Assembly: GCF_002775205.1 (NCBI RefSeq)
Contig: NC_036446.1
Location: 15,190,565-15,254,564 of the forward strand
Direction: 5' to 3'
Origin: Xiphophorus maculatus
Taxonomy: Eukaryota > Chordata > Actinopteri > Cyprinodontiformes > Poeciliidae
Length of the DNA: 64,000 nucleotides
Shown here one piece after another: positions 1 to 64,000 of the stretch (positions are counted from its first letter, which is position 1; each line of letters opens with the position of its first letter). The translations under genes were made by a program, and so were the position numbers. Below the pieces are notes generated by a model. That model did no database searches. It was not told the DNA's origin and saw only the letters and a program-made list of their open reading frames with translations.

Positions 1-437
1 AATATGAAGACTTAAATGAATTTTGTATGTTTTTATTACTTTAATCATTGTTCTTTTAAAAGAAAAGCCTGCCATTTTTATATGTTTATGCTTTTTGGGG
101 GGGAGAGAGGGGGTTAAAAAAAGCCTTGCTTTTAGTGTTTTTTTTTGTTGTTTTTGCTGCTGCTGGCCAGAAAAAGCTCACTCTGAGATGTTTCACAGAT
201 GGAGTGAAAGCAGGGTGCGCTCCTGCGTTCTTCCTGTCCTGACTCAGAGCAGCTGAGACCCAGCCACAGCCCACCTCATCTGGCCTCTGAGCTCAGCAAA
301 GCTGGCTCAGAGACCCTGAGACATGGCCCCCCGTGCTGCACAGCAAGAATGCCTGTGTTTCCCCCTCCTCCTCTGCTATGCTTCACTGCTGCTGGCATGA
401 CTAGTTAGTCATACCTTCACCCATAAATCAGACTTAC
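1..437 (+). other. non-coding stretch, possible 3' UTR of an upstream gene
   Basis: No exon or convincing reading frame is visible. The stretch has homopolymer T/G runs and a moderately GC-rich, pyrimidine-rich part at about 220-400. In vertebrates GSE1 lies tail-to-tail with GINS2, so this could be the start of a long gse1 3' UTR; that rests on synteny, not on a sequence match. Confidence 0.25.
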
Positions 438-1165
438 AGTGATGTACAGGTGCATCTCAACACTTTAAAATATCCTGGAGAATTTAATTTAATTCAGTTA
501 TTCAATTCACAAAGACAGAGTCATATTTTAGAGATTATTACATGTAGAGTGATCTATTTCAAGGAAATATTTTTTGGTTAAAGTTGATTATGGCTTCCAG
601 CTAATTAAAAAGACTTTAAAAACAGACATAAAAACCTATTTTATTTTACAGTACAGTATCTATACTCAAAACTTAGTCAGGGCTCCTTTTGCTTGAATTA
701 CTCTGTCAGTGCAGCGTGACATGGATCCTCTGGTTCTGATGAGGTTTGCTTTGGTAGAGGCCGTCAGCTGGTGTGAATTGTTGGATCTCCCATCTTCCTC
801 TTGACAATACCTAAAAATATTCCCTGTCGGATTTATGTTCAGTCTAGTTTGCTGCTCAATGAATCACAGTAGTAGTCCTTAGGCTTATACAGGTTCTTTA
901 CTCAAGGTAGGGGCTAAGTCCTGCTGGAAGATGAAATCAGCATCTCCATAAAGCTGAACATAAAGTGCTCTAAACTTTGATGGTAGATGCTGACTTTGGA
1001 TATGATAAAAAAAAAAAAACAATAAACAGACCAACACCAGCAGACGCTATAGCACCCCAAATCATCACTGGGGTGCCATTAATATTCTTGCTAACGTTTT
1101 AAATGAATTAGACACAAACTTTTCAGTGATGGTCTAAATTTTTTGGGATGCACCTTTACAGTTTA
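438..1165 (-). mobile_element. degraded Tc1/mariner-type DNA transposon
   Basis: The left end reads GGTGCATCTCAA near 450 and the right end near 1145-1160 reads as its inverse (GGGATGCACCTTTACA), which gives terminal inverted repeats. Between them, about 675-1080 on the minus strand is a frameshifted relic of the C-terminal half of a Tc1-like transposase. Recognisable stretches include TCCTGCTGGAAGATGAAATC and CATCTCCATAAAGCT, which match my memory of a very common teleost Tc1 family. No intact frame remains. The A-run near 1005 is a later expansion. Boundaries are approximate. Confidence 0.75.
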
Positions 1166-2059
1166 TATATAAGGACTCTCATAAACAGCCAGCAGATGAA
1201 ACTGCTTCTTAATACTTTAAATATTGACTCATTTACTTTTTAAGACAGAACATAGCTTTGAAGCCACTTTAATAATTACACCTTACAAAATTAAGCCTTT
1301 ATCAAACAGCCATTAAAGGACACGGTGCCAAAAAAAAATTGAAGGATTTTATAATCTTGACTTTGATTAAAATTGTAATTGGAGAGCCAAACTTTCCATC
1401 AAGAATCTTCCATTTCTCTTGACCTTTTTTGAAGGACCCCAATGCTGCCCAAAGCTGTCATCATGTTCTAAATATCAGCCACAAAATCACACATGTAATT
1501 AAGCTGGACCTGATTACAAAGGGGTTTTTTCTTTTTTTTTTTTTTTAACATTGCATACATGTTTACAACCTCTCCTCTGCCCTGAAATCTGTCCAGTAGT
1601 TCACCGACTACTTTCACCATCAGAATCATTCAGCCTGAGTTTTAGGGCTGAATGTGCCATCTGAAACCCTGGAGGCCATCACTGACATGACTGTGGTTTT
1701 TAAGGTGTTTGTGTAAAAACATGAAGCCTTTCAAAAAAGGAGAAATAATTTTAGATGTACTAAAAGGGGATTTTTGACTAAGACTGAAGCACAATTATGC
1801 CACACGAACCCTATATCACGTCCAAGTGCCTCAGTAATTTGGGAGCCTGTGAATGAGTTGCAGTCCACACGATGAACATTAGCAATCAGGGGCTTTACAT
1901 CCAAGCGTCTGCAGTATGTCACACCTTCAAAATAAGACTTAGAGATGACATTAAATAAATTTATCCGATCACTAATTACTTCATTCAAAACTAATTGGTT
2001 TTTTTTTGTTGTTTAAATGAGCAAGGCCTAAACTAGATAAGAATTAAAAAGTGCAGTCT
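1166..2059. other. intergenic or UTR stretch, no gene recognised
   Basis: AT-rich with a T-run near 1530. I see no splice-bounded exon. An 85-codon minus-strand frame at 1731-1988 has no recognisable domain and is probably chance or an old repeat. Confidence 0.3.
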
Positions 2060-2430
2060 GTTACTTTTCCACAGCAGCAAAGAGCCACCCGTGCAGCCCA
2101 TCAGCAAATGAGGATGCATGCAAGCTGAGGTAAGCTGCCAATTAGCTGGGGAGGACAGTGCAGTAAGATAAAACTCTTACTCAGCCTCCCTGGGTCTCCG
2201 TCTCCAACCCACGCACGCCCATGCAATAGCCCTGTTACTCAGTGGAGGATGTCTAGATGCTGTGAAATCCTGTTGTTTTTTTTGTTTTTTTGGTTCTTTT
2301 TTTATTAATGTACTTGTTTAAATTCATCGTAATGTAATATATTCTTTGTTGAATGTAGTAATTAGGTATTTATGAATATATGGCTGTGATTTCTGACAAA
2401 AAAGAAAATAAAATACTTCAAAAATGTCAA
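2060..2430 (+). terminator. candidate 3' UTR end with polyadenylation signal (gse1?)
   Basis: A moderately GC-rich block (2060-2260) is followed by T-rich sequence and a low-complexity AT stretch ending in AATAAA at 2407-2412. The layout, U-rich sequence then a canonical signal, fits the end of a long plus-strand 3' UTR, tail-to-tail with gins2. GSE1 is the expected neighbour from mammalian synteny. I cannot confirm identity because no coding exon lies inside the window. Confidence 0.35.
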
Positions 2431-2639
2431 ACATTAAAATGTGTTACTGTTTGTCTTGGGTGGGAATTCTCTGAGGAATGGAAAACTAAACAGATTCCCA
2501 GATCCTATTGTGGAAACTTTATGTTTATCAAACTCTGTTAAGAGATTTTTCTTACAGCTTTTAAATTATTTGCCCCACCTTAAAATAATTTAATCAAACA
2601 ATGAGCAAAATATGAAAAATCTATTTTCAAATGAGTTCA

Positions 2640-3310
2640 TTGATAAGGGAGCCAGCCTGACTCCATGTGATTAAGTAATTGACACAACTTTAGTTGAGTC
2701 ACCCTTGTACCCACATTTACTTCTACTCTTATTTCCACACTTCTTTTAATTCATCAATGGCATTTCAGTTGCATTAGAATGCAGACTTTGACTAGGCCAC
2801 ACCGAAATGTTATTGTCCTGGCTCTACCAGAATCCATGGTCATGTCTATTAGGGCAAGTCAGCCCAGTCATGACGCAGGAAAACTGACCAGGACCATCAT
2901 TCTACCACCACGTTTGACTGATGGCTTTGGCTGAAACGCTTAGTTCTTTGTCAGACGTCCAATGGCCCACATCGTCCACAGAGCTCCACTTTTGTCTGAA
3001 CAGACCACAGAATATTTTCCCCCAAAGTCATGGGAATCAAGACTGGCTGCAGAGGCTTTGACCTTAGATCTTTCCCATGGATGTCAGTCTCTTTGATATT
3101 AAATCATGACCAGTGGCTATCACTGGTTCACAGGAATCCCAATGGCTTGTAAAATTTTGCATCAACAATGATTTTCCTCAGATCACAGCACGATGCATTT
3201 CTTTTTCATATCTTTTAGCCTACTTTCAGTTTTCAGACTTGTTCTGTTTAAGTGATTCTTCATTCTACAGGTCTGACAAACTGAATAAATACTTCAGTTT
3301 GTCAGTAGAC
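2640..3310 (-). mobile_element. degraded DNA transposon relic
   Basis: The text around 2860-3060 (CATCATTCTACCACCACGTT, then GACCACAGAATATTTTCCCC) reads on the minus strand like a decayed fish cut-and-paste transposase. It has the customary region around a tryptophan- and aspartate-rich core, with many stops. There are no clear terminal repeats. Family assignment is uncertain (Tc1/mariner or hAT-like); the sense of it as repeat comes from familiarity. Confidence 0.5.
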
Positions 3311-3634
3311 TAACATGTTCGCACTACTGTAGATGTTAGATCAATTACTGAGGAAGTGAACTGCTAAAGCACTCAAACATCACAGAAAACTACTCAACAT
3401 ACACACAAGCACATTTATTTTGTCACATGATAAAAACGTACATTCAGAAACCATAGCATGTGAATTTCCACTATTAATCACAAATAGTTAATCCATATGA
3501 AACTTGCTTTCCATAAACTCAGATCTTCTTCACAAATGAAGTTGATTCCTTAAAATGAAACAAAAGAGTTCAACGGTTGAAGTCCAGTCTTCTAAACATT
3601 CAAAAAACATCCAAAAGACCTTGGTATTTTTGGA

Positions 3635-6285
3635 TCAGTAGTCTGCAAACTGGCCCTTAGTGGCACCAGGCTGCAGGTTGGAGCGCAGCTTGTACATGCA
3701 GTTGAGAGAATCGAGAAGGAACTCTCTTATGGTGTTGATCTCCATCAGAGTCAGGTTGTCCAGCTGCGGAGCAAAGCACAGGATGAAGACACTGATCTAG
3801 CACTGTGACACTTGCCAGCCAATATCTTAATCTAATATAAGTATTTACTATTTGTAAATGTGTAACATTCACACTTTTTAAGAGAAAATTGTTGTTTTTA
3901 AAGAAATATTACACGGTTTTGTCAGAAGTTGTACTACAGCTTAACTTAGAGGCAGGTTTTTATTCTTTATACAATGTTCAGTTTTGTACACCTACATGCC
4001 TTCCTCAGTGGGCCTACAGACAATGATAGTTGTTAAAAAATATACATAAAACATTTATTGACTTTTTGTGTTACACTGGGACACCTTAACATGCCCATTT
4101 CTCTCAAGAGCCTGTAGCAAAATCAAAGCGAAACAGGAACCAGCCGAGACACAGGCTAAAGGGATAAAAGGATAATCCGAAATATTCTGCAAGACACTGT
4201 GACTATGACTGGTAATCCTGTTAAGTTGGAAAAACAGGTGCTGCAAGCTTAAGTTTGCCTAATTAATGTGGATCACCTGAAGATGAACCTCATCATACTT
4301 TTCTGCACTCTCCTTGTCGTTTCACGTTGGGTAATGCTTTAGTGTGCGTTTGTGTTTTACACGTGCGTCCGTTCTGCTTGTCGATTAATCTAACAGCGTT
4401 GTGGTTTATTCCCACGTTACCTGAGCGTGAGCCTCCTGCTGCCTGATGAAGCTGTCGGCAGACAGACGCAGTTTAGCCACCCGAGTGTCCCAGATGTCTT
4501 TGACCAGAGTTCGGATCTCATCAGCTTTAGGAATGTTGTCAGACGCGCTACGGAGAGACAAAAACCAGCAACGGAAGGTCTGGCATCACCTCGACAAAGA
4601 GCAACCTGGGATGCAATGCAGCGTGTTTCCGTGTGTTACTCACTGGTTCAGTAACAGTTTGGTTAGCTCCATGTAATATGGGCTGGGTGCAGGAGTAAAG
4701 GTGTCTTCTTTTCTCTCAAGCTCTCGTATCTCCTCTAGTTTCTCTGCATGATGGAAGAAGGTGTTTAGAAGGAAAAAATCTCCCCTGTTTCACTGCAAAA
4801 ACGTTTGTTATGGAATTCCCTTATTTTATGCTAGTACTGATTTTTCCTCCTTTGTCTTTTCTATTTATCCCTCCTTTGCCGTGTGTTTCTGCTTTTATGC
4901 ACGTTCTGATTTTAAAAACATAACAAAAAAAGTTTCAATAAAAATATTGCAAGCTAGGAAAAACAATAATAATCCAAACTTGAAAAGACACAGTTCGGAG
5001 TCTATTTCCAACCATTTTTTGTTGTACTTCATAGTTTATGGAGATTAAAGAAGCTCTGCATTGTGCAGCTGCAAAAGTGAAACAATGGAAAATTTCACTG
5101 AGACAAAAACTTTAGTTATTTGAGAAAATCCTTCTTTTAGTTTCAGAACCCAAGCTATTATAAATAGGAAGTACACTTTGTAGAAAAGGTACACATTTTT
5201 CATTGAATTAAGAATTGCGAAGGCATCTATTTCAAAACTAATACTGCTAGATTTTAAGAAGTTGTGTCAACAATTTGTTTAGAACTAAAACACTAAGTAA
5301 ATAGCAATGAGAAATATCATCTGCTTAAATAAACATGCAAAATACTATAAATATCAGAGTATTTTTTATTCATATATATATTAGCACTTAATGTTAAAAA
5401 ATTTTTTACAGCTTGGCATGATCTTTAGTGTCGGGCTAACTTGAATCATCAGTGGTAAGAACTGAGATGAACGTTTGTGGTTCAGATCAAAGTATATTTC
5501 TCTTTAAAAAATGGACTAGTCAAAGTCTTGACCTAAATTCAATTGAAAATCTGTGCCAAAACTTTAAAAAATTGCTGTCACATACTCTTCTTGTCCAGTC
5601 TGTCTGAGTTAGAGCCATTCTGTCCAGAAGAATTAGCGAAGATGCCAGTCTTTAGATGTAAAGTCGGTTTAAAAGATTTGCAGTGAAGGTGGGCAAACAA
5701 AGTATAAACTGAATAGGCGCTGAATATTAATGCACGCCACACTTTTCAAGTTTATGTTTGTAATACGTTTTCAAAAAAACAAACCCATGTATCAGTTTAA
5801 TTTTACGTCACAAGTGTTGCGTATTCTTATGGAAAACCTACCGACATCCATCCACTCGGGGGGAAGAATCCTGCATTTCTGTCTCTGCTTTAGATTTAGG
5901 GCCAACCACACGGGGACATCAACAGAAAGTCCCGGGTTGAAGGGTCCCAAATCGCCCTGAAGACAGAAATGAATGTAAGTTTTCAGGAAAACATCAGAAT
6001 CAAAATGCAATTTATTGCAGCATGTTTTCACACAATGAGATTTGTCTTGGCGTCTGGAGCGGACATAAAAATGCGCGATATGTAAACAAGTATGAAGTGA
6101 AAATAATGTTTTGATGCATCGAATAAAAAAGACGGAGGTTAAAAATATAATATACAGTCTACACACATCTGACGCAGTTCTCCTCACAAACTTACCCCGA
6201 TTAAATAGATCTTGTCCAGGCTGAAATTTGGTATTATTTTCACAAACTCTTTCTCAGCTAGAAATTCAACCTCTGAAGGATCCAT
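3635..6285 (-). CDS. gins2: DNA replication complex GINS protein PSF2
   Basis: Five coding exons on the minus strand: 6196-6285, 5842-5956, 4644-4743, 4421-4547 and 3635-3763. All introns are GT-AG and together they give 186 residues, against 185 in human GINS2. The protein is one subunit of the GINS tetramer, which joins Cdc45 and MCM2-7 in the CMG helicase at replication forks in the nucleus. The start [13 protein letters not shown] and the block [16 protein letters not shown] (about 53-68) are hallmarks of PSF2: the small N-terminal beta domain followed by the helical domain, with helices from [13 protein letters not shown] to [11 protein letters not shown]. The C-terminus ends GQFADY. The transcript probably ends at a minus-strand AATAAA at 3414-3419. 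Intron 2 (4744-5841) carries a Tc1 relic. Start chosen because it is the first ATG, matches the family N-terminus and lies just below an E2F-like site. Very sure. Confidence 0.97.
5440..5830 (+). mobile_element. Tc1-like transposon relic in gins2 intron 2
   Basis: On the plus strand, GTCAAAGTCTTGACCTAAAT is followed by a decayed frame whose consensus reads like the transposase motif for 'pDLNPIENLW'. It ends in GCACGCCACACTTTTCAAG near 5733, a typical end of a teleost Tc1 family. Stops and frameshifts are frequent. The relic is antisense to gins2 and its right end abuts exon 2. Confidence 0.75.
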
Positions 6286-6425
6286 AGCAAATCGTTACTG
6301 TTTTCCGTGACGTTTTCATACCAACACTCTGACTAGAGTTCCCGCGCAATGAGCTGTGAAAAGCCTGCACAGGAAACGAGGAGCGGACAACTGCGTCATC
6401 TCCCGGAAGTACGACACACAAGATG
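6286..6425 (-). promoter_or_regulatory. gins2 promoter with E2F-like and ETS motifs
   Basis: Just upstream of the gins2 ATG lies TTCCCGCGC at 6339-6347, a good E2F-type site, which fits a replication gene switched on at G1/S. Farther out, CCCGGAAGT near 6403-6411 is an ETS/GABP core, and AAGATGGAGGC near 6421 resembles a YY1 element. There is no TATA box. The motifs are seen directly; their use in transcription is inferred. Confidence 0.6.
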
Positions 6426-6580
6426 GAGGCTGTTTATCGTCGTTACTCTGAAATAGGTTTGAAACATTTTAGAGTTATTTGTCATTATGTTTCCTTTGAG
6501 CAGTTGGATCGGATTGATTAGAAAAATAAAAATAAATTAATGAATGACCAGCGCCGTGTGAAGGTAGCCACGGCTAAGGG

Positions 6581-6593
6581 CCGCTAGATGGCG
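6581..6593 (+). promoter_or_regulatory. CTCF-like motif
   Basis: CCGCTAGATGGCG fits the CTCF core consensus CCRSYAGRTGGCR closely. It sits just behind the gins2 promoter. Motif only; occupancy is inferred. Confidence 0.4.
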
Positions 6594-6755
6594 ATGTTTT
6601 CAACCTTCCTTTATTCTAATTTTATTGGGCCTGAGGTTTTAGAGGACTGAAAAAGAAGACCAGGAACGATATATATGTTTTATTCAAGAGCATATCGTTT
6701 CCAAATAAATGTATGTATATATACACGTATTTTCTTGTTATTTGGTGGCATATAA

Positions 6756-6778
6756 CCACCATATTATGAATATGGTGG
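6756..6778. repeat. short perfect hairpin
   Basis: CCACCATATT and AATATGGTGG form a perfect 10-bp inverted repeat around a 3-base loop. A partial direct copy of the right arm, GGTGGCATAT, lies just upstream near 6744. Possibly the decayed tip of a small inverted-repeat element. Confidence 0.5.
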
Positions 6779-8686
6779 CATATTAGAGTAGCCCTGTTGT
6801 GTTGTTTCTGTGGACTTGTTCAAAATGTTGTTTTTTTTGTTGAGACAGTGAACAACAAAAAACACACCATTCCCTCTATCTATGGAAGCTATGCAGCTGG
6901 AAAGATTTTTGCTTGTACTTTTACGCTTTCGCACATTTGTTATGACGCATAGACTGTGACAACAAAGTCTTATTTTTACAACTAGGAGAAGATCATGATC
7001 AAATACTTCCAAGTATAACCCCAAATCAAAGAAGCTGAAAAGGAGGCTTCATAGATTCAGAGCAGGACCACAGAGTATAGACAGGAGGAAGTTCAAACCA
7101 TCTTCTCCATCGAGCATACCAAGCAGGATCATATCCCAACTCCAACGTCTCTCTGCCAGGTTTTCCAACCATGTGACAAGATAGAGATTTGAAGAGGAAT
7201 GGCAAAAGCAAATGAGGTAGATTAGCAAGTACCGCCATCAACTAATGGAGTCATCCAGGATATGCTACTATAAAATATCATTTCTGCTGCCTGGATACTG
7301 AATCATTAGCAAGTCATGACCGCTATGAAACTGTCATACAACAAATCTGTAGTCAGAGGCCTCTTGAGGTTCATTGCAAGACTGACTGCTCCTGGAGCTT
7401 CTTCCTGCACACAATAACAAACTATGACTCCTTGAAAATTCTTGGACAGACTTTTCTTAACGACAAAGTATTTTTAAATTTAATGTGTTATTTGTATTCA
7501 ATAAAAAATTTCAGGGTTTTGAGCTAACATCACTGATTTCTTCTGACTTTGTAATAGGTTGTGTTTTATAGCAAAAATACTAATTTGCTGTAAGTGATTA
7601 CAACTTAAAACACAATTCATTTCCAGAAATAAAATAAAACTTAATAAAAGAAGTAATTGTGCAGAGTTATGAGATTAAAAGATGCTGACTCAACACGAGT
7701 TGCAATATCTTAACAAGAAGCCTTTCACACAGCACTGCTTACCTGAAGCAGTCTTAAAAATAATCAATACAGTTGAATAGAAGACTGCAAATTTATTTCA
7801 CAAATGAAAAAAAAAAAACTTCAGCAAGTATCTTGACACTTTAAGAAACCAATTTCATTTTACATTCAGTTCATAAAGGTTCTGTAAAAATGCCAAGTTT
7901 TTAAACAAATTTAAAGTTAATTCTGGACAGTTTTATCCAATACGAAGGCAGCTCTATAATGTCAAAATCTTTATCTAATTCCAATATTTAAGTGATTTAG
8001 AAGTCAATTAAGAACACACACCTGTAAGCAAGTTATTCAAACAAGCATCTAGTGAAAAACAAAATCCACACATTCTAATGACCTGATACATTTAAGACAT
8101 TTTAAAAAGTACGGTAAATTTAAACCTATCTGTAGCCAAAACTAACATCCAAAAACATTGTGGAAAGTTATAAATAAGACAGTTTGTTAGCATGAAGCAA
8201 TAAAGTAGGTCAGTGTAGGTTTTTCCAGCATCAGGGTACATTTACATGTGAATTTTGTTTTAAACCTTAAAAAATAACAATTAGAAGTCATCGCTATAGT
8301 TTTATTCTCACACCTTAAATTAGAAATTATTACAAATGCTTTATTAATAAGTTAGAACTTGATTTCAGTATGGCTACTACCTTTTCAATTTACAAAAGTC
8401 AAAACATTCTAGATCTTTTGCACGCATCTGTAGAACCAATTTCACAAAACCAAAATAACGGAAATATTTCATTTAAGAACAAATAACCTTTATCCCCTCA
8501 GCATCACCTTGTAAAGGTGGACCGAGGCCAACTGTGCATGTGTGGCAGATGCAGTTGAGAGACTTCAGTCTGAAAGATCAGTGCTCCACCAACTCTTTCA
8601 GTGCAGGAGGTTTTTAATGTAGCATCATGCGAGCAGAAATGGATGCAAAATTTCACGCGGAACTCCAAAGATTTGCACTGAAAGTC

Positions 8687-10360
8687 TTAACAGAGATCCA
8701 GGACCGATTTGTTAATGGTAGGGTTGGTCCAGTCATTCCTTAGATCATCCAAGTGGTTGTCAAAGTCAATCAAGTTCTCATAGGACCTGCCCACCAGCAG
8801 GGCAGACGTGATCTTCTGTGCTTCGCTCCAATCCTCAAAAGCGTCCCTTGAAAAATATCCAAAAATATCCACCCAGTAAACTCCGGTGAATATACTTCAG
8901 TTTTAGTAAAACAGTGTTTGTGTCTCAGGTACTTACGTTGTGACTTCTCTGACTTTCCACTTGTTTTCATGGTGATCGTGGATAAACACAATGGGCTCAA
9001 AGCAGCTCATTGTCAACCTGCTGCTGTCCACCTGTAGAAATCACAATGAAATTATTTGATGTCATGCGTAAAAAGCCATGCTAGTTTAAATGATACAACA
9101 TTACCATAACCATAGCGGCTTCACTGAAGTTCTCCGAAATCCTGGAAGCGACTTTTTGAGCAACCTGATTTGGTCTGAACATAGAAAAAATTATGCATCA
9201 CCTTAATTGAATGCATTTAGTTTCACTGAAAAAGCAGGACTGGGATTTCCATTTAAATCTTTGTACCTTGAGTCCTTTGTCTGCTCATTGGCTTGATAAT
9301 ATCCGACAATGATGTAGTTGTTTTCTTTACACCAAGTATCAATCTGACATGAATAGAAAGGAAGAAAAAAAAGGTAAGGTCAGAATAACAGCTGAGATTA
9401 AATTATAAACATTTTCAAAAGACAAAGAACAAAACAAATTTCGTTTTACTGAACGCAAAAAGATTAAAACATTTTCACCAAAATGATGGCTATGTTAAAA
9501 TTATATTTTATATCTGTGGACTTAATTTTAGGAGCTGCAGTGATATTTCTATGATCTTAAGGATTAATAAAGAAAAAAAAAAACTAGAGTGGGTAGAAAT
9601 TGGAAGTGATTTCAAATAATAATTTAAATCAATCAGGAAAAAGCTGATTTGTGTATTTGACAAAAACATCATAACCCCAGAACTTTTGACCAACGGATAT
9701 TTTAACCCAGATATTATTTTTTATTTTTTAATATAGATTTGATGTAGTCAAAATTGCACAACAACTCAAAAACCGGTCACATTTTGTTTATAAATTATCT
9801 GTGGGATCACAGGAGTGAAAGTTTCATTAAAGACAGCACAGTGCAGCCATCTCTCCAAACATCAAAACACTAATAACAACAAGGATTTGTTGTAAAGATT
9901 CTTATCACCAACACCTTTTAGCAAAATACTCCACATCAAGTCGAATAAAGAAAAGATGGTGGCAAAGACTGACTCGCATTCATAGAACTGACATAACCTC
10001 AACAACAAATGAGCTTTAAATAAAACTAAGCCCATACACTGTACCCCTCTTTTTTGAGGAACACATTACTCCCAACCTGATCTGCCACATAAGCTAACAG
10101 CTGCATGTGGAGTTTAATTGGTAAAAAAGTAGAAAAAAAAAACTTACCAGTGTCAAAGCTACTTCCAGCATTGGTGCCAGAGCAAGAGTACCGTGGAAAA
10201 GAGGAACACAGTCCACGCACAAAACTGGACCACTGTGACCGTCTTTCTTTTTCCCTTTTGTCTTTTCTGCCACCAGCAAGCCATTCACAGCACAGTGAGG
10301 ATATTTGGCAGTATGTAAAAGCATTTTACAGTACGCCTGACTAGTCAACTGGATAGGCAT
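8687..10360 (-). CDS. emc8: ER membrane protein complex subunit 8
   Basis: Five exons on the minus strand: 10148-10360, 9267-9343, 9105-9174, 8937-9031 and 8687-8846. Joined, they give 204 residues (human EMC8 210). EMC8 is a cytosolic-face subunit of the EMC insertase, which puts transmembrane segments into the ER membrane. The MPN-like fold starts at [20 protein letters not shown] (5-24) and continues through [18 protein letters not shown] (54-71), GYYQANE in exon 2 and the C-terminal block [16 protein letters not shown]. No complete HxHx7SxxD metal-binding signature is visible, in keeping with EMC8/9 being non-catalytic MPN proteins. I call EMC8 rather than EMC9 from the cox4i1 neighbour (its old name is COX4NB, 'COX4 neighbour') and the overall match. 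Intron 1 is about 0.8 kb and AT-rich. Start is the first ATG, fitting the family N-terminus. Very sure. Confidence 0.96.
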
Positions 10361-11000
10361 GTCTGTAAGAAAACAGGTGGACGGACAGTTCCTTTTAAAG
10401 TGTCAGAGTGGCTAGTTGCGGCGAAGAGCGACTGCTGCTGCTAGCTATCGTTACCGATCATGCCAGAAAAAAAAGTAGAAATCAACCTCAGCAATTTCCT
10501 TAATGTCTGAACACAGGGAGTCTGCTATGCATTCAGATTGGTACCTATACTCTTTGTAGTTACTGTTAGTTTTAACAGTATTTTCTGTAAAATGAGTAAC
10601 TCGTGTTCAGTCAGAGGAGCTAATCTTACGTCCGCCTTCTATTCGTTTCTGTAGCACCGGTGGAGCCGTAAACAAGTGAAACGTTGTCGTAAAGCGCCTA
10701 CGTTCCAGTCGAGCTTCAGCTTATGTCAGCGGAGGCCTTACGTTCTTCCGTCCAGATATCCAGCGCTTTTCAGACCGTCGGCGGACAGGAGAAAGGAACG
10801 GTGCAGGTCGTTTATCTGTTATTTACTTACAGCTCTTTTATTGTGTGGTAATATAACACAGTTAAAGCTTATTTTACAATGTAACGTTGCGGATATAATA
10901 ACATACAATACCTCCTTCGGAACGGAAGTTTTATTCAGTTACTTTGTAGAGCGACTCTCGGCTAATTTTCCGGTTAGCTATCGTTAGCATTCGCAGGTAC
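10361..11000. promoter_or_regulatory. bidirectional emc8/cox4i1 promoter and cox4i1 non-coding exon 1
   Basis: emc8 and cox4i1 are divergent, with 1163 bases between their ATGs. The interval is richer in CpG than its surroundings, especially 10620-10990, and has no clear TATA box. It holds ETS/GABP-type cores, notably the adjacent pair CGGAAC (10918-10923) and CGGAAG (10923-10928), and CTTCCG near 10745. Mammalian COX4I1 and EMC8 share a promoter driven by NRF-2/GABP, so the same logic probably applies. The cox4i1 ATG lies in an exon whose 5' boundary is a splice acceptor (AG at 11521-11522), so a non-coding first exon must end here. Candidate donors are CAG|GTCGTT at 10807 and CAG|GTACAT at 10997. 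The latter fits the consensus better. Confidence 0.65.
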
Positions 11001-11523
11001 ATTTTTGCACAGGGTGAAGATGTGGATGTAGAAAACGTTTCACTGGTCAGACATAAGCTTAAGATGATTATTTTTTCTGTGCGTAAAAAATAAATAATAC
11101 CACGATGTTGTTTTAAATAAGCAGAAAGGTTTTGTGGTATTTTTTTCCGGGGCACTGTGACCTTGTGTTTGTAGCTAACGCTAACTTTAGCTTGTCCTCA
11201 CAATGAGCGGAACACCTTTTAGTTTGGTCAGCCACGTAACTGCTTCCATTTAATTTAAGTGAGTTTTATTAGTGATGGCCGTACGCAAATAACAATTATA
11301 GACCTGATGTATAAATAATTTAATTCAGTATGAAGTACTTTATGTACCAATTGTCAAATTTTTTTGCTATCTACAGCAAACTTTCTTTTAAGTATTTGAT
11401 GCATATGCAGTTTATCACTGGGTCTGTGAGAAAACAGGCTGCGTTTCGTCTTAAGTTGAAGTATAACAAGATGTAAAGTTCCACAACTTGTTTTGCATTG
11501 TATTGTCCTATTGTTTCCACAGA

Positions 11524-14169
<2,646 letters not shown>

Positions 14170-14330
14170 TGGGTCTCTACAGTTACCTCCTGTGCTTAGA
14201 TCCAGGCAAATCTAACTTGAGAGATACAAGAATATCTATATTTCTGGTTTTATCATTTGTTCAAAATACTGCAATCTGTGAATTGTGGAAGACCACTTCC
14301 TCCTAAGGTTCCTGTGTATAATAAAATAAA

Positions 14331-15829
14331 AAACGCGTTCAACCAAATAAAACCTCTCCAGTTATTTCTTTGCGTTGAGTCTTCTTTTTCCATAAGGAAT
14401 CCATAACCTAAGGGCAAGGAATACATTATGGTTATCTTAAATATGCTTAGCAGTATATATTTATGTAAAACTTTAAAATTATTTTTAAACAATTGAACTA
14501 ATATTTGGATGACCATATCAACAGATGTTTCTGTTGCAACTGTCATTGCATACAACTCAGCTTCATCAAATATACTTTAGGGTTGTTTTACAAGCCATGG
14601 TGATGACTGGGTTAAATCAGCTGTTTTGGTACAAAAAGCTAATCAGAATTCTAGATGAAAATGTAAAGGTCCCTTAGATCCGTCAAACGCATGACAGCTT
14701 TCTGCTGTATTCTCAGGGTTTTCGTATAACATACGTAGTTGGCACAATAATTCTTAATTGTACCAAATGTGTCAAATTTCAGACCCATCTGTCTTGGAAT
14801 AAACATCTTTTGTCCCTCTGTTGACTTTTGTCTATTATTTCCACAGCTCTTTTTCTGAAGCCATGTTTCCTGTTAAGCCATATGCAACAACTTGGATCTG
14901 CAAGCTCTTTTGTATTGTTATATAGGATTTTATTTTGGAAATGCAAATCACAGGTCGATTACATTTTTTTCCTGCATCATTGATTTTGTTATTAGTCCTC
15001 CAAACTGACCAATTTGATATTTTTTGTAATTTGAAAAAATATGTGCCATTAATTACAAAAACCCAGGATGTTTGGTTCTGATGCATACAGTAACGTTTTA
15101 TTGTAGATACAGTTAAGATGGTATTGTTGCGGGGACCTTGAAAGAATTTGAGGAGTTAATATCTTCCATGCATGAGAAAATAGTGTAAACAAATTGCTTA
15201 TTTAACCATCTACTACCAGGTACTATCCAACATTTCTATTTGAATAAGACAGCCACCTAAAACAGTTTTTGCTAAAGACATTTTTAAGTTGAGGTGCTGA
15301 TGTGCTGGTGCTCATTACTCCTTCACCTTCATCACCAAAAAAAGAATATTCTACACAGACTCAGCATACAAAAGATTCATAATCCTCTATAGATCTCGCC
15401 AAACAAGTTCACCTACATATTTTAAACGGAATGTATCTATCAGTGGATCTGTTACGACAGTGATATAAATAATCTAAGCAAATAACTGCATATTTTACAG
15501 AAGGACTGAAAGTTTGGATCAAATATATCTTATACTATGTGAGTCAATGCATATTATTGGCTTTTGCAAGAGGTTTGACATTGATCATAAGCTCATTATG
15601 GAAAGGTAAGACTTTCTGGCAGATGAAGATATTATCCATTGTAAATTGAATGCGCGGTTTCTTAAAAAGCACTGAAGGTTTCAAATATTTTTTTTTGAAT
15701 CGAACATTAATTACTGTATATTGAATTACCATTAAGTAGCTGGAATGCCATTATTAATGTTTGGAACAACGACAAAAGATTTATTGTGGTTTCTAATATA
15801 TGTTACAACGGCCTGCCATAAGCAGCGTC
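14331..15829. other. intergenic spacer cox4i1-dusp22, nothing recognised
   Basis: AT-rich and repeat-poor by eye. No exon, hairpin or transposon end that I can support. A duplex of long open frames is absent. Confidence 0.4.
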
Positions 15830-16156
15830 TGAGTTGACTGCAGCACGCCGTGATGCCACTTACCGGATGAACAGTTGTTTCACGTCAAAACAATCCGGAA
15901 GACGGTAAAGCATGACGGAACTGCTGCTCGGCGGAGGCGAGGTCAAGGCTACGGTGATCCCAGATGTTCATAGAACTATAATCTGCTGAACCTGTGGGTT
16001 ATCATGTACAATAGGTGTCGGCAATTATCTGCTTTATGAGCCAAGACTAACACACCCCAGTGTTACGGTTTGCACTGCAGGTCCATGCTGACATAGCGCA
16101 GCTTTTCCAGATATCCGAACTGGTGTAGCTCCACCGTAAACAGGTCCAGCGACATC
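15830..16156 (+). promoter_or_regulatory. dusp22 promoter and 5' leader with upstream ORFs
   Basis: A locally CpG-rich block at about 15835-15960 contains ATCCGGAAG near 15893 (ETS core) and TTTCACGTCA near 15879 (half CRE/E-box-like), which suits a TATA-less promoter. Between it and the dusp22 ATG are several upstream ATGs. One opens a 25-codon frame (15912-15989) and another an 11-codon frame (16004-16039). A three-codon frame (ATG CTG ACA TAG) starts near 16084. The main ATG has a good context (A at -3, G at +4). If transcription starts near 15880 these short frames would lie in the mRNA. Confidence 0.5.
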
Positions 16157-19100
16157 ATGGGGAATGGAATGAATAAGGTCAGTTGTGCTTTTGCTTCCCT
16201 ACTCAGGAGTTATGCTGTTTGTGGTCCCTCTAATGTAGCTGTGAAAAGCCTTCCTGATAGTCTGACAAGTCACTGTCAGTCAGACTGAGCTGATTGTCTA
16301 TCGAGTTAGACCTCCAAGGAAATGCAAGTTAGATATGGAGTAGACTTGTCTGGTATTTTGGAGATTCTTTAATGATTTCTAATGTCAATGCTTATTACCT
16401 CTTTACATAAACCATTACTGAAACTCATTTGTGATCAAAATGCATTTGGTAAATGCTAACTAACAGATAATAGCAAGGCTCAGATTGTTAGGCAGGGGGC
16501 GCTGTTGCAGAATACTCAAAAGAATACTCTTATAAATTATTTAGATTTTTTTTTTAATGATAAATAAATAATATATCTGTCATAATGATGTGGAAAATAC
16601 TTCACTCTTGGAAAATACATTCACTTCTTGAAATCCTGTTATTAGGAAATTTAGGTACATTTGAGGAGATGATAATGCTTTATTTAATGACACACAGTGG
16701 GAAAATATATATATATCTTCACTGCTGAGAGGATATTTATGTTTATTAATGTTGGGATTCCCCTTTTTCTGACTCAGTGGTGACCGTTGTGGTCCAGAAG
16801 CAGCACCCTGGTGCCGCTCATCACTTTGTCCTGCATGGCCACTCCAAGCCTTGTATGGCTGTGAGGACATTGCTAAGTTCTTAAGCCTTAAATCCAGCCT
16901 TACCTGACCTGGAACGAGCAGAGTTCTGGTCTCTGAGTTGGAATGGATGAATGAGTGATTGTAATGCAAGATGTCTGTGTCTGTTGCTTCACAGGTTGTT
17001 GATGGACTGTACCTGGGCAACATAAGAGGTAAGACAAACATGTTTCAAAATATGTTAACGCGTTAAGTTTAAGCTTAAAGAACAGACAGACCATGTTAGA
17101 CTCTCAGTCAGCATATTTGCGTTGGGTAACTGTTAGCGTAGCCTATTTAGGATTGTTTCTTATTGATTGGTGCAACACAGAGAGTCTTCCATTGAATCCT
17201 TTTTTAAATATTTAGTTTTATGTCAGTGTCAGTGGGTAATTTGGAGTGTACCTCCACATTTAAAAGCACTAGTAAATCGTATGCTCTTTGTGGTTAGTAG
17301 CACAGAACAAACCAACAGTTAAGCTGCATCAAACTGGCATCTTTTTTGGCCGCTTTTACAAACTGATTTCTGTTTGTGTTTCATCGAAAGGATAAATATC
17401 ATGTAGAAAGAGTGACTGATGAGACTGCAATAAGAATCAGTAATCATGTGAGTGTTCTGATAACTGGTTTGGCTAGGTGCACACCCTCAGCCCAGCTAAG
17501 CTGGCATTTGCATTTCCACTAATTTTAGCTCCTCCACCCGATTGCAGTGGCACCACATCTAAAATTAGTCCAGCTGACAGGATCAAGTGATCATAGGACT
17601 AACTATTGCAAAGAACCTGTTCTCAGCTCTGTCTCAATTTGAACCTTTAGCACCGCTGGTCAAAGTTATGTTTGTTTCCTGTAAAATATTAACCCAGAAG
17701 TATGCATCTTCATTTTTACAACCTGTCCTTTACAGTTGTGTCTAGCTGTGGAGCTCACAGTAGTTCTGTTCATTTCAATGAAAAAGCAAAAAATAAACAG
17801 CAGTTGTGGATGAAGCTGAGTATTGTGAGAAAGTGAAGAATGTTTGAGATGCAGAACTTTGGTATCAAGGCAGAAGACAGTGCCTATTCAAATGGAAAGC
17901 ACAGATAGCAAAGTCTACAGTTTGAGTGCAAACTGAGGAACTAAAATTATTTATGGGCATTTATCAAGTAAGAAGGTGATTGTCTGATTTGGATAAAAAT
18001 AAAAACACTACAATTCTGGCCGCAATCTGATAGACACTGACAATAACAGCTTGAGTTCTCAGTATTACAAAAGTGACTATTTTAATCTGGCTGTATTATG
18101 ACAGCAACATTACAGTATCAGCCATCAATGTGTATGCTGACCTAATCTAATCCAGTTCTGGAGCAGTTTGTGTACCGAACTTCAGGTGCATTTATTTCTA
18201 AAAAAAAGAGCCACCATACACTGATTTTCTTTTGTCTTTACTCTTTAATGATATTTATTCTAGAGGCTCATAGAAGAATCATAACCACTATCTGAGTATC
18301 TTATTGCCTGTGAATGGAGTTCTGGGTTTTGATCCAGGCATCACAAAGGAAGGGAAGCTGTGTTGAACCAGCCTCTTTGCACAGCAGACATGTCTATACA
18401 GGATTTTTTTTTTTGTTGCTGCAAGATTACCCTGAAGAAATACTTTTTTTTAGACTCTGAGTTAGCTGAGATTATTGTTAGATGATAGCCAGTCACAGAT
18501 GAATTCATACTGACCTGTTTTTCCAACATTCTGTGTTGTAAAGCCTGTTACAAAAATATAAAACATTCAAAAATGTCTGTGAGGGGTAATTCAATCCATT
18601 TAATGCTGTGATTCCTTGTGAATATTCTCAGCCTGTTTCTGAAATTAGAACTTACTGTTGAGCTCACAACATGTAAACACAAGTTGAGCAACTGTTTGAC
18701 TGATGTGTTTCTTGTTTTTCTTTTCGCAGATTCGGAAAACAGAGAAGGTCTCTCCAAAAACGGAATCACCCACATCCTTTCAGTATACAACAACGCTAAA
18801 CCAGTGCATGAGGTTAGTGAAGAAACCAGCCTGGGCGGTATTTTTGGCTGCTGCGTGGTGTGTTTTTAATGCATCAAACCAGTGCTTCCTGTGGAAAATT
18901 TTATCTGGTGATTTTTCTAAAGGCTTCTGTCTCTTTAGTAAGTGTAGTTCAGCCTTTCAGCCAGCAGGGGGAGCTAGTGACCTTTGATTGATGTAAAAGA
19001 GTTTGTGGCATCAACTGAAGTGTAAATTCAGTGCGTTAAAAGAGGTTTAGTTTAACTAAAAATGCAAAGCTCGTGATAAATAAGGTACACCACATTAAAC

Positions 19101-22100
19101 AAAGATTTAAAACCAGCTTTAATCACAATCTGAATTCTTCAGTTGACTGCTTTTAATCCTTGTTTTTCAGGACATGACATACCTTTGTATTCATGCGGCT
19201 GATGCTTCCAGTCAGAACCTGTGAGTAAACAAGTGGGGTTATTAGTGCTTGTTTTGTTTTTGTTTTGTATGTATCATTAAGACTGTCTCGGTTAATAATG
19301 CTAGTGTAAGAATTAAAGAAAAGTTTATCCACCTCATTGCTAATTTCATTACTATTAATCTTTATATATTTAGTGGAAGGTTTTTTCTGTACTATTAAAT
19401 TTAGCTCAAATCAGCTTTATTTATAGTAACTTCTCAGGTTTAGCGTATTATGAAATTTTGGAGGAAAAAACATCTTTATCCAAATGGGGAACTTGAGGTG
19501 AAGATAACATTACTGTGCCTCATGTTTTTATTTAACATAAACAAGGAATAAAAGGTGACTTAATAACTTAGAATAACTTATTAGTCTCTCATATTCTACA
19601 CTACTGTTTATGTTGACCCAATTTGAGCTAACCATCACCTTTTGAATGGATGTTTTCACATTTCATTGCAGTAAATGGTCACTTCCTTACTATGAGCTCT
19701 CCAGTACCTTACAGTTAGACTGGGATGTTTTTGTTTAGAGTAGCAAGGTTGGTTTTCACCTGGTTTTCACCAGCCTTGTTACTCTGGGTTATTATCAGAC
19801 ATCTGAAATTTGTGGTTGTTTATCTAAAGAAAATGCTATTTTTCCCAAAAGGTTTGTGGTTTATTTAGATTTTACAAATCTAATTTGTATTAAAATGTTT
19901 AACTTTAAAGAGACCAGGCTTCCTCTCAGAAGCCTTTTTAAAGTAACCACACTCGGTCAGCTTCCTGCTCTCTCTAACTTCAACATGCTGATGGAGGCCT
20001 GTGTTGTCGCAGGTGGAAGCCTTTAGTTTGCAACTTCCCTGAACATCGCATGGTCTGACCTCAGTGTGAACTTTACACTTCTGATAAAGAACAGCTGCTG
20101 TCTTGAATATTTTCAGCCATTTTATTTACGTTCATATTCATGTCGCTTAGCGGACACTTTTACCCTGTCATATTGCTGTGATGGAGACCCATCATCTCGA
20201 TCCGGGGCACGACAACATGCGGCAAGTTCGAGGATCAAATTCCTAACCTTATCAAAGATAGATAATCCTTCTGTTTCTGACAAACGGTGCTAAATATTTG
20301 TGACTGAAATTGTAACAGTCAGTAAATTGGTTCGGAAGCACTTACTCGTTCTTTTAATTTCTATTTGAGCTGCAAGGGGGGATTTTATTTTGCATATGCT
20401 TCTTCTGCAGCTTGTAATGACACAAGATATTATGTCATATGAGTTTGTTCATCTTTGTCATGTGATTTAAAGAGATATGAAAGATGAGGTGTAATTATCT
20501 GACGGTTCTTTCATACCATTGCTATGGATTAAAGTCCATTGAATCAGAGTGTTGCCTGTTGCTGCACACTGCTGGTTAGCTAACTGAAATGAAAGCTTCT
20601 ACATGTTTTCTGTACAAGAAAGACAGATTGAGCTATTCCCTATTTAAGGTGTAAAAAAACTATAGGTTTTAAAGTTATTAGGCAGTTTTATTTACTTTGA
20701 ATTAAATGCTTTCAGTATTTACTAAACAGGTAGATAAAGTCCTTATGTGGTTCATTTAAAATGTTCTGCTAAACCGAACAAAAAACAATTGGTAAGTGCT
20801 TTGCGTGGTTGCTTTCTTTTTTTCCTCTATTACACATATTAAACCATCTTCTTTTGATAGTTTTTCAAGCTTGAATTCTTAATATTCCAAACAGGTATTA
20901 CAGTTTTTGTGTTACTCCTGAAATGCCTATATTTTTGCCAGACTCACTTGTATCAAGATGATTGATCAAGTGAGCTAAAAAAAAAGGCCTACATTGAATT
21001 TTCCAGCCAAATGTTCGGGCAGAACATAAATCCTCCATTGAAAATTTCAGTATTATATACGTCATTTTTGATATGGGTGATCCAGATCCCTTTTATTATT
21101 AATGCAGGCCCTGCATTTATAGGAGGTAGAATTATAAGTTATAAGCTACACATAAGACAGAAAGGGATTGAATGTGAGGCATCTTTGACCCAAACTATGA
21201 TCCTGTTCCAGAGAAGTAGAGCCTGAGAGGAAAACGCTGCTTCTCTACTAACAGTTAAACGAACCACAGCAGGTTATGTCTTCTATGTGTTTTGGAGGGA
21301 ACTTCTGTTTTCAAGTCATCGGCAGCCAGGCTGAGTGTTTGCAGAGACATGAGCTGCACCTCCACTCTCAGCAGTGGCTGCTATCACAACACATTAGTCA
21401 TAGCAGTAACATGTCTTTTGATTAGCTCTGTGACTTCATACGACACTGTTTGTTTTAACTCATAATTAAACACCGTGCTCAAAGAGAGGATACAAAAAAA
21501 CATTGGTCTTGGTCAGTAGTTGGAGCATTAATGAGCCGTCTGCGTTGTTACAGTGCAAACTGATGACCGATTTTGAGATCAGGCTGAGAACTGCTCGACT
21601 TAGTGCTCTCTGTTTAGAGCTCTGGGCTGTGTAATTTATAGGGTGTTGGTGATGTTTCTGCCAGCAGAGTCGAAGTGTCAAGAGTAACTAAATACATTCC
21701 CGAAGAAGCCCTGACAGTAGAAAAGCATTGATTCTGCTAGGTAATAAAAGAATCTCAAAGCAACAGAGTTTCTCCGTTTTAACCTCAGTTTCAGCGTTGG
21801 TAGGTTCAGTTATCTGGGCTCTGAGGAGGAACTCGCTTGAAGTAAAACTCTTAATGAGAATTTAACTGTTGTGGCTGTTTGGCTGTTCTTGATTGGGCCA
21901 GGTTGGGGTGTGGTGGAGTGGGGTGTGGATGTCTGACCTCCACTGTCGCAATCAGGCGTCCTTCCCTCCGGCAGCAGAGGAAGGAAACCTCCCAGTGACA
22001 TCTGGCTGTTTGCTTCGACCACCCAGGGCTTTATAATAAACCCCCTCTGTCACAATCACTGGTCTGACTGAGGAGAGGAGAGGGTGAGGCCAACCGCCGT

Positions 22101-25100
22101 CTTGCCTTGCTTGCCATCACACAGGGGCCCCTACGGTCAGACCTGATGGCCCTTCTTATGTGTTCAGTGCATGACAGTAAACAGCATTAATGGTGTCTTG
22201 GGCTGCTGATTTGATCTGGTTTAAGAGTGACAGCTACACCGCATTAACTGCTCTTTATAAATTTTCTTCTTTGGCTTCTTCTAATGCAGCCTGTATCGGA
22301 AGTTCATCTTGTTTTTTATGAGCATTGGTTCTAATGCATAGAAATCACAGACCATGAAGGCATCAACTGATTTGCATCAGCATTTGCATTTGTGCAAGTC
22401 GTCCCCTAGTCCAAACTGGTTCCAAAACTAAGCAGATCATTGTAATTTAAGAAAAAAAAAGGAAAAATCAGCATAACATATACCAAATATACCACAGATT
22501 TGCAGAAGCTCGTTATGCATTTCAAACATACAGCAACTTCTATCTGCTAAAGCTCAGTTTTTGCCCTTTTTCTGTCTTCTTAAAACCTCAAACTTCTCTG
22601 TCACAAGTTAGTTTTCTGCACATTGAACAAGTACCGCCGGAAACCTCTGTGCTAGACGAACAAAGCAAAGTGCTGAGGGAGACGTTTTAAAGAAGGCTTT
22701 GGATCTCAAGGAGGAGGGAAAAAAACCCGAAAAGCAACAGTCTATTTTAGCTCCAGTCTGTTAGTGAGTCTGCTGTTGAGTAACCAGCATCTGCTCCTCC
22801 AGAGGCGCCGTTATCAGCCACGCACTTCTTGATTATGCAAAAGCTAAAGGAAATCATCGTTTTCAGACTGAATACACAAGAGGCCAGAGGGCCATTTGTC
22901 ACACAGCTACACCAGCTCTGTCCTGGTGCTGTATTTTGGGGCTGTTTTTTGTTGTATTCATTTCAAAGTGATGTAACTTTGCACATAAAGAAAAGGTAGA
23001 CGGTTACTTCCCTTCTCTATCCTCGCTGTCTGTGCCCTGGTCTACCACAAACTCTCTGTTTGAGCCAGCCTAATACTTTTCTCACATGACATGAGTGGAA
23101 AAGTAGAAAGAGAAAAAAAAACCCTCCTGATAAGCAGTTTCTTAGAAAAGACTGAAATCTATTAAAGCAGACTCATGCTATGTTGTAAACCTTTCGGAGT
23201 GCATTTGTAGTTTCAAGTGTCACAGTCAGGACATCATCATAATTTCTGAAACAAATTGGAACCGCATCGCTCTGGCCTTTACAGAGGGTTTCAGTTCAAG
23301 GTGTCTTTTCTCAGATCCCATTTAACGTAACCCATTTTTAGCTCCACTACCTGCATCGCTGACAAACAAGATGCTTCTTTCCCTTAATTTATGAGTGACT
23401 ATATTTGGCTTTTTACTTTAGACATTATTGCATGTTGCACAATTCCTATTTTTCTTCTTGTCAACATTTCTCTTGTGTTGCTTTTCCAGACTGCAGCATT
23501 TCAAAGAGTGCATCGGCTTCATCCACCAGTGTCGCCTCAACGGTGGAGCCTGTTTGGTTCACTGGTAGGTTTTTAAGATTTGAGCAGCTTCCTCATGGTA
23601 GCTGAGCGTGTCAAGTCTGCTCTCTAAATAAGGGTTATGAGAAAATCTCTTTCCAGATTAAAGCATTGTCAATGAGTGACTTGCTCTTCGGGTCTGAAGT
23701 TTACATGCTGTCAAAATAGGCATGTTGGTCTTTTTAATGGTGCATATAAATTTTGCCATGGTGTTTTTGCTACACAAGCATCTGGCAGAAATCCTGCTGC
23801 ATTTGGAAAGTTCATTTGAATATTCCTGGTTCAGACCGCTGCTGCTAAGAAGAGCCCACAACATCTCAATGAGAGTGTTGTTAGGGCCATTTCTGAAGCT
23901 TTATGGAAACCCACTTTATCCCAACATCAGGTTAGAACACCCCATTGGGTCCCAGGTTCCTCCATCTCTCACCCCAAACACTGAGTTTGACTTTAATATT
24001 GAAACTAAAACTGAAATGGAACTGAGGTTATTTCAATCTGGAGAGACTCAGACGGAAAAAACAGCGATTAAAAAGATTTATTGACATGCATGAATTTAAA
24101 GTTCTTTGGCGCTCGGGCCCCGGCTGAGGACATTGAGCTGTGAATTGCGATCAGCTCGGATGAGCATTCCCGATGTAGGTTAGGAATGTCATCCCCCGGG
24201 ACCCGACACTGGTGGTGGGGGTCGGTGAAGGACGGGAGCCTGAAGAGTGGAGGTGGAGAAGGGGTGGAGGAGGGTTGAGCGCAGCTGGAAAGCGGAAGAT
24301 GCCATGGATGGAGGTCCTTATCAACTGGGCCTTGGTCGGTGATTGGACGTGACGTGGCTTCGTCCAGCGTTGATAGGTCAGCGGTGATGAGCGGGACACG
24401 CCGACTGGATGATGCAGGTGGGGCTAAAGAGTCTTCCAGTTTGAATTTGCGCCTAGGCTTCATTTCTCTCAGTTGATCTGATTTTATTAAATATTTCTAT
24501 AAATAAATGAAATCTGTATGTGGTGTTAAGAAGCTTGAGAGGGGACTTTTTGTGAGCTGTTGCTATGAAAGTTGTTTAATATAATTGTAGCAACAGCTTC
24601 GTCTACAATCTGGTAGGTTTCCATTAAAATATTCAATAATATGCAATGCCTTGATAAATAAATAAACTAAATGAAAATGCTTTAAATGGAGAGAGAAAGA
24701 TTTAGCTCTTAGTCCACAAAATAATATGTTTCAAGTTGTCAAAAGTGTGGACACAGTTCCAACTCCTAAGCATGGTGGTGGTAACATCATGCTGAGGGTC
24801 TGTTTCACCAGCAGGGGTGCTGCTGCAATGCTCAAACTGGAAAACAAGTTTGGGTCCAAAGCAAGAAACCAGTCCATTTAAATGAACTCAATGAATGCTG
24901 CCATACAGAGTGATGAAATCCAGGATTATGGCAGAAACTTGTTGTTGTGTGTTGGAGAGCCGCAACTTGCTGAGGGATTTTTAACCAGGTACTAATGGTT
25001 ATGTGAATAGTCTGTATGTATAACTTTGTGCCAGTCTGAATGCGATAAAGAATGCAGACATATGCACCACGCTTTTTTTTTTTTTTTTAGTAATGAAAGT

Positions 25101-28100
25101 AGTTTGTTGTATCATCATTCCAGTGCAAATGCATCACTGTGACATAATGCTGGTTGCTGAGTTACACAGTTCCTTTTTTGCTGTAGTCTTGCAGGTGTGT
25201 CGCGCAGCACCACCATAGTGGTGGCCTACCTGATGACCGTCACCCACTACAGCTGGGAGGAATGTCTGACTGCAGTGAAGGCTGTTCGCTCGTTTGTCGG
25301 CCCAAACTACGGCTTCCAGGAGCAGCTGCAGGAGTACCAGAACACACGCGTCTCAGAGGTAAACCTGACAAACCCAAAAGCAGAGAGAAGCGAACGCTTT
25401 GGTGGTTTGAATGTTGAAACTAAACGCAATGCGGGTCTTTAGTTAAGATGTTTTCACCGTCTTAAGAACTGCAGGAATTTAGCGCTCTGTAAATAGTTTC
25501 AGGTGTTAATTGTGATTCAGTACTGAGGTCGGGACAGGATGTGACAAATGCAGCCATCACATGCAGACTGTGGTTAACCTGTCAACTGTTAATCGCAACC
25601 ATCTCAGACACACTTTGAGCTGTCTTCCAAAGTGGGTTAATTTCTGTCTCCTGCAGAGGACAACGAGCAACTATGATTTGTTACTCTGTAAAGACTAGAG
25701 GTTATAAATACAAACCAGTTCAATAAATCCACATATAACTTAACTCTGCTTCTCAGCTTTACTTTATATGTATGACACTCTTTTTAGATTTTTCTTGGTA
25801 AAAAAAAAAACAAACAAAAAAAATAAAAATGAAAACCCGACTGTTGCAATTCATAACAGTCGGGGGGCTATGCTGGCCCAAAAATATGAGATTTTTGTTT
25901 GTAATGTGAAAACATGAAAATGTTTAAGGGATTTGAATACTTTTGGAAAGCATTAGAAATTCCAAAGCATTCTTATCAAAAATTCTTTGTACCAAAAACA
26001 AAGTAAAACTAAAATTTGAAGAAATCGGAGATATTTATAGATTGCATTTCTGTTTCACTACATTTTTAAGACAAAACGACAGTATACACCTCAGGGTCTG
26101 AATTAAGTCATTTTACAGTCATATTCAATAAATTACAATATGCAAGTATCAAGCAGAGGTTCTATTAATCTCACCTTTCTGTGTAATTCTTTTTAATTGG
26201 TAATATTCTAATCTTAATAGTCTTGTTTTCTTTAGCTGCATCCAGAAAAATCCTCATAAAGTCTTGAAATCGTCAGTCTGTACAAATTTAATCTAATGTG
26301 CTTCACTTAGTGAAATGATTTAAGGAAACAAATGAACTTTTTGGTAACAAAACAATATATTATGCCGTGAACAACTTACAAAACTCTGTTCACTCCATCA
26401 TCTGAAAATGGAAACGGACACAACTGTCCACCTAACATGACAGGAGGCGACCAAGGAGGGTTTTATTCAGAGGATCATCCAGGAAGGCCACGGTGACTCT
26501 GGAGGAGCTGCAGATGACAGTCTAGATTTTACTTTAAACTAAGTAGCAGTTCTTTTTGTAGTTTGCTGCCAGCCGAGCAGGGATCATACCAACCGTGTGA
26601 AAGAAGGTGCTCTGGTCAGATGAGACCAAAATTATTGACTTGCTGGAAAATCACTTTGTGTGGTGGAAAACTGACACAGCACATCAAACTGAAACCAGCA
26701 TCGCCACCGTGGAACATGGCGGTAGCAACGTCGTGCTGTGGGAAAGCCTTTCTCCTGAAAGGATAGGGAAGCTTGTCAGAGTAAAAACACCGTTGTACAT
26801 AAACGCCAGAACTACAGTGGAATGGTTTAGATAAAGTGCAAACCTAAATCCAAGTGAATATCTGTGTAAAGACTGTGTAAAATTTATTAGTTAATTTAAA
26901 ACAGTCAATTTGCAAAATGACTCTAAAAGATCTTTTACCAGACTTAGCTTAAGCTAGTTTCCATCTGTTGTCCCTGAGCAGATAAGTTAATAAAACAGTC
27001 TAATATCCTAAAGCATACATCTACTCTAATAAGAATCACTGTAGAAAGTCATAAAATGACAAGAATATAAATAATACTAAATGCTAAATGTCTGCTCTGA
27101 AAATTGATGTCTACTGATGCTCTTCATTCAGTTTAAGCTATTTTGCTGAGTAGAAAAATGAAAATAGTGGAGACCAGGTAGTTAATGGTGGTTCTACTAA
27201 TTACTGACTCAAGCAGCTCAATGCCATCCTTTTCAGGTTTTTATTTGTAGAAAATGTTGAAAACCAACATCTGATTTTCATTTCACTTCACAATTCTACA
27301 GTGCTTTATGTTGCTCTGTCTCCTAATTACCAGTAGAATTAAGAGATTAGGGGTGTGAATACTTATGTAGGGCACCTGCACATCTGATCTGGCTTTGGCA
27401 TTTTTCAAGGCAGAAAAGTCCAAGTCAAAGTCCAGGAAAATCTAAAGTAAATTTAAGTGCCGGATTCAAATATTACTGGTGCACAGTTTGGTCCTTTCAA
27501 CAAATTGTCTTTGATTCATCTGAAGAATGTGATCCGTACCGAATTGAACGCGTCCAACGTGAGCTTGCAGCGGCTGGCTGTTCTCAGCCTGTATCTTTTG
27601 CAGAAGACACGCAGAGTGTGTGATTCCATGACCAGCCCGTGTGAGAAGGGGAACTGCAGGGGGTTTGCTTGGATTGCATTAGCCTGGGTCTGCTCATCAC
27701 GTGTTAAGCATTACTGTCAGCATCTTGCAACATAGCATGACTTCAAAAAAAAAAAAAAAAAGAAACCTGCTCATTGTTTGAAAACGTTGCACTGATTTCT
27801 AGGATTAAAGAGGAAATGTGTTTTCTGCATCTGTGATTTTCCCACATGTGTAAGAGAGAAAGTAAAGCCTCCACAGATGATTTTTGTATTTGAGATTATC
27901 TGATTAACAAGAACTTTCAATTATTTATCTAAACACGCATTTGTTTGAAAGTGTTAAAGATCCTGCGGACCTGAGCAACCTTGAACGTTGATAACGTTAT
28001 CAGATCATTACAGTTTAACCAATCCCTGCCTTTGAACTGGATCATTGTGTTATGATTAAAACATTTTGAAGGGTGAACAGACATTTTAAAAAGTTTATTA

Positions 28101-29966
28101 AATATCAAACACTTTTATTAACTATTGTATTTGAAATTAATGGTTAGCGCCTAACAGTGGAGTTTTGAAATGTCTGGAAAAGTATTTAATTTACTTTTAT
28201 ATGGTAATTTTCCAGGTCTGTATGGTTGAGGAAAAAGGAAAATAGATAGACTTTTCTCCACACAAGAAAAAGGTCATTAGTCAAAATCAACAAACATGTT
28301 TTACAGAATCAGCATTTCGCCTGGGAGACTTTCTTCCTTATTTGACATGTGTAACAGTTGTAGATTTTGAAAAAGGGCTGCTAAGCCAGACGCCACAAAA
28401 GCAGCGGTCCATTAGCACACTCTGAAAACCAGCCCATCAATTTAAGCATTATTATTTTATTATCTGTGAAATATTCTGATCGTAAGGCTTGACTACAATT
28501 TAAACAGATTCAGAGTTGAATGCCCAGACTCTTTTTTTTTTTTTAATCATTCTAAATAAATATTGTGTACATTTAAATCTGGAGAACTATAAAATAATAT
28601 GTAGGAATCTTGTCAATATGATCCTGTTTTTGTTCAGAAGCTGCTGGGCTTGAGTTGTATCAACTCAGATGAACCAGATGTGACTTATCCTGCTTGTACT
28701 TTGTGGCTTTTGTGGAGTTATAAAATATTTCAAGATGACACATTAAAATTTTTGCTAGTTTCTTTTGATGTTATCTTTACTCTGGTTTCATCTTCTTTAA
28801 ATTCATCTCTTTTACAGCTGGGTTAGTGTAATGAGTCAGTGCTGTGGTGTTTGGCTCTTTGGATGAATGTGACAATACTAATTTAAGGAAGATGAATGTA
28901 TTACTTTCACAATGACTTTCACTTCAAATAATGTTATGGCACAAGTTAGTGGATAAATCCTGAATATCATTTTAACTTTTCTTGATGTTAAAGAAAGTTT
29001 TTAAAGAAAGGCTCATATATGTAATTAAATCCAAAGTCATGTAAGCTGGACAGTAACATTAAGAATATATATTTTTTAAAAGATTTACAATCCTTTCATT
29101 CTTTATTTTAACTCTTCTAACAGAATTCACGTTCTACTACAATTTCACTAAGAAGTTTCATTCTTAGGTTATTATCTGTTATATCAGGTATCTATTCAGC
29201 TCAGATGTTTGAAACATGGAAACAACTGTTCCAACAGAACAATGATCAAAAAGACACATCCAAACCGATTTTTGGAATGCATAAAACAGGGTGGCAACAA
29301 TGGCATTTCTCAACCATGGGGATTTTTCTGCTTTCTTTAATATTTTAATATTACAGCCGATCGATTAAAAAACTATTTTTAAAAGCAGAAACGTGAGCTT
29401 AATGAAAAGTGTGTTTAATACCTGCTTACAGGTTATTTTCAAAAGGTGCTTTTGACAAACAAGACTAAGTAAATTTGGTCTAAGTAAATCTGGAGATATA
29501 TTTATTAAATATGATTGTACAACCAACCGTTTGTGGCCAGTTGGATGTTAAGGGAGGGTTGTATGTATTGTATGTAGCCTTGGTGTTTAATTTGGATGCT
29601 CAGTGGATTTGTGAAAAATCCATTATAAATACATATATATTTTTAAAAATCATGACATTTTTATGTTGTGATGTATTTCACCTTTGAGAAATACAATAAA
29701 AATGTTTTATTCATTATTATTATTCCTGAGCATGGCTCACCACATTATTCAGGGTAATGAAGGTCTTCATTGCTTGCTTCTTTTTATGTCTCCAGTACCG
29801 AGCTTGGCTTCAGTCCAGTTTTCGTCCCAGTCCGTTCAATGACCAGCAGGAGGTGGAGGCTCTGTTAAACCAGTATGCTGAGCAGCAGGAGAGCCAGGGC
29901 AGAGCGGTGGACCACAGCTGGATGAACCGGGGTGTAGACGCTGCTGATGCTGAAGGCGACAGCTAA
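16157..29966 (+). CDS. dusp22a: dual-specificity protein phosphatase 22 (fish dusp22a-like)
   Basis: Seven coding exons: 16157-16177, 16995-17028, 18730-18812, 19171-19220, 23490-23564, 25187-25358 and 29796-29966. All introns are GT-AG, and the product is 201 residues. It is a small cytosolic or membrane-linked phosphatase of the JSP-1/VHX type, whose relatives act on MAPK-JNK and T-cell receptor kinase signalling. MGNGMNK is an N-myristoylation signal. The catalytic loop is HCLAGVSRS (87-95), with nucleophile Cys88 and Arg94. Asp57 in HAAD is the likely general acid. The core follows human DUSP22 and DUSP15 closely: KVVDGLYLGNIRD, ITHILSV and VHCLAGVSRS. The C-terminal 60 residues (YRAWLQSSFRPSPFNDQQEV onward) diverge and end in an acidic tail. 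Teleosts keep two dusp22 copies; the irf8 neighbour suggests this is the 'a' copy, an inference. A polyadenylation signal lies at 30138-30143 and a second at 30367-30372. The large introns hold transposon relics. Very sure of the family, less of the a/b label. Confidence 0.93.
16490..16506 (+). promoter_or_regulatory. CTCF-like motif in dusp22 intron 1
   Basis: GGCAGGGGGCGCTG at about 16492-16505 contains the AGGGGGCGC core of a CTCF site. Motif only. Confidence 0.4.
18961..18973 (+). promoter_or_regulatory. CTCF-like motif in dusp22 intron 3
   Basis: CCAGCAGGGGGAG matches the CTCF core CCASYAGRKGGMR well. The surrounding bases are not obviously part of a repeat. Motif only; occupancy is inferred. 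Confidence 0.45.
19221..23489 (+). other. dusp22 intron 4, with a non-repetitive GC-richer block
   Basis: This 4.3-kb intron has no recognised transposon. The stretch at about 21780-22160 is GC-richer and non-repetitive, with runs such as CAGGGGCCCCTACGGTCAGA and a purine-rich GAGGAGAGGAGAGGG. Another block at 22630-22880 is also of higher complexity. They could be intronic enhancers, but I see no diagnostic motif set. Confidence 0.35.
24070..24470 (-). mobile_element. GC-rich block, possible 3' end of a retroelement
   Basis: Inside dusp22 intron 5 is an island of clearly higher GC with sharp edges. On the minus strand it carries an open frame of 131 codons (24068-24463) beginning MKPRRKFKLEDSLAPPASSS, rich in Pro, Ser and Arg. 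It runs straight into AATAAA (minus strand, 24077-24082) followed by ATCTTTTT. A compositionally distinct block ending in a polyadenylation signal is what the 3' end of a retroelement or a processed insertion looks like. I do not recognise the protein and assign no function. Confidence 0.4.
24710..25080 (+). mobile_element. Tc1-like transposon relic in dusp22 intron 5
   Basis: The phrase AGCATGGTGGTGGTAACATC near 24770, followed by CATGCTGAGGGTCTGTTTCA, is the hallmark 'hGGGSVMLWG' region of Tc1 transposases, here on the plus strand. The rest is decayed beyond reading. A T-run ends the relic near 25075. Confidence 0.65.
26090..26370. mobile_element. MITE-like Tc1 derivative, decayed
   Basis: ATTCAATAAATTACAATATG near 26124 resembles the inverted-repeat end CTCAATAAATTAGAATAT of a common teleost Tc1 group. 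The inner sequence is short and non-coding. It lies directly before another Tc1 relic. Recognition is tentative. Confidence 0.4.
26380..27375 (+). mobile_element. Tc1-like transposon, inactive, in dusp22 intron 6
   Basis: Plus-strand traces of the transposase: an early segment near 26400-26500, GTGCTCTGGTCAGATGAGAC (26606-26625; the conserved 'WSDETK' block), ACATGGCGGTAGCAACGTCG (the 'GGGS' block) and CTACAGTGGAATGGTTTAGA near 26813. Many stops break it. The right end near 27340-27375 (GGGTGTGAATACTTATGTAG) fits a Tc1 terminus. About 1 kb, close to the size of a full element. Confidence 0.7.
27440..27735 (+). other. non-repetitive block in dusp22 intron 6
   Basis: A higher-complexity stretch with a 92-codon open frame (27457-27735) that has no matching splice sites or recognised domain. 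It ends at a long A-run (about 27747-27762). It could be a regulatory element or the body of a processed insertion with a poly-A tail; I cannot decide. Confidence 0.3.
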
Positions 29967-31152
29967 AGCTCCAGCTCCGTACCCAAGTCAGCCCCCATAC
30001 CGAATTCAACTTTAGAGTTTGGATTAAAGAAATCGTTTTTTTTTTAAGCTCTGGATATTTATTTAGAAATTTGCTACAAACTTTGATTTCTTATATCACT
30101 GAGCACTGCCATTGCTATGGTTTTGGTGACGCCTTACAATAAACACCCCAGCACTTTAGCCATAATGAGTAACTTCCATGTATCTTTTTTTGTTTTGTTT
30201 GTTTTTGTTTTGTTTATTTATTTATTTTTTTACCATTGACTCAGCAGCCTTACATCTGACTGATTAATGCTGTTTTGATTAAAAACTGTTTGCCTTTTTG
30301 AAAAATGAAATGCTCCAGTTCAGCCATAATGTCTTATTTTTACGTACATCCCTCCAGTTTCTCCAAAATAAACTATTTAACACCGCAGCTTGTGAAATCA
30401 TCATGTGCATTGGACTGATGCATTTTTTAAGTGCATCTGATTAACAGATAATGAGAAAGATTTTTTATTATTATTATTTGATCACATTACACAGACCAAA
30501 ATGCATTACCTGGACCCCACAGTGAAACTTCCTGATTTGGTGGAAATAATGATGATGTGTAGTAGGTCACAGAGTGTTGCACAAACTTCTACTTTCCCTG
30601 CTCAGGAGGGAACTTAATGCTCCTTGTCAGGCTGTAAGTAGAAAAAAGAGAACAGTTAAACAATAAAAGCAGGAGGTAACATTTGGTGACAGATTGCTTT
30701 AATTGTCCACAATAATTTATGGCACTATAAACACATTGAAAATGTTTTAACATTTAGAAAATGTTACTTGAGATAAAATAAACTCAATGAACTTTGAAGA
30801 GTAATCACCCTTTGATTTCCAAACACCTGTCTTCCTTTTAATGCCTCTTTGTAATGCAATTGTGGATTTAAAAAAAAATATATATTGTTAAATTTCTGTT
30901 CTGTTTTAATTATGTATATATGATTTATTTTGTTGTTATGTTTTATAAAGAAATGCAAAATTGCTAATAAATCTGAAGCTCTTGCAATGAGTGTATAAGC
31001 CAAGTTGAATCATGTATTACAAAAAGAACTGATAAGGCCAATGAATCACGTTAAACATTTACTTCCTTTTTTTTAAAAAAAAAAACGTAATTATACTATC
31101 ATTATTCATGAAATTCTGAAGAAATTGCAGACATTCAGAGATGGCATGCTAG

Positions 31153-31361
31153 GGCGTGCCGTGGTGGCGTAGCGGTTAGCGCGACCCGTATTTGGAGGCC
31201 TTGAGTCCTCGACGCAGCCGTCGCGGGTTCGACTCCCGGACCCGATGACATTTGCCACATGTCTTCCCCCCCTCTCCTTCCCTGTTTCCTGTCAGCCTAC
31301 TATCATATAAGGGACACTAGAGCCCACAAAAGACCCCCTGGAGGGGTAAAAAAAAAAAAAA
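31153..31361 (+). mobile_element. tRNA-derived SINE with perfect target-site duplication
   Basis: A tRNA-like head has an A box (GTGGCGTAGCGGTTAGCGC, about 31164) and a B box (GGGTTCGACTCCC, about 31226). A unique body with CCTGTTTCCTGTCAGCCTAC follows, and the element ends in GGAGGGGT plus 14 A. It is flanked by an identical 16-bp duplication, AGAGATGGCATGCTAG, at 31137-31152 and 31362-31377. This is target-primed insertion by a LINE machinery in trans. The perfect duplication suggests a fairly recent event. It lies between dusp22 and irf8. Confidence 0.92.
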
Positions 31362-31437
31362 AGAGATGGCATGCTAGTCTTTGATATATTTTCAAATATA
31401 CCAGAAGGGATTCGAGAGAAGTTTGGAGTGAACAGCA

Positions 31438-31535
31438 TTTACTCTCATGCACCAATATGGAGTTTGCATGTTCTCCCTATGCATGCATGGGTTCTTTCCG
31501 AGTACTCCGGCTTCCTCCCACAGTAAAAAAGTTGA
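31438..31535 (+). repeat. fragment of a common teleost interspersed repeat
   Basis: GGAGTTTGCATGTTCTCCCT followed by GTACTCCGGCTTCCTCCCAC is a phrase shared by very many fish genomes, usually next to a tRNA-like head. Here only this body segment remains. Recognised from memory. Confidence 0.65.
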
Positions 31536-31599
31536 ACCCGAATTTCAGTTTTCTCAGAAAATTAAAGACATGATGAGACCAATAAACAATCATCTATGA

Positions 31600-32705
31600 T
31601 CCAGTAATATTAATATGTCAATATTAATATTAATATGGCCAGTAGAACCTTGAAGAACTGCTGGTGACCTTTCAGTAATTAAGCAGACAACTCCAGAATT
31701 AGAGGAATTTCATGAAAGGTTGTTGTTAAAGATCTACCTGTTTACAGAGATCTTGATGGGAAATTGAGTGGTAGAAAATTTTAGTCAAATAGGAAAATCA
31801 CAGCTTTTTAGAGGATTGTGAAGCAAAGCCCATGTAAGACTTTAGTAGAGATTACAAGGCGTGGGAGAACAAGCTTCAAGAGCCACCATATATTTGGGCA
31901 TTAGCTGTTCCATTCCGTGTGTCGAGCAAATCCTAAACTAGAGGCAGCACCAATAGAGTCTTACTTGTAATAAAACGGAAAATATCAAAGATCAGAATTT
32001 CTATTTTCAAAGAAAAACAAAAGAAGACAAGAAATGTTGCATTTCAGTTGGGAATTAATGTTCTTGAGTCTGGGGGAAGACTGGAGACATTCAGAATCCA
32101 AACGGTGACCATTTACGGAGCCATGTCACTTTTGTTCCACTGATGAATCAAGTCCAGTCAGTGCCTCCATCTGCCAGCACCTTTTAGAGTACATCATTTT
32201 TCCTTCTGCTGATAAGCTTTATGAAAATATTGATTTCATTTTCCAGGAGGACTCTGCAGCTGCTCACACTGCTGAATGTACAAACACTTGATTTCATAGC
32301 CATGATTTAACTGAGTTTGATTGGTCAGTCTGTGGAGTATTGTCCAGAGAAAGATAAGACATCAGATTGAACAATGCAGACAAAGTGGAGGACAATATTA
32401 AAGCAACCTGATCTTCCTGAACAGCAGAGTTGATCTCCTCCATACTACTCAGCACTGATCCTAAATTAATTCAAATATTTAGAGCAAATAATGTTTCTTT
32501 TTGTTTATCTTGTGTTTTGTTCACATTAGCTGAACAGTTAGCTATAAACCCTAGTGGTAAAATTGAATAGAAACACCCTGGCTTGAGTTGCTAATGTGAG
32601 ATCAGGCTACATAACACACAAATTTCACTTTTTTATTTCATTCACTGAAATAAACCAACGTATTGGTTATGTTTCAATTTATTGAGATGCTCAAAAAGTG
32701 GTTGT
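31600..32705 (+). mobile_element. Tc1/mariner transposon, nearly full length but inactive
   Basis: Plus-strand relic of the same family as the one at 438-1165. Recognisable are CTTCAAGAGCCACCATATAT (31876), CGTGTGTCGAGCAAATCCTA, CATTTCAGTTGGGAATTAAT, the 'AEKLY' region near 32205-32230 and TTTCATTTTCCAGGAGGACT (32235; the conserved 'DFIFQQD' with catalytic Asp). The right end near 32675-32695 reads TCAATTTATTGAGATGC, the inverse of the family terminus. Stops and frameshifts leave no intact transposase. Confidence 0.78.
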
Positions 32706-32949
32706 GTCTTTAGCCTTTAAACTGTCAACATTTGTATGGAGACAGTTGGACAGGTTTAGGCATGCAGCTTCCTGGCAGGAAAAACAAACAAACATACTTA
32801 CAGTAAGTTTAGCAAGCTGTTGAAAATTCCCATTTCGCTCAGTCCATCCGGTTATTTCCAGATTTTAAACTATCAATAATAATTGTTCTCCGTTTACTGG
32901 AACATAACATTGTCAAATAAGTTCAATATCATAGGGAAATTGCACATTT

Positions 32950-33560
32950 TGAAACCTGGTGTGGAGATAAACGTCTTATGTTGAACTCCAGTAAAACTAA
33001 AGGAACCTTGGGATTGGGATTGGGATTGGGAGCACTCGGTCATGTGATGTTCGGTGGAAATATTATTGAAAAAGTGCTCATCTTTAAATTTCTTGGCATC
33101 ATTACATCCAATAGTTTGGGCTGGAGGGATCATGTTGATTATCGCTGCTCTAAATTAGCCCAAAGACTTCATTTCCTGCAGAGACTTGGGTTGTTTGGAG
33201 TCCAAGCTAAGATCATGCTGACTTTCTATGACGCAGTTTTCGGGAGTTTAATCAAATACGCCATGGGCTTGGTTTGGCTCGCTTACCTTGAAGTCCAAAT
33301 CTAGACTTGCTAGCGTAGTGAAAACCTGGATGAAAATAAGCAGGACAAATTCTCAACCTCTTCCACTGCAGTCTGTCGATGACGCTGCAGTAATTAGACA
33401 GGCAATAAAGATCTTGACGGATCCATTTCATGCTCTGCTTGGTGACTAATAATGCCAGGAAAACGTTACAGAGTCATTTGTTGCCAAACCAACTCTTTTA
33501 AGCAATCCTTTTCCAACCTCCATCTCTCTTCTTAATAAATTGTGATTACTATTTGGAGGA
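32950..33560 (+). mobile_element. non-LTR retrotransposon (LINE) 3' fragment
   Basis: An open frame at 32978-33304 encodes the end of a reverse-transcriptase domain. LNSSKTK, then FKFLGIITSNSLGWRDHVDY and KLAQRLHFLQRLGLFGVQ match the 'LN..KTKE ... KFLG..I...L.W..H' thumb region of fish LINEs of the L2/CR1/Rex1 type. After a break the frame resumes near 33400-33530 with 'ILTDPFHAL ... PSGKRYR ... KNSFVPTSINLLN'-like remains, the usual C-terminus. 5'-truncated and dead. Confidence 0.8.
33008..33031 (+). repeat. G-rich hexamer array, G-quadruplex-capable
   Basis: Four GGG runs at 33010-33012, 33016-33018, 33022-33024 and 33028-33030 are separated by ATT loops, so (GGGATT)3GGG. This is a perfect intramolecular quadruplex pattern on the plus strand, inside the LINE fragment. 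Confidence 0.75.
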
Positions 33561-34053
33561 TGACAGGGAAGGCCTTTGTTGCATTTCAAGTTGTTATGTA
33601 TCTTGTACATTCATTTAATTATTTATCTTTTATTTCTTTTTCTTGTTGTTGTTTTATATAGCACTAATCACAAAAGGTCAAATTCAAATTGAAGTACTCA
33701 TGATTCAGAAGAGGTACCAAAGCCCCACTGTTGTGATCCTTCAAGGATAATGAGGTAAAGACAATGAATGGATAAGTCAGAAGTTGAACCTTGGAAATGT
33801 TTGACCTTTTTCTTTGGATATGAGAAAGCCTGTTTATTCAGACAGAAAGATTACCATTGCTGAGGGTGTGTGTGTGTGTCATTACTTTGACACACAGTTG
33901 CATTAAAAATAAAATCAGCCCAGCCTCACCAACCAAATCAATCACTGTATTATGTTTCTACTTGGTTTAGTAGGAGCAGCAGAGTGAGGGAAATCCAACA
34001 GATTAAACAATCATGACATGCATGTTTTTGATTTTAATATAAGGTGGCCCTCA

Positions 34054-34088
34054 CCCATTTTATGATTATCTTAAAATCATAAAATGGG
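34054..34088. repeat. perfect 14-bp inverted repeat
   Basis: CCCATTTTATGATT (34054-34067) and AATCATAAAATGGG (34075-34088) are exact reverse complements around a 7-base loop. The DNA could form a cruciform. It may be a remnant of a MITE; no wider terminal repeats seen. Confidence 0.8.
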
Positions 34089-34288
34089 GATTCCAGAATT
34101 TTTTCCAGAAGATCATGCTTTGATTAAAACATTGATTAGACAGAAGAAAAGAAAATAATGTAGAAAATAAAAGACTGCTGAGCTAAAATGATCTCAAATT
34201 ATAAAACAATGACAAGGACTGAAGATGTCAGACCTCTCACACACCTGGGATCATGGGTCAGTTTGAACACATTAAAATAGTAAAAGTG

Positions 34289-34331
34289 TTTCCCTCTTTG
34301 GGAATAGTGTTACCTCATCCCAAAGAGGAAA
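34289..34331. promoter_or_regulatory. imperfect inverted repeat with a PU.1-type site, upstream of irf8
   Basis: TTTCCCTCTTTGGGA (34289-34303) and TCCCAAAGAGGAAA (34318-34331) pair with one bulged base. The right arm contains AAAGAGGAAATG, a good PU.1 (ETS) site; the left arm, inverted, has an extra G that spoils its ETS core. It lies about 1.1 kb upstream of the irf8 first exon. PU.1 is the main activator of mammalian IRF8, so the link is plausible but inferred. Confidence 0.45.
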
Positions 34332-35149
34332 TGCTCCCGAATGACGTGTTTCAACAAGATGTCAGACCTTTCTCCAAGCACACCTTCAACTGAGCAGACC
34401 AACAAAATGAGGTGTGGAGAGGTCAGTTCACATCTTGGACCTTAGCTTAATAGAAAAAAAAATGTTGTGTGACATCAAGTGTGTCTCAGACAAATCTAAG
34501 AAATTACAGAAAAACTGTGGAATGTAATTCAGTCATTCTTTTTGCAGTTTATACTGTTTTTAAACAAAAATAGACTGCTTAAAAAAAAAATGGCTAATTG
34601 TTCTTTTTTTCCTTAAGAAAGATGATCAACTGACCAGTTTTTTTCTTTCTTAGAGTTTAATTTTGTGTGGCCTTTTCAATGTTTTAATGCAATTTTTGTA
34701 TATAAATAAATGATGTTAAACTGCTGGTTTTTACTCAATTTGCTATGATTGAACAAAACTTTATAAATGACAAATAATTGAGTTATTTACCTCTGTGTTG
34801 ACCTTAAAATTATTTCAGACATGTAGCCTATTTTGGAACTAAGATGACATAATGAACATAGGTGATTTATTGCGTTTTTTAACACAAATAATAATTCTGA
34901 AGTCTATTTCTGATGCGCCCCTTGTGTGTTCTCTGGTTCTCTATTTCCATGGTTAATATCATGCAGGTGCATTTCTGAAGAAATCTGGAACATGGCTTTG
35001 GTCCACTCTGTACAAAGCGCCACTGTGGCAGCACAGCCGCTTTTTCTTTTGCGGTTTCACATTAGATTTGCGTGGGCGCGGATAGGAACGCACAACCTCC
35101 TCGTTCTGTCGCACAGAAATCCCCCTCTTCACACAGTAACTTGTGACTT

Positions 35150-35380
35150 TACGGCTTTTAATCAGTGCTCCCCGTCCTCGGAGCTTTCGGCGTGGGCAGA
35201 AGCTTTACAACCATCCCCTGTGTCAGGCCATTTCTTGTAAATACCAGCAGTTCAGAGAAAGAACCCTTCCTGAATGGGTCGTCGAGGCGCAGCCATTGGC
35301 TGGAGCGAGGCAGCGCTGGTAAGCCCCTCCCTCCTGTTTCATTCATGCAGCACAACAAACTTTATAGGCAGCTTGTTCAG
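35150..35380 (+). promoter_or_regulatory. irf8 core promoter with GAS and TATA-like elements
   Basis: A CpG-richer interval follows an AT-rich spacer. TTCAGAGAA at 35251-35259 fits the interferon-gamma activated site TTCN3GAA, the STAT1 target that drives mammalian IRF8. TTTATA at 35361-35366, about 100 bases on, is a TATA-like box, which puts the start near 35390. The stretch 35190-35300 has further GC-rich motifs. Motifs are seen; function is inferred from the mammalian gene. Confidence 0.6.
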
Positions 35381-35389
35381 GGGAGCGCA

Positions 35390-35456
35390 CTTGATTTATC
35401 CTGAGGCATAAATCAGCAACTCACACAGAGCCAGGAGCTCACCAGCCTGACTTACT
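35390..35456 (+). other. irf8 non-coding first exon
   Basis: The exon ends at the strong donor ACT|GTAAGT (GT at 35457-35458). The next exon begins at 35633, giving a short 176-base intron 1. The start is set only by the TATA-like box. Mammalian IRF8 likewise has a non-coding exon 1. Confidence 0.55.
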
Positions 35457-35585
35457 GTAAGTGATTTTACTTTTGGTTTAGCAGAAAACGCTCACAGACT
35501 CGACTTACAATCACTCATTTAATAGTTAACTTGATGATTGCCAGAAAGAGTGATGGGAATAATTTAGATGTTTTTGTTCTTATTC

Positions 35586-35632
35586 TTATAATAATAATAA
35601 TAATTATTATTATTGTTATTATTATTATTTAG
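35586..35632 (+). repeat. (AAT)n/(ATT)n microsatellite forming the irf8 intron 1 acceptor
   Basis: A run of AAT units changes to ATT units, so the two halves can fold on each other, and the last unit ends ATTTAG at the splice acceptor (AG at 35631-35632). The usual pyrimidine tract is therefore replaced by a trinucleotide repeat. Confidence 0.75.
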
Positions 35633-35673
35633 GTAAAAGTGAACAATCTGAGGCAAAAAGACGCGCTGTCAAG

Positions 35674-38313
35674 ATGTCAAACTCGGGTGGTCGCAGACTG
35701 AAGCAGTGGCTGATAGAGCAGATCCAAAGTGCGCAGTACTCTGGGCTGCAGTGGGAGGATGAAAGCCGCACCATGTTCAGAATTCCGTGGAAACACGCAG
35801 GAAAGCAGGATTACAACCAAGAAGTTGACGCATCTATTTTCAAGGTTTGAGTTTCCTGGAATCTGGATTTTTTCTTTCTTTCTGTTTGCTTTTTCTTGAG
35901 GCGCTGCAGCTAAAACGTAATTGATATTGAAGAAACATTTTGTTTATATGATAAATAAAAAAATCTTTCTGTATTTCTTTTTCTCTTCTCTCTTGCTTTT
36001 TAGCTCTCCTTCTTTCTTTCCTTTTTTTTTGTTCTTTTGACACCTTGCTTGATATTTTTTGCTTCTTGCCCTCTCCACAGGCCTGGGCTGTCTTTAAAGG
36101 CAAGTTTAAGGAGGGGGATAAGGCTGAGCCTGCAACATGGAAGACCAGACTCCGCTGTGCCCTCAACAAAAGCCCTGACTTTGAGGAAGTAACAGAGAGG
36201 TCACAGCTGGACATTTCCGAGCCATACAAGGTGTACCGCATCGTACCCGAAGAGGAGCAGAAACGTGGGTTTTCCTTTAAACCTGCTCACTTGTCATGAT
36301 AATACATAATTAAGTTATTTCTGTAAAATCTCAACAGAATCGTAACACGTGTTTGTTTGTTTGTTTGTTTTTCACCCTCAGATGGTAAAATACCAGTGAT
36401 GACCATGACAGGTACCGCCAGCTCTGGTGACCACACAGACATGGCCTGCAGCCCTACAGAAATAGAGGAGCTCATTAAGGAGGTACAGAACTGCCTTTCA
36501 CTTGAAATAGTTCATCTTCACATTGCTTTAGCGTCTTGATGCTCTCAAGTTCATCACCTCTTTGTATTTTTCTCCTTTTGCGACACTTTTTGACCTTCAG
36601 TATCACACTGCTGTTCTCTCCTTCAACACTTGTTGCATTCAGCATGCATACCCTCCTCCCTTGTTGTACGCCACAAGCTAATGCAAACTGCTGTGTGTCT
36701 TTTTGCAGGAGGACAGCTGCAGCATCCAGGCCAGCCCAGAGTATTGGCCCCAGAACAGCATGAATGGTAAAAAAAAAAAAAATGCTCTCATGTTGATTAT
36801 TTGAACTGTTAGGATTTCTCTATGTGTTGGACATGCAAATATTTATCTGCATCTAAATTTCGTCTCAACTTTGTAAGACTAATTAGAATTTCTGAGACAT
36901 TGACTTTTTTTTTTTTTTTTCCATTAAAAATAACCCCAGTGGAAAGCTCTGCCGTTTGTCCCGGCTGCTGTGGGTGCTACATACAAGCTGTTTGCTTGTC
37001 TGTCTGTTGAATTCTGCAATGGAACAATTGACTAATATCCTGTTTAAGTCTGCTGACTAAAGTGATTATTTCTCTGTAAATCGTGCTAAGGGAATGCTAT
37101 TTCTGATGATGCAGCAAAGAACAGACATGACACTGAGGTTGAGTCCACTACAGTAAAACAGAGATGAATTACAAGAAAAGTCATGCCTTCTTTTTGTAAT
37201 TCACAGCTTTCTCTCTGCATCAGGACCCGATGCCATCAGGCAACGTCAATTCAGGTATGAAAACAGTTCCTTTTTCAGGGATTCTATAAAATCTATTAAT
37301 TAAAATAAGTGTTATCATATATTCTGTCATTTCTAAACTTTTTTTCTTCCATTTCTAGGTTTCTCCCAGTTGATGATCTCTTTCTACTATGGAGGGAAGC
37401 TGATGTACAACACACTGGTTACTCATCCAGAAGGCTGCCGGATTTCCCCCCAGCAGCACCTGGGTCGTGGCGCCCCCTACAGTTCAGACAGCATGCAGAA
37501 CGTTCACTTCCCCCCAGCAGAGCTTATAGAGTACGAGAGGCAGCGCTACTTCACCCGCAAGCTGCTGGGTCACCTGGAGAGAGGCGTGCTGGTGCGTGCA
37601 AACCAAGAGGGCATCTTCATTAAAAGACTGTGCCAGAGTCGAGTCTTCTGTAGCGGGCTGGGGGATGGCAGCTCCCAGTACGGCTCCATGCCCTGGAAAC
37701 TGGAGAGGGATTCTGTAGTCAAGATTTTTGACACAGGAAGGTTTTTTCAAGGTGAGTCTCAATGTTTGGAAAGCTAAGATCAATGATTAAGACTCGTTTT
37801 CCAAGCAAAGGATGTGACAGAGGAGCGATGATATAATATGGTGGCCTAAAGCTCTTTTTTCCTGTTGTCATAAATGTTGCAGCTCTACAGCTCTATCAGG
37901 AAGGTCAGATTGCTGCTCCGGATCCCTCGGTGACGCTGTGTTTTGGAGAAGAACTGAATGATGTTAGCAATGCCAAGAGCAAACTGATCGTTCTACAGGT
38001 AAGACCTGTCGACTCACAACAGAACAGCTGAGAAAATGTGAATCTGTTGAAGAGACACAAAAATCCAACAACAACAAAAAAAAACCTTCTCTCCTTTCTT
38101 CTCCTCCGACAACAGATCACCATGGTGAACTGCCAGCACATGCTGGAGTCCCTGAACCTGCGTCGCTCGCAGCCTTACACCAGCAGCCCAAATGTGGAGA
38201 TGAGCGATGATGTGGCCACCGAGCAGATGGCCAGAATCTACCAGGACTTGTGCAGCTACAGTGTTCCCCAGAGGCCGGCCTGCTACAGGGACAACATGCC
38301 CATCACTGCCTGA
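35674..38313 (+). CDS. irf8: interferon regulatory factor 8
   Basis: Eight coding exons: 35674-35844, 36081-36264, 36382-36482, 36709-36766, 37207-37254, 37359-37751, 37883-37998 and 38116-38313. Together they give 422 residues (human 426). IRF8 is a nuclear transcription factor that directs macrophage and dendritic-cell fate. It works with PU.1 on composite ETS-IRF sites and responds to interferon. The DNA-binding domain (about 7-114) has the five-tryptophan pattern at W12, W27, W39, W59 and W77, and ends EPYKVYRIVPEEEQK. A less conserved linker follows (EIEELIKE, near 145-152, is shared with mammals). The IRF-association domain (about 189-365) contains SQLMISFYYGGKL, ERQRYFTRKLLGHLERGVL, IKRLCQSRVFCSG and KLERDSVVKIFDTGRFF. 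I choose IRF8 over IRF4 from the linker, the C-terminus and the cox4i1-side synteny. The exon pattern matches the mammalian gene. Polyadenylation signal AATAAA at 38861-38866. The start has A at -3. Very sure. Confidence 0.97.
36345..36372 (+). repeat. (GTTT)n tract ahead of irf8 exon 4
   Basis: About six GTTT units run into TTTTCACCCTCAG, so a tetranucleotide repeat supplies part of the pyrimidine tract of this acceptor. Confidence 0.6.
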
Positions 38314-38880
38314 CCAGCTCAACAAGATTCACCTATAAACATATCAGACATTCTATAGAATTTTCATGTGCACCAAAGAAGTGAACTGAAAGTTACTGAG
38401 GATAAGAAAGCATCATCTCCTCTCTGACAATAGGACTTTTAGAGGGAGGCTCAATTTTCAAGCTTCCATTTTGGTTTTGCATGGAATTTCTGTTGCATCC
38501 ATGCAAGGGAGAAATCAACTTTATCAATTTAAGATATTATGCTACAAGCAGGGATTGATAAATACTTTTCATTGCCAAAGCTTCATTTAAACTAGGTTTA
38601 TATAAGTAGGCAGTTATGTTCTCAAACTGGATTTTACTTGTTTTTTTTCACAGTTTCAGGAGCTTAGATGATTAATTCTTGTGTGTGTCAAAGTAAAAAG
38701 CAGTCGAATAATATCTCATTTCATACTATCGTATTTTCTACAGAAAATGAAAATATTTTTGTATTAGTTGACAAAAATTGCATAATGTTTGGATGCAATG
38801 TGGCATTAAAGTACAGATAGGTTTTACTATCAAACTGTTCTCTGAGTAAACTGTATTTCAAATAAAGAGTTTTACAGAAA
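38314..38880 (+). terminator. irf8 3' UTR and polyadenylation site
   Basis: From the stop codon the UTR runs about 560 bases to AATAAA at 38861-38866, followed by the GT-rich AAATGCACGTGTGCTTGTCT. No other strong plus-strand signal comes earlier. Confidence 0.7.
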
Positions 38881-41800
38881 TGCACGTGTGCTTGTCTTTT
38901 AACAATTATCAAATCGTGTACAAGTTGAGTTTTAGGCCAACTTTTCAGACCATTCAGAGGACTAAAATTAAAATTTTCTCTCTTATTGTTAAATTTTACA
39001 TTTCTTTTCGCATGTGTTGCTTTTATAACTCATATAAACCTGTCTTGGTAACTAACCCCACATAAAAAAAACACAAGACAAGCTTTCGTGTTGAACTAAT
39101 GTCTGTGACATGTTAGTTTCTGCTTCTTAAAGTCTTTGTTTAATCAAGCGTGAAACCAATATTTAAAATTTAACTGCACAGCGGGTCAAGCATATTTCCT
39201 CCCTCAACGTCAAAAATGCATTTATTCGATCTAAGATATTCCTTTATTATAAATAATAATAACTATTCTGGATGTTCCCTTTTATGTCAATGTTTTATTC
39301 TAAACGGCACAATGAACGTTAAATTTTGCAGCAGAATCTGAGACGTTAACACATGTGCTTCATATGATGGTTGGATGCACAAAACACTAATAAAGATGTA
39401 TCCCTAAATTAGAACATCACTGAAAATTTTCAGTAATTCCATTCAACACTAATATATAGGTTCAATAAATTTGGCTTGCAGCCATATTTTGAATATTACA
39501 TAAGATCAATAGTTAAAAGGAATTTTGCTACAGGAAAGTCAATACATGCTTGCGGCACGTTTTTGTCTCAGTTACTGGATCAGAGAACAGATCAGCTGTC
39601 GATGTTTAGATATTAAGGAAGTCCAGGCTGTAAATTTTCATCAAATTCTTAAATCAACATTGTTGCAACTGCATCTGTTCCTATCACGTTTTTTTCTTTG
39701 ACTCAACTTTCCAATATAGAACTCAATATAAAACTCATCAGCGTATTTAGGAAAAATCTTTTGCTGCCAACCCTCCCTGAGGAATATGCCACTGAATATG
39801 CTGTTTTACTGCTCTGATGTTGTATTGAAACGTCTTTTGAAACCTAATTTTGGTTTTTCATTAGTGAACTCAGGAGTTTCACATTTTGAACTAAGTTACT
39901 GTCCAGATAAAATAAATTACATTTGTGATATTTTGATTTGTTTTTTGCTTTTTACACGTGCAGTCATGTAAAAAAAAACAAACAAACATCTGATTAAAAG
40001 TTGACTCAATATTGTCTCATTTTATTTCTAAAGAAAGTGTTTTAATTTCACTTAAACTGCAGCAGTTAACATTGTTTTACTCGTTAAACTAGACAAAATC
40101 AACAAAAATGTATTTTTGATCAACTGCTCTTTGCTTTGAATGCCAGCTATGGCGTTTATTTTATAAATCCTCCACTTTTAAACTTCTTTCCAGACAGTGA
40201 AATTATTGATTTCAAGCTCATTTATCTCTTTGAATCTTTACCAGACTCATGAGTTGCAAAAGTCTTCTCTTTGAAGGTTTCTGACAGAAGTTTCAATCAT
40301 CATCAGCACCCAATATGATACATATTTAATTTTAGCCATTTAAATTTATTCCTCACTCAAAAATGCTCATTTTCTATAGTTTTCTTAAGTTATTTAGCAA
40401 TGAGCAATTATCCATATTATCTAGAAATGAAAGAAATTTTTTTACATCAATTTATGTTGGTTTGAAAAGAACACCACTTTCACATTTAAAATTAAATAAC
40501 TTAATTCTCTTCAAAATATTTGAACAAAAGTGTAATCAGAGAGACCAAGAATATTTTAATCACACAACAAAAGTAAATTCAAGGGGGATTTCTTACTACA
40601 AATAATTATAAAACTTTGCTCAAAGGGAATTCCTTGATCTTTGAGGTATGCATTACTTATTATGAACACATACTGAGTTTAAAAGGATGAAACTAAAACC
40701 TTATTGGAAAGTAAAAGAGGGATCTAGACAGGGAAGCTTCTAGACACTTTTTCCAGATGACTAACAGAGAAAGGACAGGAAGAGAGGCGACCAAGTGAAG
40801 CTGAGCGATTCTGTGATTCAGAGTGAGATTCCTTCATCTGCTTCTCCTGCTTTTCTTGCTGCTGCTCTTTGTTGTGCAAAGGAAGACATGATGGCATTAA
40901 CCTAAAGGCCAAATGGCAACACTGTAAGGGAAGTGTGTTTACGTTATGCGTCATGTAGGCAAACATACACACACTCCCACACACAATATGTTTTTAGAGC
41001 TGGACCTGTCGGTATGTATCATTGCCCTACTGCGCGTCCCAAGTACACTCGAGGTTAAGGGCAAAAACTAATGACCTAACATTCTTTTTCAACATTTTCT
41101 GGCAGAGAACACAATTCCTGCTTCAGATACTATTTACTAGATACTAGAAAGTCGTCCCGGTACTAAACAAGCAGCAACAAACCATGACACTACCAACGCA
41201 TGTACAATTTTATTTTCCTTAAATACTGTAGATTTATGTCGGATATAAGAGGACGGCACATCTTTACATAGTTCCAAATACTTTGTTTCCTCAGACAGCT
41301 GAATATTTTTCTAAAAATAATTTAGAGCATCATAAACATGTTTTTGGTGAGCGTATGTTTGGCTAGCAGTGGTTTTAGTGTTGGAACTCTCCCACAGCTG
41401 CCATTTTTGCCCATCAGGGATCTTTAGGACTGTGACGTATTCATCAGGGCGACATCCTGGGGAAAGAAACAGCTTTCTGTGGTGACTGGTGTTTTGCAAA
41501 TAGCACTCGGTAGCTTCAACCTAGAGGTAAATGTCTAAACAGTTTGTGTCCAGACTGTGTGGGGTTTACAGAGAGATGAGCTGCCTTTGTCCTAACCTCT
41601 GCAGATGTAATTATTCGCTGCTCTCTGGATCTGTCCTGTGTTATTGATGAATGTCTTCAGGACAGAGTGAAGAATGGCAGACAGTGATCAGCAGATCCTG
41701 TGGAATGTTGCATTTCTTAAGTTGAAACAGGAAGCACAACGAAGGACTAACAGTGCCAGTAATGACCATCTTAGGGCTTATATATCTTTTAATATGTTTT

Positions 41801-42500
41801 CATCAGTACATTAGAACTACATAAAATAACATATTAATACACTTAAATTAGATTTATTTGTCTGAACGGTACATCAACCGTAATATTTATGTCCCTCCTG
41901 AACAAGCATCTGTATATATTCTGCTTTTTGAACATGAACAGTTTTTGCCCATGTCATGAATGTTAAGTCATGAATGTTTATGTGCATGTAAATACTTGAT
42001 GATGTACCAACTTCTTAAAAGTGTCCCATTTCTGAGTTTTTTTTTTTTTTTTACTATATCTAAGTTTTTTATCTATATTTAGTAACTTATAAAGGTATAG
42101 TTACTATCTTTATCTCAGTTTCACAAGTGTTTTGTAAACACCCTAAGCTTACACTGTACTTCTTGCTTGCTTATTGAGTAACATGTTAGCTATCTGAAAA
42201 TCTTATACTCCAGTTAGGCAGAATCGCCTCCCTCGCAGTGACGAGGTACCAAACAGTGACAGTTTTAAAATGATTGTCGGGGTGAGTATGTGTGCGTTTC
42301 TTTTCAGTTCCCATTACAGAAAAGGCTTTAGTTTCTACAGATCATTTGAACACTTTTCGCTATTACTTAGTGAAATCCCAAATAAATGAAAATCCAGCTT
42401 TCAGTGAAACTTACCAAGGTATTTGAAAAAGTTCTAAAAGTATCGGATTTCAAATGAGCTGAAACTCCTTTCAGAAACAAGACACAACAATGTTCATGCA
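38881..42500. other. gene-free region downstream of irf8, with possible regulatory blocks
   Basis: No exons found. Most is AT-rich. Two stretches stand out as non-repetitive and more complex: about 40690-40985, with purine-rich GACAGGAAGAGAGGCGACC (an ETS-type GAGGAAG/AGGAAG context), and 41370-41740, with TCTGTGGTGACTGG (a RUNX-type TGTGGT core). They lie 2-4 kb after irf8 and could be enhancers; no functional proof in sequence alone. Confidence 0.35.
39400..39790 (-). mobile_element. Tc1-like transposon relic, strongly decayed
   Basis: CTAAATTAGAACATCACTGA near 39405 resembles the family terminus. Then CAGTTACTGGATCAGAGAAC and AAGTCCAGGCTG (39560-39640) follow the order of the same teleost Tc1 family seen at 438-1165, also on the minus strand. 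No frame survives. Confidence 0.5.
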
Positions 42501-42504
42501 GGCC

Positions 42505-43090
42505 TTTCGAATTGTATTCACACCCCTTCACCTTTTGCTAATTTTGTCCCATTATAACCATTGTTAGTAGATTTTACTGTGATTTAATGGGATCAGCCAA
42601 CTCAAAGTAGAGCATTTTTGAATCTGAGCAAAAATGATATTGGTTTTTATAGTAAATACAAATCTGATTAAGGGTGGCTTAAAATCTCAGCCCTCTTGAG
42701 CCAATAGCTGTATGGTTAGGGTCAGTGTCCTGATGGAAGATTAGCCTTTGCCCCAATCTCAACTCTTTGACAACATCTGATTGATGTGTTTCCATGACAG
42801 TAAAGTATTAACTCACACTCATCTCTCAATTAATCAGATCAGTTTTCCTCTACCTACTTACGAAAGCCACCTCCACAGCATAATACTGACACCACCGTGG
42901 TTTTATACAGATGATGTTTTCAAGTGGAAGTTCGGGCTGAGACTCTTAGCTGAGTTTCATGGAGTTATATATTGTGATTAAATCATTACAGGTGGACTCT
43001 ACTGGCTATTTAGGATTTTTGTTGCAGTAGATTTTATGTAGGTGTATTAGATTAAAATTATACACCACAGTTTTTAGAGTGTTATTTACA
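42505..43090 (-). mobile_element. Tc1-like transposon relic, strongly decayed
   Basis: It starts with GTATTCACACCCCTTCACCT, a typical terminus ('cacaccccttcac'), and continues with GTTAGGGTCAGTGTCCTGAT and CCACCTCCACAGCATAATAC, which on the minus strand is the decayed transposase region with the 'HGGG' block. Boundaries on the right are uncertain. Confidence 0.6.
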
Positions 43091-43423
43091 GTTACAGGAC
43101 AACAATGGTAGTACTTAGTGTTAGTCCATTATACAACATTTTAAGAAAATAAATTGAAGTTTCCGGTGGTAACATGAAAAACCCTCAATGCAACTGCAAG
43201 TTAGTAGGCATGTATTTTTAAACACAATTTGATGCGTTAAAACAATCTGTGTCTAATTATTTTTTAACACAATGAGTCACAAAAATCACCTTGTTAAAGA
43301 AGTCATGTGCACTTCATACGACATCTCTGGATAATACCTTTCACTTAAATTAGAATACTGAGTGAATGGTTCATTGAACAAAAACACAGATGGAAAAGGG
43401 GGTCTCACTCCCTCTGTGTATAT

Positions 43424-43499
43424 TTGTGTGTGGGCGTGTGCGGGTGTGTGTGTGTGTGTGTGCGGGTGTGGGGGTGTGTGCGTGTGTGTGTGTGTGTGG
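43424..43499 (+). repeat. (GT)n-type low-complexity tract
   Basis: Runs of GT broken by CG, GGG and GC over about 75 bases. Alternating purine-pyrimidine DNA of this kind can adopt Z-form. No gene overlaps. Confidence 0.85.
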
Positions 43500-45535
43500 T
43501 ATTATTATAATGAGTCTGTACTGTCTAATTTCCGCAGAACAGGAAGTTCAGAAACAGTCTCAGAAAGCTGATTCTGTCTACTCTTGAAATGAACACAGTG
43601 TGTTTAGATGTAGCTGATATCTCCAGTAAATTCTATGAAACAGGCTAATGTGACCTTGGCTGATAATTTGTGCTTAATTATAGCATTAAACACTGATCAG
43701 GAATGTGTATGAAATTAGAACATCAGACTCCTTCAACATTTTGTCTTTTATCATTCTAATAGGAAGGTGATCTAAAAATGATTTACAGACCTACAAAACA
43801 TATCAGGGATTTGGTCCTCGTTTATCTTTTTTATTATCAGAACCAGCCTTTTTCCAGTGTCATGGTACCTTTTAATTATGTTTACATTCTGTATAAATAA
43901 GACTCTTGTACTGGATGGTTTGCTTTGTCTATTTTATACTGAAAGTCTGGCCCATTTTAATTCTTGAAGCGATTATTGGTTCTCTTATTTTTATTCACTA
44001 ACCCATAGTCAACAAAAAGTAGAGGTTGAAACATTTTTGTTTCTGCTGTCACTGACAGCACCGGCAGTTTAATTGGAGTTGAGAAAATGGTATTTAAATA
44101 GAGTAAATTTTGGGATCAACTTCAGAACCACTTTGACACAAAGGGACTTTAAATACTATAAAACATCTAAGATCTGATGCTAGCTACTCTAATCAGCCAT
44201 GTCATTGTTTAGGAGTGTTGCAATTAATTTAATCACAAAATCTCATTTTTTAGTGTGCCTTGCGTTTTTTATTTAATCTTTGCAGGGAACTTTTGTAATT
44301 CACATGTGTGTTTACATGTGTTTCATTTAATCTGTCTTGATCTGGGAACTATAGTAAAAGTATTATTTTGTGTTATAGCACTATTTTTTATTTTGCATGA
44401 GTTGTTATTTTATGTTTTAATTTAAATAGGGGAAAACAGTTCATTGAATTTAGTTTATAAAGTGCAATAAAACTTACTGGAATATTTGTACCTGATGCTT
44501 TTAGGTGTCCTAATTGCAAACAAAAGGTAAGGGTGTCGCGATTGGTTCTAGGACAAGCATGCAACATTCACAGAGATAAATAATTGTTCTAAAGATGAAC
44601 AAATCTCAACAGGTTTTTACCAAACTTCTTTGGAAAACCACTAATAAATCAAGAAGGAAAATGAATTGAAGCAGGATAAAAAAAAAACATTTTTGTTGTC
44701 CTAAAAGTTTTTTGTTGTGAATAAATTAAACCAGTGCAGTGTTATCTTTGTTTTTAATAATACCTTTAGCTTGAGAAATCACCATGTTGCTGTTGCCACC
44801 ATGAGCTTAGAAAAAGCAAACATCCATTATGAGAAAAAACTGCAAAGAATAGAGCTGGACATATACAGTAGGTATTACATACGGAAAATAATTGAAAGCT
44901 TCATTTATTTCAGTAATTCAATTCTCTAACTAAAGCATTATGTAGGTTAGCTACACAAAGATTGATGTTTTCTAGTCTTTAATCCTGTTATAATGATTTT
45001 CTGCATACAGGCCAATATATATATAAAACATTTTAATGCAAAACGTATTCTTAATACCTCCTTAAAGGTTGATGTTATCAAAAGAAGAGCATACTCTAAT
45101 TTATTGAGTTTGGAGCGTTAAATTAATCATTCTCACTTTATTTTGTCACCTATAGAAAAACGTGTCATGGTCAGTATTTCAGGTTATACGTAAAAGCTAC
45201 CCTTCAAGCTTCTTAAAGGCTCAAGGCGACAGTTCAGCATTCTTTCATTTACATTGTTTTTTCTTAAATTGTTTCCCTTTATTCACATCTTTCCAATTAA
45301 CTTCCTCTTCAGATGTGTTTACTTGTTTACCACTCATGGTGTTCACTATAGTACCGGCTGATCATTTACATTTTTGTGCCTCATGCGATGTCACTGATAA
45401 CGCCAATCTGCATTTCATTATCTAGTTACGTTTTGCAATTGTTTTAAATTCCTTAGTAGGGAAACAAGCACTAATTGATAGCTAATTATATAGAAATACA
45501 GTGGACAAAAATACTGGAGAAAAATCAGAGCATGT
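43500..45535. other. gene-free AT-rich stretch
   Basis: No exon found. A small piece at about 44880-44930 (CATTTATTTCAGTAATTCAA) resembles the end of the same Tc1 group seen elsewhere and may be a solo terminus. Otherwise nothing I can support. Confidence 0.4.
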
Positions 45536-45539
45536 TTAA

Positions 45540-45672
45540 GCTTTCATCCATCCATCCCTTTTCTTATACCCTTATCCCATTGGGGTCAGGAGGGGTTCTG
45601 GCGCCTATCTCCAGCTGTCAACGGGTGAGAGGCGGGGTCACCCTGGACGGATCGCCAGTCCATCGCAGGATG
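45540..45672 (+). repeat. common teleost interspersed repeat fragment
   Basis: CATCCATCCATCCCTTTTCT followed by GGGTCAGGAGGGGTTCTGGC, GGTGAGAGGCGGGGTCACCC and TGGACGGATCGCCAGTCCAT is a phrase found in very many fish genomes. I believe it is a LINE/SINE tail fragment; family not assigned. Confidence 0.75.
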
Positions 45673-46199
45673 TTTAAGTTTTCATGTCCGACATATTGGG
45701 TTGTCCTACATAATCCATTCAAAAACAATGAGCTGCAATCAAGGAGATATCCTTTCCATATAAGACTGGATTTTCAAAGGCTATTGCCATTTATTATCTT
45801 TTAAGTCTTATAAGTCTGCACATGTGCTTAAACATATAAAGAAGAGAAACATACAGTACAAGTTGATAAACTGCCTTTCACAAAAACTTTTGCAGTGTAG
45901 TGATGACGTTAGTTTCGTGAGTAAAGACTTCTTTTTTTTTACCGTAGAAATCTTTCATTTACAAAAAGGGTGCTGCATTCATTTTCATGTCAAACAAAAC
46001 AAAAAATAAAAACAGAACCATCTGAACATGGAATAACATTTTCTCCCCAGTGACACTTTTACTTTTGACACCTTATTTCTTGGAAATGGCTCTTTACTTT
46101 CACTTAAATTACATTTTTAAGTGAATACTTGTAAAAAAATATATATATTGTAATACTTAATGAATGTAATAAAGGATTAGATTTTTCTCAAACCTCAGA

Positions 46200-47060
46200 A
46201 AGGGAAGGAACTTAACTAATGCTTGTGTACATTTCTGCTCACATTCAGTGTCTGCAATCTGGGTCTCTTAGTGTCGCAACATATCTCTGTGGCGTCTGAG
46301 GCTTCCCACAACAAACCATCAGAGACGCTCAACAAACAGAACTGATGTTGCCATCATACGCAACAGTGGCCTTCTGCTCCAGCATTTCAGCTGCCTGTCT
46401 CTCTGCAGGGACGGCTTAAAGGAAGCACTTCTGATTTTTCAGAAAAGCAGCGCTTCAAGGAAGCCACCCAAAAGCGGAATAGCTATAATTTGGAAGTCTT
46501 TTTTTTCCCTCTCAATTCAGTAAAAGGAAATACTTTTTAATGTGTTTTGATGTTTCAGGATTTTTATGTTATTGCTGACTCCTCAGTTATTGTCCCAGAG
46601 TGTGGCTGCAGGCTCAGCACTGACCTTTCTTTGAATTTGCAAAGTTAGCTCAAAGCACAAATTCTGACGAAAAAGAAATTAGATTTCATAAAGAAGTTCA
46701 AGGCGCAAATGATTCCGAGGCGCCGTTCATATCAAACTGGGCAAAAACCGACTGCAAGTGTAGAGAATACGGTGGGAAGTTATGATTTACCCTGAGCAGC
46801 TTGCGTTATGCAAGCTGAGGTGCTGAAGGCGTTGGTGGGGTCTCTGGGGAGAACTTTGGTTGAGAATCTGTGGCTGAGATCAGAATAGGTATTTAGAGAG
46901 GAACTGGGAGAATGCTGAGGACGCTGACACTGGAGAGGCAGGTGGGACGCGAAGCCCACATCCTGGGCCACCTAACCACACACGTTGTGTACCTACACAG
47001 TCCTAGCAAGGTACTGAAGCCACTGACCGAGGATCATATCCTCTAATCAGTATCAGTTCA
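46200..47060. other. non-repetitive higher-complexity blocks, candidate regulatory DNA
   Basis: Two stretches, about 46250-46480 and 46770-47060, are richer in GC and lower in simple repeats than their surroundings. They lack splice-bounded frames or transposon signatures. They sit about 8 kb past irf8. They could be conserved non-coding elements; only comparison could tell. Confidence 0.3.
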
Positions 47061-49245
47061 TGTCCATCACACTAGAAGGTCCTTGTTGCCTTGCACTCCT
47101 TGGCGACTTCTTCAGGGTTAGCTGTAGACAAACAACAGCACGACGCACAGACATAAATGTTGTAAACCAGCTTTAAAGTGATCATGTCGCTTTCAAATCG
47201 TCAAAGTTTAACCACTCGTCTCGTAATCCAGCACCATTAATTTTTCCTGATTACAAATGTTAATTTAATTTAGTTAATTTGCTGATGCTCTTACTGCAGT
47301 CCATGTATTTTACATAGTCAGTTTACATTGTGCAAGTAGAATAAAGGCGTTGTTAAAATAATAAATATACTTAAAGATACAACCCAATGGTGTTTTTTAA
47401 ATTTTTTTTTAACAAAATCACAGTGCCAAAACAAAAGCATTAAAAAAAATAAAAATAAATCTATGTGCTTATTGTGAGTTTGGGTCAAATATACAGTAAA
47501 ATACATAAAAACTTGGCTGACCAGCAGGTCTGCGAACAACATTAGTAGATTTTGACTCGGATTCAGAATATAAATTGGACTTGAGAAAAAAAAGGGGTTC
47601 AATCTTGTTTGTTTGAGATGCAGATTTTACTCTGAAGATTTGAAAGACATGTTGGTGGAACTGAAGTCAGAAATATGTAGAACATCTTCAGACCTCTAAG
47701 TGGCCAAAACATTTTATTTATTTTTTATTCTTCTATTAATCAGCTCATAATCCTCTTTTACGTTTTCCATCCAGCTTGTTTCTATGCATTTGCCATTAAA
47801 ATGTTGTGGTATTAACATGTACAATGGCACAAAATGCAGCCTGAACTCATGCTACTTTAACTCACCCGAAGAGCTTCTCTCTAAGTGCTGAGCTTTGTAT
47901 TTTTTTTGTTTGTTTGGGTTTTTTTTACTTCTTCTCTATGCTGCTGATTGAAATGATGGACATTGAGTTTGCAGATGCATGAATGGTGGGAGCGCTGGGA
48001 AGATTGGGATCATTTGAATTCTGTCTGCCTAGTGATCATTTTTGGCTGTAGTTCTGCAGGAAACCTGGACCTGCTCTGTGTAAGCTGAACCAGTGGGATT
48101 GTTTTATTTCTTATTTTTCTTTCTTTTTTTTTTTTTTTGGTGAAATTGATCAGAATAACTATTGATAAGCAGAACTTCAAAAATGTCAAAGAAGCTAAAT
48201 GAAAAGCTGTGGAGGAGAGTTCCAAGCTGCCATCAGTGGTGCATTTGATTTTCTAGAACAAATGTTCACAGACAATACAAACCTAACAGGGTAATGAAGT
48301 GCGCCTTCCCAAGCAAGGTTCTCAAAATAAAAAGTGTTAAAAAGTTAAAAAGTGTGTTGGGGAAAGAAACCCTAAAAACTTTAAATCCTGCTGTTACAAC
48401 CTCACAAAAAGGTCAAAGTCAAGCTGATCAAAACCACCTTCGAAGGAGGAATTTGATCAAAACATGTGAGTAAAAAAAACATGGAAGATCTAACCTGAAA
48501 TGAACTCTGATCTGTTGCCTTTTGCCTACCGGAGACAGGAACTTGTTTTTGAAGGATGGCGGATTTTAGCTTGATTAAACAAACAAAGATGACTACATCT
48601 TTAAAGTGAGCCATACTTGAACCCCTCAAAGCAAATGTAGGAGACATGACACCGGATGTATCACATCTCAATGAGTGGGTGAAGGGACAGCTGAAGATTG
48701 CATCACTCTAAGCTCTTGTTGCTGCACTCTTTGACAACAGTGATCCTTGACCGCCTGATTTGTCTCTGGACAGGAAACACAGGAAGGAGCCCAAAAAGAA
48801 GATCCAGTACACAACTTCTGCCCCGAAAAGAGGAACAGTTGGAACAAGGCCCAGTTGAAGAGTTGGATTGTTTAATCCTTTTATTTTTATAAAATAAAAA
48901 CTAAATAAAAAAAACTGTCTTGTTTATCAAATGAAACTTTAGTGAGCAGAAGGGAATCCACCTGCCGGATTTCTAAACGTTAGTGTTTTTGACTTGTGAT
49001 TAGAAAGACTACCTCAACAGACATGAACATAAAGACTGCCTATAAAAAATAAAAACTTCCATCCATTATGTGAGTAATTTAGTATGAGAAAAGAGCTGCT
49101 CTGTTTCATATTTGAGAAAAACAAAACCTATGAGATGAAGAAGGTTCTGGATGGTGCAGGGGAAGAACAGGGGTGGGGTAAAGGTCTCAGAGGAGCCCAA
49201 GCAGGGGAACGTTAGCGCTCACACCTCAGTGCTCATTCTTCTTAC
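47061..49245. other. gene-free stretch
   Basis: No exon recognised. A moderately complex part at 48400-48880 has no matching domain. T-runs at about 48121-48138. Confidence 0.35.
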
Positions 49246-49247
49246 AT

Positions 49248-49272
49248 ATGTGTGTGTGTGTGTGTGTGCGCG
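49248..49272 (+). repeat. (TG)n tract
   Basis: About 11 TG units followed by CGCGCG, giving an alternating purine-pyrimidine stretch prone to Z-DNA. Confidence 0.8.
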
Positions 49273-50393
49273 CGTGAGCACGCCTGTGTGTTTGTGCATG
49301 CAAAGTACCGAAACGGCAGGATGTGGGTATCCGAAAAGGTGATTATTATGAGGTGAATGAAAGATACCTGGTAAAAATGGGTATTTTAACATTTCCTCTT
49401 AAATAAAAGCACGCTGCCTGTTTTTTTAATTTAAAAATGTCATTAAAAAAAGAGAACTGTTTTGAATGAAAGTTGGGAAGCAGTGGAATGTGAGAGGAAA
49501 AAATCACATGAAATCTGAGGTGTTGGAAATCATTAAAAAGACAAGCAAACAAAATAGATTCTGAAAATGGCAAAATTGCGTGCACTGTGCTTCAGAAAAG
49601 TTGTGATGGGGGTTGTGCACCGCAATGTCACTTCACTTCTTCTTTTAACAACTAAACAGTGTTTGGGATCCGAGATTAACTTGTGTTGATTTGAAAGTGA
49701 AAATATTTTGTTTGTTTATAGGATTTTAGCCTCTACAAGCTCAGGCCTCCTTTGTTTTGCCTTCTGTTTTCCTTTGTTGAAGTTTCTTGATTTTAAATAC
49801 AGAACCCCTTTATTATGTTACTAGAAAATTAAAACAGTCTTACTTGAAAAAAAAAATTATCTACACAACAGCATTTTTACATTTTCCCTGGTACTTTTTG
49901 AAATGTGCAAGTTTTTCAGATCATGCGCTCCAATTCACACCCACACTCTCAATGAGGCTCTCTTGTAAGTGAGAGAGACTGTAATGCTGATGACAAGTCA
50001 GATATTCCCCCTCCTTCTTCCCTGGAGGTGGCACTGTCCAATAGTTTCCAAAAAGGAATTTCTACATTTGATTCATAAGAGCTGGGGCATTTTTCCACTT
50101 CACGCCATTCCCCCTAACTGCAGAGGTGGCAAAGTTCACAGGAATTTAAGAAGCAAAACAATGACTTCCAGTACAGACAGGAGCCATTTTTATTCCAACC
50201 AATTTAGTTTATATTAACATAAATCAGGGAATTTTCTTTGGTGGCTCATTTTTTGATTTACACAAATATTCTTAAATGTCCTGATTTTTTATGGCAAAGA
50301 TTTTTGAAACTTTTAGCCACCTTGTAGGTTACTTTATTTTAAATTTATACTGGGTTTATGTTTTTGTTCATCCTAGATTTGCTAAAGGTAATG

Positions 50394-50492
<99 letters not shown>

Positions 50493-50496
50493 CAAA

Positions 50497-50539
<43 letters not shown>

Positions 50540-50541
50540 AA
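50394..50541 (+). repeat. compound microsatellite (AACT)n-(AAAT)n
   Basis: About 24 perfect units of a TAAC tetranucleotide (50394-50490) are followed by TACA and about 11 units of AAAT (50495-50541). The two arrays differ by a single base per unit, so the second may have arisen by point change and expansion. The perfection suggests high mutability. Confidence 0.95.
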
Positions 50542-53445
50542 GTTTGAGGAAGTGTAAGCGCGTTCAAATTCAAAACAAAAATCTTTTGACCACTGACTTT
50601 TCCAGTTCTCAAAATTTTCAGCTTTGTTTATTCAGTTTGATACACAGGATTAAACATTTTCTTCTACATTATATTTTAATTTCTTTCTCTACATACCCAT
50701 TACAGCAATTTCCTACATAATTATTTTATGTAAAGATTTTTTACACGATCTTGATTACTTGTCTGTATTGTTGTTCATGTGCTCCTCACAACTGGTGAAT
50801 TTTTGATTCATAGAGGAACAGAATCCTTGTGGCTTTTCAAAACTCTGTTTCTAATTATAAGGAGTGAGTGAATAGATCGGATTAAATACGCAACCTGCTT
50901 CTGAGTTATCTGCCATGACTCTGGCAGCAGGTGTTGATGGAATTTTAAAATTTGCTCTAAATTGGTCCCAGTGCAGCTGAAGGAGCTGTCGACCACAGAC
51001 CTTAGCAGAAACTACAGTCACGTTGCATACTTCCTCCTTTAAAATACCAGGCTCCAAAAATGACCGACACATGATCATGGTGGAATTACCTGCTAATACC
51101 ACCACCTTTTAAGCAGGAGCTTTGTTAATAAAATCAACAATTAGTTGGGCAGTCTGAGCCTGTTCATTTCTTTGCTACATGCATGTGGCCTGAGAAAAAT
51201 CACGATGCTCCAAAGAAATGTATTTTTATTTAGTAAAGTGTATTTGGAGAAACATACAGCTCCGTCTTGCTGAGAGAAGAAAAATAGTGAAAAATTTACA
51301 GCAACCCTATAAGCTGCTGAGGTGTATTTTTATCTCTAAATTTGCATGTTTCTCTGTGAGGCTGGGCCCACTTGAAGAAGAGCAACGGCGGCAGTCCATG
51401 AAAGCGTTGATGCAGAACTTCTATGGCTGGTTAATCATGATAGTTCTCATAGTTTGCCGTGCACATCAATAGACGGGGGGAAATCCTACTTATGTAACTT
51501 AGGGGTTGGAAAATGTTCTCATGTCATAAGAGGGCATGAAAACAAGGCAAGGGCAAAGTGAAACTTATAAAAAAAGGGGAAACACCTAATTCATAAAACT
51601 TGGTCTCTTTGTGAGGAATTTTATTAATCTTTAAGTTATTTTGTTGCACAAAGCATTTTCAGAGTGAAAGAAATATTCAATTTTAACTGGCTGCTGAATT
51701 GTTGTGCATCACAACTTTGTACTGCCATCTAGTGGCAAACGATAAAAATGTAAACTCTGTTCCTTTGTTTCTTTGTTTCTCTCTCTCTTTCCATTTATGT
51801 GATTTTTCCTTCCTTTTCCTGTAATACTTCATCCATTGATTTTATCCTGTTTTTATTTTTCACTTAGATTTGAAAGAAGCCAACAAATGATTGGTATGCA
51901 AAATAAATAAATTAATAAATAGAAAACGAACAGGATCATAGAGCAAAGTTGTCATTATGAAAAGATATCAATGGCCTTAAGTTTTAGCTCAGGAAAATCA
52001 GATCATATCTGTATCTCGTGTAGGCGGTCAGAGTAATTTTTGCAGCAGTCACAGAACAGAGAGGTCACACATGTGACCACAACAACACAGACATGTCTCA
52101 CTGTCAGCCATGACGCATGCACTTTACAATCAGTTTTTCTTTGGTTGACTGAAACTTTTTACTGATCAAAATGATAAAACAATTGATACTATGTATTTTG
52201 CAATAGCTGAAGCACATTTTCTTTTTATGTATTTCGTCTTTGTTGGTGCATTTGCTTATATTTTGACATTTTCAGCTGCAGAAATAACGTAGACTCTCTT
52301 TGAAGTTAAAACCATTGAGGAGGAAACTCAGTTTGTGGTTTTGTGGATTCTCAAGTCTGATCTTATCTACAAACCAGTCATCCCATAAAACCACAACTGA
52401 TAAGAGAAAAATCGTCATGAATCACTACTTGAATCTTTACAAAAGTGAATATTGAAACCGTTGTTTTACCGAGGAACGCAGTGTGAGGTTTTAAGACTTT
52501 TGGACTGAATCAGTAAACTGAATATTTGCCAAACTTCGACTGAGTCACACACCTTGCTGATGCTGATGCACAGCTGTAGGAGTCTCTGAGTATTTGTTTA
52601 CTAAATTACTAAGATGTTCCATAATTATCCCAGCCAGAATTGTTACCTGATCTATACGGAATGACTCACTGATCCTAATTGAATAGTTGGCAGAGAGTGC
52701 TGGTGGTGACAATGTGCACTCAGTCCATAAACCATCAGTCACGGTTTTTAGTCCCATTAGACACTGTATTTACACAGAAAAGTTGAATCAACTAATGGAT
52801 AACCTTTACCACGTGTCCTTGTTGCATCTGTGTGGGAAAAGTAGGCGCAGTTGTTTTTTCAGTGTTATTTGTGGCATGAAATGAAGAGTTCCTTCAAATT
52901 TTGGGGATGTGAGACTACCTTTTGTGGTATGAACAAGCATGTTTCTATGAGAAAGGGGCTTTTTTTCTGCTTGTGCCTTGTGTGAAAAGAGATTCGTTTT
53001 TTTGTTGTTGTCTTTTTTAGTTTAGTTTAGTTTAGTTTTTTATTGCAAAAAACAGTTCAGTCAAAAACCAGTAGGTGAAATTTCAGCAGGGTCTTTTGTT
53101 TGAAGAAAACTAAAACTTTGTCGAACATGTCGAATAAAATGCAATACGGTACAGCTATGATAAGCACCAGACTTCACGACCCTGCAAGGAACTATTATCA
53201 AGTATTGATAAAAGATGTATCTATGGCTGAATGGCCTGAACACAATCACATCTCCATCATCACTTAACAATATATTATCATGCTTTCTGATTATAAAGAG
53301 TGACTGTAAATTTGTTTATAAACTGCGCTGGGAATTAAACTATTTACCGTCTTACTGAATTTTTCCAGTTATGCTTTCTTGTCAAATGTAAATGTTTCAT
53401 ACCACCAAAGTAAATATAATTTCAGACAAATAATCTTTTGAGAGA
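50542..53445. other. gene-free stretch with a CTCF-like motif
   Basis: No exon recognised. A minus-strand open frame at 50851-51105 has no domain I know and is probably part of an old repeat. CTGCCATCTAGTGG at 51722-51735 is, on the minus strand, a full CTCF core (CCACTAGATGGCAG). A (TTTAG)4 run lies at about 53017-53036. Confidence 0.4.
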
Positions 53446-53449
53446 GTAA

Positions 53450-54190
53450 TACTCCCCCCAAAAAGAGAATTTCATAAGTGAAGTGAAAAACTATTTAAAC
53501 CAACCTGGCACCATGTGAAAAATCCCCCAAGAAAAAAACTAGAACAACATCTAAAGCACCGCAGGCTTCACTTGCCTCAGTGTTCATCATATAACCATAT
53601 GAAAGTGGCTGGGAGAAAGTGTCATCGGACTCCGAGGTCACTGCTGATGAGAAGAACACAAAGACTCGTCTCACATTGGCCAAAAAAACGTCTTGAAAAT
53701 ATTGTTTCATCTGAGGAGACAAAAGCAGAACATTTTGGCAAGTGTGTGTTGTGTTACATCTTGTTTAAAACTAAAGCAGTGTTTCAGAGAAATAGAATTA
53801 TACAAACCAGCAAATTTGGTGTTGGAAGTGTGACGGTGAGGGGCTGCTTTGCTGTTTGAGAACATGGACAAAGTGACATAATTGTTGAAACCAAGAGTCT
53901 TGGTTGTTCTACCTGAAAACCCTAAAAGAGAATATTTGGTCTTTTGATGGAAAATCCACCAAAACACATCAACATGCCCACCTTTGAATATCAAGGTCTT
54001 AAAGTGGCCTAGTGAAAGTCTAGACTGACTGAAATCAGTTTGAGATGCTATGGTATGACCTTAAATCCTCTACCAATAGTAAGCAGGCAACCAGAAAGAA
54101 AGTTGCCTGCAACTGAAAACAAGTTGCCTTCCATCGTGTTCCTTAGTGTTGTACAACTCTGGAGGAGAGAGCTGTGTCTTTTATAGATTC
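53450..54190 (+). mobile_element. Tc1-like transposon relic
   Basis: Starts with AACTATTTAAACCAACCTGG (near 53490), a usual inner end of a fish Tc1 element. Then comes a decayed transposase with GTTTCATCTGAGGAGACAAA ('SDET' block, near 53704), GGAAGTGTGACGGTGAGGGG ('GSV..RG') and AGTTTGAGATGCTATGGTAT (the 'W' block near 54036). Stops throughout. Confidence 0.7.
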
Positions 54191-55600
54191 CATCCTCCAA
54201 TCCTTACAGTCAGGCCAAAGCAGCTGATGGGGTTGTCAACTTCCTCACTGCGTCCTCAATCAGCAGAAATCTACTGCAGAGTAGAAAAAGGACCATGTTC
54301 ATCCTGCTGAGCCCCTCTGGGGGCTGAATTACGATTTCCTGAGTGACGGCGAGGCCTGGGAAATTGGTCTGAATGGCCATCCATAAGGGTGTCTGCATCC
54401 TCCAGAACAATGTGGTGACCCCTGGGAACTAAGAAGGTCAGACAAGGGAAGGTTTCCACCCTCATGTTCATACACATATATCAAAAACATACGCGCTTCA
54501 CACACAGAAGCGCACACACACAGGCACGCAGATACACAAAAGCACACTTATAGGTAGTCTAAGTAAAAACAGAAGAGATAAAATCTCTTTACCTTTGATA
54601 AGTCTCAGCAGACTAACTCAAATAAACCTCTCCAAAAGGAAAAGAGCTAAAAGAAACCCACTCCTGCTTTTATGTTCCCTTGTTGTGTGATACAGTTGTC
54701 TTGGAGACTACAGATAGCCGGAGCCCCACAATAAACTGATCCTGTATCAGGCTGCTAGTCGTTAAGCTCCGCTGTAGGTGGAAAAGTTATAAAGTTGTGC
54801 GTAGACTAAAAGATGAGATTTCTCCGTATCTCTGTCTGGAAGCCTAACAGATCTGGATTTAGTCTGACCCCAGACCTCCTACATACATGTCTTGCTGTTC
54901 ACCGCCCCCTGCCTAACACTCCTTTCTCTATCATCTATCATTTCAGCAGGACCACACACACATGCGTGACATACACAAACACACACGCACACACACTCTT
55001 GATTAACCTCACGCAAATTCAAAGTCATCCCTCTGAGGTGGCAATGACTGTGAATAATACCTACATTATGTGCGGAGTTGGAAATGAGACTAACGTTTTA
55101 TTATTCAGGTAGTGCACATGAGAAAACATGTATTCATTTGGAAAAAATGTCTTCTCTGTGGGATATTTGGTGCCTGTAAAACATGAGCGCAGCTCTTACG
55201 TAGGTAGATCAACTCACTCCCCACTCTCTAATTGTGATCTACATCACTGGGTTTCCCTCCACAACCCCCTTCGCAGTACAGATGTGGTGCAGAGAGCCAG
55301 ACTGGTGGTCATTCCGAACGCAATTTCCTGTAATAGAAGAGCGCTTTGAGACAATGAGCTCAGAGAAAGCCGATACCAGCCAGAGATACCCAGCGCACCG
55401 GGGAATTCTTCCCTCGAATGACCCCAAAAAAACACTGCTCAAACATATTCACCAACATTTGGGGCTTGTTTTATCCCTACTTAATGTGAAGACTGTTAAA
55501 CAACGTTGAAACCACGCAAAGAAATGCATTAAGTTAAAGGTTTGGTTGCATAAGTTTAAGGATGTGCTTATGACCGCAGATTGGCTTTTTTTGTTAGTAA
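54191..55600. other. gene-free region with CA repeats and a non-repetitive block
   Basis: CA-rich tracts at about 54499-54540 and 54951-54995. The block 55190-55430 is non-repetitive and relatively GC-rich with no splice-bounded exon. It is a candidate regulatory element. CACCGCCCCCTGCCTA near 54901 resembles an inverted CTCF core. Confidence 0.35.
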
Positions 55601-55819
55601 AGCAAGAGAAGAACATCTCTTTGATTGCTTTTTCTAATTTTCTTTCTTACATTGAGCATTAGTCAGTCCGACTGTAGCTCCAGACCTGCTCTAACCGTGA
55701 CCCCTAACAGCTCTCACCTTTCCCACGTTGACAGATCTCCTTCTTGTTTTTCTCTTCTGTGGCTGCAGATATATTTCTTGATGGATGGACCAAAACAAAG
55801 GACAATAATTCATAATAAC

Positions 55820-56350
55820 CTGTTAGTGAAAAACTATTCAAACCAACCTGGCACCATGTGAAATGCAGAGGTTCACCTTCCAACAGGACAACACAATCTG
55901 ATACAGCGAAACATGAGCTACAATCAGATGGATCAAGGTACTTTCAGTTTAATAGTTTTTCTACTCTACAAAACTGAAGATCAGTGGTAAAACCTCAACG
56001 CTTGATGTTCACAGATGCTCCTCATCAAACTAAGCTTGATATTTGTTTTTGAAAGAATAGGAGAATTTTTTTTTTTTTTTCTAGATTGCAAACTTGATAG
56101 CGACATACCAGTTGTCACTGCACAGGTGGTTCAGCTAGCATTGCTGGATACCAATGCTAGCCACATTTTTCAGACCTTTATTTGTAAACAATTATGAAAA
56201 TTATTTGTCCATTTTCTCTTCAGAACTATCCTGTATTTTGTGTTGCTTTTCACATAAAATCCTGTTAAAATACAATGAAGTTGACTGAAACAGGACAAAA
56301 GGTTAAAAAAAAAGTTCAAGCTGAAAGAATATGTTTGCAAAGGGCTGTAC
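55820..56350 (+). mobile_element. Tc1-like transposon relic, internally deleted
   Basis: AAACCAACCTGGCACCATGT (55840) repeats the inner end seen near 53500. Directly after it, GCAGAGGTTCACCTTCCAAC (55865; 'RRFTFQQDN' with the catalytic Asp) follows with little between, so most of the N-terminal half is missing. The far end near 56330 (TGCAAAGGGCTGTACTGTGG) resembles a terminus. Confidence 0.65.
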
Positions 56351-56359
56351 TGTGGCTGT

Positions 56360-57220
56360 ATAATATATCCTCTGACTAGGATTAGAGGAGTGAAAGACTA
56401 ATTAACATTTGTTTCAAAGTTACGTCTGCTCAATAGTTTATGGACTAGTCTGCTCAAACGTCCTCCTCATGGTGGAGCTAGAGGAAAAGTTAGGGAACAA
56501 TGAGTGAGTTCAAGAGATTTTTTGGTTGTTTACTAGGTTTTTTCAGACCTTTGAACAACTTTTGAAAAAAAAAAAAATTTTCTATAATGTAATTCACCCT
56601 TGAGCTTTTCTTGGGAAAAAGTGTCTTTAAAAAATGGACATCCAAAAATTTTAAGAGAAAAATTAGAATTTGTATTTCTTTGTCATTTTGTGTTAACCGT
56701 CTTCGACGTCAACCTTTCAAGTGTTTACATTGCATCATTATATAGTGCCGCAGTCTTCTGTGCGTAGGAGCTCCATGACGAACACAACCTCAAGTGTTTA
56801 GCCTTCTTGTACTCCTGGAGGCTTCGGCAGAGCCAGCAGATTACTGTCTTGCATAAGCTTCAGCATCAAGTCACAGGATGTTGATAACATCCAGCAAAAC
56901 TCCATCTCTCTCAATAAGGCCGTGCATTTCTTTCTTTCTCCCTCTACCTTTCCACCCACACACAGCAGACGGGGATTCGGTAAACGAAAACCAACACAAG
57001 ATGAGAATGTGCGTCGGTGAATTTCGTAATGGGCCACAAGAATAGCTATAAATGCCTGCTGCTCTAATCACCCTGTTTGATTTATTACCAGCACCACATA
57101 ATCGTCATTATTGTAGTGGGCAGGATGACGTCCTGTCCTGATTGCTAAAGAGTTTAAGAATTTGAAGAAAGAAGCAAAACCTCCAGGATCTTCTCTTCAG
57201 TTTGTTTGACCTCTTTCTTC
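56360..57220. other. gene-free stretch
   Basis: A somewhat complex block at 56740-57070 has no splice-bounded exon. Otherwise AT-rich, with A-run near 56563. No support for a gene. Confidence 0.35.
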
Positions 57221-57227
57221 AATAGTG

Positions 57228-58465
57228 GAGTGAAAAAATGTTTGCACCCTTACAAATTTTTAATAACCCTTATTAAATCATGATTTATGTGTGATTAATC
57301 ACATTTTCAACTTCAACAACTAACCCAAGCTTGAGTACCATCAATCCTACAGAGTCAAGAAATGACCTAAATTGAACTTGTCTGACAACTGGAATTTGGC
57401 TAAAATATTTCAAAATGTAACGCGAAATTCAACATATACCCATCAGTCATCAGAAAAAGCCACAAAGGTTTCAGCAAACCACAGGGACAGCCTTTGTCTA
57501 CAAAATGAGAAGAGATACAACAATGGTGAACACTCTCAGGAAAAACTGTCGAGCCAAAATTACTCCAAGAGTGCAATAATATTTTTTTTAGAAAGTCAAA
57601 AAAGAATCCAGTACATCTAATGCCCTGATGAAGATGACTCAACAATAAGAAAACTACTGGGGAAAACGAATTCCAATGCCACATCTACAGCTGACTGAAA
57701 GAAGCAGAAAAGGTTAATATTATATCATTACAATTCCCAAGACATATAGAAAATTATTCTGTGGTCTGATGAGACAAAAACGGAACCTTTGGATCATCTG
57801 GCATAAAACAAACAAATCCTTTCAGGAACAAAAGATAATGGCAGTCAAATATGTGGCAGCAGTGATTAAATGGGACTGTTTTGCAGCTTTAAGACTTAGT
57901 AGATTTGCTGTAAGAAAGGGAACCATGAATTCTGGGCTCTACCAGAAAATCCAGAGGAAACATGTGAGGCCACTATGCGGGCAGTTCTTCACCATGAGCT
58001 CAAGTGTTATGCATCAGGACAATAATCCAAAGCCCACTTGAAAGTCCATCCCTAAATGCCTCAAATAAAACAAAATTAATGTTGGGAAGGGGCCTAGTCA
58101 AAGGCTGGATTTATATCAGATTGACCAGCCAATTCACAAAACCCTCCAACCTGTGGACCAAAATTCATCCACTGCAAGGTAAAAGACTCATCACCATTTG
58201 TTGCAGCCACTAGATGGCAGTTTCTATGCTTCAAGGGCATTTACATTTTCCAGATGGAGAAAGTTTAGTTTCAACAGCTTATTTCCCTATACTAGCTGAA
58301 TAATCATTTCAAAACCTTTTTTTTAGCATTTACTCAGGCTATCTCTGTTCAATATTTATATTTTCTTTGATGATATATTAAGTTTAAAAAAAAAAAAACT
58401 TAATATATATAAAAAAAACTGAGGAAATTTCTGAGGGGGCAAATATTTTTTTTCACATCTCCATA
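57228..58465 (+). mobile_element. Tc1/mariner transposon, full-length outline, inactive
   Basis: Ends match as imperfect inverted repeats: GTGAAAAAATGTTTGCACCC (57230) and, inverted, the end at 58436-58460 (GGGGGCAAATATTTTTTTTC). Inside, the plus strand retains GTGGTCTGATGAGACAAAAA (57761; 'WSDETK'), AGGACAATAATCCAAAGCCC (58016; 'QDNxPKP' with the catalytic Asp) and a decayed 'pSLNPIE' region. Length about 1.24 kb fits a Tc1 element. Stops and frameshifts break the transposase. Confidence 0.8.
58207..58220 (+). promoter_or_regulatory. strong CTCF-like motif within a Tc1 relic
   Basis: CCACTAGATGGCAG matches the CTCF core consensus at every position. It lies inside the transposon at 57228-58465. 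It is the same 14-mer, inverted, as the motif at 51722-51735. Motif only. Confidence 0.5.
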
Positions 58466-58469
58466 ACCT

Positions 58470-59400
58470 GTTTTTTGCCTTTGATTTCAACAGGGTAAAA
58501 CCTATTTATAGGCGTCACCAGTAAAGTCCAACTTGAAGCTAATTAATCATGCAGGTCATCGGTTCTCAGCAGCCACATATAAATTTGTTCCCTTCTCTCT
58601 GACATTAGATGGAGTGTGAGGGTTATTCTGCGTTTACTCGTACGCCTCCCGCAGGTTGGCAGCTGTCCAGGACTGCTCAAGCCCTTCGTCAGGTCCGGGA
58701 CTTTAGGAAAGATCTTCTAGGCCTGATTACAAAAGTGTCACAGAATGACAGATGAAAGCTCTAAAGAGCTCTATCTTTAGCTCTGGGTAAGGCTGTCTCT
58801 GCTCCAGACTCCACTTGGCTCTTAAAGGCAGAATAGCAGGACGAAGAGGAAAGGAAGGACAGGGGAGAAAAAATAAGTCACTTCTTGGGAAGAAAGTCGC
58901 CTCTATGAGTGTGGAGTTTTTGTTGAATTATTGTTAATCAAAAACAAACACATGTGTAGAAACAACAGCAACAGATTTCCAAACGGGAAATCTTTATTCA
59001 TGACCAAGTGTTAATAATGACTAATCTATGTACATCTAAAGATTCATCCATATTGTTTCTGAATAAGACAAGGCAGGATTTTCCCCCTTTGTGTCTGCCT
59101 CCCCCCCTTCATGCCTCTGTTGGTTTAACCCTGGTGGGCAGCAGGCAGACCTGACAGCACCCAGACACTCTCATGTGATTTATAGTGTGCTCTGAGAGTG
59201 CAGAAGAGATGACCACTCCGATTTGACCTCTGCCATCTTATCAGCCACTCATCAAGAAGCAGAAAACACTCAGACTCGTTGTCGCTTACTCATCCAACAC
59301 TCGTACGGAGGGAGAGCTGAACATTGTTAGGTTAAAATGTTTGCATCTCTTCTATTTTGTCCTCTTGCAAAGGACCTTGAAACAATGAGTAAGATGGAAA
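58470..59400. other. non-repetitive blocks, candidate regulatory DNA
   Basis: The parts at 58490-58800 and 59060-59330 are of higher complexity and free of recognised repeats, with no splice-bounded frame. Candidate conserved non-coding elements, about 20 kb past irf8. No motif set is decisive. Confidence 0.35.
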
Positions 59401-60102
59401 AATTTTGCAGTCAGCTTTACACAAAGTGTACTTTCCCAGATTTTCAAAAAGAGCGTCACTTGTAGCTTCTCATGCTTGAAAATTCAGATTGTGCATGACT
59501 TCTTTTTGTTTTCTGTAATTTACTGAATCGCTGCAAAGCATGACTCCAACAAGGGGACCCAACTTAAGTTCAGTATTATATTTCTATTTATTAGTAGCAA
59601 AAATAAGAATTTTACCATTTTTATTTTTATCAGAATTCCAGAAATCCCAAAACAATAGGAATATTTTTGGATTGGAATCTTGTTACTAATTAATGCTTCT
59701 TTAAATGATGGGTATCGTTGTCAGTAGGAATACTCAGCCACTTACCTATTTCTGTTGTAAAGTCCATGGCTTTACGGGCTGCTTCTCTTTCTGAATTAAA
59801 ATAAAGGCTGCCCACCTTTCTGTAAAGCATGATAAATTGCATCACCAGTCACACACATTGTTTGATAATGTGCCACATGTGTGTTTTCCATATATATATT
59901 TTTTTTACCGTAACAATACTGCTCACAATAAAGAGAGACTATTTGTTGCTGCAGAACTCAGATGTTCCCAGCTACCCCTTTAGAAGTGTGCAGAGAGCAG
60001 CTGAGACTCAGTACTATCAGTTTCTTACAAGAATCAATAACAATATGGAGCCCTTCAAAACTTGTAAAATGTATTTTAGTGTGAAAGACCAGCAGCTTCT
60101 GG

Positions 60103-60115
60103 CCAGTAGGGGGAG
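60103..60115 (+). promoter_or_regulatory. CTCF-like motif
   Basis: CCAGTAGGGGGAG is a near-perfect CTCF core, same orientation as the one at 58207. Motif only. Confidence 0.45.
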
Positions 60116-61435
60116 CCATACCCAACGCTTTGAAACTTTAAACCTTCTAAAAACGGCATCATCCCATCCAAGCACAGCTTTGAAAGCTCACTGTCTTTTC
60201 TCCTTTCAGTCATTCTAGAATAATAAAAAGACATTAATAAAATAAATTAAAAATGAACAAACAAACAAAACATTTGGAGCACAAAAGCTGTCCAAAATAA
60301 TAATTTATAATTTAAACTCAGTGCAACCAGAGTAGGTCATGCACCTACACCTGGTATCCTCTATTCCCAGTCCAACAAAAATAAATTTTTTTCCACAGAA
60401 ATCACCTCAGAACATCTTTCAAAACAAGCACTAGGTTGGGTTTGAGGTGACGTAAACACAAATCTGTTTCTGTGGTTTTGGTACACCATGGATTTTTTTT
60501 TTTTTTTTTTTTGGAAAAGGAACAGCAGCCCAGCATTACAACAACAGAGGCCACACAGACAGTGGTGATTAGTGCCTTTTTCTGGACACATGGACAGTCA
60601 GATGGATAAAAGCAGAATAAGACAGAAAAGGATCATTCAATGTTGTATGATTTCAGCAGATAACTAACAGTGCAAATGGCAAACAGGAGTAAAAAAGCAA
60701 CGTAAAATCTGCTTGCTTTCAAGTTAGCGTACATTTACACATGACTGACTTGAGCAATGCATTAAACTGCAAGCAAATGCCGAGACATCAGAGTTAAGTA
60801 CAACACTTTTATTCTTTCTTAAAGATTTTTACATTGCCTGGTTCCATAACAGAAGAAAAAAGAAGCAAGAAAAAAAAGTATTTGGATTGCAGGAGGGGAA
60901 GAAACGAGCCAGATCACTGTGGTAAAGTCACCCTGACACAGAGACAGAGACCAGACAAAAAGCTCCCCCTCGTAAACTCCAGAGTTAGTCTTCAGTGATC
61001 TGGCACAAATAGCCATGGAGTGACACTAACACAGATGCCTTCATCGACACCGAAGCGTTAGGCATTTTGATGTACGCATGAACTCTGAGTCAGAGAGGAT
61101 GGGAATTTAATCTGTGGGTGTATCTGAGCTCATTTTTATCAGCAAGTGGGATTTTTTTTCCTGGTCTCCACCATGCAGGGATCAATCAGACAGGAGACAG
61201 CTGAGGGCAGGCGTCACCCACACACTCCTCCTTCTTTTCTGTGAGCCTTGGCCCACCCAATTCACTGCATCAATCAATGCACTGGCTGCCAAAAACTCTC
61301 TTCCCTAATTCAACAGGCCTCCCTGCCTCCCCAAACACACAAACACATCAACAGATCTTTGCTCACTTGCACTAATGACCACCTCTTCAAGGAGCAGAGG
61401 TGAATTGAGGGTGTTGTGGAGAGCGAGGCTTGCCA
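60116..61435. other. gene-free stretch
   Basis: No exon recognised. A long T-run lies near 60493-60512. The stretch 61150-61430 is more complex but has no coding signature. Confidence 0.35.
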
Positions 61436-61439
61436 CATA

Positions 61440-62270
61440 TACAGTTCTGTGAGAAAGTATTTACCAATTTACTCATTTCTTCTGTTTATGCTGTTTTGTT
61501 GACCTGAAATGTGTCATCAAAACTAATTTAGATATAAGACAAAGATAACAAGAATGAAAAACCAGGTGGTTTTCAGCGTGAAGGTAAAAAGCGATCCAAC
61601 TCAACCTATTCCCATGTGAGATATAAACACTGCCATCAAGTGTTTGGGAGTTTTCTTTACATAATTGTTTTAAATCAGCCACATTGAAGGGTGTCTGGAA
61701 TTTGTCTTTTTTAGTTCATGCCCAAAAATGAAAAAATAAATGCCATTTTTGCCCAGTCTCTTTGTAAAAAACATAAACTGAATCAAGTGTAGCAGTGCTT
61801 CCAATGTTGCTTTGACTTTGTTTGTGACCTCTGGGATGAACTCTTGGAGTAATTTTGGTAAGTTGGACAAACCTGGGAAGGTCCATCGCTGTTATTGGAT
61901 TTATGGATAACGGTTCTCAATATCATTTGCTGAAGTTCCACAGCCTTAGAAATTAATATGCAAACCTTTTCCAGGAATATTTTAATAACTCTTTTCTGTT
62001 CTTGGATTTCTTTAGATTGGGGCATAACATGTTGCTTTTCAACATTATTTGTCTACAGCTCTGCCTAAGTTTGGCTTGTGAAGTTGAACTAAGATTTCCA
62101 ATAACCCATGGATAATCACAACTAAATTATTACTGAGCACAGCCATAACTAATCTTCAAATAGGGTCAGGATTGCTTTTTTCCCCTAAATAAGTGAAATC
62201 ATAATTTGTAAAACAGCTTTTGATCAAATTTAAATGGCATTTAGGAGATGATACACTTAAAGGGATGTGA
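61440..62270 (-). mobile_element. Tc1-like transposon, 5' half, decayed
   Basis: It begins with TGTGAGAAAGTATTTACCAA (61448), a typical end of a Tc1 element. The order TTTTGCCCAGTCTCTTTGTA, GACCTCTGGGATGAACTCTT, GGAGTAATTTTGGTAAGTTG, CCTGGGAAGGTCCATCGCTG and GGATAACGGTTCTCAATATC follows the non-coding and early coding side of a family I know well from fish genomes. No frame is intact. Confidence 0.75.
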
Positions 62271-64000
62271 GTTTCATAATCAGAAAGTCAGCTAAATTCA
62301 AATGCACTAGAGAAATGAACAATATAATAAACAATAATTGGAGCTTTTCAACATAAAAACAGATTTTGTTCATATTAGTAATATAATAATCACTTATGTT
62401 GAAACGCCTGCATGCTGTTCTCTTCATCCCTTTCGTAAATATGTGGGAGATGAAGATGAAGAGCAGATGATGTTCGGATATTTTGTGAGTTCTCAGTTAG
62501 TTCAATGTCTACAGCATATTTTTAACCTCAGCTGAAACAAAACAAGTGAGGTTAGTCCGAAATAAAGATATTAGATTAAGATCCCCAGAGAAAGCAATAA
62601 TAAAAGCTCAACTGCTCTGTGGGGGTTTCAGATTACCTCCCATTCTTATTCCTGGTATTCTTCCACAGCAGAACCAGCGGTTGTTTGTAAAGGATTTGTA
62701 GGAAGCTATAAATGTTTCCGTCTTACGGCAGGCTGATGGTGACTAACCCGCCGCACAACCGTCACCAGATTCCGAGGCAGATAACAAGAACATTAACAGT
62801 GACATCATCCTCACACGCAGATGCCATTCGTCTCTTGATGACCCTGAGTACAACAGGAAAATACAAACAACGGCAACAAGAACCGCAGAATAACAATGGG
62901 CTCAAAAATGGAAAAAAACTCCATCATAACAGACTAAACAGAAAGTGGGATGGAGTGAAAGGCTTTGTTGACCCAGAATATCATGAAACAGACATGATAT
63001 TCTTGTTGCTGTTGTTATTGTTGTAGTATAATCTTAGACTACCTGGGCTTAATCAAGGTAAAGCACATCTTCTTATTTTCTCTTTTTAGTTAACTATTTT
63101 AGTATTAAAATAAATAAGTATGCTGTTTTAAATAAACTTCTCTCTCCTGGAATCCCACATCAGCCAGTGGATGAAGTAGCCTGACCAAACAGCTTTAGGA
63201 CTCTAAGTGGTCACAAGCTTTTGTGGAAAACAAGAACTAAAATCCAAAACTTAAGTTTTTCTTTAATAAAATATTAAGTTTTTGATGTTATTATCAAAAA
63301 AAGATGTAACTTTCTAATGTTCAACAGCAATTGTGATTAGCAGAGTTTTATATCAAATAAAGCGCTTTAGAATTATCATGTTAGAACTATATTGTTGTAG
63401 AGTGTTGTGAGCAGCATGTACACAAGGGTGATTGACAGCCCTGAGACTCTCCTCCTGGCTCCTATTAGTTGTTTCTGATGGAATGTTGTATTTGTTCAGA
63501 CAACAGCAGGACTGTGGGGAGAAGGCAGAGGAGTTTGATATTTTCACAGATTGTCTTTCCCATACCGTACTGTCATGACAGAGTGAAAGTTTTAACAAAT
63601 ATGTAAAAAATATATCTTTTTAAATAAAAGTTATAGGCTGCTGCTTTAAACCTGCCTTTTGTGTGATTGTGACGCACACTTGTGACATCATTAGTCAGTG
63701 CCTTTAGCTGACACCGCACAATTACCACCGCTGCTTTGTATTTGTTTTTGCCTCTTTGCCATGGGTTTTTATTCTGGTAAGGTTAAATAAAGTAATTAAA
63801 AATAATAACATTGTTCCATCTTCTGTGAATCCAAAAAGCCAACAGAAGATGGCTGGTAAAAAAAAGAGAAAAAAAAGAAAAGTTAAACCTTCTTCAAGTT
63901 CTCAGTAATCACTGTTAAAATGTACTTTTCATTCTTCATCCATGTTTTCATTTTTGACAAAAAGGTTTGCAGTTTACATAATCAAATTTGGAACTATGAG
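62271..64000. other. gene-free stretch to window end
   Basis: No exon recognised. The stretches 62700-62990 and 63640-63770 are non-repetitive and more complex (for example GTGACATCATTAGTCAGTGC, with an AP-1/CRE-like core). They are possible regulatory elements. Nothing else supported. Confidence 0.3.

Follow-up and report, generated by a model that had tools for sequence, protein, structure and literature searches.

The closest described system to the locus analysed here is the psf2-noc4-cox4i1-irf8-foxf1 region. In their account of this region, Wotton and Shimeld (2006; PMC1634998) describe a dusp gene within the block in zebrafish, Tetraodon, Fugu and Xenopus, and none in chicken or mammals. 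On zebrafish chromosome 18 the gene lies in the psf2-noc4-cox4i1 region, and irf8 was at that time on an unassigned contig. Tetraodon and Fugu are described as having a similar arrangement, irf8 included. On Xenopus scaffold 188 a member of the dusp family accompanies psf2-noc4-cox4i1, and irf8 was then placed on a different scaffold that is truncated on that side. The same paper distinguishes four human paralogons, DUSP22-IRF4 on chromosome 6, DUSP15-IRF10 on chromosome 20, IRF8 on chromosome 16 and IRF9 on chromosome 14, the last of which it calls the weakest. The block duplications, supported by the COX4, NOC, IRF, MLCK and Fox paralogues, are placed there ahead of the divergence of ray-finned and lobe-finned lineages.

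Another report treats IRF4, 8, 9 and 10 as one paralogon split by two whole-genome duplications (PMC12220609). In the zebrafish regions described in PMC9597995, dusp22b lies with irf4a on chromosome 2, and no dusp22 is given for the irf4b region on chromosome 20. Because dusp22b lies in the irf4a region, a dusp22 is still present on the irf4 side too. The dusp-irf8 arrangement and the main inference drawn from it are thus already known and were published in 2006 (PMC1634998). This was the only report of the arrangement that our literature search returned, and a later one may exist. What the present locus adds is not a new idea; it is an additional genome, with a full exon model, for an arrangement mapped in the draft genomes of 2006.

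Gene order and identity of the neighbouring genes

The window, by which we mean the whole stretch of 64,000 nt that was analysed, carries gins2 (-), emc8 (-), cox4i1 (+), dusp (+) and irf8 (+), in this order. The first-pass annotation had placed a DUSP22-like gene between cox4i1 and irf8. We confirmed this with an intact model of seven coding exons and with recognised neighbours on both sides. The limits given for the gene pair, 16157..38313, proved exact: the dusp ATG begins at position 16157, and the irf8 TGA ends at position 38313. The dusp ATG lies 1,987 bases after the cox4i1 stop codon, and the irf8 ATG lies 5,707 bases after the dusp stop codon.

The gins2 (PSF2) gene is represented by partial exons at 3635..6253 (-), where the outer limits are those of open reading frames (ORFs) and not of the gene. 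The piece at 5792-6253 (-) matched Pfam PSF2_N (E 1.8e-13), and that at 4406-4585 (-) matched Sld5 (E 1.6e-5). The piece at 3635-3796 (-) had no Pfam match, and presumably belongs to gins2, by comparison with GINS2. For emc8 (NOC4/COX4NB; 8687..10360, -) and cox4i1 (11524..14169, +), start and stop codons were verified and exon joints were placed by eye. The emc8 product scored 314 bits against EMC8 and 166 bits against EMC9 in the PDB and matched Pfam UPF0172 (E 2.5e-69), so that the gene is clearly EMC8, not EMC9. In the PDB, cox4i1 matched cytochrome c oxidase subunit 4 isoform 1 (E 4.8e-74), isoform 2 not being named among the 13 hits, and the Pfam match was COX4 (E 1.4e-57).

The irf8 gene (35674..38313, +) has eight coding exons encoding 422 aa, and all seven of its introns are GT-AG. 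The comparisons of this gene (PDB, Pfam, identities and primers) were made with an earlier model of 416 aa, six residues shorter. This model contains the Pfam IRF and IRF-3 domains. Compared with working versions of the human proteins, its identity was 51% with IRF8 (439 columns) and 38% with IRF4 (410 columns). No IRF8 chain was named among the PDB hits of the product. Of the two qPCR primers given for trout irf8-1 (PMC7915476), one agreed with the spliced irf8 coding sequence at 17 of 20 bases and the other, which matched across the joint of exons 1 and 2, at 18 of 21. Five primers from this source were tried in all. The irf8-2 forward primer matched at 13 of 18 bases, a score equalled at an unrelated place, and the best matches of the irf10-1 and irf9-1 forward primers were 12 of 19 and 10 of 18. 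These matches point to IRF8 rather than IRF4, IRF9 or IRF10, the last two being set apart by the primers. Because of the matches to irf8, EMC8 and COX4 isoform 1, we assign the block to the IRF8 side and not to the IRF9 or IRF10 side.

The window contains the flanks psf2/gins2, noc4/emc8, cox4i1 and irf8, and the phosphatase gene would be the IRF8-side member of the Fox-cluster paralogons. The first three flanks are shared with the block as PMC1634998 describes it, and irf8 with its Fugu and Tetraodon versions. We know of no difference between the dusp genes of that paper and the gene in the window, the two being likened by their presence in the same block. Between irf8 and the end of the window, a span of 25.7 kb, no further gene was recognised among the 21 ORFs scanned with Pfam of 120 listed ORFs of at least 55 aa. 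One of them was scanned at E 0.01 and 20 (10 + 10) at E 0.1, a scan that would overlook short exons. Below the threshold there were matches to Chs7 (E 0.023), DUF648 (E 0.075) and DUF1360 (E 0.083). For foxf1 there was no match above the cut-off among these 21 of 120 ORFs, and the window stops 25.7 kb past irf8; foxf1 may sit beyond its end. The Rfam search returned nothing at gathering scores.

The phosphatase gene and its relation to DUSP22 and DUSP15

The DUSP22-like atypical dual-specificity phosphatase gene occupies 16157..29966 (+). Its seven coding exons, placed by the splice model, lie at 16157-16177, 16995-17028, 18730-18812, 19171-19220, 23490-23564, 25187-25358 and 29796-29966 (all +). 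The six introns are all GT-AG, and the reading frame is open over 606 nt, giving a product of 201 aa. Exon 2 (16995-17028), which encodes VVDGLYLGNIR, was overlooked by a plain pattern scan; a splice-constrained scan found it with a score of 42, where the runner-up, at another place, scored 14. The active-site sequence HCLAGVSRS spans the joint of exons 5 and 6. In the PDB alignment the catalytic HCx5R motif is intact and reads HCLAGVSR, the same as in DUSP22. The N-terminus, MGNGMNK, is also the same as in DUSP22 and fits MGNGMxK, which is a myristoylation signal. By analogy, the product is probably N-myristoylated and membrane-associated.

Because the N-terminus, the catalytic loop and the PDB scores all agree with DUSP22, the gene encodes a phosphatase of the DUSP22/15 type that has the look of a functional one, and it is intact. 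Two observations could speak for a degenerate remnant or for wrongly joined exons: its branch in the tree described below is long (0.42, against 0.23 for human DUSP22), and the short exon 2 was found only on a dedicated search. With six of six introns GT-AG, an open frame and an intact catalytic motif, we consider this extremely improbable. A broken gene was set aside when the splice-constrained scan recovered exon 2.

The PDB search with the dusp product gave DUSP22 as the best match (E 2.9e-63, 216 bits) and DUSP15 as the second (169 bits). Other families scored at most 92.2 bits in the 60 of 74 hits that were listed. The Pfam match was DSPc (E 3.8e-32). The product thus groups by sequence with the DUSP22/DUSP15 subfamily of atypical dual-specificity phosphatases. 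A contig search for relatives returned two bacterial MAG loci only, and a plasmid search with exon 6 found no match.

Over 157 gap-free residues, dusp is identical to human DUSP22 at 92 (58.6%) and to human DUSP15 at 81 (51.6%), and the two human proteins are identical to each other at 88 (56.1%). All three are alike at 68 of these residues and all different at 32. Of the other 57, dusp shares 24 with DUSP22 and 13 with DUSP15; at the remaining 20 the two human proteins agree and dusp differs. In a maximum-likelihood tree of seven sequences and 141 columns, dusp grouped with human DUSP22 (SH-aLRT 86.7, UFBoot 81). The AU test rejected neither dusp as sister to DUSP22 and DUSP15 together (p-AU 0.243) nor dusp as sister to DUSP15 alone (p-AU 0.063); for the latter topology, only bp-RELL (0.032) of five measures excludes it. 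The name dusp22 used in the first-pass annotation therefore calls for caution: the gene is of the DUSP22/15 type but may not be a DUSP22 orthologue in the strict sense, which the small tree favours while the AU test rejects neither alternative.

The identity between dusp and DUSP22 is about that between DUSP22 and DUSP15, as would be expected for an old paralogue. In our reading, dusp would be such a paralogue, dating from about the time when DUSP22 and DUSP15 separated and leaning slightly towards DUSP22. Sequence data alone do not show a third old paralogue, since the AU test leaves both alternatives standing. A fast-evolving copy of DUSP22 that had moved here before the split of tetrapods and fishes would look much alike.

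Both known pairs share features with the one in the window. DUSP22 beside IRF4 (human 6p25; dusp22b-irf4a in zebrafish, PMC9597995) is of the same family and has a neighbour of the IRF4 group, at the 58.6% identity over 157 residues given above; it belongs to another paralogon than the dusp-irf8 pair, and past the compared residues the dusp tail is unlike that of human DUSP22. DUSP15 beside IRF10 on human chromosome 20 has the family and the type of neighbour in common. It is less similar to dusp than DUSP22 is (51.6% over 157 residues), and its COX4 neighbour is described as COX4I2 (PMC1634998).

Probable origin and loss of the IRF8-side phosphatase

The gene order, the open frame, the catalytic motif and the family are seen in the window itself; the distribution among species and the scheme of four paralogons come from the papers cited. 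The gins2-emc8-cox4i1-dusp-irf8 block would be one of the copies that two genome duplications early in vertebrate history made of one pre-vertebrate block. Its sister copies would be DUSP22-IRF4 (human chromosome 6), DUSP15-IRF10 (chromosome 20) and IRF9 (chromosome 14). Teleosts and frogs would have retained the IRF8-side DUSP, and its loss would fall before the amniotes arose or early in their history. Its product in this fish may be a small phosphatase with a damping effect on kinase signalling like that of DUSP22, judging by its family. We infer the timing of the loss, as we do the myristoylation and the cellular role. That the IRF8-side block stems from the early vertebrate duplications, with retention and loss of dusp as just outlined and an intact gene here, is as a whole very probable in our assessment.

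The first-pass annotation had proposed duplication of an ancestral DUSP-IRF block, followed by loss of the IRF8-side DUSP toward mammals. The account in PMC1634998 supports this in outline and changes two of its details. The shared ancestral block stands, and the single duplicated pair of DUSP22-IRF4 and IRF8 gives way to a fourfold set. Mammals are without dusp at this place, as claimed, but the loss was not specific to them, chicken being described without the gene too; the loss was therefore probably in early amniotes, as inferred from chicken and mammals. The statement that mammalian IRF8 sits beside COX4I1 with no DUSP agrees with the gene list given for a human 16q24.1 deletion, which has GSE1, GINS2, C16orf74, EMC8, COX4I1, IRF8 and others, and no DUSP (PMC12385333).

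Two other origins of the gene can be considered. In the first, DUSP22 alone was duplicated early and the new copy came to lie beside irf8 before the ray-finned/lobe-finned split, independently of the block duplications, and the tree topology, with dusp and DUSP22 together and DUSP15 outside, is compatible with this. Such an event needs a chance landing beside a gene of the IRF4 group that is otherwise without a DUSP. A block duplication yields the IRF neighbour for free and is backed by the COX4, NOC, IRF, MLCK and Fox paralogues (PMC1634998). We therefore regard an independent duplication as quite improbable.

The second would derive dusp from the irf4-side dusp22 within teleosts only, through the teleost genome duplication and a move to the side of irf8; the first-pass annotation had itself named such an origin as evidence against its reading. 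The small tree, in which dusp falls with DUSP22, would fit it. Against it, a dusp is reported in the same block in Xenopus (PMC1634998), the frog and fish genes being equated by block position, and the 58.6% identity to human DUSP22 is nearly as low as the 56.1% between DUSP22 and DUSP15. We set teleost-only duplication aside on account of the Xenopus gene and consider it very improbable.

The dusp-irf pairing may have persisted at three separate loci since the early vertebrate whole-genome duplications because control elements of the adjoining irf lie within dusp or serve both genes, a suggestion that we regard as improbable. If it is true, the loss of dusp at irf8 in amniotes would have required moving the irf8 enhancers out of the introns that hold them in fish and frog dusp. 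The locus is also a clean example of how fish and frogs can reveal a neighbour that mammals are missing.

Salmon dusp22a and the irf8-side gene

According to PMC5591513, dusp22a (the gene name used in that paper) is lower at 24 h under poly(I:C) in macrophage-like cells of Atlantic salmon. The salmon gene may or may not correspond to the DUSP22-like phosphatase gene beside irf8.

Bacterial matches to the phosphatase peptide

Using the 60-aa peptide from exons 5-6 of dusp in a contig scan, we found a DUSP-like coding stretch in a Candidatus Protochlamydia MAG contig (L001:5001-5144), with 49% identity to query residues 1-49. This stretch may be a eukaryote-like phosphatase of an amoeba symbiont or a contaminant. 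The second match in the scan, from a Caulobacterales MAG (L002), is shorter.

Possible mobile-element pieces and a microsatellite around irf8

Between dusp and irf8, the ORF at 32921-33304 resembles a non-LTR reverse transcriptase fragment; a Pfam scan of this ORF gave no matches. Downstream of irf8, the ORFs at 53482-53859 and 57718-58041 resemble decayed fragments of Tc1-type transposases, and scanning them against Pfam likewise returned no matches. An AACT tetranucleotide microsatellite of 36.5 copies is also located downstream of irf8 (50394-50539).
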